Assembly: GCF_007197885.1 (NCBI RefSeq)
Contig: NZ_VKKG01000004.1
Coordinates: forward strand, 310,001-374,000
Length of the DNA: 64,000 nt
Source: Tessaracoccus rhinocerotis
GTDB taxonomy: Bacteria > Actinomycetota > Actinomycetes > Propionibacteriales > Propionibacteriaceae
Reading direction: 5' to 3'
Shown: positions 1 through 64,000 of the stretch, in pieces
Numbering within the stretch: position 1 is the first letter of the stretch
How the letters are laid out: each line of letters opens with the position of its first letter
The notes under the pieces: generated by a model
Told to the model about the DNA's origin: nothing
Database searches by the model: none
What the model saw: the letters and a program-made list of their open reading frames with translations, nothing else
Program-made: the position numbers and the translations under genes

Positions 1-1
1 C

Positions 2-862
2 ACGTGCATGCTGGCAGAGGGGCACCTCCTGCTCGAGGACTACCCGGGCACGGGCAAGACCACGCTCGCCCGTGCGATCGCCCAGACCGTGCAGGGGACC
101 AACAGCCGCATCCAGTTCACCCCGGACCTGCTTCCCTCCGACGTCACCGGCGTCACCATCTATGACCAGAAGACCGGTGAGTTCGAGTTCCACCAGGGTC
201 CGATCTTCGCCTCCATCGTCCTCGCCGACGAGATCAACCGGGCCTCGCCCAAGACCCAGTCGGCGCTGCTCGAGGTGATGGAGGAGAACCGGGTGACCGT
301 CGACGGCGTCTCCTACAACACCGGCCAGCCGTTCATGGTGATCGCCACCCAGAACCCCATCGAGCAGGCCGGCACGTACCGCCTGCCGGAGGCTCAGCTG
401 GACCGCTTCCTGATGAAGACCACCCTCGGCTACCCGGACCACGAGGCCACCATGCGGATCCTCGCGACCGGCGGCTCCCGCCCCCGCTCCACGGCACTGC
501 CGGCGATCATCCCCACCTCCCAGGTGGCTGAGATGAGCCAGCTCGCCGGGTCGGTCCACATCGAGTCCTCGGTGTTCGACTACATCGCCCGCCTGACCGA
601 GGCCACCAGGCACGCCACCGACGTGCGGCTCGGCGTCTCGATCCGTGGCGCGCTGGCGCTGGTGCGCACCACGCGCGTCTGGGCCGCTTCGCAGGGCCGC
701 CACTTCGTCGTGCCCGACGACGTGAAGATGCTCGCGATCCCGTGCCTGGCGCACCGGATCATCCTGGACCCGGAGGCGGAGTTCAACGGGGTCCAGGCCG
801 TCGACGTCATGGCCGACGTCATCGGCTCCGTGCCGCCCCCGACGGAGCGCAAGACCGCCTGA
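2..862 (+). CDS. MoxR-family AAA+ ATPase (5' end cut by window)
   Basis: This is a MoxR-type AAA+ ATPase that, with a DUF58 partner, is thought to act as a chaperone inserting cofactors or maturing envelope complexes. The reading frame is open to the left edge, so the true start lies outside the window. Walker A (GTGKTT) falls in the first 20 visible residues. Walker B (LADEIN) is near residue 75, and the conserved TQNPIEQAGTYRLPEAQLDRF sensor block is intact. The stop overlaps the next start (TGATG at 860-864), so it is translationally coupled to the DUF58 gene. A second, complete moxR lies at 34703-35680. Confidence 0.93.
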   Translation, partial: TCMLAEGHLLLEDYPGTGKTTLARAIAQTVQGTNSRIQFTPDLLPSDVTGVTIYDQKTGEFEFHQGPIFASIVLADEINRASPKTQSALLEVMEENRVTVDGVSYNTGQPFMVIATQNPIEQAGTYRLPEAQLDRFLMKTTLGYPDHEATMRILATGGSRPRSTALPAIIPTSQVAEMSQLAGSVHIESSVFDYIARLTEATRHATDVRLGVSIRGALALVRTTRVWAASQGRHFVVPDDVKMLAIPCLAHRIILDPEAEFNGVQAVDVMADVIGSVPPPTERKTA

Positions 863-2106
863 TGGCCGCGCCCGCACTCGCAACCGACCGCTGGGAGGCG
901 CCCGAGGCGGTCGAGCCGCCCTCGCTCGACCGCGTCCGGAACGCCTACCGCGCGCTGAACCGTGTCACCGGCATGCGGACCGCCGGCTGGGTCACGCTGT
1001 TCGGCGGCATCGTTGCGCTGGTGGTCGGCGTCGCCCTCGGCTGGACCGAGTTCAAGGTGGCCGGCGTGGCCGCCGTCGTGGTGGTGTTGCTGTGCCTGTT
1101 GTTCACTATCGGAACCCCCAACTTCGCCGTCCGGCTCCACCTTGACGAGCACTCCGTCGTGGTCGGGACCCCGGCGGGGGGAGTGCTGCAGGTGCTCAAC
1201 CAGGCCCAGCGCCGACACCTCGGCTCGCGCCTCGACCTGCCCGTGGGGGACCGGGCGGCGAGCTTCTCCGTGCCGGGACTGCGCCCCGGGGAGGTGATGT
1301 CGGAGCCCTTCCACATCCCCACCGACCGCCGCGGAGTCGTCGTCATCGGCCCGGCGCAGTCGGTGCAGGGCGACCCCTTCGCGCTGACGGGCCGCGAGAC
1401 CAGGTGGACCGGCTCCATGGAGCTGTTCGTGCACCCGCGCACCGTCTCCCTCCCGGGGCGCCAGACAGGTTTCGTGCACGACCTCGAGGGGCACGCCTCG
1501 GCCCACATCTCAGCGGCCGACATGAACTTCCACGCCCTGCGCCCCTACGCGCCCGGTGACGACCGACGCCACGTCCACTGGCGCTCGACGGCCCGCGCCG
1601 GCGAGTTGATGGTGCGCCAGTTCGAGGAGTCCCGGATGTCACGCGTGGTGGTCGCGCTGGACACCGGACGGTCCTCCTGGCTGGACGACGACGAGTTCGA
1701 ACTGGGCGTCTCCGCGGCCGGTTCGATCGCGGTCGCCACGCTGCTGGGGGAGAGCCCGCTGGCGACGCTGACGTCCACCGAGACCCTGGTGGCGCTCACC
1801 CCCACCCGTGCGCTGGACGAGCTCTGCACCGTCGAGCTCACCGCCCGGGGCGGCATCGCCGACCTGGTCCACACCACCCGCCGCCGCGAGCCCGGCGCGT
1901 CCATCGCGATGGTGGTCACCGGCTCCTCGTCGAGCATGACCGCCCTGCGCCGCGCGTGCTCGCTGTTCGACGTGGACACCCGCGTCATCGGGATTCGCGT
2001 CGACGAGGGATCCGGCCTGCGGGTCCGCACCGCCGGCAACGTCACGGTGCTGCAGGTGGGCTCCCTCGAGGAGTTGCCGCGTGCGCTGCGAAGGGCGATG
2101 GAATGA
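862..2106 (+). CDS. DUF58 domain protein
   Basis: This 414-aa protein has two adjacent N-terminal membrane segments (about residues 50-95). A long soluble region follows, with the DUF58 signature RPYAPGDDRRHVHWRSTAR near residue 230. The C-terminal part looks like a von Willebrand A-type fold (VVALDTGRSS), though metal binding is not proven. DUF58 proteins are the standard partners of MoxR ATPases. I chose ATG 862, which overlaps the moxR stop; the same frame is open further upstream inside moxR but gives an alanine/arginine-rich shadow. Its stop overlaps the next start (ATGA at 2103-2106). A paralogue lies at 35680-36954. Confidence 0.9.
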   Translation: MAAPALATDRWEAPEAVEPPSLDRVRNAYRALNRVTGMRTAGWVTLFGGIVALVVGVALGWTEFKVAGVAAVVVVLLCLLFTIGTPNFAVRLHLDEHSVVVGTPAGGVLQVLNQAQRRHLGSRLDLPVGDRAASFSVPGLRPGEVMSEPFHIPTDRRGVVVIGPAQSVQGDPFALTGRETRWTGSMELFVHPRTVSLPGRQTGFVHDLEGHASAHISAADMNFHALRPYAPGDDRRHVHWRSTARAGELMVRQFEESRMSRVVVALDTGRSSWLDDDEFELGVSAAGSIAVATLLGESPLATLTSTETLVALTPTRALDELCTVELTARGGIADLVHTTRRREPGASIAMVVTGSSSSMTALRRACSLFDVDTRVIGIRVDEGSGLRVRTAGNVTVLQVGSLEELPRALRRAME

Positions 2107-4421
2107 CGACCGCCACCGCTTCCACCCCACGCCGTTCGGCGGGCGTCCCCGCCCGCAGCCCGTGGGACTCGCTCCGCGGTGCCGACCGGGCCCGTTGGGT
2201 GCTCGTCGACGCCCTCGGACTGCTGGTCCTGCTCGCCCTGGTGGCTGCCGTGCTGCGGTCCCTCTACCAGTCGCCCTGGCTGGCGGTCACCGTCGGCGGC
2301 TTCGGCCTCACCGGCATGGGGATCGCCCTGCTCGCCGCGTGGCGGCACTGGCGCGTCGGCCTCACCGCCGCCGCGTGCGTCGTCGCCTGGTTCTCGCTCG
2401 GCACCTTGTTCGTGATGCCGTCGGCCGGGATCGCGATGGTGGTGCCCACGCTTCGCTCCCTGCGCGGGCTGCTGCTGGCGCCGGTCACCGCCTGGCGGGA
2501 CCTCTTGACGCTGCAGTCTCCCATCGGCGAGACCGCGAACCTGTTCGCCCCCGCCGGCATCATCGCGCTGCTCGTCGGGGTCATCGGCATGGGGATCTCC
2601 CTGCGCACCCGCTTCCCCGCGCTGGCCTGGCTGCCCGCAGCCGCCGGCTACCTGGCCGCCGCCGCGCTGGGTGCCGGCGTCGTCTACCGCCCGATCCTGA
2701 TCGGCGCCGTCTTCCTCGTTGTCGTCCTGGTCTGGACGAGCTACCGCCGTGCACACCTGCGCGAGTCCCTGACCGGTCGCTCCCAGCGGATGCGGCCGGT
2801 GCGGCTGGTCCTGGCGCTCGCCACGCTGCTGGCCGCCGGGGGCCTGACCTGGCTGGCGCTGCCGGTGCTGCAGCCGGAGGCCGCCCGCACCACTCTCCGG
2901 CAGGCGGTCCAGCCGCCCATCGAGCTCGAGCAGTTCGCCTCGCCGTTGCAGGCGTTCCGCGGCAACATCACCAAGCACGAGGACACCACCTTGTTCGAGG
3001 TGAGCGGGTTGGTGCAGGGCGACATCCTGCGCGTGGCCACCATGGACTCCTACGACGGGCTCAGCTTCCGCGTCGCGACCACCTCCGACGACGCCGTGGA
3101 GAGCACCACGTTCACCCGGGTGGGGCAGTGGATCGCCGACGACACCCCGGGCACCGTCGGCCACGCCGGGGTGCGCGTGCGCGCCTATGACGGCGTGTGG
3201 GTGCCCACCGTCGGCAGGACCACCCAGATCAGCTTCACGGGGGACCGGTCAGTGGCCCTCGGGGAGAACTTCTTCTACAACCGCGGCTCGGGCACCGGCG
3301 TGACGCCGATCGGGGTGACCGAGGGCGACGCCTACTCGTTGGCGTTCATCCGCCCCGAACGCCCGAGCGACGAGCAGATCAAGGTGGCCTCGGCCGGCCG
3401 CGTCGCGCTTCCCGCGGTCGAGGGCGTTCCCGACGAACTGCGCAACCTCGCCCACGAGTGGGGCGATGGGCTCTCGTCGGCCGGCGAGCAGGCACTGGCG
3501 CTGGAGACCAACCTCGGGCTGGGCTACTTCAGCCACGGCCAGGCCGACGAGGTCCTCTCCCTCTCCGGTCACTCGGCGGCCCGGCTGCTCACCCTGATCG
3601 CCACCCCCGAGGAGATGGTCGGCGACGACGAGCAGTACGCAACGGCGATGGCCCTGATGGCCCGCGAACTGGGGATCCCCGCCCGCGTGGTCTACGGCTA
3701 CCGCGCTGGCAACTCGCCCGTCATCACCGGGGCCGACGTCGGCGCCTGGACGGAGGTCCACTTCGACGAGTACGGCTGGGTGGTGTTCGACCCGACGCCG
3801 CCACGGGACCGCACGCTCGAGGACGACGACGCGCCCCAGCCGCCGAAGCCGAGGCCTCACATCGAGAACCCGCCGCCTCCGCCGGAGGATCCCGAGCCGC
3901 CGCTGCCGGACGAGGAACTGCCCGTCGGCCAGGGCGAACCGCCCGTCCAGGAGGAGACGATCGACTGGGGGCAGATCGGCGTCTGGGTGGCGCTGACCGG
4001 CATCCCGCTGGTCACCGTCGTCGTCCCGATCGCGCTCATCGTGGGCCTCAAGCTGCGTCGTCGCTCCCGTCGCCGCAACGCCCCCGAGATGGCCAACCGG
4101 GTGGCCGGGGCCTGGTCGGAACTCGTGGACCGGGCGCGGGACCTGGGGCGCTCGCCCTCGGCCTCGGCCACCCGCTCCGAGCAGGCCCAGCAACTGGTGG
4201 AGGACTTCCCGAAGGCCGCCCGAAAGGCGGATCCGATCGGTGTCTCGACCGAGGCCGACTGGCTGGTGTTCGCCCCGGGTGAGCCAAGCGAGCAGACCGT
4301 GAGGGAGTTCTGGGAGGCCACGAAGAAGGTCGACCGGGGAATGCGCAGGTCGGTGGCGTGGCCCAGGTGGTTCGCGTCGAAGTTCTCGACGAAGTCGTTC
4401 CGGAGGTTCAGGGAGAAATGA
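2103..4421 (+). CDS. TgpA-like transglutaminase-fold membrane protein, catalytic Cys and His apparently absent
   Basis: This 772-aa protein has an N-terminal block of about six membrane helices (residues 30-275, DUF3488/TgpA-like). A large external region and a transglutaminase-core fold (residues 500-566) follow. A Pro/Glu-rich stretch, a last membrane helix (about 620-645) and a basic/soluble tail complete it. The core is easy to align (AMALMARELGIPARVVYGYR, then GWVVFDPTP). However, the position of the usual catalytic Cys is Asp509 (GDDEQYA) and the usual HAW is GAW (Gly547); only Asp563 of the triad remains. It is therefore more likely a structural or binding protein than a peptidase or transglutaminase. 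It is the third gene of the moxR-DUF58 operon. Confidence 0.85.
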   Translation: MTTATASTPRRSAGVPARSPWDSLRGADRARWVLVDALGLLVLLALVAAVLRSLYQSPWLAVTVGGFGLTGMGIALLAAWRHWRVGLTAAACVVAWFSLGTLFVMPSAGIAMVVPTLRSLRGLLLAPVTAWRDLLTLQSPIGETANLFAPAGIIALLVGVIGMGISLRTRFPALAWLPAAAGYLAAAALGAGVVYRPILIGAVFLVVVLVWTSYRRAHLRESLTGRSQRMRPVRLVLALATLLAAGGLTWLALPVLQPEAARTTLRQAVQPPIELEQFASPLQAFRGNITKHEDTTLFEVSGLVQGDILRVATMDSYDGLSFRVATTSDDAVESTTFTRVGQWIADDTPGTVGHAGVRVRAYDGVWVPTVGRTTQISFTGDRSVALGENFFYNRGSGTGVTPIGVTEGDAYSLAFIRPERPSDEQIKVASAGRVALPAVEGVPDELRNLAHEWGDGLSSAGEQALALETNLGLGYFSHGQADEVLSLSGHSAARLLTLIATPEEMVGDDEQYATAMALMARELGIPARVVYGYRAGNSPVITGADVGAWTEVHFDEYGWVVFDPTPPRDRTLEDDDAPQPPKPRPHIENPPPPPEDPEPPLPDEELPVGQGEPPVQEETIDWGQIGVWVALTGIPLVTVVVPIALIVGLKLRRRSRRRNAPEMANRVAGAWSELVDRARDLGRSPSASATRSEQAQQLVEDFPKAARKADPIGVSTEADWLVFAPGEPSEQTVREFWEATKKVDRGMRRSVAWPRWFASKFSTKSFRRFREK

Positions 4422-4490
4422 GCCCCAGTGCCCTCCGCACGGGGCGGACGCTAGTCTGTCGGGGGAAATGTTCGAGTTGAGGGGGAAGGT

Positions 4491-5924
4491 GTGAGTCGGT
4501 TCATCCCGCGAGGAGTCGAGGTGGCCGGGATCGGGCGACGGTTCCTTGCCGCCGTGATCGACGCGCTGCCGCTCGTGGTGGTGGGCGGTGGACTGAACGC
4601 GGTCATGGCCTTCTCGGAGAGCCCGACGGTGATGCTGGTCGCCAGCATCGCGGGTGCCGTGCTGGCCGGCGGCTACGCGCTGTTCCAGTGGTGGGCCTAT
4701 GGCTCGCGCGGAGCAGGCATCGGCGCGCGTGCGATGGGGCTGAGGCTCGTGGGCATGGGCGACGGCGACCCCATCGGCTGGTGGCGTTTCTTCCTGCGCC
4801 AACTCATCTTCGTCGCCCTGATGGTCACCGTGATCGGTGGGATCGCGCTGCTCGTCTTCCTCGTCATCCACGAGCGCCGGCAGGGCTGGCACGACATGGC
4901 GGTCAAGTCGGTGCTGGTCCAGCCGAAGGAGTCGGAGCGCACCGAACGCAGGGCCTCCGTGCGGCGGAGCACCACCAGCACCGTCGGCCTGCCGCCACAC
5001 CTGTCCAGCGCGTTCGCACCCGGATCAACGAGCGAGGAACGGCGCGAGGACTGGGGTGGCTACGCCCCCGGGGCCCCCTCCGCCCCGGCCTGGATGCCGC
5101 GGCTCGAGACCGAGCCGATCATCGAGGTCCACCGGACCTCTGGCGGCTCCGTCCCACCGACGCAGCCGTCGCCACCGCACCACCCACAGCAGCACGGACA
5201 CCAGCCCTCGGGCGGACAACCGGGAGGCGCACCGCAGCAGCAGTGGGGTGCCCAGCCGCAGTCCGGCGGGCAGTGGGGGCAGCCGCCCTCGCAGCAGCCA
5301 CAGACCCCGCAACAGCTCCCGTCCGGCCAGCCCGGGCAGCAGCCACCGGCGCCGAGGCAGCAACCACCCGTTGCGCCGCACCAGCCCACCCCGCCGCAGC
5401 GGGTGAACCAGGGATGGATCCCGCTGCCCACCCCCACCTCCGTGATCGAGCCGCCCCACCAGCCCGGCTCCGCAGACGCGCCGCGGGTGCGCCCGCGCGA
5501 CTTCGGCGGGGCCGAGGAGGATGACGACGGTACCCGCATCGCGAAGCCGATCGGCGTCGACGATGGTGCCCGCCCGGGCGACGAGGGATGGTACGTACGC
5601 CTCGACGACGGCCGGGAGGTGGACCTTGGCGTGACCGTCCTGCTCGGGCGGAACCCGCAGAAGACGCAGGGCGACCCGGACGTGCACCTGGTGCCGGCAG
5701 GAGGCGACGGCCGGATGATCTCCCGGACCCACGTCCTCATCGGCACGGACCCTCGCGGCGTCTACGTCGTGGACCGCGGTTCCACCAACGGCACCGCGCT
5801 GGTCACGGGCAACGGTGACCTTGAGCCCTGCCCGGTGGGCACGCAGATGCGCGTCCGAGAGGGCCAGCAGGTCTCCTACGGCAACCGCTGGTTCACGGTG
5901 CTGCGTCGGCCGCAGCAGGCCTGA
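4491..5924 (+). CDS. RDD-domain membrane protein with C-terminal FHA domain
   Basis: This 477-aa protein begins with an RDD membrane domain of about three to four helices (residues 10-140; motifs AVIDALPL, RAMGLRLV, RQGWHDMAVKSVLV). A long Gln/Pro/Gly-rich disordered linker (about 215-300) follows. It ends in a forkhead-associated domain (about 370-470; LLGRNPQ, ISRTHV, DRGSTNGT), which binds phosphothreonine. The start is GTG 4491 after a GGGGGAAGG run; a -10-like TAGTCT sits at 4452-4457. FHA plus membrane anchoring suggests a substrate or reader of Ser/Thr kinases in envelope processes. It lies 69 nt after the transglutaminase-like gene and probably belongs to the same functional unit. Confidence 0.88.
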   Translation: MSRFIPRGVEVAGIGRRFLAAVIDALPLVVVGGGLNAVMAFSESPTVMLVASIAGAVLAGGYALFQWWAYGSRGAGIGARAMGLRLVGMGDGDPIGWWRFFLRQLIFVALMVTVIGGIALLVFLVIHERRQGWHDMAVKSVLVQPKESERTERRASVRRSTTSTVGLPPHLSSAFAPGSTSEERREDWGGYAPGAPSAPAWMPRLETEPIIEVHRTSGGSVPPTQPSPPHHPQQHGHQPSGGQPGGAPQQQWGAQPQSGGQWGQPPSQQPQTPQQLPSGQPGQQPPAPRQQPPVAPHQPTPPQRVNQGWIPLPTPTSVIEPPHQPGSADAPRVRPRDFGGAEEDDDGTRIAKPIGVDDGARPGDEGWYVRLDDGREVDLGVTVLLGRNPQKTQGDPDVHLVPAGGDGRMISRTHVLIGTDPRGVYVVDRGSTNGTALVTGNGDLEPCPVGTQMRVREGQQVSYGNRWFTVLRRPQQA

Positions 5925-5941
5925 GGCCCGCTGCGTCGGGG

Positions 5942-6517
5942 TCAGACCTCGGTGCGGCGGAAGTTGAGGTAGGAGCGCGACGGCGTCGGGCCGCGCTGGC
6001 CCTGGTAGCGGGAGCCGTACTTCTCGGAACCGTAGGGGTTCTCCGCGGGTGAGGAGAGCTGGAAGAAGCAGAACTGGCCGATCTTCATCCCCGGCCACAG
6101 CATCACCGGCAGGGTGGCGGTGTTGGACAGTTCGAGCGTCACGTGGCCGCTGAAGCCCGGGTCGATGAACCCGGCCGTGGAGTGGGTCAGCAGGCCCAGG
6201 CGCCCCAGCGAGGACTTGCCCTCGAGGCGGGCGGCGACCGCCGGGCCGAGCGTCACGGTCTCGAACGTCGATGCCAGCGCGAACTCGCCGGGGTGGAGCA
6301 CGAACGGCTCTCCCTGGGCCACCTCGATCATGCGCGTCAGGTCCGGCTGCTCCTGCGCCGGGTCGATGTGCGGGTAGCGGTGGTTCTCGAACACGCGGAA
6401 GTACTTGTCCAGGCGCACGTCGACGCTGGAGGGCTGGACCATGGCCGGATCCCACGGCTCAAGCCGGATGTCGCCCTGATCCACCGCTTTGAGGATGTCC
6501 CTGTCGCTGAGAAGCAT
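5942..6517 (-). CDS. dcd: dCTP deaminase (probably bifunctional dCTP deaminase/dUTPase)
   Basis: This 191-aa cytosolic enzyme of pyrimidine deoxynucleotide synthesis deaminates dCTP. In actinobacterial and archaeal bifunctional forms it also hydrolyses the dUTP to dUMP. Recognisable blocks are [10 protein letters not shown], the substrate loop [20 protein letters not shown] and the [16 protein letters not shown] tail, all full length. The split between mono- and bifunctional type cannot be settled by eye. ATG 6517 lies 7 nt after a TAGGCT -10 box (6525-6530, minus strand), so the mRNA is probably leaderless. It is convergent with the FHA gene, with an 18-nt gap. Confidence 0.95.
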
Positions 6518-6524
6518 GGGCCCG

Positions 6525-6530
6525 AGCCTA
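6525..6530 (-). promoter_or_regulatory. -10 box of dcd, leaderless start
   Basis: TAGGCT on the minus strand, followed by 7 nt and the ATG of dcd. This is the TANNNT-N6/7-start layout seen at many genes here. Confidence 0.6.
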
Positions 6531-6563
6531 GTGGTGGTGTGACGCCCCGGCCAAGAGACGGGC

Positions 6564-6569
6564 TAGTTT
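6564..6569 (+). promoter_or_regulatory. -10 box of ThrE-like gene, leaderless start
   Basis: TAGTTT is followed by 6 nt and GTG 6576. The spacing supports GTG 6576 as both transcription and translation start. Confidence 0.55.
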
Positions 6570-6575
6570 GGAGGA

Positions 6576-8018
6576 GTGGAGGATGTGGCGAGGAAACGAA
6601 GTGTCCGTGACGGCCTGCGCAGCTGGGTGCGCCAGGACACCCCGAGCCACACCTCCTCGGAGCCCTCACAGGTGGACCACCTGCACGCGGCGGCGGTCGT
6701 CGACCTGGCGCTGCGCGTCGCGGAGCTTGCCGTCCAGGCGGGCGCCGTCACCTCGGAGGCCACCTCCTTCGCCCTGACCGTGACCAGCGCGTACGGACTG
6801 GCCGCGGACGTGGACGTCACCTGGACGTCGGTGACGATCAGCTACCACCGCCGGGGCCGCGCGGAGCCCATCACGGGGTTCCGAGGCGTCCGCAAGCGCA
6901 ACACGAACTACACCACCCTGGCCCAGCTGACCCACCTGATCGACGAGATCGGCGAGGGCGGGCTGGATCTGGAGGAGGCCCGGGAGAAGCTCGACGCCCT
7001 CTACGACAACATCCGGCCGTACCGCGGCTGGGTTATCTGTCTGGGCCAGGCGGTGCTCGGGGCCGGGGTCGCAGCCATCCTCGGTGGCCGCGCCGTCGAG
7101 ATGGGGTTCGCCGCCCTCGCCAACGCGCTGCTGTTCATCGTCCAGCTGCGGCTCGCCCGCACCCAGCTGTCGGTGTTCTTCATCCAGGCCGTCGGCGCGG
7201 CGGTCCCCACGGCGATGGCTGTCGGGATCATGCACATGAGGTCGCTGCAGGAGGGCTGGTTCTACTCGGTCTCGCCGTCGCTGATAGTGGCCTCGGGAAT
7301 CGTCTCGCTGCTCGCCGGCGTCGGCGTGGTGGCGGCCGCCCGCGACGCGATGGACGGCAACCTGATCACCGCGACGGCGCGCGCGTTCGACGCCGTGCTC
7401 CAGACCAGCGGCATCGTGGTCGGGGTGAGCGTGACGCTGTGGATCGGCTTCAAGCTGGGGGTGGCCGGGTACATCGCACCCACCGGCGGCTATGCCAGTC
7501 CGTCGGCCCTGCAGATCGTGTGGGCCTGCCTGATCGCGATCGGCGTCGGCTTCGGGTTCCAGCTGGGTCTGCGCGCCTTCCCGTACGCCGCGATCCTCGC
7601 CGCCCTCGGGTTCGGCGTTTACCAGTACAGCTTCGAGTGGATCGGGAACGCCCCCGGGGCTGCCGCGCTGGGTGCGTTGGTCGTCGGCTTCCTCGCCCAG
7701 ATCATGACCGGCCGTACGCGGATCCCGCTGATCGCGCTGGTCACCACCGGCGTGGTCGCGATGATGCCCGGGTCATCCCTCTACCGGGGCCTCTACGAGC
7801 TGACGAGCTCGTTCTCCGGCCCGATCTCCGTGCAGGCCCAGATCAGCCTGGCGCAGGCGATCATGATCGGGTTGGCGCTGGCGGCGGGCTCCAGCTTCGG
7901 GGCGCAGATCGCGCGACCGCTCGGACTCCCGAGCGCACGGCTGTTCCGGATCTCGACGCTGCGGGCCCTGAACCGGTCCAACCGGCAGACCACCAACACC
8001 GAGGCGACGGGGAGCTGA
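6576..8018 (+). CDS. ThrE-family threonine/serine exporter-like protein
   Basis: This 480-aa membrane protein has the two-domain ThrE layout. The N-terminal DUF1212 domain has an acidic amphipathic front (residues 1-140) and about five helices (about 150-290). A second DUF3815-type block of about five helices follows (about 310-460). Family members export threonine and serine in corynebacteria. The GTG start is fixed by the -10 box 6 nt upstream; GTG 6585 is a possible alternative with a GGAGTGGAGG ribosome site. It is convergent with deoC, leaving only 13 nt between stops. The substrate is inferred from the family only. Confidence 0.85.
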   Translation: MEDVARKRSVRDGLRSWVRQDTPSHTSSEPSQVDHLHAAAVVDLALRVAELAVQAGAVTSEATSFALTVTSAYGLAADVDVTWTSVTISYHRRGRAEPITGFRGVRKRNTNYTTLAQLTHLIDEIGEGGLDLEEAREKLDALYDNIRPYRGWVICLGQAVLGAGVAAILGGRAVEMGFAALANALLFIVQLRLARTQLSVFFIQAVGAAVPTAMAVGIMHMRSLQEGWFYSVSPSLIVASGIVSLLAGVGVVAAARDAMDGNLITATARAFDAVLQTSGIVVGVSVTLWIGFKLGVAGYIAPTGGYASPSALQIVWACLIAIGVGFGFQLGLRAFPYAAILAALGFGVYQYSFEWIGNAPGAAALGALVVGFLAQIMTGRTRIPLIALVTTGVVAMMPGSSLYRGLYELTSSFSGPISVQAQISLAQAIMIGLALAAGSSFGAQIARPLGLPSARLFRISTLRALNRSNRQTTNTEATGS

Positions 8019-8031
8019 CCGCCGCGGGGTC

Positions 8032-8709
8032 TCAGTAGCCGCCGTCGTCCTCGCTCGCCGGCGCGCCGTCGAGGACTGCGCGGCTGCCGGACAGCCCGAG
8101 CCTGGTGGCGCCGGCGGCCACCATGGCCTGTGCCGTCTCCCAGTCGCGGATGCCGCCGGAGGCCTTGACGCCGAGGCGGCCCTCGACGGTGGCGGACATC
8201 AGCTCGACGGCATGCACCGTCGCCCCGCCCGCCGGGTGGAAGCCCGTGGAGGTCTTGACGTAGTCCGCGCCGCCGGTCTCGGCCGCGCGGCAGGCCTCTA
8301 CGATCTCGTCGTCGGTCAGGGCCGCGGACTCGATGATGACTTTCAGCACGCCGCCGGTGGCCGCGCGCACGGCCTGGATCTCCTCGACCACCAGTTCCGG
8401 GCGACCCGCCTTCAGCAGGGAGATGTTGATCACCATGTCCACCTCGTCGGCGCCGAGCTTGGTGGACTCGGCCGCCTCCGCAGCCTTGGTGGCGGGGGTG
8501 TGGTTGCCGGAGGGGAAGCCGCACACGGTGGCAACCTTCACGGCGCCGAGGTCCTCGGTGATCGGGAGCATCGACGGCGAGACGCAGACGCTGTAGGCGC
8601 CCAGGTCACGCGCCTCGGCGACCAGCTCCGAGACCTGCGCCGCGGTGGCGTCAGTCTTGAGAAGCGTGTGGTCGATCATCCGGGCCAGTGCCTCGCGCGT
8701 GATGTCCAT
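8032..8709 (-). CDS. deoC: Deoxyribose-phosphate aldolase
   Basis: This 225-aa class I aldolase splits 2-deoxyribose-5-phosphate into glyceraldehyde-3-phosphate and acetaldehyde in deoxynucleoside catabolism. It shows DHTLLK near residue 14, the VCGFPSGNH and DEVDMVINI strands, the Schiff-base lysine in YVKTSTGF and the second active-site lysine in [10 protein letters not shown]. Length is normal. ATG 8709 is preceded by a strong AAGGAGGAG ribosome site (minus strand). A TAGGCT -10 candidate lies some 30 nt upstream. It stands alone, not with other deo genes. Confidence 0.96.
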
Positions 8710-8892
8710 CTCTGGGTCTCCTCCTTGGTAGCGGTGATGCGAATGAGCCTACAGCGACCGGTTCGATCAGCGCGGGCGAGCGATACCTCCTGTGCGGTTG
8801 GCTCTGACATCAGATCTCCATAGTGTGCAGGGCTCAGGGAAGTGTGCGTGGGATCGTTGCCGAGTCGCGAGAAACCGTGAGGGGGGACGGGG

Positions 8893-9036
8893 ATGTCCAG
8901 AAGTACCAAGCGTGGTGTGGCGGTAGGTCGTGGGTCAGGTACGACTGCTCCCGCGCCAGTCCTCGAACGGCTCCGGACGCGTCAACGAGTACGAGCTCTA
9001 CTCGGCCACGGGGGACTGCACCACCGCGACCTATGA
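8893..9036 (+). pseudogene. Probable original 5' end of the GH101 gene, now out of frame
   Basis: An ATG with a purine-rich ribosome site (GGGGGGACGGGG just upstream) opens a 47-codon frame beginning MSRSTKRGVAVG. This looks like the charged front of a signal peptide. The expected hydrophobic core is missing: the frame runs into arginine-rich shadow sequence and stops at 9034-9036. The GH101 frame is offset by one base and is closed upstream by TAG 8924-8926. The simplest reading is a deletion or frameshift that removed the signal peptide core and the front of the first binding domain. An assembly or consensus error is the alternative. Confidence 0.5.
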
Positions 9037-12000
9037 CAACCTCGTCGCCGAGGGAGCTTTCGGCGGCGAGGTGGTGGACCGTGCGATCGAGCGCGCCATC
9101 GTCCTCGACGAGCCAGTCACCGCGGACTGCCTGAAGATCGTCTACCTCTCCACCTGGGGCGGTCACGTGGCGGGCGAGGAGACCTCCCGCGTCGAGCGGG
9201 TCGGCTCCCTCGCAGAACTCAACGTGGACACCGCCGTCTGGGAAGACGGCGAACCCACTGACCCGACCGCGCCGCAGCCCATCGAGGTGGTCGTTCCCGA
9301 GGGTGCCGTCGAGATCACCGACGGGGACCTCACGGTCCGGCTCCACCCCGACTTCCCACAGGTGGTCGACTACCGCCTGGGCGGCCAGCAGCTCGCCGGC
9401 AGGCTCGGCGACGCCCTCACGAGCGTGCTGGTCAACGAGACGCAGCAGCCCGTCGCCGTGGCCGCGCCCGTGGTTGACGGCAGCACCGCCACCTACGCCA
9501 TCACCCTGCCAGGCATCGAGGGCGCGTCGTTCGACGCCGTCGTGTCCGTCGCCGACGGCACACTGCGCTTCGAACTGGCCAACCTGGTCAACCCGGGCGA
9601 CGTCATCCAGCGCGTCCGCATCCCCAACCACGACCTCGTGACGGTTGGCTCTGCCGATGCCGCCGCGCAGATCACGGGAGCCAGGATGGGCGTCGACCGC
9701 AACGCGAACTACGACGACTTCCGCAACGTCGCCTCCACCCCGGCGGGCAACGTCCAGGGAGCCTGGCTGGCGTTCGCCAACACCGCCACCCTCGCGGCCG
9801 CCTTCGACACCAACGCCGTCGAGGACAACCGCGGTCCGCAGTCCACCTCGAGCCGCGTCGCCGGCGACAACAACCGCATGCAGCACCAGATCCGCCTCGC
9901 CGACGACGACGTCACCAAGTACGGCTCCGTCTGGGCAGGCACCTGGACGTGGCGGTCCCAGGCGGTGCAGGACTACACCGACGTCATCGGCAATGAGGAC
10001 AACCCCTTCGTCGAGGTCAAGCTGACGGAGGACCGCAACGCCGACTCCGTCGTCGACTGGCAGGACGCCGCGATCGCCGTGCGTGACATCATCACGTTCG
10101 GCAACGGCGCCGACGAGGTGGCAAACGAGGTCATCGCCCGCATCCCGTTCAACATCGTCTCCCAGGCCACGCACCCGTTCCTGCGCACCCTGGACGACAC
10201 CAAGCGGATCTCCCTGGCCACCGACAACCTGGGCCAGAAGGCGCTGCTCAAGGGCTACCAGGCCGAGGGCCACGACTCTGCGCACCCGGACTACGCGGGT
10301 CACTACAACACCCGCGCGGGTGGTCTCGAGGACCTGGAGACGCTGGCGCAGGAGAGCGTCGACTTCAACACCAGCTACGGCGTCCACGTCAACGTCACCG
10401 AGTCCTACTCGGAGGCGGACAACTTCTCCGAGGAACTGCTGAACATGCCCCCGCAGAAGGCGTGGGGCTGGATGAACCAGTCGTACTACATCAACTCCCA
10501 GAAGGACCTCGCCACCGGCGCGGTGCTGGACCGCTTCCAGGAATTCTGGGACGAGCGCCCGGAGAACCTGAACTGGCTGTACCTGGACGTCTACTACCCC
10601 GACGGCTGGGAGAGCCAGCGCTTCGGCCAGGAACTTCAGGAGCAGGGTTGGGTCGTCGGCTCCGAGTGGTCCGACAAGCTCGAACTGGGCAGCGTCTGGT
10701 CCCACTGGTCCCAGGACGAGAACTACGGAGGCGCCAGCAACAAGGGCATCGAGTCCGACGTGATCCGCTTCGTCTACAACTCCAAGCGCGACACCTGGAA
10801 CCCGGACCCCCTGCTCGGCAACTCCAACGTCGTCGAGTTCGAGGGCTGGGCCGGCAACCTCAACTACAACCGGTTCATCGACAACGTGTGGGAGCGCAAC
10901 CTACCCGTCAAGTTCCTGCAGCAGTCCGACATCGTCAAGTGGGGCGAGGGCCGAATCGACTTCGAGAACGGTGCCAGCGTCACCTCTGAAGTGACCGACA
11001 TCAATGGCACCACCATTCCGACGGACCGCACCATCACCTTCGACGGCGCAACCGTCTTCGAGGACGGTGCCTACCTGCTGCCCTGGAGCGACGGTGGCGA
11101 GGAACGCCTCTACCACTACAACATCGGGGGCGGTTCCACGCAGTGGCAGCTGACCGATGCCTGGGCCTCCCAGTCCTCGCTGACGCTGTTCGAGCTGACT
11201 GACACCGGTCGCGAAGAGGTCGGCGAGGTCGTACCCGTCGACGGTGTCATCACCCTCGAGGCCACCGATGGCATCGCCTACGTGCTGTACCCGACCTCCG
11301 CCGTCCCGGCGCCTGTCGAGCCCAACTGGGGTGAGGCCTCCGGCATCGAGGATCCGGGATTCTTCTCGGGCACACTGGACGCCTACGAGGCCACCGGCGA
11401 CGTCAGCGTCGTCAAGACCGACCGAGGCAACTTCCAGGCCGAGATCGGCGCGGGAGAGGGCTCACTCTCCCAGGACCTCGAGCTCGCTGCGGGCACGTAC
11501 TCCGCCTGGGCCTGGGTGGAGGTCGCGGAGGGCCGGCAGCGTGAGGTCACCGTCTCTGCGACGGGCGACGTCACTCCCGTCGGCTACGCCGAGGGGGAGG
11601 CAGGCTCCGTGGTGAACTCGATCACGGCGTCGACCGTGAAGAACGCCACCGCCTCCGACGAGAAGCGCGATCTGGGATTCCAGCGACTCCGGGTCACCTT
11701 CACCACCGACGGCGGGGGCGTGACACTCGGCGTCGCGGCTGGCCAGGGCGACGCAGTCGTCTCGGTGGATGACCTGCGGGTCGTCGAGTTCATCCCGGCC
11801 GTGGACGGCGAGCCGACCGACGAGACGGTTTTCTTCGAGGACTTCGAGAACATCGACACCGGGTACTTCCCGTTCGTCACCGGTGCCACCAACCGTGGCG
11901 GCGATGCGCGCACCCAGCTGGCCGAACTGCACGCACCGTACTCCCAGAAGGGCTGGTGGGGTGTGGCGATCGACAACACGGTGAAGGAGGGCGAGAAGCT

Positions 12001-13762
12001 CAACGACAACGTGTTGGACGGCGAGTGGTCGCTGATGGCCAACAACGAGAACTCCGGCGAGATCCTCAAGACCGCGCCCGGGACGATCCCGTTCGAGGCC
12101 GGCCGTCAGTACCGGATCAGCTTCGACTACCAGACCACCTACGCGGACCAGTACCGCGTGCGGGTCGGACACGACGTCGTGCGCGCAGGCGGCAACACCA
12201 CCGTCGACGCCATCTCCGACGTCCTGGGCCAGCAGCGCGACACCGCCACCTGGAGTGCGGAATTCTCCGTGGCCGAGTGCGGTGTCCCGTTCATCGCCGT
12301 CGACAAGCTGCCCGGGCCGAACACGCAGCACAACATGACCATCGACAACATGCGTGTCGAGGACATCGGTGCCTCCGAGTCGGGCGCCTGCTTCTCCGGT
12401 GCGATCTCGGCCCCCGCCTCGGCGCAGGCCGGCGGTGACATCACAGTCACCACCACGCTGAGCGCCTACAACGACGAGACGACAGATGTCGCCCACGAGT
12501 TGGACCTGCCCGCGGGTTGGACCGCGGAGGTCGTCACGGCCGGGGAGACCACCCTCGCCTTCGGTGAGTCCTCGGTCCAGACATGGCAGGTCAGCGTGCC
12601 CGAGGACGCCGAGGACGCCACGATCTCCTTCACCGGCTCCGCGACCGTCGACGGTCAGCGTGCGGTGTTCACCGGGTCTGCCCAGGTGGCGGTCGTCGGA
12701 CCCCTGCCCGAGGGTGAGGTCTACCTCTCCGACATGCAGGACCGCGTCGTCGGTACCCCGAGCAACGGGTGGGGACCGGTGGAGTGGGACACGGGCAACG
12801 GAGAGAGTGGCGCTGGTGATGGCCCCGCGCTGAGCATCGGCGGGGTGGTCTACCCGAAGGGCATCGGTGTCCACGCGAACTCCACGATCGACTTCGACCT
12901 GAAGGGCGAGTGCACCGTGTTCCAGGCGTTCGTGGGTGTCAATGACGTCCAGACCCGGGGAACGGTCCAGTTCGCCGTGTACGGCGACGGTTCGCTGATC
13001 CACCAGACCGACGTGCTGACTGGTGCCGACGACCCGGTGGCCCTCGAGCTGGACATCACCGGGGTGGCCACGCTCTCGCTGCGGGTCACCGACGGTGGCG
13101 ACGGTGTCGGCAACGACCACGGGGACTGGGCGATGGCCCGGGTCACCTGTGGCGATGGTGGCGAACCTACGGATGAGCCCACGGTGGATCCGACCCCGAC
13201 GGGTGAGCCCACGGTGGATCCCACCCCGACTGACAAGCCGACCGAGCCGACGCAGAAGCCGACTGACAAGCCGACCGAGCCGACGCAGAAGCCGACTGAC
13301 AAGCCGACCGAGCCGACGCAGAAGCCGACCGACAAGCCCTCGAACGGCACGCCGTACATCTACACCACCCCCGGCTACCACGAGTACAACGGACGTCGTT
13401 GGCACACCACCTGCGTGCCATACTCGTCGACCTTCCGCTGCAACACGGAGATCTGGGCCACCCAGGTGACCCAGGACGACGGCCGGTTCGTGCAGACCAA
13501 CGGCTGGTACTTCAACAACCTGACGTACCTGCCGATCGCACGCTCGGCGTGGTCCTCCAACCCGCTCGGGTACACCACCACGTGGACCTCCGACGAGGGC
13601 CGCAACTGGTACACCGAGTGCGACACTGCCACCACCGGTGGCAACGGGTGCCGCAGCTACATCCGTGCCTCGGTCATCCAGGGCACGGAGCGACCGGGTG
13701 GTGGCCACACCTACGAGTGGGTCACCAAGTGGGTGTTCAACAACATGGTCCTGTTCAGCTGA
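8930..13762 (+). CDS. Endo-alpha-N-acetylgalactosaminidase, GH101 (N-terminus missing or damaged)
   Basis: The predicted 1610-aa protein belongs to GH101, which releases the Gal-beta-1,3-GalNAc core 1 disaccharide from mucin-type O-glycans. Visible order: tail of an F5/8-type (discoidin) domain (to about 95); beta-sandwich (about 115-340); catalytic barrel (about 400-660) with Asp553 in LYLDVYY as likely nucleophile and Glu579 in VVGSEW as acid/base; beta domains. An alpha-galactosidase NEW3-like domain (about 1155-1255), NPCBM domain (about 1264-1406), Pro/Thr-rich repeats and a 136-aa four-Cys C-terminal domain shared with the GH59 enzyme at 52273 follow. GTG 8930 is only the first in-frame start after a stop. 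It gives no signal peptide, so the enzyme as read could not be secreted. Confidence 0.88.
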   Translation: MGQVRLLPRQSSNGSGRVNEYELYSATGDCTTATYDNLVAEGAFGGEVVDRAIERAIVLDEPVTADCLKIVYLSTWGGHVAGEETSRVERVGSLAELNVDTAVWEDGEPTDPTAPQPIEVVVPEGAVEITDGDLTVRLHPDFPQVVDYRLGGQQLAGRLGDALTSVLVNETQQPVAVAAPVVDGSTATYAITLPGIEGASFDAVVSVADGTLRFELANLVNPGDVIQRVRIPNHDLVTVGSADAAAQITGARMGVDRNANYDDFRNVASTPAGNVQGAWLAFANTATLAAAFDTNAVEDNRGPQSTSSRVAGDNNRMQHQIRLADDDVTKYGSVWAGTWTWRSQAVQDYTDVIGNEDNPFVEVKLTEDRNADSVVDWQDAAIAVRDIITFGNGADEVANEVIARIPFNIVSQATHPFLRTLDDTKRISLATDNLGQKALLKGYQAEGHDSAHPDYAGHYNTRAGGLEDLETLAQESVDFNTSYGVHVNVTESYSEADNFSEELLNMPPQKAWGWMNQSYYINSQKDLATGAVLDRFQEFWDERPENLNWLYLDVYYPDGWESQRFGQELQEQGWVVGSEWSDKLELGSVWSHWSQDENYGGASNKGIESDVIRFVYNSKRDTWNPDPLLGNSNVVEFEGWAGNLNYNRFIDNVWERNLPVKFLQQSDIVKWGEGRIDFENGASVTSEVTDINGTTIPTDRTITFDGATVFEDGAYLLPWSDGGEERLYHYNIGGGSTQWQLTDAWASQSSLTLFELTDTGREEVGEVVPVDGVITLEATDGIAYVLYPTSAVPAPVEPNWGEASGIEDPGFFSGTLDAYEATGDVSVVKTDRGNFQAEIGAGEGSLSQDLELAAGTYSAWAWVEVAEGRQREVTVSATGDVTPVGYAEGEAGSVVNSITASTVKNATASDEKRDLGFQRLRVTFTTDGGGVTLGVAAGQGDAVVSVDDLRVVEFIPAVDGEPTDETVFFEDFENIDTGYFPFVTGATNRGGDARTQLAELHAPYSQKGWWGVAIDNTVKEGEKLNDNVLDGEWSLMANNENSGEILKTAPGTIPFEAGRQYRISFDYQTTYADQYRVRVGHDVVRAGGNTTVDAISDVLGQQRDTATWSAEFSVAECGVPFIAVDKLPGPNTQHNMTIDNMRVEDIGASESGACFSGAISAPASAQAGGDITVTTTLSAYNDETTDVAHELDLPAGWTAEVVTAGETTLAFGESSVQTWQVSVPEDAEDATISFTGSATVDGQRAVFTGSAQVAVVGPLPEGEVYLSDMQDRVVGTPSNGWGPVEWDTGNGESGAGDGPALSIGGVVYPKGIGVHANSTIDFDLKGECTVFQAFVGVNDVQTRGTVQFAVYGDGSLIHQTDVLTGADDPVALELDITGVATLSLRVTDGGDGVGNDHGDWAMARVTCGDGGEPTDEPTVDPTPTGEPTVDPTPTDKPTEPTQKPTDKPTEPTQKPTDKPTEPTQKPTDKPSNGTPYIYTTPGYHEYNGRRWHTTCVPYSSTFRCNTEIWATQVTQDDGRFVQTNGWYFNNLTYLPIARSAWSSNPLGYTTTWTSDEGRNWYTECDTATTGGNGCRSYIRASVIQGTERPGGGHTYEWVTKWVFNNMVLFS
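13226..13336 (+). repeat. 33-nt tandem repeat coding the GH101 Pro/Thr linker
   Basis: Three identical 33-nt units (13226-13258, 13259-13291, 13292-13324) and a 12-nt partial copy encode repeats of PTDKPTEPTQK. The linker separates the NPCBM domain from the C-terminal domain. Identical copies imply recent slippage or selection for length variation. Confidence 0.9.
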
Positions 13763-13786
13763 TGGGCATCAGCGACTGACCAGCAG

Positions 13787-13822
13787 GCGAGGGGCCGGAT
13801 CCGTGAGGGTCCGGCCCCTCGC
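13787..13822. terminator. Hairpin terminator between GH101 and the histidine kinase
   Basis: A perfect 13-bp stem (GCGAGGGGCCGGA at 13787-13799, complement at 13810-13822) with a 10-nt loop lies between two convergent genes. There is no clear U tract, as is usual in high-GC actinobacteria. Confidence 0.75.
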
Positions 13823-13836
13823 GCATCCCCCTGCGC

Positions 13837-15282
13837 TCAGGACGGCGGCTCGGCGGCCACGGGCAGGCGCACCGTGAAACACGTGCGACCGGGCCGCGAC
13901 TCCACCATCGTCTGTCCACCCAGGCGGGTGACCACCGCCTGCACGATCGCCAGTCCCAGCCCGGTGGAGCGCGCTGACGTGTGGGCGCGGGTGGCGTCCG
14001 CCCGCGAGAAGCGTTCGAAGACGCGGGGGAGCACCTCGGCGGGGATGCCGGGTCCGTCGTCGACGACGGTGAGGCTCGCCCAGCCATCGGCCACCGCGAC
14101 GCTCGTGGTCACCGTCGTCCCCGGGGGAGTGTGAGTGCGGGCGTTGGCGAGCAGGTTCACCACCACCTGGTGCAGCTGGTCGGCATCGGCGAGCACGAGG
14201 ACGCCATCGGGCGGCAGGTCCAGCCTCCAGTGGTGGTCCGGACCGGCGGCGCGGGTGTCGCTGACGGCGTTCAGCACGGTCTCCACCAGGTCCACGGGCC
14301 TCGGCCGGGTCGGGACGTCGGCGTCGAGGCGGGCGAGCAGCAGCAGGTCGTTGACCAGCTTCGTCATCCGCGTGGACTCGGAGCTGATCCGGCCGAGCGC
14401 GAACGCGGTGTCGCGGGCCGCCTCGGGGCCGTCCTGCTGCGAGGTGCGGTCCGCGAGCTCCGAGTAGCCCCGGATGGCGGCGAGGGGGTTTCGCAGTTCG
14501 TGGGAGGCGTCGGCGACGAAGCGCCGCAGCTTGGTCTCCGATGCCTGCCGGGCCGCCAGTGCGCCCTCGACGTTCGCCAGCATGTGGTTGAAGGCGGTGG
14601 TGAGTTGGGCCACCTCGTGGGTCGGCGGCAGGTCGGCGGGCGGCTCGACCCGGGTGGGGACGCTCACCTCGCCGGTGTGCAGCGGGAGCCTGGCCACCTC
14701 CACCGAGGCGCGGCCCAGCGCCCGCAGCGGCCGGGTGGCGGCGTCGGCGGTGGCGCGCGTGGCCACGGCTGCCACGGCCACCGAGACCAGCCCCAGCCCG
14801 CCGGCGAACAGCGTCAGCCAGCCGAGGCTGTGCTGCACGTTCGCGAGCGGCAGGGCGACCACGACCAGCAGGTTGTAGTTGCGCGCCTCCACCCGGTACT
14901 GGCCCATCCCGGGGACGCTCACGGTGTGCTTGTTGCCGTCGGCCTCCACCTCCAGGAGGGCGTTGGCCGCGTCCACGGTGAGCGGCTCGACGGTGCCCTG
15001 CCCGATGGTGTTGCCACGAACCGCGCCGTTCGGCATCACCGCGACGACGATGGTGCCCTGGCTCATGCCGGGCACGTCGATGCCCGGTGCGCGGTCCCTG
15101 TGGTTTCCGGCGACGGCGCGCTGCTGGCGCTCCTGGGCCGCGTCGAGCTGGTCGTCGAGCTGGCCGTACAGGATGCTGCTGGCTGCCAGCAGCACGCCGG
15201 CCGAGAGGAACACGGCGAGCACCGCCACAACCAGCGTCACGCGGTTGCGCAGCTGGCCGGAGAGGGTGCCCCTGGCGGTCAC
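13837..15282 (-). CDS. Sensor histidine kinase (PhoR/MprB-like)
   Basis: This 481-aa membrane kinase has a first helix at about residues 15-38 and an extracellular sensor region (about 40-150). A second helix (about 152-175), HAMP linker, HisKA dimerisation domain (FVADASHELRNPLAAIRGYS, phospho-accepting His) and HATPase domain follow. The HATPase domain has N-box NLLANARTHTP and G-boxes DDGPGIP and GLGLAIV. The GTG start overlaps the stop of the response regulator gene (GTGA), so the two are co-translated. The signal sensed cannot be read from sequence. Confidence 0.93.
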   Translation of the reverse strand: MTARGTLSGQLRNRVTLVVAVLAVFLSAGVLLAASSILYGQLDDQLDAAQERQQRAVAGNHRDRAPGIDVPGMSQGTIVVAVMPNGAVRGNTIGQGTVEPLTVDAANALLEVEADGNKHTVSVPGMGQYRVEARNYNLLVVVALPLANVQHSLGWLTLFAGGLGLVSVAVAAVATRATADAATRPLRALGRASVEVARLPLHTGEVSVPTRVEPPADLPPTHEVAQLTTAFNHMLANVEGALAARQASETKLRRFVADASHELRNPLAAIRGYSELADRTSQQDGPEAARDTAFALGRISSESTRMTKLVNDLLLLARLDADVPTRPRPVDLVETVLNAVSDTRAAGPDHHWRLDLPPDGVLVLADADQLHQVVVNLLANARTHTPPGTTVTTSVAVADGWASLTVVDDGPGIPAEVLPRVFERFSRADATRAHTSARSTGLGLAIVQAVVTRLGGQTMVESRPGRTCFTVRLPVAAEPPS

Positions 15283-16025
15283 TGTGTCGCCGGCCTCAGG
15301 ACGTAGCCGGCCCCGCGCATGGTGTGGATCATCGGCTCGCGCCCGGCGTCGACCTTCTTGCGCAGGTAGGAGATGTACAGCTCGACGACGTTGGCCTGGC
15401 CCCCGAAGTCGTAGTCCCAGACGCGGTCCAGGATCTGGGCCTTGCTCAGCACCCGCCGCGGGTTGCGCATCAGGAAGCGCAGCAGCTCGAACTCGGTGGC
15501 GGTGAGGTTCACCGGCTCGCCGGCGCGCGTGACCTCGTGGGAGTCCTCGTCCAGGACGAGGTCGCCGACAACCAGCTGGGTGCTCTCGGCCACCGTCGTG
15601 GCGCCGGTGCGGCGCAGGAGCCCGCGCAGGCGGGCGATCAGCTCCTCGAGGCTGAACGGCTTGGTGACGTAGTCGTCGCCGCCCGCCGTGAGGCCCTGGA
15701 TCCGGTCGGTGACGGCGTCCTTCGCCGTGAGGAAGATGACAGGCACCTCGGGTCGCTCCGCGCGGATGCGGCGCATCACCTCGAGGCCGTCGAAGTCGGG
15801 CAGCATCATGTCCAGGACGATGGCGTCGGGCTGCGTCTCGCGGGCGGTTCGCACGGCGTCGGTCCCGGTCTGGGCGGTGTGGACCTGCCAGCCCTCGTAG
15901 CGCATGGCCATGGAGAGCAACTCGATCAGGCTGGGCTCGTCGTCGACCGTGAGCACGCGGATCGGCGTGCCGTCGGGGTGGCGCAGGACCTCGGACTCAG
16001 GCGTGGGCATGTACCAACTGTGCAC
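15279..16025 (-). CDS. PhoP-like OmpR-family response regulator
   Basis: This 248-aa regulator has a receiver domain (acidic pair in VLTVDDEPS, phospho-acceptor Asp in AIVLDMMLPDFDG, Lys in DDYVTKPF) and an OmpR winged helix (LTATEFELLRFLM, ILDRVWDYDFGG, YISYLRKKVD). The DNA-binding end strongly resembles mycobacterial PhoP. The start may be GTG 16025 or ATG 16010. Just upstream lie two TCACAG direct repeats (16055-16073), the layout of a PhoP box, suggesting autoregulation. It overlaps the kinase gene by 4 nt. Confidence 0.93.
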   Translation of the reverse strand: MHSWYMPTPESEVLRHPDGTPIRVLTVDDEPSLIELLSMAMRYEGWQVHTAQTGTDAVRTARETQPDAIVLDMMLPDFDGLEVMRRIRAERPEVPVIFLTAKDAVTDRIQGLTAGGDDYVTKPFSLEELIARLRGLLRRTGATTVAESTQLVVGDLVLDEDSHEVTRAGEPVNLTATEFELLRFLMRNPRRVLSKAQILDRVWDYDFGGQANVVELYISYLRKKVDAGREPMIHTMRGAGYVLRPATQ

Positions 16026-16054
16026 CCTGGACCCGTGGGTTCGCCAAGGTTTTC

Positions 16055-16084
16055 CTGTGAGTCAGCTGTGAGTGCCCTGTGCGG
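16055..16084 (-). promoter_or_regulatory. PhoP-box-like direct repeat upstream of the response regulator
   Basis: On the minus strand the sequence reads TCACAGC-TGAC-TCACAGG. On the plus strand CTGTGAGT occurs at 16055 and 16066, with a weaker third CTGTGCGG at 16077, all with an 11-bp period. The known mycobacterial PhoP motif is TCACAGC-N4-TCACAGC. The site ends 30 nt before the regulator start. Confidence 0.65.
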
Positions 16085-16085
16085 A

Positions 16086-16571
16086 TCAGTAGTCGCGGGT
16101 CTGGATCGCGCCCGGGTCCGTGGTGGGGTCGCCGATCAGGTCATCGCCGGAGGACTCCTTGGGCTGCACGAAGAGGTGGTCCAGGCCGGCGCGGCCCGAA
16201 CCGTGCGTCAGCAGGAGGAGGCCCACGACCGCCTGGACGGCGTTGTACTCCCAGCCGTGCTCGTGGACGTAGAAGCCGTCGCCGGAGCGCAGCAGTACGA
16301 TCACGCCGACGTTCAGCACGATCATGCCGAGTCCGATCAGCGGTGTGGCAAGGCCGAACACCAGCAGGATGCCCCCGATGATCTCGAAGCCGATGACCAG
16401 CCAGATCAACGTCGACGCGTACGGTACGCCCGCCTGTTCCAGCAGGGCCACCTCGCCGGCGATCCCGGACTCCTGCCAGCGGTGCCAGCCACGCGCGACC
16501 AGCACGACGCCGATGACGATCCGGGTCAGCATCAGCCCGATGTCGCGCAGGACCCGGAGGAAGGACTGCAT
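16086..16571 (-). CDS. DoxX family membrane protein
   Basis: This 161-aa four-helix membrane protein of the DoxX/SURF4-like family has the typical start (LTRIVIGVVLVARGWHRW). A GFEIIGGILLVFGLATPLIG helix pair and a charged C-terminal tail follow. DoxX proteins are linked to respiratory or redox-stress functions, but the precise role is uncertain. A clear AGGAG site precedes ATG 16571. It begins 9 nt after the NDH-2 stop in the same direction, so the two form an operon, which supports a respiratory-membrane role. Confidence 0.82.
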   Translation of the reverse strand: MQSFLRVLRDIGLMLTRIVIGVVLVARGWHRWQESGIAGEVALLEQAGVPYASTLIWLVIGFEIIGGILLVFGLATPLIGLGMIVLNVGVIVLLRSGDGFYVHEHGWEYNAVQAVVGLLLLTHGSGRAGLDHLFVQPKESSGDDLIGDPTTDPGAIQTRDY

Positions 16572-16580
16572 GCGGTTCTC

Positions 16581-17987
16581 CTATTCGGCGGGGGTCAACT
16601 CCTCCTCATCGTAGGGGACTGCGTCGTCATCGCCGTCCGCCTCGTGGCTGCGGCCTTGAATGAGCTTGCCCGAGGTGTGGGAACCGAGCCGCTCCAGGGC
16701 GAGGCGGCCCACCATCTGCTGGTTGGTGACCACACGCTGGGAACGGCCGTTGCTCACGAAGGAGATGAACCAACTCAGCAGCGTGGTGACCCGCTGCTTG
16801 AAGCCCGCGATGTAGAACAGGTGGAGGAACAGCCAGGCCACCCAGGCGACGAAACCGGTGAGCTTGATGTTGCCCATCTTCACCACCGCCGAGAACCTGG
16901 CGATCGTGGCCATGGAGCCCTTGTCGAAGTACTTGAACTCGCCGGGCGGCTGGGAGCCCTCGACCCGGGCGCGGATGTCCTTGGCCGCGTGCCGCGCGGA
17001 CTGGATGGCGCCCTGCGCCACCCCCGGCACCCCGGGGAACGACATCAGGTCGCCGACCACGTACACGTCGGGGTGGTCCGGCAGGGTGAGGTCCTTGTTC
17101 ACCACGACGCGGCCGGCGCGGTCGAGCTCGGCGCCGGACTGCTCGGCGAGGACCTGGCCCAGCGGGTCGCCCTTCACGCCGGCGGCCCACACCTTGCAGA
17201 AGCACTCGATCCGCTCCACCTCGCCGTCGGCGCGCTTGATGCCGACGCCGCGCTCGTCCAGCTCGGTGACGATCGAGCTCAGTTGCACCTCGACTCCCAG
17301 CTTCTCGAGCTTCTTCTTGGTGGCCGCTCCCAGTTCGGGACCGAACGGGGGCAGCACCTGGTCGGCGCCGTCGACGAGCACCACGCGGGCCTCGGAGGTG
17401 TCGATCGCGCGGAAGTCCTGGCGGATTGTCGTGTCGGCGAGCTCACGGATCTGGCCGGCCATCTCAACACCGGTGGGACCGGCGCCGACCACGACGAACG
17501 TCATCAGGCGACGGCGTTCTGCGGGGTCGGTGGTGAACTCGGCCACTTCGAAGGCCTTGATGATGCGGGCGCGCAGCTCGAGCGCGTCGTCGATGGTCTT
17601 CATGCCGGGCGCGAACGTCGCGAACTCGTCGTGGCCGAAGTAGGACTGGCCGGCGCCGGTGGCGACGACGAGCGAGTCGTACGGGGTCTCGTGGTACTGC
17701 TCGTGGAAGCGCCACTTGACCACCTTGTTGACCAGGTCGACGTCCTCCACCAGGCCCAGCAGCACCTGTGCGTTCTTCTGCCGACGCAGCACCTCCCGGG
17801 TGGGCGGGGCGATCTCGCCCTCGGAGAGGATGCCGGTGGCCACCTGATAGAGCAGCGGCTGGAAGAGGTGGTTTGTGGTGCGCGCGATCAGCGTGATGTC
17901 AACGTTGGCGTGCTTCAGGGCCTTGGTGCTGAACAGCCCCCCAAAGCCGGAACCGATCACTACGACCTGGTGTCGCTTCTTGTTCAT
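16581..17987 (-). CDS. ndh: Type II NADH dehydrogenase (NDH-2)
   Basis: This 468-aa flavoprotein oxidises NADH and reduces membrane quinone without pumping protons. The FAD Rossmann motif VVIGSGFGGL is at the N-terminus. A second nucleotide-binding motif (VVVGAGPTGVEMAG, about residue 165) and the FAD-binding DVYVVGDL motif (about 300) follow. A hydrophobic stretch near 370-390 (VAWVAWLFLHLFYIAGF) is typical of membrane attachment in this family. I prefer ATG 17987, spaced 7 nt from GAAGGA, over ATG 17993, which sits directly on it. It is followed by doxX in an operon. Confidence 0.92.
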   Translation of the reverse strand: MNKKRHQVVVIGSGFGGLFSTKALKHANVDITLIARTTNHLFQPLLYQVATGILSEGEIAPPTREVLRRQKNAQVLLGLVEDVDLVNKVVKWRFHEQYHETPYDSLVVATGAGQSYFGHDEFATFAPGMKTIDDALELRARIIKAFEVAEFTTDPAERRRLMTFVVVGAGPTGVEMAGQIRELADTTIRQDFRAIDTSEARVVLVDGADQVLPPFGPELGAATKKKLEKLGVEVQLSSIVTELDERGVGIKRADGEVERIECFCKVWAAGVKGDPLGQVLAEQSGAELDRAGRVVVNKDLTLPDHPDVYVVGDLMSFPGVPGVAQGAIQSARHAAKDIRARVEGSQPPGEFKYFDKGSMATIARFSAVVKMGNIKLTGFVAWVAWLFLHLFYIAGFKQRVTTLLSWFISFVSNGRSQRVVTNQQMVGRLALERLGSHTSGKLIQGRSHEADGDDDAVPYDEEELTPAE

Positions 17988-18099
17988 CAGCATTCCTTCG
18001 GGTCTGTGATGTGGTCATCAGAGGCGAACTCGCCCATCCCAAGGGTAACTCTGGTGCCCAGTAGGCTGTGCTGAGCCGTCCCAGAGGAAGATCCCTGCC

Positions 18100-19548
18100 T
18101 TGCCACGTCCCGACTCCGCCAGATGGCTGCGCAACACCACCGCGGACGCCCCACACGGGTGGCTCTGGACCGCCGTCGGGGTGTTCGCGATCATCGTCGT
18201 GTCCCTGGCCACCGCCCTGGACATGAACGGCCTCCTGGAGCGCGGGGCCAGTTGGTGGCGGCCGCTGGTGACCATCCCGGCGCACTGCCTGCTGCTGGTC
18301 GCGTGGTGGCAACTCGGCCCGTCTTGGCGCCGGCCCCTGACGACCCTGGCGCTGTGGTGCGCCACGCTGCTGCTCGCGCCCCCGCTGCACAGCCGCGACG
18401 CGTTCTCCTACGCCGCGCAGGGCTGGCTGATCAACAACGGGCAGGACCCCTACGTCGTGGCCTCCGGGCAGGCGGGTGACGCCGGGCTGCTGGTGGGGGT
18501 GCACTGGTACGAGACGACGTCGGTCTACCCGCCGCTGTCGCTGGAGATCTTCCGGTTCATCTCGTGGCTGTTCGACGGCCACGTGTGGTGGAGCGTGATC
18601 GGGATGCGGCTGCCCAACCTCGTGGCCCTGGCCGTGCTCGCGTGGTGCCTGCCGAGGCTCGCGCGGCGCGTCGGTGTCTCCCGGACGACGGCGCTGTGGG
18701 CGGGACTGCTGAACCCGCTCGTGGTGGTCCAGTGGATCGGAGGCATCCACAACGACGCCATCATGGTGGCGCTCGTGGCGCTCGCGTGCCTGGTGGCCCA
18801 GGACCCGGCCTGGCGCGGCTACCGCGGCATGCTGGCCGGTGGCCTCGGCATCGGTGCGGCCATGCTGGTCAAGCAGTCCGGTGCCGTGGCGGGCGTCGCC
18901 GTCGTGGCCCTCGCCTGGGCCGCCGCGGTGCCGCACCTCGCGGAGCGCCGCCGGACCTGGTGGGCGCTCCTGCGCCGCGCCGCGGCTGCCGGCGGTGCGG
19001 CGGTGGGGGCCTTCCTCGCGTTCTCGTTCCTGTCCGGCTGGGGCCTGGGCTGGCGCAACCCCAGCGCGGGCAGCCCGCTGGAGGCCACCAGCAACTCGCC
19101 GGTGTCCTGGGTGGCGTCCTTCATCCGGTTCCGCGAATTGCTGCCCGACGAGACGGTCACCACGGTCCTGACCGGGCTGACGAGCGCCCTCATCGTCGCC
19201 GCCGTCGTGCTGCTCGTGGTCCGCTACGGACCCCACCCGCCCGACGAGGTGGGCAGGCCCTGGGTGATCGCCGTCGGGTCGCTGCTGGCGTTCGCCGTGC
19301 TCGGCCCGGCGACGCAGCCGTGGTACCTGACCTGGGCAGTGCCGTTCGTGGCCCTCGCGACCCCCCGGCTGTGCTCCCAGCACCTGTGGCTCGTGGCCGT
19401 GTGCGCCGCGTCGGTGATCCCCGCCCTGCAGGACCTCACCGCCCCCTACTTCTCCATGGTCATGCTGGCGGTGCCCTGCTGGTTGCTGTGGCGCCGGCTG
19501 GTCGCCGCGCGCGTGCCCGTCCTGCCCTCACCCCAGACCACGGTCTGA
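18100..19548 (+). CDS. MptB-like polyprenol-phosphomannose-dependent mannosyltransferase
   Basis: This 482-aa GT-C type protein has about 11-12 membrane helices. An acidic loop motif (HSRDAFSYAAQGWL, about residue 100) follows the first helices. YPPLSLEIFRFISW and the GGIHNDAIMVALVALA helix match the MptA/MptB family, which extends alpha-1,6-mannan cores of lipomannan-type glycolipids using polyprenyl-phosphomannose. Start TTG 18100 has an AGAGGAAGA site 11 nt upstream; a TAGGCT -10 candidate is at 18062-18067. No other mannan genes are adjacent. Confidence 0.78.
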   Translation: MPRPDSARWLRNTTADAPHGWLWTAVGVFAIIVVSLATALDMNGLLERGASWWRPLVTIPAHCLLLVAWWQLGPSWRRPLTTLALWCATLLLAPPLHSRDAFSYAAQGWLINNGQDPYVVASGQAGDAGLLVGVHWYETTSVYPPLSLEIFRFISWLFDGHVWWSVIGMRLPNLVALAVLAWCLPRLARRVGVSRTTALWAGLLNPLVVVQWIGGIHNDAIMVALVALACLVAQDPAWRGYRGMLAGGLGIGAAMLVKQSGAVAGVAVVALAWAAAVPHLAERRRTWWALLRRAAAAGGAAVGAFLAFSFLSGWGLGWRNPSAGSPLEATSNSPVSWVASFIRFRELLPDETVTTVLTGLTSALIVAAVVLLVVRYGPHPPDEVGRPWVIAVGSLLAFAVLGPATQPWYLTWAVPFVALATPRLCSQHLWLVAVCAASVIPALQDLTAPYFSMVMLAVPCWLLWRRLVAARVPVLPSPQTTV

Positions 19549-19593
19549 CCCGGCAATGGGCCGCGGACCGATTGCCCGCCCGGCGCAGTTGCA

Positions 19594-19599
19594 TAGGTT
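19594..19599 (+). promoter_or_regulatory. -10 box of the ABC ATPase gene, leaderless start
   Basis: TAGGTT with 6 nt to ATG 19606. Confidence 0.55.
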
Positions 19600-19605
19600 T
19601 GGTGC

Positions 19606-20613
19606 ATGAGCGTCGACCACCGGTGGAGCCGGACCCCCACGCAGTGGGCCGTGCGCACCAACGACCTGGCCAAGAGCTTCGGCCGCAACGTCGCCGTCGC
19701 CGGACTGGACCTGCACGTGCCCGTCGGCGCCGTCCACGGTCTTCTGGGGCCGAACGGCTCGGGCAAGACCACGACGCTGCGGATGCTGCTCGGCCTCGTG
19801 CACGCGGACCGGGGACAGATGGAGATCTTCGGCCTCCGCGTCCCCGAGCGGCTGCCGGAGGTGATCAACCGGGTGGGCGCCATCGTCGAGTCCCCGAAGT
19901 TCTACCCGTCGATCACGCTGCGCCGGAACCTGGAGATCCTGGCCATGTCGCTCGGCGTCAACCGCCGCCGGGTGACGGAGGTGCTGCTGGAGGTCGGCCT
20001 CGGTGGCCGCGGGGACAACCGGTTCCAGCAGTGCTCGCTCGGCATGAAGCAGCGGCTCGCGATCGCGGCCACGCTCCTCAAGGAACCCCAGCTGCTGATC
20101 TTCGACGAACCCACCAACGGCCTCGACCCGGCCGGCATCCACGAGATCCGAACCACCATGCGGGCCCTGGCCGAGGCCGGCCGCACCGTGCTGGTCTCCA
20201 GCCACGACCTCAGCGAGATCGAGCAGGTGGCCGACTCCGTCAGCGTCATCGGCCGCGGCCGCGTCATCGCCGAGGGCGAGCTGGCCGAGTTCCTCTCCGG
20301 CGACGAGGTCAACGTCGAGGTGGAGGTGGACAACAACGTCGTGGGGTCCGAGGCGCTGCGGCGCGCCGGGTTCCGCAGCACCCTGGTCGGCAGCCGGCTG
20401 CACGTGACCCGCGCCGACGGCGGACGCCCCGACCCGCGCGCGGTCGCCCGCACCCTGGCCGCCGTCGACCAGTACCCCAGCCACCTCGTGGTCTCCCGCG
20501 CGACGCTGGAGCAGGCCTACCTCGACCTGACCGCGGACGAGCACCTCAGCGCCACCCAGGGCCGTCCCACGACGGCGCAGCCGGGGCTGTTCGGCAAGGG
20601 AGTGGTCTCATGA
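19606..20613 (+). CDS. ABC transporter ATP-binding protein
   Basis: This 335-aa ATPase of the CcmA/NatA exporter type has Walker A GPNGSGKTT (about residue 46), an LGMKQR signature replacing LSGGQ, Walker B LLIFDEPTNGLDP and the switch His in SSHDLSE. About 100 extra residues at the C-terminus resemble the regulatory tail of bacitracin- or antibiotic-type ABC exporters. The stop overlaps the start of the permease (ATGA at 20610-20613), so they form one exporter. The substrate is unknown. Confidence 0.92.
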   Translation: MSVDHRWSRTPTQWAVRTNDLAKSFGRNVAVAGLDLHVPVGAVHGLLGPNGSGKTTTLRMLLGLVHADRGQMEIFGLRVPERLPEVINRVGAIVESPKFYPSITLRRNLEILAMSLGVNRRRVTEVLLEVGLGGRGDNRFQQCSLGMKQRLAIAATLLKEPQLLIFDEPTNGLDPAGIHEIRTTMRALAEAGRTVLVSSHDLSEIEQVADSVSVIGRGRVIAEGELAEFLSGDEVNVEVEVDNNVVGSEALRRAGFRSTLVGSRLHVTRADGGRPDPRAVARTLAAVDQYPSHLVVSRATLEQAYLDLTADEHLSATQGRPTTAQPGLFGKGVVS

Positions 20614-21530
20614 GCGACCTCGTAAGGGCCGAGTTCCTGCGGCTGGTGAGCCGCCGGGTCATGTGGATCCTGCTGGCCGGCGCCGTCGTGGTGGCCGCGC
20701 TGGTCGCCGTCAGCGCCAGCTCGGGCACCCGACCCTTGGACGCCGAGGACCACGCCCATGCACAGCTGCAGGCCGACGAGGCCAACGCATCCAACGTCCA
20801 GTACTGCAAGGACTTTCCGGAGGACTGCCCCGATCACGAGTTCGTCGCCGCCGACTTCCTGCGCCAGCCCCTGGACTACGAGCCCTACATCCGCGGCGTG
20901 ACGGACGGCGGACTGCTGTTCGTGGCGTTCGGCGCGGTCCTGGCCGCGGCGCTCATCGGTGGTGAGTTCCGCTCCGGGTCCATCTCGACCCAGCTGACCT
21001 TCACCCCCCGCCGCACACCGCTGATGGCTGCGAAGCTGCTGGCGGCCACCACCGGGGCGGTGTCCCTCACCGCCGTCTACTTCACCACCGGGACCGTGAT
21101 CGGGACCATATCCTTCCTGATGGTGCGCGGGGCAGGGGACCTCACCGCCACGGCGGCCATGCCCCTGATGATGCTTCGCATGCTGCTGGCGGCCCTGCTG
21201 GTCTCCGCCTTGGCGGCGGCCCTCACGTTCGTCGTCGGGTCCACCCTCCTGGCCGTGGGGCTCGGGCTGCTGGCCGTGGTGGCCTCGGAGATCCTCTCCT
21301 TCGACCCGTACAGCTTCGTCTCCGCCTGGCTGTGGCTGCTGCCGATGCCCAACCTCATGACCATCCTGTACACCGACTACGAGTACACGCGCTACGACCC
21401 GGTACTGATGGAGCACGTGCCCGTAGTGGCGATGGGCTTCGGGCAGGCGGTGGTCTACGGGGTGGTGCTGGTGCTGGTGACGGCCGTCGTGGGCGCGATC
21501 GTGTTCCGCCGCCGGGACCTGCTGCGCTGA
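20610..21530 (+). CDS. ABC transporter permease, ABC-2 type
   Basis: This 306-aa permease has a first helix at residues 18-38, an extracytoplasmic loop with two Cys (about 65-75) and then about five helices. FRSGSISTQLTFTPRRTPLM is the coupling region typical of ABC-2 exporters. It overlaps the ATPase gene by 4 nt and is certainly its partner. A stress, lipid or antimicrobial export role is a guess from the family. Confidence 0.88.
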   Translation: MSDLVRAEFLRLVSRRVMWILLAGAVVVAALVAVSASSGTRPLDAEDHAHAQLQADEANASNVQYCKDFPEDCPDHEFVAADFLRQPLDYEPYIRGVTDGGLLFVAFGAVLAAALIGGEFRSGSISTQLTFTPRRTPLMAAKLLAATTGAVSLTAVYFTTGTVIGTISFLMVRGAGDLTATAAMPLMMLRMLLAALLVSALAAALTFVVGSTLLAVGLGLLAVVASEILSFDPYSFVSAWLWLLPMPNLMTILYTDYEYTRYDPVLMEHVPVVAMGFGQAVVYGVVLVLVTAVVGAIVFRRRDLLR

Positions 21531-21550
21531 GCCGTCGGCGCCGGTCCCGG

Positions 21551-21556
21551 TAGGGT
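21551..21556 (+). promoter_or_regulatory. -10 box of thrC, leaderless start
   Basis: TAGGGT with 7 nt to GTG 21564. This argues for GTG 21564 over the in-frame GTG 21555, which overlaps the box. Confidence 0.55.
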
Positions 21557-21563
21557 GTCGTCC

Positions 21564-23003
21564 GTGCGCTACATCTCCACCAGGGCCAATTCCACGTCCG
21601 AGGGCCGCCAGTTCTGCGACATCCTGCTCGAGGGCCTCGCGCCCGACGGCGGACTTTACCTGCCCGAGTCGTACCCGCAGGTCGGCGCCGAACAGCTGGC
21701 TGCCTGGCGTGAGCTGCTGCGCACCGACGGCTACGCCGCGCTCGCCTTCGAGGTCGCGTCCCTGTTCGTCGACGACATCCCCGCGGCAGACCTGCGCGGC
21801 ATCGTCGAGCGCGCCTACGAGCCCGACAAGTTCATCGATCCGGCCATCGTTCCGGTCACGCAGCTGCCCGACGGGCTGTGGCTGGCGCATCTGTCCAACG
21901 GGCCCAGCGCCGCGTTCAAGGACATGGCGATGCAGCTGCTCGGCGAGCTCTTCGAGTACGAGCTCGAACGCCGCGGCGCCACCATCACGATCCTCGGGGC
22001 CACCTCGGGGGACACCGGCTCGGCGGCAGAGTACGCGCTGATGGGCAAGCCCGCCGTCCAGGTGTTCATGCTGTCCCCGCTGGGCCGCATGACGCCCTTC
22101 CAGCAGGCCCAGATGTTCTCCATCGACGACCCGGGCATCACCAACATCGCCGTCGCGGGCGTCTTCGACGACTGCCAGGACATCGTCAAGGAGATCAACT
22201 CCGACGCCGCGTTCAAGCAGCAGTACGCCGTCGGCGCCGTGAACTCCATCAACTGGGGCCGGGTGCTGGCCCAGGTGGTCTACTACTTCGCCGCGTTCCT
22301 GCAGGTCTCGGCCGACGGCGCTCCTGTCAGCTTCGCGGTGCCGTCGGGCAACTTCGGCAACATCGCCGCGGGCCACATCGCCCGGATGATGGGACTGCCG
22401 ATCCACCGCCTGGTGCTGGCCACCAACGAGAACGACGTCCTGGACGAGTTCTTCCGCACCGGCCGCTACCGGGTGCGCGGCTCCGCGGAGACGCACGAGA
22501 CGTCGTCGCCGTCGATGGACATCTCTAAGGCCTCGAACTTCGAGCGCTTCGTCGCCGACCTCCTGGAGCGCGACGGTGAGCGCGTGGCCATCCTGTTCGG
22601 CAAGGAACTGCGGGCCACCGGCCAGTTCGACCTCTCCGACGAGCCCGGGTTCGTGGAACAGGTGGAGCGGTTCGGGTTCGTCAGTGGTTCCTCGACCCAC
22701 GCGGACCGGCTGGCGCGCATCCGCGAGACGCACGCCGCTGACGGCACGATGATCGACCCCCACACCGCCGACGCCGTCCACGTCGCCCGCACGCTGCTCG
22801 CCTCCGGTGAGCTGGACGGGCCGGTGGTGGCGCTCGAGACGGCGCTGCCCGTCAAGTTCTCGGGGACCATCACCGAGGCGCTCGGGATCGTCCCGCCCCG
22901 CCCGCCGGTGTTCGAGGGCATCGAGGACCTGCCCCGTCACGTCGTCGAGGCCCCCAACGACGCCGAGGCGATCAAGGCGCTGATCCGCGCGAAGCTCGAC
23001 TGA
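21564..23003 (+). CDS. thrC: Threonine synthase
   Basis: This 479-aa PLP enzyme converts O-phosphohomoserine to threonine. It begins VRYISTRANS, the normal start for the long bacterial/yeast-type ThrC. The PLP lysine is in GPSAAFKDMAMQ (about residue 118), and the phosphate/PLP loop is GATSGDTGSAAEYA. Length is normal. The adjacent GTG 21555 would add three residues but lies within the -10 box. It is not next to hom or thrB, so it is transcribed separately. Confidence 0.95.
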   Translation: MRYISTRANSTSEGRQFCDILLEGLAPDGGLYLPESYPQVGAEQLAAWRELLRTDGYAALAFEVASLFVDDIPAADLRGIVERAYEPDKFIDPAIVPVTQLPDGLWLAHLSNGPSAAFKDMAMQLLGELFEYELERRGATITILGATSGDTGSAAEYALMGKPAVQVFMLSPLGRMTPFQQAQMFSIDDPGITNIAVAGVFDDCQDIVKEINSDAAFKQQYAVGAVNSINWGRVLAQVVYYFAAFLQVSADGAPVSFAVPSGNFGNIAAGHIARMMGLPIHRLVLATNENDVLDEFFRTGRYRVRGSAETHETSSPSMDISKASNFERFVADLLERDGERVAILFGKELRATGQFDLSDEPGFVEQVERFGFVSGSSTHADRLARIRETHAADGTMIDPHTADAVHVARTLLASGELDGPVVALETALPVKFSGTITEALGIVPPRPPVFEGIEDLPRHVVEAPNDAEAIKALIRAKLD

Positions 23004-23031
23004 ACGCAACCTCCTCGTAACGCCGTGGGCC

Positions 23032-23037
23032 TAGGCT
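23032..23037 (+). promoter_or_regulatory. -10 box of nadE, leaderless start
   Basis: TAGGCT with 7 nt to ATG 23045. Confidence 0.55.
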
Positions 23038-23044
23038 GGTCCAC

Positions 23045-23872
23045 ATGCGTGAACTACAGTCCCGGATCATCGCGGAGATGGGCGTACGCCCGGAGATCGA
23101 CCCCGAGGCGGAGGTGCACCGCCGCATCGGCTTCCTGTGCGACTACGTGCGTGCCACCGGCACGGGCGGCTTCGTGCTGGGGATCTCCGGGGGCGTCGAC
23201 TCCACCCTCGCCGGCCGCATGGCCACCCTCGCGGTGGACCGGTTGCGCGCCGACGGCGTCGAGGCCGACTTCGTCGCGGTGCGGCTGCCCCACGGCGTGC
23301 AGGCCGACGAGGCCGACGCCGTCGCCGCCATGGACTTCATCGGCGCCCAGAGCGAGGTGACGCTCAACATCGCCGCCGCCGTCAACGGCCTCGAGCAGGG
23401 CTTCGAGGACGCCACCGGCCGCGACATCGCGGACTTCAACCGCGGCAACGTCAAGGCCCGGATCCGGATGGTCGCCCAGTACGCGCTGGCGGGGGAGCGC
23501 AACCTGCTGGTCATCGGCACGGACCACGGCGCGGAGTCGGTGGTCGGGTTCTTCACCAAGTTCGGCGACGGCGGGGCCGACATCCTGCCCCTGTTCGGGC
23601 TGAACAAGCGGCAGAACCGGCAGCTGCTCCAGTACCTGGGCTCGCCCGAGGCGCTGTGGCGCAAGGTCCCCACGGCCGACCTGCTCGACGGGCAGCCGCT
23701 GCGCACCGACGAGGACGAGCTGGGCATCTCCTACGACAGCATCGACGACTACCTCGAGGGGCGGGAGGTCCCGGGCGACGTCGCGGACAGGATCGAGGCG
23801 AAGTACCTGCTCACCCGCCACAAGCGAACGGTTCCCGTGACTGTTCTCGACGACTGGTGGCGCCCGGCCTGA
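23045..23872 (+). CDS. nadE: Ammonia-dependent NAD+ synthetase
   Basis: This 275-aa enzyme makes NAD+ from deamido-NAD+, ATP and ammonia. The ATP pyrophosphatase P-loop GISGGVDSTL is near residue 45. FNRGNVKARIRM, GTDHGAESVVGFFTKFGDG and the C-terminal KRTVPVTVLDDWWRP follow, as in E. coli- and Bacillus-type NadE. It lacks the glutaminase domain of the large mycobacterial form, so it depends on free ammonia. Confidence 0.95.
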   Translation: MRELQSRIIAEMGVRPEIDPEAEVHRRIGFLCDYVRATGTGGFVLGISGGVDSTLAGRMATLAVDRLRADGVEADFVAVRLPHGVQADEADAVAAMDFIGAQSEVTLNIAAAVNGLEQGFEDATGRDIADFNRGNVKARIRMVAQYALAGERNLLVIGTDHGAESVVGFFTKFGDGGADILPLFGLNKRQNRQLLQYLGSPEALWRKVPTADLLDGQPLRTDEDELGISYDSIDDYLEGREVPGDVADRIEAKYLLTRHKRTVPVTVLDDWWRPA

Positions 23873-23873
23873 G

Positions 23874-23879
23874 TAGAAT
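23874..23879 (+). promoter_or_regulatory. -10 box of the DUF1707 gene, leaderless start
   Basis: TAGAAT with 7 nt to ATG 23887; it overlaps the nadE stop region. Confidence 0.55.
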
Positions 23880-23886
23880 CGACGCC

Positions 23887-24510
23887 ATGTCTGACCACCC
23901 GGTGCCCCGCAAGCGCGTCCGCGCCAGCGACGAGGAGCGTGACGCGGTCCTGAGTGTGCTCCAGCAGGCCCACGCCGCGGGTCGGTTGAGCGTCGAGGAG
24001 CTCGGGGAGCGGCAGGACCTGGCGCTCCAGATCCGCTACACCGACGAGGTCTCGGACCTGGTCGAGGACCTCCCCGAGGGGAGCCACCTGCTGCCCACCC
24101 TCGGCGCCGCGGGAGCGCCGTCGCCGTCGGTGCGCTCGGCGGTGCCGCCGCCGGTCGCGGCCTCGCCCGAGTCCGTGTCGATGTCCGTGATGTCCGGCAA
24201 GACCGTCGACATCGCGCCCGGGACGGTGCTGTACCGCAACTTCGCCTGGTGGGGCGGCGACGACATCTACCTCGGCGACGCGATGGGGCCCGGGGTGGTC
24301 ATCACCCTCGAACTGCACTGCATCATGGCGGGCCACAACATCTACGTGCCCGAGGGCGTCCGAGTCATCGACGAGTCGCTGGCGATCATGGCCGGCAACG
24401 ACGTCGATGGGGAAGCCAAGGGAGACGGCTCCAACGGGACCCTCGTCATCAAGGGGTTCCTGTGGTGGGCCGGCAGCGACGTGAAGCTGCAGAGGCAGCA
24501 GAGGAACTGA
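23887..24510 (+). CDS. DUF1707 domain protein with LiaF-like C-terminus
   Basis: This 207-aa protein starts with a DUF1707 domain (residues 8-60). Its key motif is RASDEERDAVLSVLQQAHAAGRLSVEEL with two or three arginine-rich turns, common in actinobacterial envelope proteins. After a Pro/Ala/Ser linker comes a beta-rich region (about 100-205) similar to the C-terminal part of LiaF/YvqF-type proteins, with no membrane helix. The role is unknown; the family is often near signalling or cell-wall genes. The stop overlaps the next start. Confidence 0.8.
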   Translation: MSDHPVPRKRVRASDEERDAVLSVLQQAHAAGRLSVEELGERQDLALQIRYTDEVSDLVEDLPEGSHLLPTLGAAGAPSPSVRSAVPPPVAASPESVSMSVMSGKTVDIAPGTVLYRNFAWWGGDDIYLGDAMGPGVVITLELHCIMAGHNIYVPEGVRVIDESLAIMAGNDVDGEAKGDGSNGTLVIKGFLWWAGSDVKLQRQQRN

Positions 24511-25268
24511 TGGACCTGCGCCCCGCCGCGGCCGCGGTGCTCACCGCCGCGCTGCTCGCTTCCTGCGCCTGGGCGCCGTCCGCGGCCGGCCCGGACGCCG
24601 GCGAGTTCTTCGACGCTCCGGACGCCGTCGCGCTGGCCGAGGCCGTCGCCGTCGGTGACGCCGACGAGGTGGCCCGGCTGGTGTCCGAGGGGGCCGACCC
24701 GGACGCCAAGGGGGAGGCCGACCTGACGATGCTGCAATGGGCCATCAGGGTGGCCAACGCCGACGGCCTCGTCTCCCTGCTCGACAGCGGAGCGGATCCG
24801 GACCTCAACGGAGTGGCGGGCAGGACGCCGTTGGAGGACACCGTCGACGTGGACACCACCGACGCGGTCGCCGAGCTGATGATCCCGCTGCTGCTCGAGG
24901 CTGGCGCGGACCCGAGCGGTCGCAACACGATCACCGGCGAGGCGCCCCTCTCGGTCGCCTGCGTCACGTCGTCGGACGCCGCCATCGGGCTGCTGGTGGA
25001 GGCCGGCGCAGACCTCGACGCCGCCGACTTCAACGGTTCCCGGGCCCTGCACGCCTGCGCCCGCGTGAACCGGGGCGCCCAGCTGCTCGTCCTGCTGGAG
25101 GCCGGCGCCGACCCGCTTGCGACCCTGGGCCGCGGCACCACGTTCCAGGACTTCTACTTCGGCTACGACCGCGAGCTCCTCAACGAGCGCGCGCTCGCCG
25201 AACGGGACGCGGTGATCGCCTGGCTCGAGGAGCACGACGTGCCCGTGAACCCGGAGGCGTACGCGTGA
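24510..25268 (+). CDS. Ankyrin-repeat lipoprotein
   Basis: This 252-aa protein has a lipoprotein signal (about residues 1-18, lipobox LLASC). Five to six ankyrin-type repeats follow (about 40-200), recognised by recurring GADPDAKGE, SGADPDLNG, AGADPSGRN, AGADLDAAD and AGADPLATL turns. It would be anchored on the outer face of the membrane as a protein-binding scaffold. ATG 24510 overlaps the previous stop (TGATG), so it is coupled to the DUF1707 gene. No partner can be named. Confidence 0.85.
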   Translation: MDLRPAAAAVLTAALLASCAWAPSAAGPDAGEFFDAPDAVALAEAVAVGDADEVARLVSEGADPDAKGEADLTMLQWAIRVANADGLVSLLDSGADPDLNGVAGRTPLEDTVDVDTTDAVAELMIPLLLEAGADPSGRNTITGEAPLSVACVTSSDAAIGLLVEAGADLDAADFNGSRALHACARVNRGAQLLVLLEAGADPLATLGRGTTFQDFYFGYDRELLNERALAERDAVIAWLEEHDVPVNPEAYA

Positions 25269-25299
25269 GCATGGGGGACCACCCTGAAACCACCCGGAG

Positions 25300-25318
25300 T
25301 TGAGCCTGGTGCGCTCAA
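25300..25318. promoter_or_regulatory. HAIR operator 1 (HspR site)
   Basis: TTGAG-N9-CTCAA matches the core of the HspR inverted repeat (CTTGAGT-N7-ACTCAAG). It lies about 90 nt upstream of dnaK. Confidence 0.75.
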
Positions 25319-25351
25319 TCCTGTTTGAGATGAGCCGCTCGCTGTGGCAAG

Positions 25352-25372
25352 GTTGAGCCATACCCACTCAAG
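25352..25372. promoter_or_regulatory. HAIR operator 2 (HspR site)
   Basis: GTTGAGC-N7-ACTCAAG deviates from the HAIR consensus at only two outer positions. It is 35 nt before dnaK. An extra TTGAG half site is at 25325-25329. Confidence 0.85.
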
Positions 25373-25407
25373 GGACCCACATCTTCGCACACAAGAGGAG
25401 TAACCCC

Positions 25408-27278
<1,871 letters not shown>

Positions 27279-27282
<4 letters not shown>

Positions 27283-27857
27283 CCAACTCCCACGAGGAAG
27301 TCGTCGGCCCACTGCCGCACGAGGAGCCCGAGACCGCCGCCGAGCAGCCGCTCGAGGGCAACCTCGAGCAGCCCGCCGAGTCCGAGTCCGTGGCAGCCGA
27401 CTCCCCCGCCGCGGAGGCGGGGGAGGCGGTGACGGACTGGGAGGCGGTTGCGGCCGAGCGCACCGAGGACCTGCAGCGCATCACCGCGGAGTACGTGAAC
27501 TACAAGCGTCGCGTGGACCGCGACCGCAACCTCGCCCGGCAGGCCGGCGTCGAGGCAGTGGTCACGGACCTGATGCCGGTGCTGGACAGCATCGCGCTGG
27601 CCCGCACCCATGACGACCTGGCGGGTGGCTTCAAGCTCGTCGCCGACGAGCTCGAGAAGGTCACCGGCAAGTACGGTCTGGTGGCCTTCGGTGAGGTCGG
27701 CGAGGAGTTCGACCCCAACCGGCACGACGCCCTGATGGAGATCCCGATCGAGGGTGGCGTCACCGTCACCACCGTTTCCCAGGTGATGCAGCAGGGCTAC
27801 GCCATCGGCGAGCGGGTCATCCGCCCCGCCCGAGTCGGCGTCGCCAACCCGTCATAA
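27279..27857 (+). CDS. grpE: Nucleotide exchange factor GrpE
   Basis: This 192-aa exchange factor releases ADP from DnaK. An acidic disordered N-terminus (1-60), a long helix ([20 protein letters not shown]) and a beta domain ending in [21 protein letters not shown] are present. GTG 27279 overlaps the dnaK stop by 4 nt (GTGA), a coupled start. Confidence 0.97.
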
Positions 27858-27890
27858 TCACAACAGCTTGACGTTCGAGGAGGTCGCCCA

Positions 27891-29045
27891 GTGAGTACCA
27901 AGGACTGGATCGAGAAGGACTACTACAAGATTCTGGGCGTCTCCAAGAACGCGAGCGAGGACGAGATCAAGAAGGCGTTCCGCAAGATCGCCCGGAACAA
28001 CCACCCGGACCAGAACCCGGGTGACAAGGCAGCCGAGGCCCGCTTCAAGGAGGCCTCGGAGGCCAACTCCGTGCTTGGCGACCCGGCCAAGCGCAAGGAG
28101 TACGACGAGGCACGCAGCCTCTTCGGTGGCGGCGGGCTGCGCTTCGGCCGGCCCGGCACCACCCCCGGCGGCGGCGGGTTCGAGGACCTGTTCCGCAATG
28201 CCGGCACCGGTACTGCCGGTGGTTTCGGGGACCTGTTCGGCAACCTGTTCAACAACGACGGGCCGCAGCGCCGCGCCTCGACGCGCGGGCCCCGTCGCGG
28301 TGCCGACGTCGAGGGCGAGGTCAAGCTCAGCTTCGAGCAGGCGGTGGAGGGCACGACGGTTTCCATGCGGTTCCCGTCGGACAACCCCTGCCCCTCGTGC
28401 CGCGGCACCGGCGCGAAGGCCGGGACCCTGCCCAAGGTGTGCCCCACCTGTGAGGGCTCCGGCATGCAGAGCGCTGCCGCCGGCGGCGTGTTCTCGATGA
28501 GCGAGCCGTGCGTCGACTGCCTCGGCCGCGGCCTCCTGGTGGAGGATGCGTGCCCCGACTGTGGCGGCTCCGGTCGAGCCAGGTCCGCGCGGTCCATGAA
28601 CGTCAGGATCCCCGCAGGCGTTGGCGACGGCCAGCGCATCCGCGTCAAGGGCAAGGGCGCCGCCGGAGAGAACGGTGGCGCCGCCGGCGACCTGTACGTC
28701 ACCGTCCACGTCACGCCGCACAAGATCTTCGGTCGCAGCGGCAGCAACCTCACGCTGGAGGTGCCCGTCACGTTCGCGGAGGCCTCCCTCGGCGCCGAGA
28801 TCACCATCCCGACGCTGTCCGGCTCCAACCTCAAGCTCCGGATCCCGCCGAACACCCCCAACGGCCGCACGATGCGTGTCCGCGGCAAGGGTGCGCGCAA
28901 GTCCGACGGCACGATGGGCGACCTGCTGGTCACCATCGAGGTCCAGGTGCCCGACCACCTCAGCGAAGCGGCCAAGGCGGCCCTGCTCGAGTACACCGAG
29001 AAGTCGGGCCAGGAAGACCCACGGGCCGCCCTGTTCGGGAGCTGA
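27891..29045 (+). CDS. dnaJ: Chaperone DnaJ
   Basis: This 384-aa type I Hsp40 has a J domain (1-70) with HPD in NNHPDQNPG, a Gly/Phe-rich region (about 80-130) and four zinc motifs (CPSCRGTG, CPTCEGSG, CVDCLGRG, CPDCGGSG; about 165-230). Two beta C-terminal domains complete it. Start GTG 27891 follows GAGGAGG. It is in the dnaK operon and is the DnaJ1 type of actinobacteria. Confidence 0.97.
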   Translation: MSTKDWIEKDYYKILGVSKNASEDEIKKAFRKIARNNHPDQNPGDKAAEARFKEASEANSVLGDPAKRKEYDEARSLFGGGGLRFGRPGTTPGGGGFEDLFRNAGTGTAGGFGDLFGNLFNNDGPQRRASTRGPRRGADVEGEVKLSFEQAVEGTTVSMRFPSDNPCPSCRGTGAKAGTLPKVCPTCEGSGMQSAAAGGVFSMSEPCVDCLGRGLLVEDACPDCGGSGRARSARSMNVRIPAGVGDGQRIRVKGKGAAGENGGAAGDLYVTVHVTPHKIFGRSGSNLTLEVPVTFAEASLGAEITIPTLSGSNLKLRIPPNTPNGRTMRVRGKGARKSDGTMGDLLVTIEVQVPDHLSEAAKAALLEYTEKSGQEDPRAALFGS

Positions 29046-29050
29046 TCCCC

Positions 29051-29470
29051 ATGACCGCGAACCTTCCCCAGCAGTTCGACCACGACGCACCGGTCTTCCC
29101 GGTGTCAGTGGCCGCTTCGCTGGCGGACATGCACCCACAGACCCTGCGCGGCTACGACCGCCTGGGTCTCGTGGTGCCGCGCCGAGCCCGCGGGCGCGGG
29201 CGTCGCTACTCCCTGCGCGACGTCGCCCGCCTGCGTCACATCCAGCGCCTGAGCCAGGACGAGGGGATCAACCTCGAGGGCATCCGGCGCATCCTGCAGC
29301 TCGAGGAGCACATCGAGACCCTGCAGCAGCAGGTGGCGCGCCTGAACGAGACACTCCACCGCGTGCAGAACTTGCCCGAGGCCGCGCGCATCTTCACCGC
29401 CGAGGCCACCGGAGACGTCCACCACGGCCGCTACCGCGCCACCCGACGACTCGCGCTCCCACCCCGCTGA
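29051..29470 (+). CDS. hspR: Heat-shock repressor HspR (MerR family)
   Basis: This 139-aa MerR-type repressor has the HTH MHPQTLRGYDRLGLVVPRRA (residues 30-50) and the wing GRGRRYSLRDVARLRHIQRL. It ends in a short coiled coil (about 85-110). HspR binds HAIR sites with DnaK as co-repressor; two HAIR sites lie upstream of this operon, so the loop is autoregulatory. It begins 5 nt after the dnaJ stop. Confidence 0.96.
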   Translation: MTANLPQQFDHDAPVFPVSVAASLADMHPQTLRGYDRLGLVVPRRARGRGRRYSLRDVARLRHIQRLSQDEGINLEGIRRILQLEEHIETLQQQVARLNETLHRVQNLPEAARIFTAEATGDVHHGRYRATRRLALPPR

Positions 29471-29568
29471 CCGACGCGCACGCCGTCGCCCGCGCCGTCG
29501 CGCCCGCCGGCCCCGCGCCCGCGCCGTCGCCGTCGCTGGCACTCGGTGCGCCACCCCTCATGGCGTTT
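29471..29568. other. Gene-free GC-rich stretch after hspR
   Basis: Repetitive CGCCGTCGC/GCGCCGTCG runs fill this segment. No convincing coding start, ribosome site or clear terminator was seen before the inverted repeat at 29569. Confidence 0.4.
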
Positions 29569-29603
29569 GCCACCCTTGGTGGAAGTCGCTCCCGACAGAT
29601 CCG
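29569..29603 (+). repeat. Left 35-bp inverted repeat flanking the AbiEi-like gene
   Basis: It begins GCCACCCTTGGTGG and ends GCTCCCGACAGATCCG. The inverted partner at 30705-30739 matches at 29 of 35 positions, with the inner 16 identical. The pair brackets a single gene like the ends of a small mobile unit. Confidence 0.7.
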
Positions 29604-29631
29604 CAGTGCCTTTACCCAGCGGTGGCGAAGC

Positions 29632-30567
29632 TCACCCGATCAGTCCCAGCTGCCGTCGTTGCAGTCCCATCGCCCGACGTAGCAGTGCGCCCAGGGCGGT
29701 GGCGTCGCACGCGATCTTCCAGTCCCAGCGCACGATCCAGTACCCCGCCTGGCGGATCCTCTCCTCGCGCAGCTTCTCCCTCATGACGACGTCGGCGACG
29801 GACTCGCCGGGTGCCAGCAGGTCCGCGTACTTCCCCTTCCCGTCCATCTCGCCGACGAGCTTGAGTTCGGGCCAGGCGAAGTCCGCCCGGGCGACGAACT
29901 GACCGGAATCGTCGACGATCTCGAACTGGGTCGCGGGATCCGGGATCCCGGCGAGCGCCATGGACACCCTGCTCATGGACTCGGCGGCCGACTCACTGCG
30001 CTCGTCAGCGAACTCGACGACGCTGCGGGCGCGGTTCAGACCGTGCAGTCGCGGATGCCTCTCCAGAGCCGGGAGGAGGTCCTCCAGGGCGAGCCCCTGG
30101 TGGAGTGCCGCATCGACCGCCATCACGCCCCATGCGAACGGGGACGTCCTGGCGAGGTCCGACGCCGTGCGCGCCAGTGTGGTGACCGGGAAGTCTCCCA
30201 GCCGCGTCACCTCGTCGTCGTCGAGCGGGGACGTCCGGGTCACGAGGTGGTGGCTCCGTTTGCCGTGCCCCGCCGTCCTGCGAGTTGCCCAGACACGATC
30301 CAAGCCTGCGATCGGCACCGGAAGCTGATGGAGGACGCCTGCCGAGAGATGGCTGATCACAGTCGAGGAGTGCACTTCGGTCAGGGTGGCGCGGACCAGT
30401 TGGCGGTGCAGCAGTTCCGTGCTCAGTGTGGTGGTCGTCGGACGGTAGACGCCTCGTCGCAGCCGCTCCAGCTCACCGTTGCGGAGACGCTTGCGGATGT
30501 CGTTGGCCGTCAGGCCCTGCCGGGCGAGTTGCGCATGGGTCACCAGCTGATTGGGTTCAAGGTGCAT
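29632..30567 (-). CDS. AbiEi-antitoxin-like protein with DUF559-type C-terminus
   Basis: This 311-aa protein starts with an AbiEi-type winged-helix 'wHTH' (HAQLARQGLTANDIRKRL...RRGVYRP, residues 10-42). A middle region resembling AbiEi antitoxins follows (TRTSPLDDDEVTRLGDFPVTTLARTASDLAR). The C-terminal 100 residues (FVARADFAWPELKLVGEMDGKGKY...REKLREERIRQAGYWIVRWDW) resemble the DUF559/Vsr endonuclease-like fold, with Asp and Glu at likely metal positions. No AbiEii toxin gene is adjacent, so it is an orphan. Such orphans are common in actinobacteria. It sits between inverted repeats. Function, regulatory or nuclease, is not established. Confidence 0.7.
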   Translation of the reverse strand: MHLEPNQLVTHAQLARQGLTANDIRKRLRNGELERLRRGVYRPTTTTLSTELLHRQLVRATLTEVHSSTVISHLSAGVLHQLPVPIAGLDRVWATRRTAGHGKRSHHLVTRTSPLDDDEVTRLGDFPVTTLARTASDLARTSPFAWGVMAVDAALHQGLALEDLLPALERHPRLHGLNRARSVVEFADERSESAAESMSRVSMALAGIPDPATQFEIVDDSGQFVARADFAWPELKLVGEMDGKGKYADLLAPGESVADVVMREKLREERIRQAGYWIVRWDWKIACDATALGALLRRAMGLQRRQLGLIG

Positions 30568-30681
30568 GGTCCGATTCCACCGGTCTGCCGGTCCACGCGG
30601 CCCACGAAATCCACAGGCTGTGGATAACCCGACGATGCCCGCTCGCGCCGCGTGGTGCCGGCGGGCCGCCGTCGGGCGTTA

Positions 30682-30758
30682 GCCACCCTTGGATCAAGCG
30701 GCCCCGGATCTGTCGGGAGCTTCGTGCAGCAGGGGTGGCGGCCTGCAACAAGGGTGGC
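30682..30758. repeat. Right inverted repeat cluster of the AbiEi-like gene
   Basis: The right 35-bp repeat is 30705-30739 (minus-strand copy of 29569-29603). Extra GCCACCCTTG 10-mers lie at 30682-30691 (plus) and 30749-30758 (minus), so this end looks duplicated or nested. Confidence 0.65.
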
Positions 30759-30788
30759 GAACGGGCCATGGGGCGCCGGCGAGGGTCG

Positions 30789-32663
30789 TCAGTGGGCGAC
30801 CTCGCGCACCATCGCCTCGGCGAGCAGCCACAGCTCGTCGTGCATCTCGGTGGGCAACCTGCTGCCGAGTGAACGCAGCCAGCGCCTGACACGCGGCAGC
30901 TCGTCGGCCCACTCGCTGGGGGAGTAGCCGATGACGGCCTCGAGGTCTGTGGCGGGCAGGTCGAGACCGGAGACGTCGAGGTCCTCGGGCAGGGGCAGTT
31001 GGCCGGCGGGGGAGTCGACGGCGCCGACGCGGCCGTCGATCCGCTCGGCGATCCACTTCAGCACCCGCGAGTTCTCGCCGAAACCTGGCCACAGGAACCT
31101 GCCGTCGCCGTCGCGGCGGAACCAGTTCACGTAGAAGATCTTCGGGAGCTTGTCCGCGGTGGTGGCGTTGCCGACGTCGAGCCAGTGCTGCAGGTAGTCG
31201 GCCACGTGGTAGCCGATGAACGGCAGCATCGCCATCGGGTCGCGGCGCAGCACACCGACGGATCCGGTGGAGGCCGCCGTCGTCTCCGACGAGCAGGTGG
31301 CGCCCATGAACACGCCGTGCGCCCAGCTGCGTGACTGCGCCACCAGCGGGATCGTGTTCTCCCTGCGACCGCCGAAGATGATGGCGTCGATGGGGACGCC
31401 GCGGGGGTCGTCGTAGGCGGCGGCGAGGATCGGCACCTGGGTGATGGGAGTGCAGAACCGGCTGTTGGGGTGGGCGGCCTTCTCGCTCGGGCGGCCGCCG
31501 TCGGGACCCCTCGGCGTCCAGGCGCGGCCCTTCCAGTCGGTCAGCCGCTCGGGTGCGACGTCGGTCATGCCCTCCCACCAGACGTCACCGTCGGGGGTGA
31601 GGGCCACGTTGGTGAAGACCGAGTTCCCGGCCTCGACGGCGCGCATCGCGTTGGGGTTGGTGGTCTCGCCGGTCCCGGGTGCGACGCCGAACAGGCCCGA
31701 CTCCGGGTTCACTGCCCAGAGCCGGCCGTCGTCACCGGGGCGCAGCCAGGCGATGTCGTCGCCCAGCGTCTCCGCCTTCCAGCCGGGGATGGTGGGATTG
31801 ATCATTGCGAGGTTCGTCTTGCCGCAGGCCGACGGGAACGCCGCGCACACGTGGAACACCCGCCCCTTCGGGCTGGTCAGCCGAAGGATCAGCATGTGCT
31901 CGGCCAGCCAGCCCTCGTCGCGGGCCATCACCGAGGCGATCCGCAGCGCGTAGCACTTCTTGCCCAGCAACGAGTTGCCGCCGTATCCGGAGCCGAAGCT
32001 CCAGATGGCCCGCTCGTCGGGGAAGTGCGCGATGTACTTCTCGTCGTTGCACGGCCACGGAACGTCGACGACGCCCTCGGTGAGCGGCATCCCCACCGAG
32101 TGCAGCGCCGGAACGAACGCCGCGCGGCTGGCCTCCATGGCCTCCAGCGGCTCCGCGCCCATCCTGGTCATGATGCGCATGGAGAGTGCGACGTAGGGGG
32201 AGTCCGTGATCTCGACGCCGAACTTCGGGTCGGCGGCCTCCACGTGCCCCATGCAGAAGGGCACCACGTACATGGTGCGGCCCCGCATGCAGCCGTCGAA
32301 CCTGTCGCGCAGGATGGCCTTCATCTGAGCCGGCGCCATCCAGTTGTTCGTGGGGCCGCAGTCGTCCTCGGCCACCGAGCAGATGAACGTCCGGTCCTCG
32401 ACCCGGGCGACGTCGTCGGGATCCGTGCGCACGTAAAGGGAGTTCGGCTTGCGCTCCGGGTTCAGCCGCACCGCGGTTCCGGCGGCCACCAGCACGTCGA
32501 CGAGGTGGTCCCACTCCTCGTCCGACCCGTCGCAGTGGTGGATCGCCTCTGGTCTGGTCAGGGCCGCCACCTCGTCCACCCAGGCAAGGATGCCCGGGTG
32601 GGTCGGCACCCTGCCGCTGACGGGCAGGTCGGTCCGTACATGGGTCAGCTTCGCGTCAGTCAC
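30789..32663 (-). CDS. pckG: Phosphoenolpyruvate carboxykinase (GTP)
   Basis: This 624-aa GTP-dependent enzyme interconverts oxaloacetate and PEP in gluconeogenesis or anaplerosis. The P-loop with active-site Cys ([12 protein letters not shown], about residue 285) is present. [21 protein letters not shown], the [14 protein letters not shown] block and [12 protein letters not shown] are all conserved. GTG 32663 follows GAAGGAG at good spacing; the frame is open upstream but without homology. It is divergent from the methyltransferase gene. Confidence 0.97.
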
Positions 32664-32778
32664 TTCCACTCCTTCGGGGGCGCGACTCGGCTTTCCATCC
32701 ACCATAGCCCTCCGTGTCCGAACGCGGGCGGGGCGGCTCGGCGGAGGCGACAATGGGTGGAGACCACCGGGAGGCAGG

Positions 32779-33390
32779 ATGTCAGAGGAGAAGTTCCGGC
32801 AGCGCTGGAACGAGGCTGCGGGCACGTTCGACAAGATGATCGCGCCGATGGAGAGACGGTGGTTGGCGGCCGGCCGCGACTGGGTGTGCTCACGCGTGCA
32901 GGGGGAGGTGCTCGAACTCGCCGTCGGTACCGGCCTGAATTTCCCCCACTACCCGCGCGGGACCCGGCTCACCGGGATCGAATGGGCGCCGGAGATGCTC
33001 CGCAAGGCGCGCACCCGCGCCGAGGAGACCGGGCTGGAGGTCCGGCTCCAGGTGGCCGACGCCACCGAACTGCCGTTCGAGGACGACTCGTTCGACACCG
33101 TCGTGTGCACCCTCTCCCTGTGCTGCATCTCCGACCACGACCGCGCACTCGCCGAGGCGGCCCGGGTGCTACGACCCGGGGGTCGGCTGTTGCTGCTGGA
33201 CCACGTCGCCTCGACGGTGCCGCCGCTGCGCTGGCTGCAGCGGTTGGTGGAGCGTTTCACGATCCCGCGGGAGGGGGAGCACTTCACCCGGCGGCCCGCC
33301 GAGCGGCTGGCCGCCCATGGGTTCGACGTCGTCGATTCGGAGCGGCAGCTGTTCGGCATCCTCGAGCGGGTGCACGCCACCGCCGCCTGA
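32779..33390 (+). CDS. Class I SAM-dependent methyltransferase (UbiE/Methyltransf_11 type)
   Basis: This 203-aa cytosolic methyltransferase has SAM motif [16 protein letters not shown] (about residue 45) and an acidic residue in GIEWAPEM. Motif [27 protein letters not shown] and the post-motif [18 protein letters not shown] follow. The C-terminal part resembles METTL7-like or phospholipid methyltransferases, but the substrate cannot be assigned. It starts at ATG 32779 after CGGGAGGC. Confidence 0.85.
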
Positions 33391-33469
33391 CGAGTCCCGG
33401 TCGCTGGATCACCAAGCCCGAACACGTCGCTGGCTTGGGCCTGCGCCCATCCGGTCGAGCCGGTGCCCG

Positions 33470-33475
33470 TAGACT
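33470..33475 (+). promoter_or_regulatory. -10 box of the second moxR cluster, leaderless start
   Basis: TAGACT with 6 nt to GTG 33482. Confidence 0.55.
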
Positions 33476-33481
33476 CGGGCC

Positions 33482-34222
33482 GTGCGCGATCCGGAGCAGG
33501 AGCCCGGGCGGCCGACGACGGGGTTCGCGGCCGTCGCCGTCGTGGCCGCCCTCGTGCTGGTGCTGGCCTCGCTCGGCGCGACCAGTTCCTGGGGGCCGTT
33601 GGTGGAGGTGCTGGTCGAGGCGCCGGTCGTGACCCCACCGCCCCCGCCGCCGCCGACCGAAACCGTGGGCGTGCAGCCCCCGGGCCTCGAGGAGGTGCTG
33701 CCGGAACCGCCGCCGGTGCCGGAGATCCCGGACTGGCTCGCCCAACTCGTGATCGCCGTCGGCGTCGCCGCGCTTGCCGCCGTGGTGGTCTGGTTCGTGG
33801 TCCGTGTGGTCCGCTCCGTCCGCCGACCCGACCTGCGCAGGGCCGGTGCGCCCACCGGCACCGCCGTCGAGGTGCCGGAGATCGACGAGGGTGAGGTGGT
33901 CGAGTCGCTCGGCCGCACCCTCGCGTCGCTGCGGGCCGGTGTGGCCGTGGACGACGCGATCGTGGAGTGCTGGCACCGCCTGGAGGCCATCGCTGCAGAC
34001 TCCGGGATAGCGCGCGGCCCCAGCCAGACGTCGCAGGAGTTCACCGTGCAGATCCTCTCCCACGCAATGGTCGACGACGCCGCGCTGGCCGAGCTCGTTG
34101 ACCTCTACCGCCAGGCATTGTTCTCCACGCACGTGCTCGACGACACCGACCGCGAGCGCGCCATCGAGTGCGTGGAGCGACTGGCCGGCCAGCTCGGGGC
34201 GGAGGTGGGCGATGCCCGTTGA
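33482..34222 (+). CDS. DUF4129 membrane protein
   Basis: This 246-aa protein has two membrane helices (residues 15-35 and about 85-108) separated by a Pro-rich external stretch (APVVTPPPPPPPTE). A cytoplasmic DUF4129 domain follows (about 145-240; VVESLGRTLASLRAGVAVDDAIVECWHRLE and TSQEFT). DUF4129 proteins usually accompany MoxR-DUF58-transglutaminase clusters. It overlaps the next gene by 11 nt and opens a five-gene operon. Confidence 0.85.
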   Translation: MRDPEQEPGRPTTGFAAVAVVAALVLVLASLGATSSWGPLVEVLVEAPVVTPPPPPPPTETVGVQPPGLEEVLPEPPPVPEIPDWLAQLVIAVGVAALAAVVVWFVVRVVRSVRRPDLRRAGAPTGTAVEVPEIDEGEVVESLGRTLASLRAGVAVDDAIVECWHRLEAIAADSGIARGPSQTSQEFTVQILSHAMVDDAALAELVDLYRQALFSTHVLDDTDRERAIECVERLAGQLGAEVGDAR

Positions 34223-34702
34223 GTCCCCGTGGCGCGGCCTCGGCTGGCGGCTGGGGGTCGGCGCCGCCGCCGCCGTCGTGCTGGTGGTCGGCGGGCGGTT
34301 CGTCAACCTCGGCTTCGACCCCGCCGCGACGGTGGCCCTCGCGCTCCTGGCGGCGGCCGGCAGCTGGATCCTGGCCGACCAGGCCGAGCCCCCGTCCCGG
34401 CCCCTGTGGCAGCGGCCGCAGCCACCCCAGCGCGCGGCGGCTTTCCTCGCGGACACCCGCACCCGTCGGCTCGCCACCGTCCTGGCCCGGGCCCAGCCGG
34501 GTGCCGAGTTCGAGACCGCCACCGCGGCCAGGCTCCTCACGGACCTCGTGGAGCACCGCCTCGACGCGCCCCCGGCCGAGGGTGCCGCGGAGGAGCGACT
34601 CAGCCCGGAACTGGCCGCGTTCCTCCGGGACGCCCGCGAGGGCCGCCCCCGCCCCCTGACCCGACGTGCACTGCACGCCCACCTCAAGGAGATCGACGCA
34701 CT

Positions 34703-34706
<4 letters not shown>
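34212..34706 (+). CDS. Small membrane protein of the moxR cluster
   Basis: This 164-aa protein has two closely spaced N-terminal helices (about residues 12-55). A soluble, Arg/Ala-rich part with no recognised domain follows. It overlaps both neighbours (11 nt before, GTGA after), so it must be co-translated with DUF4129 and MoxR. A structural role in the MoxR-associated envelope complex is inferred from position only. Confidence 0.75.
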
Positions 34707-35679
<973 letters not shown>

Positions 35680-35680
<1 letters not shown>

Positions 35681-36954
35681 TGAAGTTCCACGCCACGGCG
35701 GCACTGGTGCGCTCGCAGGTGTGCGCGCTGCTGCTGGGCGTGCTCGCGCTCCTGTTCGGGCGCCTCGACCTGTTGGTGCTGGCGGTGCCGTTCCTGGTGC
35801 ACGCCTGCTGGGGCCTGCTGTCCCGGCCCCGGCGCGGCGTCGAGGTGACCGCGCGGCCGCGCCACGTCGTCGTGCCCGAGGGGGATGTCGTCAGGGTCAC
35901 CGTCGCCTCCGCCCCGGGCCACCTGGCAGCGGTGCAGTGGGGCCAGGTGGAGTCCGCGGACTGGGACCCGGCCACCGGCACCCTCCTGGACGCGCCCGAC
36001 GACGGCACCGTCGCGTTCGGCTTCGAGCCGGAGCGCTGGGGGCGCTACGAGATCGCGCCGGCGCTGTTCCAGGTCACCGACCCCAGCGGCTCCTGGTCCT
36101 GCTCCGGCGCCACCGAGGGGATCACGGTGACGGTCCGGCCGGCGGCGGCGACGCTCGACGGCGGCAGCGGCGTCGCCCACCCGATCGGCATGGTGGGCTC
36201 ACACCGCTCCCGCCACCGCGGGGACGGCAGCGACCTCGCCGAGGTGCGCGAGTTCCGGGTCGGCGACCGGCTGCGCCGCATCAACTGGCGCGTCACGTCC
36301 CGCCGCGGCCCGGTGCACGTGAACTCGATGCTGACCGAGCGCGACACCGACGTCCTCATCGTCGTCGACACCCTCTACGACATCACCCCCGCCGACCGGC
36401 ACGCCACCACCAGCCTGGACGCGACGGTGCGCGCGGTGGCCGCGATCGCCCAGCACTACGTCGGGTTCGGTGACCGGGTGGCGGTGCACGACCTCGGCAC
36501 CCGGATCGGCCCCATCCGCTCCGGGAGCGGCCCCCGACAAGCCCGGATGGTGCGCGACGTCCTCGCCCGCGCCCGCCGCACCGGCCGCGACTGGACCAGG
36601 GTGCAGCAGGTCCCCAGCATCGCCAGCGGCACCTTGGTGTTCCTCTGCTCGCCGCTGCTGGAGCGCGAGGTCCAGGACGAACTGGTGCGGCTGCGGCGAC
36701 TCGGGGCCGAGGTGATCGGCGTCGACACCCTGCCCGAGGGCGTGGGCGAGTTCGCCGACATCAGGACCTTCGACAAAGGCTCGCACCTTGGTGAGGCCTG
36801 GCTGCTGCGCAGGATGCAGCGCGACGACGCCCTCACCCGGCTGCGCGCCCTCGGCATCCCGGTCACGCGGTGGCGCGGCACCAGCAGCCTCGCCAACGTG
36901 CTGCTCTCGATGGAGGCGGCCCGCTCGGCCCCGCGCCGGGGGGTGGCGCGGTGA
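35680..36954 (+). CDS. DUF58 domain protein
   Basis: This 424-aa protein has two N-terminal helices (about 12-48) and a beta domain. The DUF58 signature EVREFRVGDRLRRINWRVTSRRGPVHV (about residues 188-215) and a VWA-like C-terminal half (VLIVVDTLYD) follow. It is the usual MoxR partner. Start and stop overlap the neighbours, giving tight coupling across the operon. Confidence 0.92.
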
Positions 36955-37508
36955 GGGAACTCGTGGAGGGTGCCGTCGCACTGGTGCACGCGGTCCGGAT
37001 CGCCGACCCCGCGCAGTGGCTGCTGCGGCTGCTCGCCCTCGCCGCGCTGGTGGGGGCCGGCGCGCTTTGCGCGGTGTGGGTCGGGGGACCGCTCGTGTCG
37101 GCGCTGCTCGTGGCCATCGTCGCCCTGGGGCTGTGGGCGGTGGCCGCACCCGGATCACCCGCGGCCCTGCTGGCGCTTGGGGTGGTGGCGGTGTGGTGGC
37201 TGTTCGGCGGCGAGCCGCCGTGGTGGCAGGGGGTGGTGCTGGCCGGGATGCTGGCGGCGGCCCACCTCGCCTGCGCGTTCGCGGCGGCAGCGCCGTCTTA
37301 CTCAGCGGTCCGGGGGAGGGCGCTGCGGCGGATGCTGGGCTGGGCACTGGGGTACCTGGCGGCCTGCGCCGTGTGCGTGGCGCTCGTGCTCGGGGTGGCT
37401 GCGATCCCGCCCGACGTGCTGCCCCGCGGCCCTGTCTGGGTTGGCCTCGGGGTGGTCGCGCTGGCGGGCCTCGGCGTGCTGGTGCACGGACTCCGTCAGC
37501 GGGGTTGA
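36951..37508 (+). CDS. Multi-helix membrane protein of the moxR cluster
   Basis: This 185-aa protein is almost entirely hydrophobic, with about six helices rich in Ala, Val and Trp. No named domain was recognised. GTG 36951 overlaps the DUF58 stop (GTGA). It is the last gene of the DUF4129-moxR-DUF58 operon, so a role in the same envelope complex is likely. It lacks conserved polar residues that would hint at transport. Confidence 0.75.
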   Translation: MRELVEGAVALVHAVRIADPAQWLLRLLALAALVGAGALCAVWVGGPLVSALLVAIVALGLWAVAAPGSPAALLALGVVAVWWLFGGEPPWWQGVVLAGMLAAAHLACAFAAAAPSYSAVRGRALRRMLGWALGYLAACAVCVALVLGVAAIPPDVLPRGPVWVGLGVVALAGLGVLVHGLRQRG

Positions 37509-37614
37509 GCGAGCCGACCCCTGGATAATGGCCGAGACGGTCATTGGTGCAAGAATGCGCTGGTCCGAGCCCACTCCCGCCCAGCCGGGAGTTCGCCCAG
37601 CAGCAGGAGTCACG

Positions 37615-39360
37615 ATGAACCAAACGCCCACGATCAGCTGGCGAGACGGCCACCTCGTTCGCGACGGCGAGCCCTACCGGATCCTCGCGGGCGGTCTGCA
37701 CTACTTTCGCGTCCACCCCGACCAGTGGGCCGACCGGCTGCTGAGGCTGCGCGCCATGGGCGCCAACACCGTCGACACCTACGTCGCCTGGAACTTCCAC
37801 GAGCAGGTCGAGGGCGAGTTCCGCTTCGACGGCTGGCAGGACCTGGAGGCCTTCGTCCGGCTGGCCGGCGACGTCGGACTCGACGTCTACCTGCGGCCCA
37901 GCCCCTACATCTGCGCCGAGTGGTCCAATGGCGGCCTGCCCGCCTGGCTGACCGCGCGCACCGCCGCCGTCCGCGCCGCCGACCCGGACTACCTGGCCGC
38001 CGTCGACGCCTGGTACGACGCGCTGATCCCGCGGATGGTGCCGCTGCAGGCCGTCAACGGCGGGCCCATCGTCGCGGTGCAGGTGGAGAACGAGTACGGC
38101 TCCTTCGGCAGCGACCGCGCCTACATGGAGCACCAGCGCGACGCCCTGCGCTCGCGCGGCATCGTCGAGCTCCTCACCACCGCCGACGGCACCACCTCGG
38201 ACATGCAGGTCCACGGCAGCGTGCCGGGGGCGCTGCCCACGTTCACCTTCGGCACCGGCGTCGCGCTGGCCGAACAGCTGCGTGACCCCGCCGACGCGCT
38301 GATGTGCTCCGAGCTGTGGGGCGGCTGGTTCGACCACTGGGGCGAGAACCACCACGTCCGCTCCGCCGAGAGCATGGTCGGCACCGTCGACGAACTCCTC
38401 GCCGCCGGCGGCTCCGTCAGCGTCTACATGGCCCACGGCGGCACCAACTTCGGGTTGTGGGCGGGCGCCAACCACGGCGAGACCATCGAGCCGACCATCA
38501 CCAGCTACGACTCCGACGCACCCATCGGCGAGGCCGGTGCGCTGGGCGCCAAGTTCGACGCCCTGCGCGCCTCCTTCGCCCCGTTCCACGACGGCGAACT
38601 GCCCCAGCCGCCCGCACCCCTGCCGGTGCAGCCGGCGCAGAGCGTGGCGCTGGAGCCCGCCGTCGGCCTGTTCGAGTTCGCCGCGTCCCTGCCCGAGGTG
38701 GGCCGCGTGACGCCGCTGCCGCAGACCTTCGAGCAGCTCGGCGCAGGCGAGGGCATCGTCGTCTACCAGGCGCGGATCGACGTCCCCGACGGCGCCACGC
38801 TCGACGTCGACGGGCTGCACGACAGGGCCGTGGTGTTCCTCGACGGCGAACGCATCGGCATCCTGCAGCGCGGCGGCGACGTGTCGCTGCAGTTGCCCGG
38901 TGGCGCGCGCCGCGGCGAGCTGACGCTCGTCGTCGAGAACCTCGGCCGCATCAACTACGGACCCCTGGTGGGCGAGCACAAGGGCATCATCGGCGGCGTC
39001 CGGATCAACAACCGCCGCCTCGTGCACGGTTGGCGCCACCGCGTCCTGCCGCTGGACGCCCCCGCAGCGACCGGTGCGCCCGGCGCCGACGGCGTCGCCC
39101 GCGCCACGATCGAGGTCGATACGCCCGCCGACGCCTGGCTCGCGTTCCCCGGCGGTACGAAGGGCATGGTCTGGCTGAACGGCTTCCTGCTCGGCCGCTA
39201 CTGGGAGATCGGGCCGCAGGAGACCCTCTTCGCCCCGGCGCCACTGTGGCGGGCGGGCGCCAACGACGTCGTCGTGCTGGACACCGACGGCCTCGGCACC
39301 ACCGTCGAGGTGCGTGACCAGCCCAGCTTCGGGCGCACCGAGGAGTTCATCGGTTCCTGA
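37615..39360 (+). CDS. Beta-galactosidase, GH35
   Basis: This 581-aa enzyme removes terminal beta-galactose by a retaining mechanism. The TIM barrel spans residues 8-320 with Glu160 (VQVENEYGSFG, acid/base) and Glu233 (CSELWGGWFDHWG, nucleophile). FFHYFRVHP-like and NTVDTYVAWNFHE motifs fit GH35. Two beta domains follow, including a jelly roll ending in FPGGTKGMVWLNGFLLGRYW. There is no signal peptide, so it acts inside the cell on imported oligosaccharides. ATG 37615 follows CAGGAG. It is a plausible next step for galacto-oligosaccharides released by the GH101 and GH59 enzymes. Confidence 0.94.
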   Translation: MNQTPTISWRDGHLVRDGEPYRILAGGLHYFRVHPDQWADRLLRLRAMGANTVDTYVAWNFHEQVEGEFRFDGWQDLEAFVRLAGDVGLDVYLRPSPYICAEWSNGGLPAWLTARTAAVRAADPDYLAAVDAWYDALIPRMVPLQAVNGGPIVAVQVENEYGSFGSDRAYMEHQRDALRSRGIVELLTTADGTTSDMQVHGSVPGALPTFTFGTGVALAEQLRDPADALMCSELWGGWFDHWGENHHVRSAESMVGTVDELLAAGGSVSVYMAHGGTNFGLWAGANHGETIEPTITSYDSDAPIGEAGALGAKFDALRASFAPFHDGELPQPPAPLPVQPAQSVALEPAVGLFEFAASLPEVGRVTPLPQTFEQLGAGEGIVVYQARIDVPDGATLDVDGLHDRAVVFLDGERIGILQRGGDVSLQLPGGARRGELTLVVENLGRINYGPLVGEHKGIIGGVRINNRRLVHGWRHRVLPLDAPAATGAPGADGVARATIEVDTPADAWLAFPGGTKGMVWLNGFLLGRYWEIGPQETLFAPAPLWRAGANDVVVLDTDGLGTTVEVRDQPSFGRTEEFIGS

Positions 39361-39409
39361 GCCTGCGGCACATGGTCCCGGGCTGCCGTTCGGACCCGAC
39401 CCGACCGCC

Positions 39410-39427
39410 TTTCACCGTAGGGTGAAA
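39410..39427. promoter_or_regulatory. Palindrome over the -10 region of the channel gene
   Basis: TTTCACC-N4-GGTGAAA is a perfect 7-bp inverted repeat. A TAGGGT -10 candidate (39418-39423) lies within it, the position expected of a repressor operator. No adjacent regulator can be assigned. Confidence 0.5.
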
Positions 39428-39446
39428 CCGGTGGAAGGAGCGGACC

Positions 39447-40304
39447 GTGGACCTGTTGCTGGTCGTACTGGGGCTGCTGGTCGTGGCGGCGGTGCTGGTC
39501 GACATGTTCCAGACGCTGCTGTACCCCAGCGGCGACGGCTGGTTGAGTTCCCCGTTGATGGGGCTGCTCTGGAAGCTCTCCCGACGGCTCCGGCACCCGT
39601 TGGGGACCGCCACGGGCACCGTCGCGATGGTCACGGTCATCCTGACATGGGTGGCGCTCCAAGTGCTGGGGTGGGCGCTGGTGTACTTCCCCTACGTGCC
39701 GGACGGATTCAGCTACAGCCCGGGAATCGTCCCCGCCGGCTACCCCGACTTCGCCGAGGCGCTCTACCTCTCCCTGGTCGCGATCGGGACGCTGGGTCTG
39801 GGTGACGTCGTCGGGGTCGGGCCCTGGTTGCGGTTCGCCCTGCCACTGCAGGCCCTCACGGGTTTCGCGCTGCTCACGGCGGCGCTGACCTGGTTCTCAC
39901 AGATCGAGGGCCCGCTGCTGCGTCGTCGCGGGTTGGCGAGCGAACTGCGGTCCCTCGGTGAGACCAGCGCGCACCTGGTCCGGTGGGACCCGGCCTCGAC
40001 CACCGGGATCCTGCATGGCCTGGTGCAGCAGGTCGTTGCCGTCCGGATCGACTTCGAGCAGCACTCGGAGCAGTTCTACTTCCCGGAGACCGATCCTGAC
40101 GTCTCGCTGGGCAGGCAGCTCGGCCATGCGGTGGCCCTGCGCGATGCGGCGCTGGCGTCCGCCGACGTCACGGTCCACGACGCGGGCGCCCGGCTCGGGG
40201 TGGCGCTCGGGGAACTGGCCGCGAGCCTCTCTGAGCAGTTCCTCCACACCGACGGTTCGGTGGCCGAGACGCTGGCCGCCTATCGGGCGGAGCATGCGAT
40301 CTGA
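39447..40304 (+). CDS. Potassium-channel-like membrane protein (Ion_trans_2)
   Basis: This 285-aa protein has an N-terminal helix (1-22) and two further helices flanking a pore loop (about 50-75 and 125-150). The selectivity-filter-like TLGLGD is at 115-120, with Leu where most potassium channels have Tyr or Phe. A cytoplasmic alpha-helical domain of about 135 residues lacks RCK/TrkA features. GTG 39447 follows GGAAGGAG. It could be a two-pore-segment potassium channel with an unusual filter. It is convergent with the AraC-type gene. Confidence 0.75.
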   Translation: MDLLLVVLGLLVVAAVLVDMFQTLLYPSGDGWLSSPLMGLLWKLSRRLRHPLGTATGTVAMVTVILTWVALQVLGWALVYFPYVPDGFSYSPGIVPAGYPDFAEALYLSLVAIGTLGLGDVVGVGPWLRFALPLQALTGFALLTAALTWFSQIEGPLLRRRGLASELRSLGETSAHLVRWDPASTTGILHGLVQQVVAVRIDFEQHSEQFYFPETDPDVSLGRQLGHAVALRDAALASADVTVHDAGARLGVALGELAASLSEQFLHTDGSVAETLAAYRAEHAI

Positions 40305-40313
40305 CGTCGATCC

Positions 40314-41132
40314 TCAAGACTCTCGCGGTGAGGTGGGTTCCCCACCCCGGCGCGCGTCGCTGCGATAGTCGCGCGGGGTGAGGCCCAGCACCCGGCGGAA
40401 GTCCGACGTCAGGTGCGCATGGTCCGCGTAGCCGAGGGTGGCCGCGATCTGGGCCACCGTCGCCCCCGGGTCCTCCCGGAGGTGCTGCGCAGCCTCCTGC
40501 AGGCGGTAGCGCCGGATGATGGCGAGGGGTGGCACTCCGATGAACCGGTCCGCGAGCCGCTGGATGCTCCGCACTGACAGGTGGAGTCGTTCGGCGAGTT
40601 GTTCGACGCGCACCAGGTCGCGGTCCTCGCGGACGACGTCCTCCAGCCGGTTGGCGGTCAGTGCCGCTTCGGTGGGCTCCGCGGCGGTCGCCAGCAGCCA
40701 GTTCGTCCAGGCGGTGACGGCCCGGTCCCGCGCGGCGTCCTCGTCGGGGCCGGCCATCGCATCGGTGACGGACAGCAGGAGGCCAGGCGCCTCCCAGGGA
40801 GCCTCGGTGTCGACCAGTTCCGACGGCGTCACACCGAGCGCTGCGACGCCTGCCGGCCGCAGCAGGGCGCCCACCGCCCAGCCCTCGCCGACGAGGTCCC
40901 GGTGCGAGATCCGGGTGGTGGGGCCGGAGATGGCCACGCCGTCGGGCTCGACGGTCAGGTTCGAAGCCGGGAACGTGAGGACCCCCTGCCGGGACGTCCG
41001 CCCCGGTGCCAGCCGCCAGCGCGGGATCCAGAACCACCGCACCAGGTGCGCCACCGGTTCGGGGGCGGGCAGGCGGTGGAAGCTGGGCAGGCGGGTGGGG
41101 TAGAGGATGCCTCCGCCCTGGTCCGTGTCCAA
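40314..41132 (-). CDS. AraC-family transcriptional regulator
   Basis: This 272-aa regulator has an N-terminal beta-rich sensing domain (about 10-150) of the DUF6597 type. A C-terminal AraC double HTH follows (about 165-255; LAERLHLSVRSIQRLADRFIGVPPLAIIRRYRLQEAA, then IAATLGYADHAHLTSDFRRVLGLTPRDYR). The TTG 41132 start has GGAGG 6 nt upstream. It is divergent from the VOC gene, 64 nt apart, a frequent pairing that suggests it controls that gene. Confidence 0.9.
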   Translation of the reverse strand: MDTDQGGGILYPTRLPSFHRLPAPEPVAHLVRWFWIPRWRLAPGRTSRQGVLTFPASNLTVEPDGVAISGPTTRISHRDLVGEGWAVGALLRPAGVAALGVTPSELVDTEAPWEAPGLLLSVTDAMAGPDEDAARDRAVTAWTNWLLATAAEPTEAALTANRLEDVVREDRDLVRVEQLAERLHLSVRSIQRLADRFIGVPPLAIIRRYRLQEAAQHLREDPGATVAQIAATLGYADHAHLTSDFRRVLGLTPRDYRSDARRGGEPTSPRES

Positions 41133-41183
41133 TCTGGCCTCCGGTTGTCGCGAATCTCCAAGTCACCAGCAAGGGCGTCGCCG

Positions 41184-41189
41184 TAGCGT
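41184..41189 (+). promoter_or_regulatory. -10 box of the VOC gene, leaderless start
   Basis: TAGCGT with 7 nt to ATG 41197. Confidence 0.55.
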
Positions 41190-41196
41190 CGCCTGT

Positions 41197-41703
41197 ATGA
41201 ATGACACCACGAATCCCCGACAGGGAGTCACCGGCGAGCACACGACCAACGGCATCCCGCACGGCTCCACCAGTCTGACGCCGTTCCTGGCCGTCGCCCG
41301 GGCGACGGAGGCCATCGAGTTCTACCGCGACGTGTTCGGCGCCCGCGTCGTCGACGTCACAGAGATGGGCGGCAAGGTGGTCCACGCCGTCCTGGACTTC
41401 GGCAACGGCCAGCTCCAGCTCGGAGAGCCGAACCCGGACTTCGGGCTGGTCCCTATGCCCGAGGGCGACGACGACTGCTACTCCATGGGCCTCTACCTGG
41501 CCGACGTGGACGCAACGCTCGAGCGCGCCGTCGGGGCCGGTGCGACGGTGCGCGAGCCCGTGTCCGACTTCGTCTCCGGCGACCGGTTCGCCTCCATCCG
41601 CGACCCGTTCGGCGTGCGCTGGTCGCTGATGTCGCGGGTGGAGGACCTCTCGGAGGCCGAGAGTGCCCGCCGCGTCGCGGAATGGGCCGCGGCGCAGGGC
41701 TGA
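41197..41703 (+). CDS. VOC family (glyoxalase/bleomycin-resistance fold) protein
   Basis: This 168-aa protein has the paired beta-alpha-beta-beta-beta modules of the VOC superfamily (TPFLAVARATEAIEFYRDVFGA, then LYLADVDATLERAVGAGATV and FASIRDPFGVRWSLM). It resembles PhnB-like members. Metal ligands are not obvious, so an enzyme or binding role cannot be chosen. It is divergent from an AraC regulator and followed by a strong hairpin. Confidence 0.82.
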   Translation: MNDTTNPRQGVTGEHTTNGIPHGSTSLTPFLAVARATEAIEFYRDVFGARVVDVTEMGGKVVHAVLDFGNGQLQLGEPNPDFGLVPMPEGDDDCYSMGLYLADVDATLERAVGAGATVREPVSDFVSGDRFASIRDPFGVRWSLMSRVEDLSEAESARRVAEWAAAQG

Positions 41704-41715
41704 GCTTCGAGCCCT

Positions 41716-41791
41716 GGTGACCACAGTGAGCGACACGCCGCGTCCAGGTTCTGGAGAGCCCGGGCCCGGCGTGCCGCTCACGCAGGTCACC
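41716..41791. terminator. Large imperfect hairpin between VOC and lacI-type genes
   Basis: Two 25-nt arms (41716-41740 and 41767-41791) pair at 21 of 25 positions around a 26-nt loop. It starts 13 nt after the VOC stop. There is no U tract. It could be a factor-independent terminator of actinobacterial type, or a small palindromic repeat element. Confidence 0.6.
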
Positions 41792-41858
41792 ACGACCCCG
41801 GCAGGCCCGGCAGGCGCCCTTGTTGACACGCTCCCGCCCCTACTGGTGCCATGAACGC

Positions 41859-42932
41859 ATGCCCAGCCAGCCCGGACGCCGCGTGCGGGCCGCCGACGTC
41901 GCGGCCGCGGCGGGGGTCTCGCCCACTGCCGTCTCGTTCGTGCTCAACGGCCGCGACGGCGGCAACATCGCGCCCGAGACCAGGAACCGGATCCTGAAGG
42001 AGGCGGCGCGGCTCGGCTACGAACCGCACCACGTCGCCCGCTCGCTTCGCAGTCGGACCACGCACTCGTTGGGCCTGGTGACCGACGCCGTCGCATCCTC
42101 CCCGTTCGGCGGTCGGCTGCTGGCCGCCGCCTCCGAGCGCGCGGAGGCCAACGGCTACATCATGCTCGTCATGGACCTCCACTCCCGCGAGGACAGGGAG
42201 GTCTCCGCCATCCACGAACTCGAGCGACGCCAGGTGGACGCGATCATCTACGTCAGCATGGGCTTCCGCGTCCTCGACGTCGCCCCGAAAACGCGTCTCC
42301 CGCTGGTGCTCGCCAACTGCACCACCGGCCGCGACGACGAGCTCAGCGTCTACCCCGACGACGCCCTGGGCGCCACCCGTGCCATCGACCACCTCGCCGG
42401 CCTGGGCCACCGAAGAATCACCATGCTGTCGGGGATCTGGGAACCGGGCAGCGACCGCGAGGACCCGGGAAACATCTCCGGTCCGATCCGCCGCGACGCG
42501 TTCCTCAAGCGGGCGGGGGAGTTGGGGGTCGAGGCCGCGGTGCTGGAGAGCGAGTGGGGCATCGACGACGGCTACCATGCGGCCATGAAGGTGCTGGACG
42601 TGCCGGCCGAGGTGCGGCCGACGGCACTGTTCGCCGTCACCGACCGCGCCGCCCTCGGGGCGATGCTGGCCGCCGCCCGCCTCGGCCTCTCCGTCCCGGA
42701 GGACCTCTCGCTCGTCGGGTTCGATGACGAGGAGCGGCTCGCGGAACGGGCCGTCCCACCGCTGACCACCATCGCCCTGCCGCACGTCCGGATGGGCGAC
42801 GAGGCGGTGGCGATGGCACTGGCCGCGCGGGCCGGGGAGCACATCGAGGACCGCCGCCGCTGCCTCCCGTGTGAGCTTCTGGTGCGCGAGTCCACGGCGC
42901 CGCCGGCGTCCGTGCCAACCCGAACCAAGTAA
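41859..42932 (+). CDS. LacI-family transcriptional repressor
   Basis: This 357-aa regulator has an N-terminal LacI HTH (RAADVAAAAGVSPTAVSFVLNG, residues 7-28, with hinge VARSLRSRTTHSLGLV) and a periplasmic-binding-protein-like sugar domain. The sugar domain ends in PEDLSLVGFDDEERLAERAVPPLTTI. ATG 41859 puts the HTH at the usual place; the frame is open upstream without homology. TTGACA at 41823-41828 may be its -35. It likely represses the adjacent sugar importer through the palindrome at 42986-43003. Confidence 0.93.
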   Translation: MPSQPGRRVRAADVAAAAGVSPTAVSFVLNGRDGGNIAPETRNRILKEAARLGYEPHHVARSLRSRTTHSLGLVTDAVASSPFGGRLLAAASERAEANGYIMLVMDLHSREDREVSAIHELERRQVDAIIYVSMGFRVLDVAPKTRLPLVLANCTTGRDDELSVYPDDALGATRAIDHLAGLGHRRITMLSGIWEPGSDREDPGNISGPIRRDAFLKRAGELGVEAAVLESEWGIDDGYHAAMKVLDVPAEVRPTALFAVTDRAALGAMLAAARLGLSVPEDLSLVGFDDEERLAERAVPPLTTIALPHVRMGDEAVAMALAARAGEHIEDRRRCLPCELLVRESTAPPASVPTRTK

Positions 42933-42947
42933 TTTCCGCAGACCTGT

Positions 42948-42976
42948 TGACATCCCCTTGGGTCGAGGCGCATGCT
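42948..42976 (+). promoter_or_regulatory. Promoter of the sugar ABC/GH32-like operon
   Basis: TTGACA (42948-42953), a 17-nt spacer and CATGCT (42971-42976). The predicted transcription start, near 42983, lies at the edge of the LacI-type palindrome. Confidence 0.6.
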
Positions 42977-42985
42977 GGGATCCTC

Positions 42986-43003
42986 ACCTAAATCGAATTA
43001 GGT
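42986..43003. promoter_or_regulatory. LacI-type operator
   Basis: ACCTAAATCGAATTAGGT is an 18-bp palindrome, perfect except for the symmetric A/A pair beside the central TCGA. It sits just downstream of the promoter and between the repressor gene and the binding-protein gene. Confidence 0.7.
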
Positions 43004-43055
43004 AACTTCGATCCCGGCCACCAACGGAGGCGGCCGAACTGGAAGGAGCACTGCA

Positions 43056-44345
43056 ATGAAGCAAGGTAGAGCACTCGCGGCCCTGGCGGTCGTGTCCGCC
43101 CTCGCCGTGACGGGTTGCGCCCGGGCGGGCGAGGACCCCAACGGCGACGGTGGGGACGGACCCGCCCAGGTCACCCTCTGGACCCACTCCGCCGGCAACC
43201 CGGCCGAGCTCGAGGTCTACAACCAGATCATCTCCGACTTCAACGGCTCCCAGGACGACTACGAGGTCGTCTCCGAGTCGTTCCCGCAGGGCGCCTACAA
43301 CGACGCCATCGTCGCGGCCGCCGCCTCCGGCGACCTGCCGTGCCTGCTGGACATGGACGGCCCGATCGTCCCGAACTGGGCGTGGGCGGGCTACATCCAG
43401 CCGCTGGGGATCTCGTCGGAGATCACCGACTCCCTGCTGCCGACCGCCGTCGGCATGTGGGACGACGAGGTCTACTCCGCCGGCTACTGGGACGCCGCGC
43501 TGGCGATCTTCGCCCGGCAGTCGGTGCTCGAGGCCAACGACATCCGCATCCCCACCGTCGACGAGCCGTGGACCGGTGAGGAGTTCGACGCCGCTCTGCG
43601 CACGCTGCAGGGCGCCGGCTACGAGACCGCGATCGACATCGGCGCCGAGGACGTCGGCGAGTGGTGGCCCTACGCCTACTCGCCGTTCCTGCAGAGCTTC
43701 GGTGGCGACCTGATCGACCGCGACACCTACCTCAGCGCCGACGGCGTGCTCAACGGCCCGGAGGCCGTGGCGTTCGGCGAGTGGTTCCAGGGCCTCTTCG
43801 CGGACGGGCTGGCCGGCATCGACGGCACCGTCGGCAACGAGGAGTTCAACCGCGACGAGGTGGGCCTCAGCTACACCGGCGTCTGGAACGCGCTGGGATC
43901 GATCGAGGCAGTGGGCGACGACCTGCTGATCCTGCCGCCGCCGGACTTCGGCAACGGTCCCAAGATCGGCGGCGGCTCCTGGCAGTGGGGCATCGCGGCC
44001 GACTGCTCGGGTCCCGAGCTCGACGGGGCCCGCGCCTACCTCGAGTTCTCCTTCGACGCGGAGTACATCGCGGCGTTCGCGGACAAGCAGATCGTCATCC
44101 CCGCCACGGAGGAGGCCACCGAGCTCAGCGAGTATTTCGGCGAGGACGGCCAGCTGCGCCCGTTCACGGAGCTGACCCAGTTCGCGGTGCTCCGCCCCGA
44201 GACCCCCGCCTACGCGGTCATCTCCACCACCTTCGAGCGGGCGGCCAAGGACATCATGAACGGCGCTGACGTCCAGGAGAGCCTCGACCAGGCAGTCGCG
44301 GACATCGACGCCGACATCGAGAACAACGACGGCTACGGGTTCTGA
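43056..44345 (+). CDS. Sugar ABC transporter substrate-binding lipoprotein
   Basis: This 429-aa extracytoplasmic solute-binding protein (family 1, MalE/UgpB-like) has a lipoprotein signal with lipobox AVTGC (Cys about 24). The mature region begins VTLWTHSAGNPAELEVYNQI. GAYNDAIVAAAASGDLPCLLDMDGP and a GSWQWGIAADC block follow. GGAAGGAG precedes ATG 43056. It is the first gene of a LacI-controlled operon with two permeases and a GH32-like hydrolase. No ATPase gene is in the operon, so it probably uses a shared MsiK-type ATPase encoded elsewhere. Confidence 0.92.
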   Translation: MKQGRALAALAVVSALAVTGCARAGEDPNGDGGDGPAQVTLWTHSAGNPAELEVYNQIISDFNGSQDDYEVVSESFPQGAYNDAIVAAAASGDLPCLLDMDGPIVPNWAWAGYIQPLGISSEITDSLLPTAVGMWDDEVYSAGYWDAALAIFARQSVLEANDIRIPTVDEPWTGEEFDAALRTLQGAGYETAIDIGAEDVGEWWPYAYSPFLQSFGGDLIDRDTYLSADGVLNGPEAVAFGEWFQGLFADGLAGIDGTVGNEEFNRDEVGLSYTGVWNALGSIEAVGDDLLILPPPDFGNGPKIGGGSWQWGIAADCSGPELDGARAYLEFSFDAEYIAAFADKQIVIPATEEATELSEYFGEDGQLRPFTELTQFAVLRPETPAYAVISTTFERAAKDIMNGADVQESLDQAVADIDADIENNDGYGF

Positions 44346-44371
44346 GCCGCTCCACCCCTTCTGGAGGCATC

Positions 44372-45328
44372 ATGACCACCTCACTCAATGCCGGGCCGCC
44401 GTCCGCGGCCAACCCCACGGCGCCGGAACGGGCACCCGCCAAGCGGCGCCATGGCAAGCAACGGGGCCACTCCGTGGCCTACGCCATGGTGGCGCCGGCG
44501 GCCCTGCTCCTGGTGATGTTCCTGATCATCCCGGTGCTGCTGGCCTTCGGGCTGTCTTTCACCAACGCCCGCCTGATCTCGCCCAACCCGCCAAGGTTCG
44601 TCGGGCTGGACAACTTCATCCGCGCGTTCGTGGGGGACCCGACCTTCATCCGGTCCCTCATCAACACCTTCCTGTTCGCCGTCGTCGTCGTGCCCGTCCA
44701 GGCGGGCCTCGGGCTGGTGATGGCCGTCCTCGTGAACCAGAAGCTGCGGGGGACCACGTTCTTCCGGATCGTGTTCTTCATCCCCGTGGTGACGTCCATC
44801 GTCGTCGTGTCCATCCTGTGGCGCTTCATGTACCAGCCCGACGGCATCATCAACTCCTTCATCGACACCATCACCTTCGGTTCGTGGGAGGGGATCGCGT
44901 GGCTGAGCAACCCGTCGACCGCGCTGCCGGCAATCATCGTCCTTTCCATCTGGCAGGCGGTGGGCTTCCACATGATCATCTGGCTCTCGGGCCTGCAGAC
45001 CATCCCGGAGGAGCTCTACGAGGCCGCCCGGATGGACGGGGCAGGGCCGTGGCAGCAGTTCAAGAACGTCACGTGGCCGGGCCTGCGTCCGACCATGGTG
45101 TTCATCCTCGTGACGATCACCATCGCCGCGCTGGGGCTGTTCGTGCAGATCGACGTCATGACCCAGGGCGGCCCGCGCGACTCGACGACGACGCTGGTCT
45201 TCCACGCCGTGCGGCGAGGGTACCGGGAGCAGCAGACCGGCTACGGCGCCGCCATCTCGCTGATCTTCTTCGTGCTGGTGCTGGCGATCGCACTCATCCA
45301 GCGCTTCCTGACAAGGGACAAGGACTGA
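44372..45328 (+). CDS. Sugar ABC transporter permease (MalF/UgpA type)
   Basis: This 318-aa permease has six helices. The EAA loop is EELYEAARMDGAGPWQQFKNVTWP (about residue 213), which docks the ATPase. A positively charged N-terminus precedes helix 1. It begins 26 nt after the binding-protein gene and ends 1 nt before the next permease start. Confidence 0.94.
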   Translation: MTTSLNAGPPSAANPTAPERAPAKRRHGKQRGHSVAYAMVAPAALLLVMFLIIPVLLAFGLSFTNARLISPNPPRFVGLDNFIRAFVGDPTFIRSLINTFLFAVVVVPVQAGLGLVMAVLVNQKLRGTTFFRIVFFIPVVTSIVVVSILWRFMYQPDGIINSFIDTITFGSWEGIAWLSNPSTALPAIIVLSIWQAVGFHMIIWLSGLQTIPEELYEAARMDGAGPWQQFKNVTWPGLRPTMVFILVTITIAALGLFVQIDVMTQGGPRDSTTTLVFHAVRRGYREQQTGYGAAISLIFFVLVLAIALIQRFLTRDKD

Positions 45329-45329
45329 C

Positions 45330-46229
45330 ATGACCGACACCACCATCACCATGTCTCGCACCCGCAAGAGCCGCGCCAAGCTGCTCTACATCCCGATGAT
45401 CGTCCTCGCGCTCGTGTTCATGTTCCCGCTGGTGTTCATGTTCGTCTCGAGCCTCAAGCCTGACGCCCAGATCCTGGCCGACGTCGACTCCTTCCGGGCC
45501 TTCCTGCCCGTGGGTGACATCTCGCTGGCCAACTACACCGGCGTCTTCGAACGCGTCCCCTTCGCCCGGTTCCTGCTGAACTCGATCGTGGTGACGGTGC
45601 TCATCGTCGCTCTGGGGCTCGTGGTCAACTCGCTCGCCGGCTTCGCCCTCTCGCGGATGGAGTGGCGGGGCCGCAAGATCCTGCTGACCGTCATCATCGC
45701 CACCCTGATCGTGCCGTTCGAGACCATCGCGGTGCCGATGGTCTACTGGGTCAGCCTGCTGCCCACGCTCCTCGTCGAGGACGGGATGGTGAAGTACGAC
45801 ATCGGGATGCTCAACACCTACGAGGTGATGATCCTCCCCTTCATCGCGAACGCCTTCTCCATCTTCTTGTTCACGCAGTACTTCTCCACCATCCCCACCT
45901 CGCTGGACGAGGCGGCCCGGATCGACGGCGCCGGCTGGTTCTCGATCTACGCGCGCATCATCGCGCCACTGTCCGGACCGGCCTTCGCCACCGTCGCCAT
46001 CCTCACGTTCCTGCCCGCCTGGAACTCCTACCTGTGGCCGCTGATGGTGGTGCAGCAGGAGTCCCTCCGGCCGGTGATGGTGGGCATGCAGTACTTCTTC
46101 CAGCTCAACACCGCCTGGGGTGAGGTCATGGCCTACACCTCACTGATCACACTGCCAGTTCTGCTGATGTTCCTCGTGTTCCAGCGAGCGTTCGTCAGCT
46201 CCATCGCCGCCAGCGGCGTGAAGGGATAG
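45330..46229 (+). CDS. Sugar ABC transporter permease (MalG/UgpE type)
   Basis: This 299-aa permease has six helices with EAA loop TSLDEAARIDGAGWFSIYARII (about residue 190). It forms the heterodimer with the preceding permease. The gap to the next gene is only 4 nt, so transport and hydrolysis of the sugar are co-expressed. Confidence 0.94.
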   Translation: MTDTTITMSRTRKSRAKLLYIPMIVLALVFMFPLVFMFVSSLKPDAQILADVDSFRAFLPVGDISLANYTGVFERVPFARFLLNSIVVTVLIVALGLVVNSLAGFALSRMEWRGRKILLTVIIATLIVPFETIAVPMVYWVSLLPTLLVEDGMVKYDIGMLNTYEVMILPFIANAFSIFLFTQYFSTIPTSLDEAARIDGAGWFSIYARIIAPLSGPAFATVAILTFLPAWNSYLWPLMVVQQESLRPVMVGMQYFFQLNTAWGEVMAYTSLITLPVLLMFLVFQRAFVSSIAASGVKG

Positions 46230-46233
46230 ACAC

Positions 46234-47190
46234 ATGCTGAGACTTCCTGACCACTGGGTGTGGGACAGCTGGCCCGCAAGGGCCGACGACGGGAGCCACC
46301 ACCTGTTCTTCCTGCGCGCCTCCCGGGCGCTGCTCGACCCCGACAGGCGACACCTGCGCGCCTCCATCGGCCACGCCCGCTCCGCCGACCTGACGCACTG
46401 GGAACTCCTGCCCGACGCGCTGGTGGCCGCCGACTCACCGGCCTGGGACGACCGCGCCACCTGGACCGGTTCCGTGGTGCGGGGCGACGACGGCGTGTGG
46501 CGCCTGTTCTACACCGGGGTCTCCTGGGCCGACGACGGGCTGGTCCAGCGCGTCGGCGTGGCCCACTCCGAGGACATGGTGTCCTGGCACCGTCGCCCCG
46601 AGTCCCAGGTGGTCGAGGCCGATCCCCGCTGGTACGAGAAGCTCGCCAGCGGCGACTGGTTCGACGAGGCGTGGCGCGACCCGTGGGTGTTCCGCGGCGA
46701 GGACGGGCAGTGGCACATGCTCCTCACCGCCCGTGCCGCGGTCGGTGATCCGGCCACCCGGTCGGTGATCGGGCACGCCACCAGCCCCGACCTCGAGCAC
46801 TGGGAGGTGCAGCCGGCGCTGTCCGAGCCCGCGGGCTGGGGGCAGATGGAGGTGCCGCAGACCGTCGTGGTGGACGGCCAACCGTTCCTGCTGTTCTGCT
46901 GCTGGGACTCCCACCAGGGCGAGCAGCGGCAGCAGCAGGCCACGGGCGGCATGTGGTTCGCGCCCGGGGACTCGCTGCTGGGGCCGTGGGACTTCTCCGC
47001 CGCGGGCACCTTCGACCACCCCAGCCTGTACGCGGCCCGGCTGGTGGAGGCGACGCCTGGCCAGTGGGCGCTGGTCGGGTTCTCCGACAGGGTCGACGGC
47101 GAGTTCCGGGGCGAGATCCTGGATCCGCTGCCCGTGGTCCGGGTGGGCCGGCGGCTGCAGTTCGCGCAGGATCCGCCGGGCCGGGCGTGA
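46234..47190 (+). CDS. GH32-like (GH-J clan) beta-propeller glycoside hydrolase
   Basis: This 318-aa protein has a five-bladed beta-propeller pattern. Candidate catalytic residues are Asp11 in HWVWDSW (where classical GH32 has WMNDPNG), Asp149 in WRDPWVF (the RDP motif) and Glu206 in WGQMEVPQ (in place of EC). No signal peptide is seen, so it acts in the cytosol on imported sugar. Fructosides are the family's usual substrates, but the altered first motif makes GH43/GH68-like alternatives possible. It is the last gene of the LacI-controlled operon. Confidence 0.75.
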   Translation: MLRLPDHWVWDSWPARADDGSHHLFFLRASRALLDPDRRHLRASIGHARSADLTHWELLPDALVAADSPAWDDRATWTGSVVRGDDGVWRLFYTGVSWADDGLVQRVGVAHSEDMVSWHRRPESQVVEADPRWYEKLASGDWFDEAWRDPWVFRGEDGQWHMLLTARAAVGDPATRSVIGHATSPDLEHWEVQPALSEPAGWGQMEVPQTVVVDGQPFLLFCCWDSHQGEQRQQQATGGMWFAPGDSLLGPWDFSAAGTFDHPSLYAARLVEATPGQWALVGFSDRVDGEFRGEILDPLPVVRVGRRLQFAQDPPGRA

Positions 47191-47204
47191 GACGGAAATG
47201 ACGC

Positions 47205-47238
47205 GAGCCCCCGACCTGCGCGCGCAGGTCGGGGGCTC
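47205..47238. terminator. Bidirectional terminator between the GH32-like gene and amt
   Basis: A perfect 15-bp stem (GAGCCCCCGACCTGC at 47205-47219, complement at 47224-47238) with loop GCGC. It lies between convergent genes. Confidence 0.88.
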
Positions 47239-47272
47239 TGTCCTGTCCCTCGCGGGACCGGGTAGGTGGTGG

Positions 47273-48544
47273 TCAGGCCTTCTCGTCGGCCCCCTCACCG
47301 GTGTAGGCCATGGCGGTCTCGAAGTCGTAGGCGGACTCCTGGTGCTCCGCGACGTCGATGCCACCGACCTCGTCGTCCGCCGGGATGCGGAAGCCGATCG
47401 TCTTGTGGATGGCGAAGGCGATGACGGCGGTCACGACGACGGTGTAGACCGTGGTGACGAGGACTGCCATCAGTTGCGCGCCCATCAGGGCCGCGCCGCC
47501 GCCGAGGAGGAGGCCGCCGCGGCCGTCGTCCTGCGGCAGTGCCAGCAGGCCGATCGCGACGGTGCCCCACAGGCCGGCGACGAAGTGGAGGCCCACGACG
47601 TCGAGCGAGTCGTCGATGCCGAGGCGGAACTTCACGGTCACGGCGAAGCAGCAGATCACGCCGGCGACGAGGCCGATTGCGAGCGCGCCGAGCGGGCTGA
47701 CGAAGGCGCAGGCGGGGGTGATGGCGACCAGGCCCGCGACGATGCCGGAGGCGCCGCCGACGGAGGTCATCCGACCGTCACGGACTTGCTCGGTGATCAG
47801 CCAGGCCACCATCGCGGCACCCGGGGCGACGAGGGTGTTGACCCAGATCAGGCCAGCCTCGGCCACGGAACCCGCGGCGCCGCCGTTGAAGCCGAACCAG
47901 CCGAACCAGAGGATGGCGGCACCGAGCATCACGAAGGGGATGCTGTGGGGCTTGTGCAGGCTGGGGGAGAAGCCGGAGCGCTTGCCGATGACCAGCGCCA
48001 GCACCAGGGCTGCCAGGCCGGCGGCCATGTGGACGACCAGGCCGCCCGCGAAGTCGAGGGCCTCGCCCACGATGGAGCCGATGGCGCCGTCGGCGCCGAG
48101 CAGGCCGCCACCCCACACCATGTACGCGAGCGGTGCGTAGACCAGCGTCACCCACAGCGGCACGAAGACCAGCCAGGCCTTGAAGCGTGCGCGGTCGGCG
48201 ACGGCACCCGAGATCAGCGCCACCGTGATGATCGCGAACGTCGCCGCGAAGCCGACGCCGACGAGGTCCTCACCGTCGAGGCCCACCAGGCCGAACGCGG
48301 TGATCGGGTCGGCGAAGATGCCGGCGATGCTGGTGCCCCCACCGCTCATCGAGTAGCCCCACAGCAGCCACACGACGGCGACCACGCCCATGGCGCCGAA
48401 GCTCATCATCATCATGTTGATGGCCGATCGTGCTCTTGACAGGCCGCCGTAGAAGAACGCCAGACCCGGCGTCATCAGCAACACCAACGCGGCCGAGACC
48501 ATCACCCATATCGGTGAGGCCAATTCCCAAACTTCCGTCTCCAT
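47273..48544 (-). CDS. amt: Ammonium transporter
   Basis: This 423-aa AmtB/Mep family channel has eleven helices. FFYGGLSRARSAINMMMMSF (early Phe gate), DFAGGLVVHMAAG (first pore His) and GLHFVAGLWGT (second pore His) are conserved. The cytoplasmic tail ends in a charged segment. No glnK follows within view. A phased set of GTnAC/GTTnC half sites at 48612-48649 upstream fits control by GlnR. Confidence 0.96.
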   Translation of the reverse strand: METEVWELASPIWVMVSAALVLLMTPGLAFFYGGLSRARSAINMMMMSFGAMGVVAVVWLLWGYSMSGGGTSIAGIFADPITAFGLVGLDGEDLVGVGFAATFAIITVALISGAVADRARFKAWLVFVPLWVTLVYAPLAYMVWGGGLLGADGAIGSIVGEALDFAGGLVVHMAAGLAALVLALVIGKRSGFSPSLHKPHSIPFVMLGAAILWFGWFGFNGGAAGSVAEAGLIWVNTLVAPGAAMVAWLITEQVRDGRMTSVGGASGIVAGLVAITPACAFVSPLGALAIGLVAGVICCFAVTVKFRLGIDDSLDVVGLHFVAGLWGTVAIGLLALPQDDGRGGLLLGGGAALMGAQLMAVLVTTVYTVVVTAVIAFAIHKTIGFRIPADDEVGGIDVAEHQESAYDFETAMAYTGEGADEKA

Positions 48545-48611
48545 GTCGGGACCCTTCTACTTCTGTTTGATCCGCTCTGCGCGGTTGATGGGTCCACTCC
48601 ATCGGGACGGC

Positions 48612-48649
48612 GTTACCAGCAGGCTCCCGACCGGTTGCATGGTTGTGAC
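48612..48649 (-). promoter_or_regulatory. GlnR-box-like site upstream of amt
   Basis: On the minus strand four half sites with exact 6-nt spacers read GTCAC, GCAAC, GGAGC, GTAAC (11-bp phasing). The GlnR consensus is GTnAC-n6-GaAAC repeated. Three of the four half sites fit well and one is weak. The site is 68-105 nt before amt. Confidence 0.5.
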
Positions 48650-48764
48650 GCGGCGTTACGGTCTTGTTTCCGGGAGCCGGGATGCTGATCCGAGGCGATT
48701 GCTCCAGGGGCGGACGAAGGTCCCCGGGAAGTGTTTGACTGGTGTTTTCCAGAGGAGGAGTGAC

Positions 48765-49226
48765 ATGTCTTCAGCTGATCGTGTTCGTTCGTCCACCAGC
48801 GACGACGTCCAGCACCGTCTCGACGAGGAGCGCCTGCAGCGGGTGACCGAGATGGTGGGCGCCCCCGCCGAGGCCATCACCGCTCGCATCGAGGAACTCG
48901 ACCGTGCGTGGGACGTCGAGCGCGTCCTCGAGGCCAACGCATCGTCGTTGATGCTGTTCGGCGTACTGATGTCCCGCGTCCATTCCCGCAAGTGGCTGTG
49001 GCTGTGCGCGGCCGTGCCGGCGTTCCTGCTGCAGCACGCGATCCAGGGCTGGTGCCCGCCGATCGCGGTGATCAGGCGGCTGGGCGTGCGCACCCGCAAC
49101 GAGCTCGACGTCGAGCGCACCGCCCTCAAGGCGCTGCGCGGGGACTTCGACGGTCTGGAACTGGACGGGGAGCCGCAGGCCGTCGCCCGGGCAGCGATCG
49201 GGGCCGCCGAGCGACGCTCCGGCTGA
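48765..49226 (+). CDS. DUF2892-type membrane protein
   Basis: This 153-aa protein has a helical N-terminus (1-55). A DUF2892-like region follows (about 55-120), with two adjacent helices (VLEANASSLMLFGVLMS, WLWLCAAVPAFLLQHAI) and the family's GWCPP turn and charged loop (VIRRLGVRTRNEL). Related domains occur in YgaP, often beside rhodanese domains, but no rhodanese is present. AGAGGAGGAG precedes ATG 48765. Function is unknown. Confidence 0.78.
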   Translation: MSSADRVRSSTSDDVQHRLDEERLQRVTEMVGAPAEAITARIEELDRAWDVERVLEANASSLMLFGVLMSRVHSRKWLWLCAAVPAFLLQHAIQGWCPPIAVIRRLGVRTRNELDVERTALKALRGDFDGLELDGEPQAVARAAIGAAERRSG

Positions 49227-49245
49227 GGCCCGTCGCGACCGCGCC

Positions 49246-51480
49246 TCAGTCGCGGATGATCATCGCGAGCCCGCCGTAGGCCGCGAGCTCGACGTTGAAG
49301 CCGCCGAGGTCGTCGACCTTGCCCACCTTGCGGCGGGTGCTCAGGTCGAACACGCGCCCGAGCGGCAACAGCTCGGACTGGATCCGGGCGTCGATCTTCT
49401 CGGGCCCGAAGTTGAGCGCCGTGATCTGGGTGGCGCCGATCTCGAGCTCGTTCACCAGCACCAGCAGCGACTGGTCGCTGACCTGCGGGACGTCGATCAG
49501 CTTGCCGGTGGCCAGGCCGTTGCGCTTGCGGACCTTGAGGATCCCGGCGAGGCGGGACGCGAACGACGTCTCGCGCTTCAGCTGCTCGGGAACGGGGCCG
49601 TAGAGGGCGCGGGCGCGCGGCATCCCGGCCGCCGACTTCTTGGCATCGGGGGAGCTGCCCAGCAGGTCGTAGGCGCCGCGGTGGATCCACCGGGTGTCCC
49701 CGCTGGCGATCAGGGAGCGCACCTCGGAGCGGTCCAGCGGCAGGGCGCCGACGAGGTCCCAGCCGGACAGCGCGAACACGCCCGGCTGCCACGCGTTGTA
49801 CATGCACAGCAGCAGGTGGGCGTTGGCGATGCGGCGGGCGTCGGAGTCGGTGATGTCGTCCAGGTCGGTGAAGCCGAGCGTCGCGGCGACGATGGACGCC
49901 GTCGTGCTGGCGATGCCGTTCTGGGTGAACACGGAGTTGTACGGTGCGGCGTCGCCGGTGAGCCTGTCGCGCATGGTCTGGCGGATGTGCTCGGCCAGGT
50001 CCTGCCCGGTGAACTCCTGGCCCTCGTAGACGTAGATGTCGTCGCGGTGGGCGGCGGCGAAGTGGACGAGTTCGTAGGTGAGCTCGTCGTGGTTCTGGAG
50101 GGCGTGGACGAGGGAGGCCTGGTCGACGCCGAGGTCGAGGGCCTCGCGCAGCACCAGGCGCAGGAACTCCGCGTCGCCGGTGGCCATCGCCACCTGGGCG
50201 GCGGGGCGGGTGATGAAGTCGTAGGAGAGGTCCGGCCCGACGGCGCTGGTGCGCTGGATGTCGTCGATGGCCAGGTTCAGCTCCTGGAACGTGAAGCCGC
50301 CGACCTTGCGCACCAGCGAGCCGATCAGCTGGTTCGCCGCCAGCGAGAGCGGGTGGCCCTCGGACCAGCCGGGGGCGTGGTCGAAGCTGCGCTCGACGCC
50401 GAGGAAGCCGTTCGCGTCGAGGCGCAGGCCGCCGGAGCCGAGGTCCAGCAGCGAGTGCAGGGCGTCGCCCATCACCAGGCGCATCCCGGCGCAGGTGGGG
50501 TCCAGCCAGTTGATCGTGGGCTGGCCCTCCTTGAAGTAGTGGAGGTAGACCCAGCGGCGCAGCGTCCCCTTGTAGTCGCGCACCGGCGGCGTGACGGACC
50601 AGTTGGTCTCCTTCACTCCCGGCTCGTAGAAGATGACGCGCTGCAGCGCACCGATGATGTAGCCCTCCTCGGAGAGCGCCTCCTCCGCCTCGGGGGACAG
50701 GTTCACTGAGTCCCTGCCCTCGGGGACGTCGGGGAGCAGGTGCCAGGCTGATTCCGGGATGTCGACCATGTGGTAGATCCCGGGGTAGTCGCGGTAGTTG
50801 AGCTCGGCGAGGCGGAAGTCAGCGCCCTTGCCGGTGTGGCCCGGGACGATGTCGTCGATGATGGTGCCGCCCGAGCGCGCCGCCGTCGCGCACATCTCGC
50901 GGAACTCCTCCTCGGTCCCGAACATCGGGTCCATGGTCATGGAGATGCGGTCGAAGTGGCCGTCGACGCTGGGTGTGGGGTCCCAGCCGTCCAGCCCGCC
51001 CGCGAGCTTCACCGGGCCGGTGTGGACGGCGTCGATGCCGATCTCCTTGAACGCCTCCCACAGCTCCGGGGCGCCCAGCGCGGCCAGGTAGGACTGACCG
51101 TTCGCGGTGATGTGCGACAGCGGGTAGGCGGTGTACCAGACCGATGCCTGCGCGAGCGCGGCGCGCGGGTCCGGGTGCGCGTAGGGGTGGGCCCACATCG
51201 TGTGCTTGCCCGCCAGCTGCCGCGCCACGGCCGAGGCGTCGTGGAGCATGGACTGCTCCTCGAGCCACTCCACGTAGGCGTGGTTCTGGCCCGACGGCTC
51301 GAACGGCGGCATGATCGGGCTGTCGTCCTCGCTGCGACGGCGGGCGCGCGGCCTCAGCTTCGCCGGCCGGGCGGCGAAGCGCTGCTCGTCGAAGCTGATC
51401 TCGGGGAGTTCCTCGTCGGGCTCTTGCTCGACGGCGCCCGGCTGGGACTGGGCAGGGACCTTCTCAACTGGCGTGCTCAC
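49246..51480 (-). CDS. GH13 family enzyme, probably trehalose synthase/maltose glucosyltransferase-like
   Basis: This 744-aa alpha-amylase-superfamily protein has a 75-residue acidic, disordered N-terminus. The barrel contains region I DIVPGHTG, region [12 protein letters not shown] (Asp355, nucleophile), region III TFQELN (Glu400, acid/base) and region IV LQNHDEL (Asp465). A C-terminal beta domain ends in [12 protein letters not shown]. The overall sequence differs from classical TreS and best fits the actinobacterial GH13 group annotated as maltose alpha-D-glucosyltransferase. It has no signal peptide. The GTG start is 7 nt after a TAGCGT box (51488-51493). The exact reaction is not certain. 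Confidence 0.72.
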
Positions 51481-51487
51481 GAGCCCC

Positions 51488-51493
51488 ACGCTA
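51488..51493 (-). promoter_or_regulatory. -10 box of the GH13 gene, leaderless start
   Basis: TAGCGT on the minus strand with 7 nt to GTG 51480. Confidence 0.55.
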
Positions 51494-51654
51494 CCGGCTC
51501 GGCGTGTCCGGCCGGTCCCAACCGGTGCCCTCCGCCGCGGGACCGGCGCTGTCCTGGTCGGTGTGCCCCGCACCTGGGGCATGCTGGTGGCCCGGCGCTC
51601 CGCGGCCGCGGTGGCGACGACGACGGGCGTGCGCGTCCGGGAACCGAGGTTGGC

Positions 51655-52065
51655 ATGTCCGAACAGAGCCTGGTGGCCGAGCTGGTCACCGAGATCATCG
51701 AGGACGCGCTGGCCCGGCTGGCGTTGGACCGTCCCTGGGAGTCCTACGGACTCGCGGCGGAGGTCCACGACGACGGCTCCACCGTGCAGGCCGCCTACTA
51801 CTTCGACGCCGACGGCACCGCCGAGCCGGCGCCGATGCTGAGCCGAACGTTCACCCTGGTCGAACTGCGCGAGGCGGTCCGCGCCAGTGACGGTCCGAGC
51901 TGGGACGTGTTCGTGCTGAAGATCCACCGTGCGTCCGGGCAGGCGGCGACGCGGGCGCTCACCGGCGACGAGGCGGCCGAGTGGTCGTTGCTGCCCGAGG
52001 ACGACGCCCGGCTCGTCGAGCTGCTGCGCAGCCGACCCGACGACTTCCAGGGCCCCATCGGCTAG
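51655..52065 (+). CDS. Conserved hypothetical small soluble protein
   Basis: This 136-aa acidic protein starts [20 protein letters not shown]. It has an alpha-beta pattern ([40 protein letters not shown]), no signal peptide and no Cys. I do not recognise the family; a distant similarity to YezG/DUF600-type immunity proteins is only an impression. GAGG lies about 6-9 nt before ATG 51655. It is divergent from the GH13 gene. Confidence 0.65.
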
Positions 52066-52169
52066 GGCGGAGGCCTGCAGCTGCGGTGCTGGTCGGGCTG
52101 GCTGGAGGCGCGGTGGTGACCAGCTCGGGCGACACCCCCGTCGGAATCGCCCGATACGCACGCGCAAGT

Positions 52170-52184
52170 GATCAGTTATGATCA
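52170..52184 (+). promoter_or_regulatory. GATCA direct-repeat operator 1 upstream of GH59
   Basis: GATCA at 52170 and 52180 with an exact 10-bp period (each within TGATCA). This is the same layout as at 52222-52236 and 59094-59108, near the DeoR/LacI hybrid regulator. Confidence 0.5.
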
Positions 52185-52221
52185 TTTGGCCTTTCGAGGA
52201 CCGATCCATTGACGCGTTATC

Positions 52222-52236
52222 GATCACCTGCGATCA
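52222..52236 (+). promoter_or_regulatory. GATCA direct-repeat operator 2 upstream of GH59
   Basis: GATCA at 52222 and 52232, 10-bp period. It lies between a TTGACG -35 candidate (52209-52214) and the gene, where a repressor would block transcription. Confidence 0.5.
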
Positions 52237-52272
52237 TTGCGGGACATGCTCACTCAACGAGGAGGAGAACCC

Positions 52273-55200
52273 GTGCAACGCGCGCGATCCGCATCCCTGT
52301 TAACCGTCGGACTGGCCACGACCGCACTTGTTGCGTCGATGTGGACCGCAACCGGCATCGCATCCGCCGAACTCCCCACCGCCGTCCGGGCCGCCGCCTA
52401 CCTCGGCGGCGACGAACTGGTGGAGACCTCCCTGCCCGCCACCCTCTCCGACGGTGAGTCGGAGCACCCGGTGACCTGGACCCTCGACGCCGACGCGTTC
52501 GACGAGGCCTGGGCCACCGTCGAGGTGCCCGGCACCGTCGACGGCCAGGCCGTCACCGCCCACGTCGAGGTGATCCCGCCCGCTGAGTACCCGCTGGTCT
52601 ACTTCGTCGACGCGGGCCACGGCGGCGACTCGCAGACCGCGGCCTGGTCCACCCTCGAGACCAACTCGCACGCGTACAACGCCGTGAGCAGCCTCGCCAC
52701 CGACCTGCACAACACCAAGCCGGACCAGCGGTTCGTCGACGGTTCCACCGACTGGGGTTTCGCCTACGGCACGGGCAGCTACAACTACAAGCTGACGGTC
52801 GAGGGCGGCGACCCGAACGCCTCGAACCTGGCCGCACTCGGCGAGTACGACAAGTTCAGCCTCGGCGCACGCACCAACGAGACGTTCATCGGCCACAAGC
52901 TCGCGCTCGATCCCGGCACCTACACGCTCAGCTCCGGATTCCGCGAGTTCTACACCGGCAACCAGTCCAGGTCCCGTGGCATCACACCGACGGTCTCCTG
53001 GAACCTCGACGGCGTCGAGCAGTCCCAGGCGATGGCCGCGGTCGCGGTGGAGACGCCCGCCAACCAGCCCGGCGCCACGGTCACTGCCCACGACGTCTTC
53101 ACCATCCCCGAGGGGGCCACCGACGTCGCGCTGACCTACCGCCGCTCCTCGGGCGAGAACCCGATGTTCAGCTGGTTCGCCGTCGCCGCCGGTGATGCCC
53201 GCGACGCGCTCGCGGGCGAGCCCGAACCACCGGTGGTGCCAACCACCGAGGTCACGATCGACGCCGCCGACATCGCGGCCGACAACGTCAACGGCCTGAC
53301 CTTCAAGGGCTTCGGCGTCCTGAGTGCCAACTCCACCAGCTCGGTGCTGATGGATTACAAGGCCCAGCACCCGGAGAAGTACGACGAGCTGCTGCAGACC
53401 CTCTTCGGCGGCGAGAACCCGGTCATGAACCACGTCAAGATCGAGATGGGCAACGACCGCAACAACTCCACCGGCTCCGACCCGGCCACCATGCGCCGCG
53501 CCGACGAGGAGGCAAACGTCCTGCGCCACCCCGGCTTCCAGCTGGCGGCCGACGCGAGCAAGTACAACCCCGACCTGGTGGTCAGCATCCTGCGCTGGGT
53601 CGCACCGGCCTGGGTGACCACCGAGGACGACACCTACCTCTGGTACAAGAACACCATCCTGGCCGCCCACCGCGAGTACGGCTTCATGGTGGACTACCTG
53701 AACCCCGGCGTGAACGAGCACAGCGCCGACCTCAACATCACCAAGCAGTGGTACGACCGGATCCAGGGCGACGAGACCGGCTACGTCAGCGACGACCCGA
53801 GCCTCGCGGGCTTCCGCGACGGCGAGGCCGAGCTGTTCCGCCAGATCAAGCTCGTCATCTCCGACGAGGTGGGCACCGGCACCTTCGGACCCGCCATGGT
53901 CACCGACGCGGACCTCCGCGCCAAGGTCGACGTCGCAGCGTTCCACTACAACACCAACGACGACTCCCAGAACAGCTTCAAGCGGCTCGCCACCGAGTTC
54001 GACAAGCAGGTCTGGAACTCCGAGGCGCAGGCCACGTTCAGCAACTCGGCCTTCCGCCCCAACAACAACGTCGCCGACCCGACGGTGCCCGGCACCGGGA
54101 TCGGCGGCACCGGCAGCTCGCTGGAGATGGCCAACACCATCGTCAAGGGCTTCGTGAACTCCCACCGCACCCACGTCATCTACCAGCCGGCGATCGGCTC
54201 GTTCTACGAGGGCGGCCAGTACTCCTTCAAGGAACTGGTCAGCGCCCGTGACCCGTGGTCGGGCTGGCTGCACTACGACGCCGGACTTGCCGTGCTGCAG
54301 CACTTCAGCAGCTTCGCGGTCACCGGCTGGGAGAACGCCGACAACACCGCCGGCGTCTGGCGCGCGGTGCCCGAGGCCAGCCGCACCACCGCGACCGGGA
54401 CCAACCCGATCGTCGGCCGCAACGGCGAGCCCAACTACATGACGCTGGCCGCGCCCGACGCGTCGGACTTCTCCACCGTCATCGTCAACGACTCCGAGAA
54501 CCCGCGAAGCTACGTCATCACACCCGTCGGATTCGGGTTCGGCGCCGAGCAGCAGCTCTCGGTGTGGGAGACCCGCGCCGCCGACGAGGGCCACGCCTTC
54601 GACGCCAACTACAAGCGGTTCGTCGGCGACGTCGCGGCCGAGGCCGGCGCCTACACGGTGCTCGTCCAGCCGTTCTCGATCGTCACCGTCACCTCCCTCG
54701 ACGCCACGACGGACGACGGCTGGACCACCCCCCTGCCCGTCCCCGGTGAGCGCACAGTCCTCGAGTCCGACGCCGACGCCGGCGTGCTGTGGGCCGACGA
54801 CTTCAACTACGAGGGCAAGACCGTCCCCGTCCTCGCCGACGGCGGCGGCCTCGGCACCGCGACGGAGTCGTTCATCGACTCCCGTGGCGGCGTCACCGGA
54901 TTCACCCCGCTGTACAACTGGGACCGGCAGGGCTCGTTCGAGGGCTACGAGGCCTCCGACGGGCAGTTCGTCCTGCGCCAGCAGCTCGACCGGCAGACGA
55001 CCGGGGTCCCGGGTGCCTGGAACGGCTCGGACCCGATCACCGGCATCGGTGACCGCCGCTGGTCGAACTACGAGGCCAGCATCGACGTGCGGTTCGAGCG
55101 CTCCGAGGTGGCCGGCAACTACGGCGCCCTCGGCGTCCGCGGCCGCGGCACCAGCGGGGCGGGCGGCATCGACACCACCCCGTACGCCCTGCGCCTGAAC

Positions 55201-57489
55201 GAGGACGGCTCCTGGCAGTTCCTGCGCCGCAACGCCGTCGTCGGCAGCGGCATCGTCGCCGACGACGACTGGGACTCCTCGACGTGGCACCGCCTCGCGG
55301 TCCGCGCGGCCGGCGCCGACGTCAGCGCGTCGATCGACGGCGTCGGGGTGTTCTCCTTCACCGACACCAACCCCTACCTCGCCGGATTCGTCGACGTGGC
55401 CAGTGGCTTCCACAACACCCAGTTCGACAACCTGCGGGTGGAGCACGTCGACGGCTACCTGCCGTACTACGGCGAGCACCTCGACAACATGGAGATGCAC
55501 GACCTCGCCGAGGTCCCGGCCGCCAAGCTGGTCTACGACGGCCAGTGGCGCCACGCCAACGGCGGCGGGATGCACGAGTTCCAGCGCTCCCGCTCCACCA
55601 GCCTCGCCACCGGCGCCGGCGTCAGCCACACGTTCACCGGCTCGGGCATCGACCTGATCGCCGGCAGCGGCTACGGCAGCGCAACCTTCGACGTCCACGT
55701 CGACGGCGAACTGCTGGTGCAGAACGCGGCCACCCAGCCCACTGACTGGTTCCAGGCGAGCTACTCGCTGCGTGGCCTGGAGTGGGGCGAGCACACTGTC
55801 CGGTTCGAGGTCACCTCGGGCGCGCTCGCCATCGACGCCGTGGGCGTGATGAGCGCGCCGGCCATCGAGGCCGCCTCGGCGGACGGCATCGTCGCGCCGC
55901 TGGCCGACGCGAAGGCGCTCGAGCGCACCGACGACTTCACCGACGAGAGCTGGGCGCTGCTGCAGCGGCTCATCTCCGACGCGGAGGCCGCCGTGGCGGA
56001 TCCCGCCGCGTACGGGCTCGACGGTGAGGGCGCGCGGCAGATCGTGGACCGGCTGGTCGCCGCGTCCAACCCGAAGCTGGCCGAGGTGGTCAGCGTCGAG
56101 ACGCCGCACCTGGCCACCTGGCAGGGCGACGCGCCGACACTGCCCGAGACGCTGACTGCCACCCTGTCCGACGGCTCCACCATGGAGCTGGAGATCGACT
56201 GGGACCAGACGGCGGCAAGTGACTTCGGCACGGCCTGGTCGGTGGTCGCCGTCGCGGGTGCCCATGGTCCGGTGGAGGTCTCGGCGAGGGTTGAGGTGGT
56301 GCCCGAGGGAACCGTCGCCTTCGCCGACGTGCAGGCCTCCAGCGCCGGTCAGCTGGGGTATGACTCCCCGGCCTGGGTCGCCATCGACGAGCTGGTGGGC
56401 GGCCTGGTCAACGACCTGCCCGACCAGCAGCTGACCTCCGGGACCACCTGGGGCCACGCTGCGCGCAACGCGGCCGGGACGTCGGACATCCAGCGCAAGG
56501 GCGTCGTCGCCGGTCCGTACGACAAGACGACCACCACCGGCATGTACACGGCCAACCAGGTCGGGGCGCAGCTCGACTACACCCTGGACCTCGAGGCCGG
56601 CTCGTACACGATCGTTGGGGCCAGTCACTCCTGGTGGCCGGACTACGCCCGCACCGCGAACGTTTCGGTGCTGCACGACGGCGGGTCGACCCCGGCGGGG
56701 ACCGTCACGCTGAACACGGCGAACCCGACGGAGCTGCTCAGCCAGGACATCGTGCTGGCCGAGACCGGCCAGGTGACCCTGCGCCTGACGGCGACCACCA
56801 ACGAGTCGCCGATGCTGTCGTGGGTGGCCGCGGTGCGGACCCCGACCACTGAGCCGACGCCGGATCCGAGCGTGGAGCCGTCGGAGGATCCGAGCGTGGA
56901 GCCGTCGGAGGATCCGAGCGTGGAGCCGTCGGAGGATCCGAGCGTGGAGCCATCGGCGACCCCGAGTCAGCCGTCGGCGACCCCGAGTCAGGAGCCTTCG
57001 GCGACCCCGAGCCAGGGCCCCTCGCCGACCCCGACGGTCACCGTGACCCGGACGCCGAACCCGCACCCGGGTGACATCTACACCATCCCGGGCTTCCACA
57101 ACTACAACGGGCGGCTGTGGCACACGCAGTGCGAGCCGTACTCACAGACCATCCGCTGTCGCACGGAGATCTGGGCGACGACGGTGAAGGTCGAGTCGGG
57201 ACGGTTCGTGCAGTCCAACGGCTGGGTGTTCAACAACCTCACCTACCTGCCGTTCATGACGCGGTCACAGTGGGCGAGCAACCCCCTGGGCCACGCGGGT
57301 GAGTGGACTGCCGCTGATGGTCGACGCTGGCGCACCGAGTGCGACACCGCGGCCACCGGGCGCAACGGTTGCCGCAGCTACACCATGACGAGCCTCGTCG
57401 TGGGCAGCCAGAACTCCGCCGGGGTCTGGTCGTACCGGGTCACGCAGGACTGGGTGTTCAACAACCTGGTTCGCTTCCGCACCAACTGA
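52273..57489 (+). CDS. Giant secreted GH59 (galactocerebrosidase-like) enzyme
   Basis: This 1738-aa enzyme starts at GTG 52273 behind GAGGAGGAG, giving a Sec signal (1-32, ending ASA). Domains: Ig-like Big_4 (about 35-95); unrecognised module A (about 110-311); GH59 barrel (about 340-810) with Glu482 in NPGVNEHSAD (acid/base) and Glu584 in VWNSEAQ (nucleophile). Next are a LamG-like lectin (about 838-1056), a discoidin-like beta domain (1085-1193) and a FIVAR-like helical segment (1213-1266). A second Big_4 (about 1280-1340), module B homologous to A (about 1347-1526), a Pro/Ser linker and a four-Cys C-terminal domain (1603-1738) shared with the GH101 protein follow. GH59 enzymes release beta-galactose from galactosylceramide or other beta-galactosides. 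No LPXTG sortase signal is present. Confidence 0.87.
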   Translation: MQRARSASLLTVGLATTALVASMWTATGIASAELPTAVRAAAYLGGDELVETSLPATLSDGESEHPVTWTLDADAFDEAWATVEVPGTVDGQAVTAHVEVIPPAEYPLVYFVDAGHGGDSQTAAWSTLETNSHAYNAVSSLATDLHNTKPDQRFVDGSTDWGFAYGTGSYNYKLTVEGGDPNASNLAALGEYDKFSLGARTNETFIGHKLALDPGTYTLSSGFREFYTGNQSRSRGITPTVSWNLDGVEQSQAMAAVAVETPANQPGATVTAHDVFTIPEGATDVALTYRRSSGENPMFSWFAVAAGDARDALAGEPEPPVVPTTEVTIDAADIAADNVNGLTFKGFGVLSANSTSSVLMDYKAQHPEKYDELLQTLFGGENPVMNHVKIEMGNDRNNSTGSDPATMRRADEEANVLRHPGFQLAADASKYNPDLVVSILRWVAPAWVTTEDDTYLWYKNTILAAHREYGFMVDYLNPGVNEHSADLNITKQWYDRIQGDETGYVSDDPSLAGFRDGEAELFRQIKLVISDEVGTGTFGPAMVTDADLRAKVDVAAFHYNTNDDSQNSFKRLATEFDKQVWNSEAQATFSNSAFRPNNNVADPTVPGTGIGGTGSSLEMANTIVKGFVNSHRTHVIYQPAIGSFYEGGQYSFKELVSARDPWSGWLHYDAGLAVLQHFSSFAVTGWENADNTAGVWRAVPEASRTTATGTNPIVGRNGEPNYMTLAAPDASDFSTVIVNDSENPRSYVITPVGFGFGAEQQLSVWETRAADEGHAFDANYKRFVGDVAAEAGAYTVLVQPFSIVTVTSLDATTDDGWTTPLPVPGERTVLESDADAGVLWADDFNYEGKTVPVLADGGGLGTATESFIDSRGGVTGFTPLYNWDRQGSFEGYEASDGQFVLRQQLDRQTTGVPGAWNGSDPITGIGDRRWSNYEASIDVRFERSEVAGNYGALGVRGRGTSGAGGIDTTPYALRLNEDGSWQFLRRNAVVGSGIVADDDWDSSTWHRLAVRAAGADVSASIDGVGVFSFTDTNPYLAGFVDVASGFHNTQFDNLRVEHVDGYLPYYGEHLDNMEMHDLAEVPAAKLVYDGQWRHANGGGMHEFQRSRSTSLATGAGVSHTFTGSGIDLIAGSGYGSATFDVHVDGELLVQNAATQPTDWFQASYSLRGLEWGEHTVRFEVTSGALAIDAVGVMSAPAIEAASADGIVAPLADAKALERTDDFTDESWALLQRLISDAEAAVADPAAYGLDGEGARQIVDRLVAASNPKLAEVVSVETPHLATWQGDAPTLPETLTATLSDGSTMELEIDWDQTAASDFGTAWSVVAVAGAHGPVEVSARVEVVPEGTVAFADVQASSAGQLGYDSPAWVAIDELVGGLVNDLPDQQLTSGTTWGHAARNAAGTSDIQRKGVVAGPYDKTTTTGMYTANQVGAQLDYTLDLEAGSYTIVGASHSWWPDYARTANVSVLHDGGSTPAGTVTLNTANPTELLSQDIVLAETGQVTLRLTATTNESPMLSWVAAVRTPTTEPTPDPSVEPSEDPSVEPSEDPSVEPSEDPSVEPSATPSQPSATPSQEPSATPSQGPSPTPTVTVTRTPNPHPGDIYTIPGFHNYNGRLWHTQCEPYSQTIRCRTEIWATTVKVESGRFVQSNGWVFNNLTYLPFMTRSQWASNPLGHAGEWTAADGRRWRTECDTAATGRNGCRSYTMTSLVVGSQNSAGVWSYRVTQDWVFNNLVRFRTN
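56863..56958 (+). repeat. 24-nt tandem repeat coding the GH59 Pro/Ser/Glu linker
   Basis: Three identical 24-nt units (from 56863, 56887, 56911) and a fourth diverging copy encode DPSVEPSE. SATPSQ repeats follow. The linker precedes the C-terminal domain. Confidence 0.9.
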
Positions 57490-57501
57490 CGCAGGCCAGC
57501 T

Positions 57502-57911
57502 ACTCGACCATCGGACCTCGATGGTCGAGTAGCTCGCGTCGTACCCCCGCTGGTCGAGTAGCTCGCGTCGTACCCCCCGTTGGTCGAGTAGCTCGCTCTG
57601 GCGAGCGTGTCGAGACCTCTCCGGGTTGTGGTCTCGACACGGGCGCTGGGCGCCCTACTCGACCATCGGAACCCTCGTTGGTCGAGTAGCTCGCTCTGGC
57701 GAGCGTGTCGAGACCGTCCTGGGTTGTGGTCTCGACACGGGCGCTGGGCGCCCTACTCGACCGTCGGGGTGTGGGTGTGTCGGGGCCCTCGTTGGTCGAG
57801 TAGCTCGCTCTGGCGAGCGTGTCGAGACCGTCCTGGGTTGTGGTCTCGACACGGGCGCTGGGCGCCCTACTCGACCATCGGGGTGGGCGCGCGGGGCGCC
57901 CTACTCGACCA
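57502..57911. repeat. Array of 89-nt composite palindromic repeats
   Basis: This fills the only stretch over 300 nt without a gene. Three near-identical units lie at 57581-57669, 57679-57767 and 57793-57881. Each opens with TGGTCGAGTAGCTCGC and closes with CGCCCTACTCGACC. Inside are hairpins CTCGC-tctg-GCGAG and CGAGACC...GGTCTCG. Partial units (outer ends only) occur near 57502, 57522, 57551 and 57898. The outer ends are inverted copies of each other, so each unit can fold fully. It resembles REP/BIME-type elements. Open frames across it are by-products. Confidence 0.85.
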
Positions 57912-57928
57912 TGGTGGGGGTGGGTGGG

Positions 57929-59035
57929 CTACTCGCCAGAGGGTGGAGTGCCCGGGGCGACTGTGGTGTCGCGGACGTGCAGTTTGGGGCTGACCACGAC
58001 CCGGTGGGTCGGGCGGCCGGGGTCGCGGAGGCGCTCGGCGATCAGGCCGACGACTGCGCGCCCGATGCTGTTGCGGGGCGGACGCACGGCGGTCAGGGCC
58101 GGGCTGAACAGGGCCGCCACCTCGTCGTCGTAGGCCACCACGGACAGGTCCTGGGGAATCCGGACGCCCTGCTTCTGGCAGTGCTGCACGACGGCGATCG
58201 CCTCGCGGTCGGCGTGGACCAGCAGGGCGGTGCAGCCGGCGTCGAGGCAGTCGCGCACCACGTCGGCGATGGGCGGGTCGAACCCGAGCGCGCTGTCGCG
58301 ATCGGTCGTGAGGACGGGCAGGTCCGCGTCGAGGCCGTTCTCGGCGACGGCCTCCTCCCAGCCGCGGCGGATCTCGCCCGAGTGGGGGCTGCCGAGGGAG
58401 GTCAACAGGCCGATGCGACGGTGTCCCATGCCGACGAGATGGCGCACGGCGGCCCCGGCGCCGACGACGTGGTCGGTGTTCACCGACTCGACGGGTTCGT
58501 TGGTGCCGTGGAGCACTGCCTCGCGCTCGACCAGCACGAAGGGGGTCCCGTGCTCGCCCAGCCACTCGAGGAGTTCGGCCGTCGAGTCGGTGGTCACGTC
58601 GGGGGCCAGGATCAGCCCGCCGACGCCGGAGTCCAGCAGGTGCGCCACCTGCGCGCGGTCGTCGGTGGAGTCGTACGAGGTGCCGCGCAGTAGCAGCCGC
58701 AGCCCGCGCTCGCGCGCCTCGTCCTGGGCGCCCTGGATGATCTCGGGCCAGTAGTAGTCGAGCGAGGGCACCAGCATGCCGACGGCGAAGCTGGTCTCGG
58801 CGTCCCGGTCCCGGTCCCGGACCTCGGTCTCGGCGGGCGCGAGTTCCTCCCTGTCGATCGCCGCGCCGCCGTGGACGCGCCGCAGTGCGCCGTCCTCGGC
58901 GAGCTGGTTGATGTCGCGGCGGATCGTGACGGGCGCCACGCCGAGCATCTTGGACAGGTCGGTGACGCGCAGCATCCCGTGCAGCCGCAGCTCCGCCAGG
59001 ATCTGCGAGCGCCGGCTCTCGGCCAACTGGTTCAT
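57929..59035 (-). CDS. DeoR-type HTH regulator with LacI-type sugar-sensing domain
   Basis: This 368-aa hybrid has an N-terminal DeoR HTH (SRRSQILAELRLHG, VTDLSKMLGVAPVTIRRDIN, LRRVHGGA; residues 8-55). In place of the DeoR sugar-phosphate isomerase-like domain it carries a LacI/PBP1-type domain (about 80-360; LVPSLDYYWPEIIQGAQDEA, HLVGMGHRRIGLLTS, PQDLSVVAYDDEVAALFSP). It should respond to a free sugar. ATG 59035 overlaps the lyase stop (ATGA), so it is co-transcribed with it. GATCA repeats nearby are its candidate sites. Confidence 0.88.
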   Translation of the reverse strand: MNQLAESRRSQILAELRLHGMLRVTDLSKMLGVAPVTIRRDINQLAEDGALRRVHGGAAIDREELAPAETEVRDRDRDAETSFAVGMLVPSLDYYWPEIIQGAQDEARERGLRLLLRGTSYDSTDDRAQVAHLLDSGVGGLILAPDVTTDSTAELLEWLGEHGTPFVLVEREAVLHGTNEPVESVNTDHVVGAGAAVRHLVGMGHRRIGLLTSLGSPHSGEIRRGWEEAVAENGLDADLPVLTTDRDSALGFDPPIADVVRDCLDAGCTALLVHADREAIAVVQHCQKQGVRIPQDLSVVAYDDEVAALFSPALTAVRPPRNSIGRAVVGLIAERLRDPGRPTHRVVVSPKLHVRDTTVAPGTPPSGE

Positions 59036-60870
59036 CGGTCCTCCTCCATAGCCTCGAACCGCAACGAGGACTGATCAACAATGTCGTTTCCGAGATCAAT
59101 ACTGATCCGATTGACGCACGAACCCCAGACCCGAGTCAACATCCAGTCATCCAGGGGCCGCTGTTCCACCGTCATGGGACGGTCCGCCCGCACGCGCAGG
59201 TTCCGGGGGCCGCCCCCGAGGGGGCGGATGACGAGCTGCGTGTCCGACGCCTCGGCGATCGTCCCGGCCACCACGAGGGTCCCGGTGCTGGGCCGCGCGG
59301 GCGCCGTCGACCAACCCCAGTCGTCCGTGCACGTGATCGCCGCGCCGTCGCGGTCCAGCACCAAGCGCCGCCGCCACCGGAGGAGGTCGGCGGCGGGGTA
59401 GGCCTCGCGCAGGTCGAGCTCCAGCGCCGCCGCGGCGTCGGACAGCTCGACGGCGACGTCGCGGGCGGCGAACTGCGCGCCGGGCGGCTGCTGCAGCCCG
59501 CCGACGACGGGGACGTTGTGCCAGAGGCTCTGCATGGTCCAGATGGAGTAGCGCTCGCTGGAGAAGGTGGCGGCGGTGTAGGTGGGCCGGCCCAGGTCCA
59601 CCACCACGGGCACGCCGTCGAGCGCGACGATGAAGCTTCCGACGTCGTTGTGGTTGTGGTGCTCGCCGTTGTGCCCGCCCTTGGCTGCCAGCGCCAGGCC
59701 GGCGCTGTTCCCGGCGCGTTCGCGGGCGACCAGCAGCTGCACCGACGGGTACCAGGCCTCGCGCGGCGGCTCCGGCCCCGTGGCCGGCGCGGCCCACCAC
59801 TCCTCGTCGGCCAGCTCCAGCACCAAGCGCCCCAGCCGGCGGATCTCCGACGTCGCCGCTCCGGTGCGGCGCGACAGCGCCAGCGCCTGGGCGCGGGCGT
59901 CGCCCACGGCGCGGCCCAGCCGGAACAGGGCGGGCCACGCGAGGTCGGTCTCGGGGCGCGCGCTGCCGTCGGCGACGTTGACCCACCAGTCGCCGCCCAA
60001 GTGCATGTCGGCGGGGAAGCCGACGGTGGCCCGCAGCGCCGGGTGCTCGCGCCAGTCGCCGTCACCGCCGTCATCGCCCACGGCCCCCAGCAGTTCGAAC
60101 GCCTCCAAGGTGCGGCAGGCGCCGTTCCACCAGTAGCCGTAGCCCTCGTCGATCGCGCCGTCGGCGGGCAACCGGTCCGCGTAGCGCAGCAGGCAGGTGC
60201 GGGCGGCGGCCACCAGTTCGGCCCTGCGCTCGGGAGGGTCGGCAAGGGCGACCGCCGCCGTGAGCACGTTGCCGGCGATCCAGGGCAGCCAGTTGTGGAC
60301 GTCGCCGTCGAGGCCGAGCCAGTGCCAGTCGTCGCGCTCGAGGAAGGGGCGGAAGATCCTGTGCTCCACCTCGGCGCGGATCCGCGTCCGGATGCCGGGG
60401 GAGGCCTCCTCGGCGAGGTGGCCGACGAGGTGGTCGGCCCATGCGAGCTGCGCGGCGACCTCCCCGGCGCCGAGGTCGAGGAAGGGGCGCTCGGGGTCGG
60501 GCAGCTGCTCGCCACGCAGGTGGGCGTCGTCGTGCGCGGGCCAACACCAAGAGGGCTGCTCGCAGAACGCCAGCACCCCCTCGACCACGCGTCCGACGGC
60601 AACCGGGTCCGCGGTGGCGCCGGCCGCGAGCACGGCCGCGCTCAGCAGCCGGTGGCGCTCGGCGGCGAGGTCCTCGTAGCGGGTGCGGTTGCCGGTGCGG
60701 TGGTAGTCCAGCCAGTCCTCGGCGGTGATCGCGGGACAGGGGGAGGAGAGGTCGCGGCCCGCCTCGGGCAGCAGCGCCAGCCACTCGGGCTGCACCGCGC
60801 TGACGGGTAGTCCTGCTCGGGCCACGGTGCTCCTCTCCGGACGATTCGGCTTGCCGCTCATACTAGACAT
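59032..60870 (-). CDS. Heparinase II/III-like polysaccharide lyase
   Basis: This 612-aa protein has an N-terminal alpha/alpha toroid (about 60-380; DVHNWLPWIAGNVLTAA, DEGYGYWWNGACRTLEAFELLG). A beta-sandwich follows, opened by the family motif GGHNGEHHNHNDVGSFIVALDG (about residue 400). The His and Asn residues there suit lyase chemistry on uronic-acid polysaccharides. No signal peptide was found, so it may act on imported oligosaccharides. ATG 60870 or ATG 60861 could be the start. It is divergent from the GH154 gene across a 71-nt promoter region and overlaps the regulator. Confidence 0.85.
   Translation of the reverse strand: MSSMSGKPNRPERSTVARAGLPVSAVQPEWLALLPEAGRDLSSPCPAITAEDWLDYHRTGNRTRYEDLAAERHRLLSAAVLAAGATADPVAVGRVVEGVLAFCEQPSWCWPAHDDAHLRGEQLPDPERPFLDLGAGEVAAQLAWADHLVGHLAEEASPGIRTRIRAEVEHRIFRPFLERDDWHWLGLDGDVHNWLPWIAGNVLTAAVALADPPERRAELVAAARTCLLRYADRLPADGAIDEGYGYWWNGACRTLEAFELLGAVGDDGGDGDWREHPALRATVGFPADMHLGGDWWVNVADGSARPETDLAWPALFRLGRAVGDARAQALALSRRTGAATSEIRRLGRLVLELADEEWWAAPATGPEPPREAWYPSVQLLVARERAGNSAGLALAAKGGHNGEHHNHNDVGSFIVALDGVPVVVDLGRPTYTAATFSSERYSIWTMQSLWHNVPVVGGLQQPPGAQFAARDVAVELSDAAAALELDLREAYPAADLLRWRRRLVLDRDGAAITCTDDWGWSTAPARPSTGTLVVAGTIAEASDTQLVIRPLGGGPRNLRVRADRPMTVEQRPLDDWMLTRVWGSCVNRISIDLGNDIVDQSSLRFEAMEEDR
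59094..59108 (+). promoter_or_regulatory. GATCA direct-repeat candidate near the regulator gene
   Basis: GATCA at 59094 and GATCC at 59104 (10-bp period), with another GATCA at 59073. It lies in the 3' end of the lyase gene, 59-73 nt before the regulator start. Confidence 0.35.
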
Positions 60871-60874
60871 GAAC

Positions 60875-60920
60875 GATCACTTCTGGTTAGGCTAGCGGCA
60901 GATCAGTTCAAATCCGATCA
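60875..60920. promoter_or_regulatory. Divergent promoter/operator region of the lyase and GH154 genes
   Basis: GATCA occurs at 60875, 60901 and 60916. TAGGCT at 60888-60893 is a -10 candidate for the plus-strand gene. The GATCA spacing here is 15 bp rather than 10, so only the motif, not the exact layout, is shared with the GH59 promoter. Confidence 0.4.
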
Positions 60921-60941
60921 AAAGTGCTCGAAGGGAAGACG

Positions 60942-62894
60942 ATGACGTCGCAGGCCGCCTCGTGGGACAGGGGTCGATTGGCAGCTTTCGCCGATCAACT
61001 GCTCCTCGCGGTGCGCCCCTATGCCACCGAGGGCCGGGCCCGCTTCAACCTGCCGGGGGAGCGCAGCGGCCTGGGCTCGGACATCGACGGGCTCGAGGCG
61101 TTCGCCCGCACCTTCCTGATGGCCGGCTTCCGCCTTAGGGGTGAGGGCGGCGCGGATCCCCACGGACTCGCCGAATGGTACGCGGCCGGGCTGGATGCCG
61201 GCACCGACCCCAACTCCGCCGAGCGCTGGCTGCGCCTCGACGAGCACCCGCAGGCGAAGGTGGAGGCCGCCTCCATCGCGCTCATCCTCGACGTGACCCG
61301 CGAGTGGATCTGGGACCGGCTGCCCTCGACGGTGCAGCGCAACGTCATCGCCTACCTCGCCGCCGCCGTCGGTGACGACACCTACCCGCAGATCAACTGG
61401 GTCTGGTTCCGGCTCGTGGTGCAGACGTTCCTGCGCTCGGTCGACGGCCCGCACGAGATCTCCGAGATGGCAGCCGACCTCGCCACGCACGACACCTTCC
61501 TGCGCGCCGACGGCTGGCTCGCCGACGGGCCCGAGCGCGCCTACGACCACTACACCGGCTGGGCGCTTCACCTCTACCCGACACTGTGGGCCGGCATGCG
61601 CGGCGCCGAGGACCTCGCCGCACCCCGCGTGACCTCCGACCGCGCCCTGCTCGACCGGTTCCTCACCGACGCAGTCCGCCTCGTCGGCGCCGACGGCTCG
61701 CCCCTGCTGCAGGGCCGCAGCCTCGTCTACCGCTTCGCCGCGGCCGCCCCATTCTGGGTGGGCGCGATGGCCGAGGTGCCGTCGGTCCCGCTCGGCCAGC
61801 TCCGCCGCGCCGGCTCCCGCATCGTCGAGCACTTCGCCACCCGCGGCGTCCCGAACGCCGACGGCCTGCTGGACCTCGGCTGGTTCGGCTCCTGGCCCGA
61901 TCTGGCGCAGGCCTACAGCGGCACCGGCTCGGCCTACTGGGCATCCAAGGGGATGCTCGGGCTGGCGCTGCCGGCCGACCACCCCGTCTGGACCAGCCCC
62001 GAGGTGCCGCTGCCCGCCGAGGCCGCCGACGAGATCACCGTGGTCCGCGCGCCCGGCTGGCTGGTGAGCTCCACCGCCTCCGACGGCATCGTGCGCGTGA
62101 TCAACCACGGCACCGACCACGCGCTGGTCGGCGCGCAGGTCGCCGACAGCCCCCTCTACGCGCGGCTCGGCTACTCCACCGCCACCGCACCGCTGCTGGA
62201 CGCCGAGAGCTGGCTGAACCCGCTCGACAACTCCGTGGCAGTGGTCGACGGCGACGGCAACGCCTCGCACCGCTCCGGCATGGACCTCCTCGAGGTGCGC
62301 ATGGACGAGACCGACGCCGGCCCCGTCGGCGTGGCAGCCTCCGCCACCGACGCCCACTGGGTGGCCGCCGACGAGGTCCAGATCCACCACGGCTCCGGCT
62401 TCACCGGCACCGCCACCCCGGCGGGACGGCTCACCGTCGTCTCCATCGTTCGCGGCGCCTCCGAGATCCGGCTGGCCCAGCTGGTCGACGCCCCCGAGCG
62501 CGCCCGCCAGCTGCGGATCGGCGGCTGGAGCGTCGCCGACACGGCCGCTGACCGGCTCCAATCCGTCGTGCACTCCGACGCGGCAGCCAGCCGCAGCGAG
62601 GACCGCACCGACGCCGGCCCGCTCGGCCGGCACACCACCACGCCCTGGGTGGGCTTCGACCTGCCCCTGGAGTCCTGGGTCTGGGCGCTCGTAGAGCTCT
62701 CGGGCAACGCAGGAACCGCCCGACCGGTCGTCGACGTCGTCGAGACCGCGACCGGCATCGAAGTGACGGTGACCTGGCCCGACGGCCGTCGCACCGCCAC
62801 GAGCGTCAACACCGACCGTCCCCGCGCCATCCCGGCCGGGGGAGGAAACCGAACAGACCCAGAGCCGGGTCTGCAGATGAAGGAGTATGAATGA
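60942..62894 (+). CDS. DUF2264 protein, GH154 (candidate exo-beta-glucuronidase)
   Basis: This 650-aa protein shows the DUF2264 pattern: an alpha/alpha-barrel front (LEAFARTFLMAGFRLRG, EHPQAKVEAASIALILDVTREWIWDRL, QINWVWFRLVVQTFLR, ERAYDHYTGWALHLYPTLWA) and a beta-rich C-terminus. DUF2264 corresponds to glycoside hydrolase family GH154, described as beta-glucuronidases. No signal peptide was found. I chose ATG 60942 behind GAAGGGAAG over the in-frame start at 60924. Its stop overlaps the binding-protein gene, tying hydrolysis to import. Confidence 0.82.
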   Translation: MTSQAASWDRGRLAAFADQLLLAVRPYATEGRARFNLPGERSGLGSDIDGLEAFARTFLMAGFRLRGEGGADPHGLAEWYAAGLDAGTDPNSAERWLRLDEHPQAKVEAASIALILDVTREWIWDRLPSTVQRNVIAYLAAAVGDDTYPQINWVWFRLVVQTFLRSVDGPHEISEMAADLATHDTFLRADGWLADGPERAYDHYTGWALHLYPTLWAGMRGAEDLAAPRVTSDRALLDRFLTDAVRLVGADGSPLLQGRSLVYRFAAAAPFWVGAMAEVPSVPLGQLRRAGSRIVEHFATRGVPNADGLLDLGWFGSWPDLAQAYSGTGSAYWASKGMLGLALPADHPVWTSPEVPLPAEAADEITVVRAPGWLVSSTASDGIVRVINHGTDHALVGAQVADSPLYARLGYSTATAPLLDAESWLNPLDNSVAVVDGDGNASHRSGMDLLEVRMDETDAGPVGVAASATDAHWVAADEVQIHHGSGFTGTATPAGRLTVVSIVRGASEIRLAQLVDAPERARQLRIGGWSVADTAADRLQSVVHSDAAASRSEDRTDAGPLGRHTTTPWVGFDLPLESWVWALVELSGNAGTARPVVDVVETATGIEVTVTWPDGRRTATSVNTDRPRAIPAGGGNRTDPEPGLQMKEYE

Positions 62895-64000
62895 ACCGCC
62901 GACTCATCGCCGCCTCGGCAGCCCTGGCGTCACTGGCGCTTCTCGTGACCGGCTGCGGCGCGGACACCGAGGCCCCAACGGACACCGAGACCACCGCCGG
63001 TGGCACCACCGCCGCGGAGACCACCCCCGCCGGTGACACCGGCAGCACCGAGCCCAAGGGCGAGCTGACGCTGGCCGGCTGGAGCCTCAACACCACGCCC
63101 GAGTTCCAGACCCTGGCCGACGGCTTCAACGCCACCAACCCCGAGTACACGGTCACCGTCAGCGAGTACCAGGCCGGCAACGACTACGACACCCAGATGA
63201 TCACGGACCTCGCCGCAGGCACGGCACCGGACCTCTACATCATGAAGAACCTCGTCAACTTCTACACCTACGCCGCGGGCGAGCAGCTCGTCGACGTCTC
63301 CGACGTGGCCGGGACCCTGGACAACGAGTCGGTCTCGGCCTACGAGCTCGACGGCGCCACCTACGCCATCCCCTACCGCCAGGACGCGTGGTTCCTCTAC
63401 TACAACATCGACCTGTTCGAGCAGGCCGGCGTCGAGGTCCCCGACGGTTCCTGGACGTGGGACGACTACGCAGCCGCGGCCACCGAACTCTCGGAGAAGC
63501 TCGAGGGCGACACCAAGGGTGCCTACACCCACAGCTGGCAGTCCGTCATCCAGGGCTTCGCAAACGCGCAGAGCGAGGGTGCCGACGTCCTGTCCGGCGA
63601 GTACGACCACCTGAAGCCGTACTACGAGCGTGCGCTGCAGATGCAGGCCGACGGCGCCATGGAGGCCTACGGCACCGTCACCACCAACAGCCTGAGCTAC
63701 CAGTCGCAGTTCGGCACCCAGAAGGCGGCCATGCTGCCGATGGGCTCCTGGTACATCGCCACCCTCGTCGCCCAGCAGGCTTCCGGTGAGGCCGAGGACT
63801 TCGCGTGGGGCATCGCACCCGCGCCGCAGTTCGACGAGTCCACCGCCGGCACCGACAACACCCCCGTCACGTTCGGTGACCCCACCGGCATCGGCATCAA
63901 CCCGGCCATCGAGGACGAGAAGCTGGACACGGCCAAGGCGTTCCTGAGCTACGTCGCGTCCGAGGAGGGGGCCAAGGCCCTCGCCGGCATCGGCATCACC
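62891..64000 (+). CDS. Sugar ABC transporter substrate-binding lipoprotein (3' end cut by window)
   Basis: The visible 370 residues belong to an extracytoplasmic solute-binding protein family 1. A lipoprotein signal with lipobox LVTGC (Cys about 22), an acidic Thr-rich spacer and the mature domain (LTLAGWSLNTTPEFQTLADGF) are present. AIPYRQDAWFLYYNIDLFEQAGV and a MLPMGSWYIATLVAQQ block follow. AAGGAG precedes ATG 62891, which overlaps the GH154 stop. The gene runs off the right edge; permease genes are expected beyond it. Likely ligands are uronic-acid oligosaccharides, judged from its operon partner. Confidence 0.93.
   Translation, partial: MNRRLIAASAALASLALLVTGCGADTEAPTDTETTAGGTTAAETTPAGDTGSTEPKGELTLAGWSLNTTPEFQTLADGFNATNPEYTVTVSEYQAGNDYDTQMITDLAAGTAPDLYIMKNLVNFYTYAAGEQLVDVSDVAGTLDNESVSAYELDGATYAIPYRQDAWFLYYNIDLFEQAGVEVPDGSWTWDDYAAAATELSEKLEGDTKGAYTHSWQSVIQGFANAQSEGADVLSGEYDHLKPYYERALQMQADGAMEAYGTVTTNSLSYQSQFGTQKAAMLPMGSWYIATLVAQQASGEAEDFAWGIAPAPQFDESTAGTDNTPVTFGDPTGIGINPAIEDEKLDTAKAFLSYVASEEGAKALAGIGIT

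Follow-up and report, generated by a model that had tools for sequence, protein, structure and literature searches.

The window, by which we mean the whole analysed stretch of 64,000 nucleotides, contains two very large enzymes, a GH101 protein and a GH59 protein, with similar C-terminal ends, and the question raised by this locus is what the shared end does. The homology of the two ends, proposed in an earlier note, was confirmed by BLASTP with 80/133 identities (60%, E 9e-60). The ranges given there, 13355-13759 and 57079-57486, translate as claimed, and in both a stop codon comes next. The first range is homologous to the end of the GH59 protein but starts slightly too early, as 13355-13360 is the end of a linker and the domain proper begins at 13361. 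The domain proper comprises 13361-13756 in the GH101 protein and 57079-57477 in the GH59 protein. The GH101 and GH59 assignments were borne out by Pfam, which also placed an NPCBM and accessory domains on the former enzyme and a lectin domain of GH59 enzymes on the latter; neither C-terminus had a match at the level of the cut-offs. The features are as follows.

8930..13762, + strand: ORF of the GH101 endo-alpha-N-acetylgalactosaminidase (ORF, translation, Pfam).
13148..13360, + strand: Pro/Thr-rich linker of the GH101 protein, following the NPCBM domain, for which the Pfam match stops at residue 1406 (translation, Pfam).
13361..13534, + strand: first repeat of the four-Cys domain, GH101 protein (translation, BLASTP, half-vs-half comparison, Cys conservation).
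13535..13756, + strand: second repeat of the four-Cys domain, GH101 protein, followed by one residue and the stop (translation, half-vs-half comparison, conservation).
52237..57489, + strand: ORF of the GH59 family protein, with a signal-peptide-like N-terminus (ORF, translation, Pfam).
56839..57078, + strand: Pro/Ser/Glu-rich linker of the GH59 protein (translation, by eye).
57079..57252, + strand: first repeat of the four-Cys domain, GH59 protein (translation, BLASTP, half-vs-half comparison, conservation).
57253..57477, + strand: second repeat of the four-Cys domain, GH59 protein, followed by three residues and the stop (translation, half-vs-half comparison, conservation).

A signal peptide was not found by our heuristic in the GH101 ORF 8930-13762. 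Its N-terminus looks incomplete, the other frames just upstream show no obvious continuation by eye, and the ORF may be 5'-truncated or frame-broken. Between the two giants, at 43056-48439, there are sugar ABC transporter genes (a binding protein and two permeases) together with a GH32/43-like protein, a content which suggests a glycan-use region.

The shared end had been described as one domain with four cysteines in matching places. The cysteines were confirmed in 58 copies from the host genome, where C18, C27 and C88 never vary and C98 is kept in at least 90%, but the domain is itself a tandem duplication, built of two repeats of approximately 60 amino acids with two Cys each. When the halves were compared as profiles, hhalign gave a probability of 98.8 and an E-value of 6e-17, the latter referring to this single comparison. 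The consensus of the first repeat is roughly PGxHxVNGRxWxTxCEPYSxTxRCxTxIWAT...GWxFNNLTY, and that of the second roughly GxWTAxDGRxWRTECDTAxTGRNGCRSY...WVFNNIVRF. Trp, Tyr and Asn are likewise conserved in the 58 copies, and by eye D-V, D-L or D-I and then the first Tyr often precede the domain. Since the repeats are a duplication, the cysteines would pair within each of them, with one predicted disulfide per repeat.

The domain had been called undescribed, and no significant match appeared in Pfam, NCBIfam or PDB sequence searches. For the 58 host copies, the best Pfam E-value was 0.0048 (Thaumatin, one copy), while NCBIfam gave no match on either window domain and whole-domain profiles gave none in the PDB. 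In a further PDB search the thaumatin-like 1z3q had an E-value of 1.2. Homology to thaumatin was thus a weak lead, and it was dropped after hhalign against the whole thaumatin domain of one thaumatin-like protein, the only one that 246 genomes of the phylum yielded, returned a probability of 0.3. No confident match to an existing Pfam or carbohydrate-binding family emerged; the Pfam CBM models matched neither the window domains nor the 58 copies. SLH, CWB2, WxL, LysM, SH3b and LGFP were absent among the 13 Pfam families listed at E up to 1 for the 58 copies, and from the window domains. There was no match to the domain in an anti-phage library, and no paper on it by title or abstract among open-licence PMC papers.

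The two window domains belong to a large set. Searching the host genome (3.55 Mb in 49 contigs) with the domain gave 68 matches, and a HMMER rebuild on the stretches around these, with overlaps removed, left 69 copies, spread over 67 ORFs; full length is reached by 58 of the copies. A near-complete copy is present in 60 ORFs. The C-terminal location proposed earlier holds for 41 of the 60, in which the stop follows the domain after a few residues at most, but 19 were classed as N-terminal, and in 17 the domain stands, by eye, truly directly behind a signal-peptide-like start. Also classed as N-terminal were C46:260873-261637, in which the domain follows a linker and which looks like a frame-broken C-terminal case, and L036, with an M23 peptidase before the domain and a low-complexity tail after it. 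According to a crude heuristic, 48 of the 60 ORFs have a signal-peptide-like start (30/41 C-terminal, 18/19 N-terminal), and those failing it include ORFs that look 5'-incomplete, such as the GH101 ORF of the window. As claimed before for the two giants, the C-terminal copies are devoid of LPxTG and are followed by 1-3 residues and a stop; the combination of LPxTG, hydrophobic span and basic tail was not found behind them. More than one copy was present in two ORFs, L044:2393-3964 with two full copies and L047:1915-2739 with one partial and one full, and seven further ORFs have partial copies only. Broken or partial copies at L052:2919-3296, L056:3537-5638, L057:3362-3583 and L035:2814-4067 suggest decay or assembly frame errors. 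On host contig C12, at about 149-190 kb, large carriers are clustered (L061, L048, L032), GH43 and GH127 included, and three carriers of this run have a shortened domain of 105-109 aa.

Pfam scans of the carriers covered 62 of the 67 ORFs; nine of the 62 had no match, and some matches of the others were below family cut-offs. The glycosidases with a C-terminal domain were GH10 (two), GH20 (two), GH30, GH35, GH43 (five), GH53, GH59, GH101, GH127, a pullulanase and GHL10, and the remaining C-terminal carriers were a subtilase, three CAP proteins, a 5'-nucleotidase, Exo_endo_phos, two Metallophos proteins, a GDSL esterase, DUF4185 and a VWA/PKD protein. N-terminal copies were found on two L,D-transpeptidases (YkuD), NlpC/P60, RlpA-type, M14 and M15_4 proteins, as well as on two sugar dehydrogenases and on LRR, fn3, C5-epimerase and beta-helix proteins. 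Peptidoglycan enzymes are represented by the two YkuD proteins, NlpC/P60, RlpA-type, M23 and M15_4. A few short carriers have no other domain recognised by Pfam, e.g., L047:1915-2739, and no protein with the domain inside a catalytic fold was seen among the 62 scanned ORFs (L071 was outside the scan). The carrier range is so broad that it indicates a shared location, not a shared substrate. This bears on the earlier suggestion of glycan binding, if taken as a carbohydrate-binding module bringing each enzyme to its own external substrate. Many carriers are indeed glycoside hydrolases, and the conserved Trp, Tyr and Asn would suit such a function, but the subtilase, 5'-nucleotidase, Exo_endo_phos and peptidoglycan-enzyme carriers have no common substrate, and several of the glycosidases come with domains of the CBM4/9, CBM6, CBM9, F5/8 or ricin type in any case. 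Substrate binding is therefore disfavoured, and we regard it as quite improbable.

When one domain served as the query, 14 of 60 relatives, counting the own genome, were positive, all of the same genus, and none of 24 genomes from other families of the order. The profile search found the domain in 15 of 198 genomes and one of 29 genera of the family. Among 396 genomes of the phylum, the half-repeat profile matched the own genome and, weakly, one outside the genus, where the match was a short frame overlapping other ORFs and was judged spurious by eye. A scan of one genome per species, for 84,980 species, gave 307 relatives, of which the best 80 (74 loci) were from Tessaracoccus, uncultured Arachnia, or MAGs labelled Propionibacteriaceae or Propionibacterium; T. 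bendigoensis and T. antarcticus are among them. To judge from these relatives, the genus of the host is Tessaracoccus, which GTDB merges with Arachnia. Of the 74 best matches outside the host genome, a selection that favours the C-terminal type, 73 have their stop at most a few residues past the domain. The previous description of the domain as a module of secreted actinobacterial enzymes is too wide as to taxon, the domain being present in one genus only among the genomes searched. Viral contigs contained 75 stretches with the pattern, none of which was confirmed, and no phage or plasmid record had the domain.

Within the genus, 15 of 39 genomes were positive, 14 of them with about a dozen to 68 copies (at least 21 in G068) and G019 with a single copy. 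The 24 genomes without a copy were assigned by the profile search in 20 cases and by the single-domain query in G001, G006, G007 and G018, and some of the 39 genomes are incomplete. Such a mostly genome-wide pattern of keeping or losing the domain is what one would predict for copies that all rely on the same ligand. G019 with its single copy is an exception to all-or-none, and so is G022, which has approximately a dozen copies yet LPxTG on its 5'-nucleotidase.

We compared homologues of three carriers with regard to their ends. The 5'-nucleotidase had matches in 35 of the 39 genus genomes; 30 loci were read, and 29 were placed in a tree, one per genome. L228 was left out of the tree due to a frame change, the frame behind the break also ending in LPSTGN. 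The domain is at the end of 11 of the 29, every one in a genome with at least 16 copies, while 16 have a tail-less LPxTG-like end (LPxTG in 14, PPxTG in L208 and L215), e.g., KPGLPSTGN-stop, and two have neither tag but a His/Lys/Pro tail. The tail-less ends belong to L206, L208-L211, L215, L216, L218-L225 and L227, and a hydrophobic span with basic tail was not seen by eye when all frames of the following 180 bases were read. Genomes lacking the domain account for 15 of the 16, the remaining one, L211, being that of G022. For the three end states the tree of 29 rows requires 5 changes versus a shuffled mean of 10.7, with 0/200 shufflings as low, which asks only whether the end states cluster; the starred branches force at least three changes for the domain. 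The sisters G011 (domain) and G028 (PPxTG) differ, although joined on a 98% branch. The end of the 5'-nucleotidase therefore follows the domain content of its genome, with G022 as the exception.

NlpC/P60 had matches in 38 of 39 genus genomes, and the best locus per genome was read in 30. The domain stands in front in 12, all in domain-positive genomes; the 18 loci without it are in 16 negative genomes and in G019 and G022. Where legible by eye, these 18 have a coiled-coil-like front, or an Ig-like one in L199. Several positive genomes, including the own one, also have a second, longer NlpC/P60. For the subtilase, 10 of 30 loci have the domain, all in positive genomes, six closer homologues at 52-56% identity have a short basic tail (domain-positive genomes hold two of the six), and a tail-less LPxTG or PPxTG is confined to eight loci at 32-35% identity. 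The subtilase was not counted as a second case of exchange, as its domain-less loci, both the basic-tailed and the more distant LPxTG-like ones, are probably other paralogues.

A tail-less LPxTG, with neither a membrane span nor a basic tail, is a frequent C-terminus of secreted proteins in the genus. As a DNA pattern, PGLPxTGx-stop was found in 32 of the 39 genus genomes, with 165 matches in total versus 2 for the reversed control, and in 49 of 198 genomes and 7 of 29 genera of the family. Two published studies touch on LPXTG ends: the adhesin DsA1 of Cutibacterium acnes is described with an LPXTG lacking membrane span and charged tail (PMC5527093), and proteins with a C-terminal LPXTG, nucleotidases included, are mentioned in a survey of propionibacterial genomes (PMC3848858). 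An anti-correlation between the domain and tail-less LPxTG was considered and set aside, the means (2.3 in domain-positive genomes versus 5.4) differing in the expected direction but with p 0.07. The tail-less LPxTG is only a putative anchor, so that its exchange with the domain supports an attachment function indirectly.

The same exchange invites another explanation, namely that the domain is a C-terminal sorting signal, read by an enzyme that removes it or links it covalently, like LPxTG or the C-terminal domain of type IX secretion. The domain takes the place of an LPxTG-like end in one enzyme family, most near-complete copies in the host and nearly all in the biased set from other genomes are C-terminal, and sortases are present in 39/39 genus genomes. 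Against it, a C-terminal signal that is cleaved off could have no effect in the 17 ORFs with the domain directly behind the signal-peptide-like start, a double repeat of 133 aa with its conserved Cys resembles a folded binder more than a motif, and sortase presence does not track domain presence. Being in all 39 genomes, sortases are uninformative as co-occurring partner. A sortase gene at G000 contig C1:1029520-1029915, inside L076, lies amid three domain carriers, which may be chance given the sortases in every genome. Use at either end fits a binding module better than a cleaved signal, and we find a sorting signal unlikely.

The module also appears to have been copied locally as a unit. 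In L034, near-identical domain DNA is present in two unrelated neighbouring genes in opposite orientation, at 2950-3330 (-) and 10942-11322 (+), the carriers being an LTD/Exo_endo_phos protein and a beta-helix protein. The 381 domain bases have 2 mismatches, versus 13 in the 60 linker bases in front, and the alignment stops just past the stop codon, i.e., the edges coincide exactly with the domain. To judge from these sequences, the pair is a recent copying event. More generally, pairs with unrelated carriers at most 25 kb apart had 63.9% identity (26 pairs, the L034 pair included), versus 55.9% for the rest (1613 pairs), a difference which 0/1000 permutations reached. It is the greater likeness of nearby copies together with the L034 pair that points to local copying. 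A nearest-neighbour test between genomes, in which 48/58 copies were nearest to one of the same genome, was discarded as biased because only 74 best matches from other genomes were compared.

Unrelated carriers, use at either end, a nearly always single copy, the exchange with LPxTG-like ends and the genome-wide keeping or loss are together best explained by an attachment module. Wall attachment, the other possibility raised in the earlier note, is favoured by the carrier range, the use at either end and the exchange with a tail-less LPxTG-like end. We consider it likely from the sequences that the domain is a lineage-specific module for non-covalent attachment to the cell envelope, with one ligand shared by all copies. 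A secreted protein would carry one copy, rarely two, C-terminally or immediately after the signal peptide, in many cases with a flexible Pro-rich linker between it and the functional part. Once exported in the ordinary way, the double repeat, folded and probably disulfide-bonded, would attach without a covalent bond to some component of the producing cell's envelope and so keep the enzyme at the surface. The likeliest ligand would be a clade-specific wall glycopolymer, and the module may spread between genes via local recombination. Some observations speak against attachment. Domain-less homologues are not always LPxTG-tagged, as seen in the basic-tailed subtilases and the two 5'-nucleotidases with neither tag. 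Tail-less LPxTG is not significantly rarer in domain-positive genomes, and G019 and G022 depart from the all-or-none pattern. No relative was found in viral contigs, phages or plasmids, though phage lysins might use a wall-binding module.

More tentatively, the display could be switchable, with some 40-60 secreted proteins held on one clade-specific envelope ligand, the whole set gained or lost together while other C-termini take the place of the module, and the module moving between genes by domain-exact recombination. If attachment is right, this would be an undescribed way to fix enzymes to the actinobacterial surface, absent from the domain libraries searched. The 67 ORFs would amount to ~2% of genes, with a guessed number of about 3,300 genes, and dozens of proteins would be marked as surface-bound. 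Since the spread within the genus is nearly all-or-none, its positive and negative members lend themselves to a comparison aimed at the ligand, and the module might serve as a tag for surface display. The tail-less LPxTG replaced by the domain raises a question of its own, namely how sortases might handle such ends.

Among known systems, thaumatin-like proteins have a weak motif similarity to the four-Cys domain, which is not significant. The dockerin is a duplicated small module that terminates many enzymes. The four-Cys domain is also duplicated and at the end of many enzymes, and might accordingly be imagined to dock on a surface scaffold as a dockerin does on cohesin, but there is no dockerin match in Pfam for the 58 copies and no cohesin match in the own genome, and the domain occurs on wall enzymes and near N-termini, which makes docking highly improbable. 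The LPxTG sortase signal, in its tail-less form PGLPxTGx-stop, occupies the same C-terminal place in the 5'-nucleotidase homologues, but is a short motif and not a domain, is possibly covalent, and would be unusable at an N-terminus. WxL, SLH, CWB2, GW and similar domains are modules for non-covalent wall attachment. None of them matches the four-Cys domain in Pfam, and the latter was found in a single genus and consists of two repeats with two Cys each, but the likeness is in the mode of use, one module common to many unrelated secreted proteins, near an end and often behind linkers.
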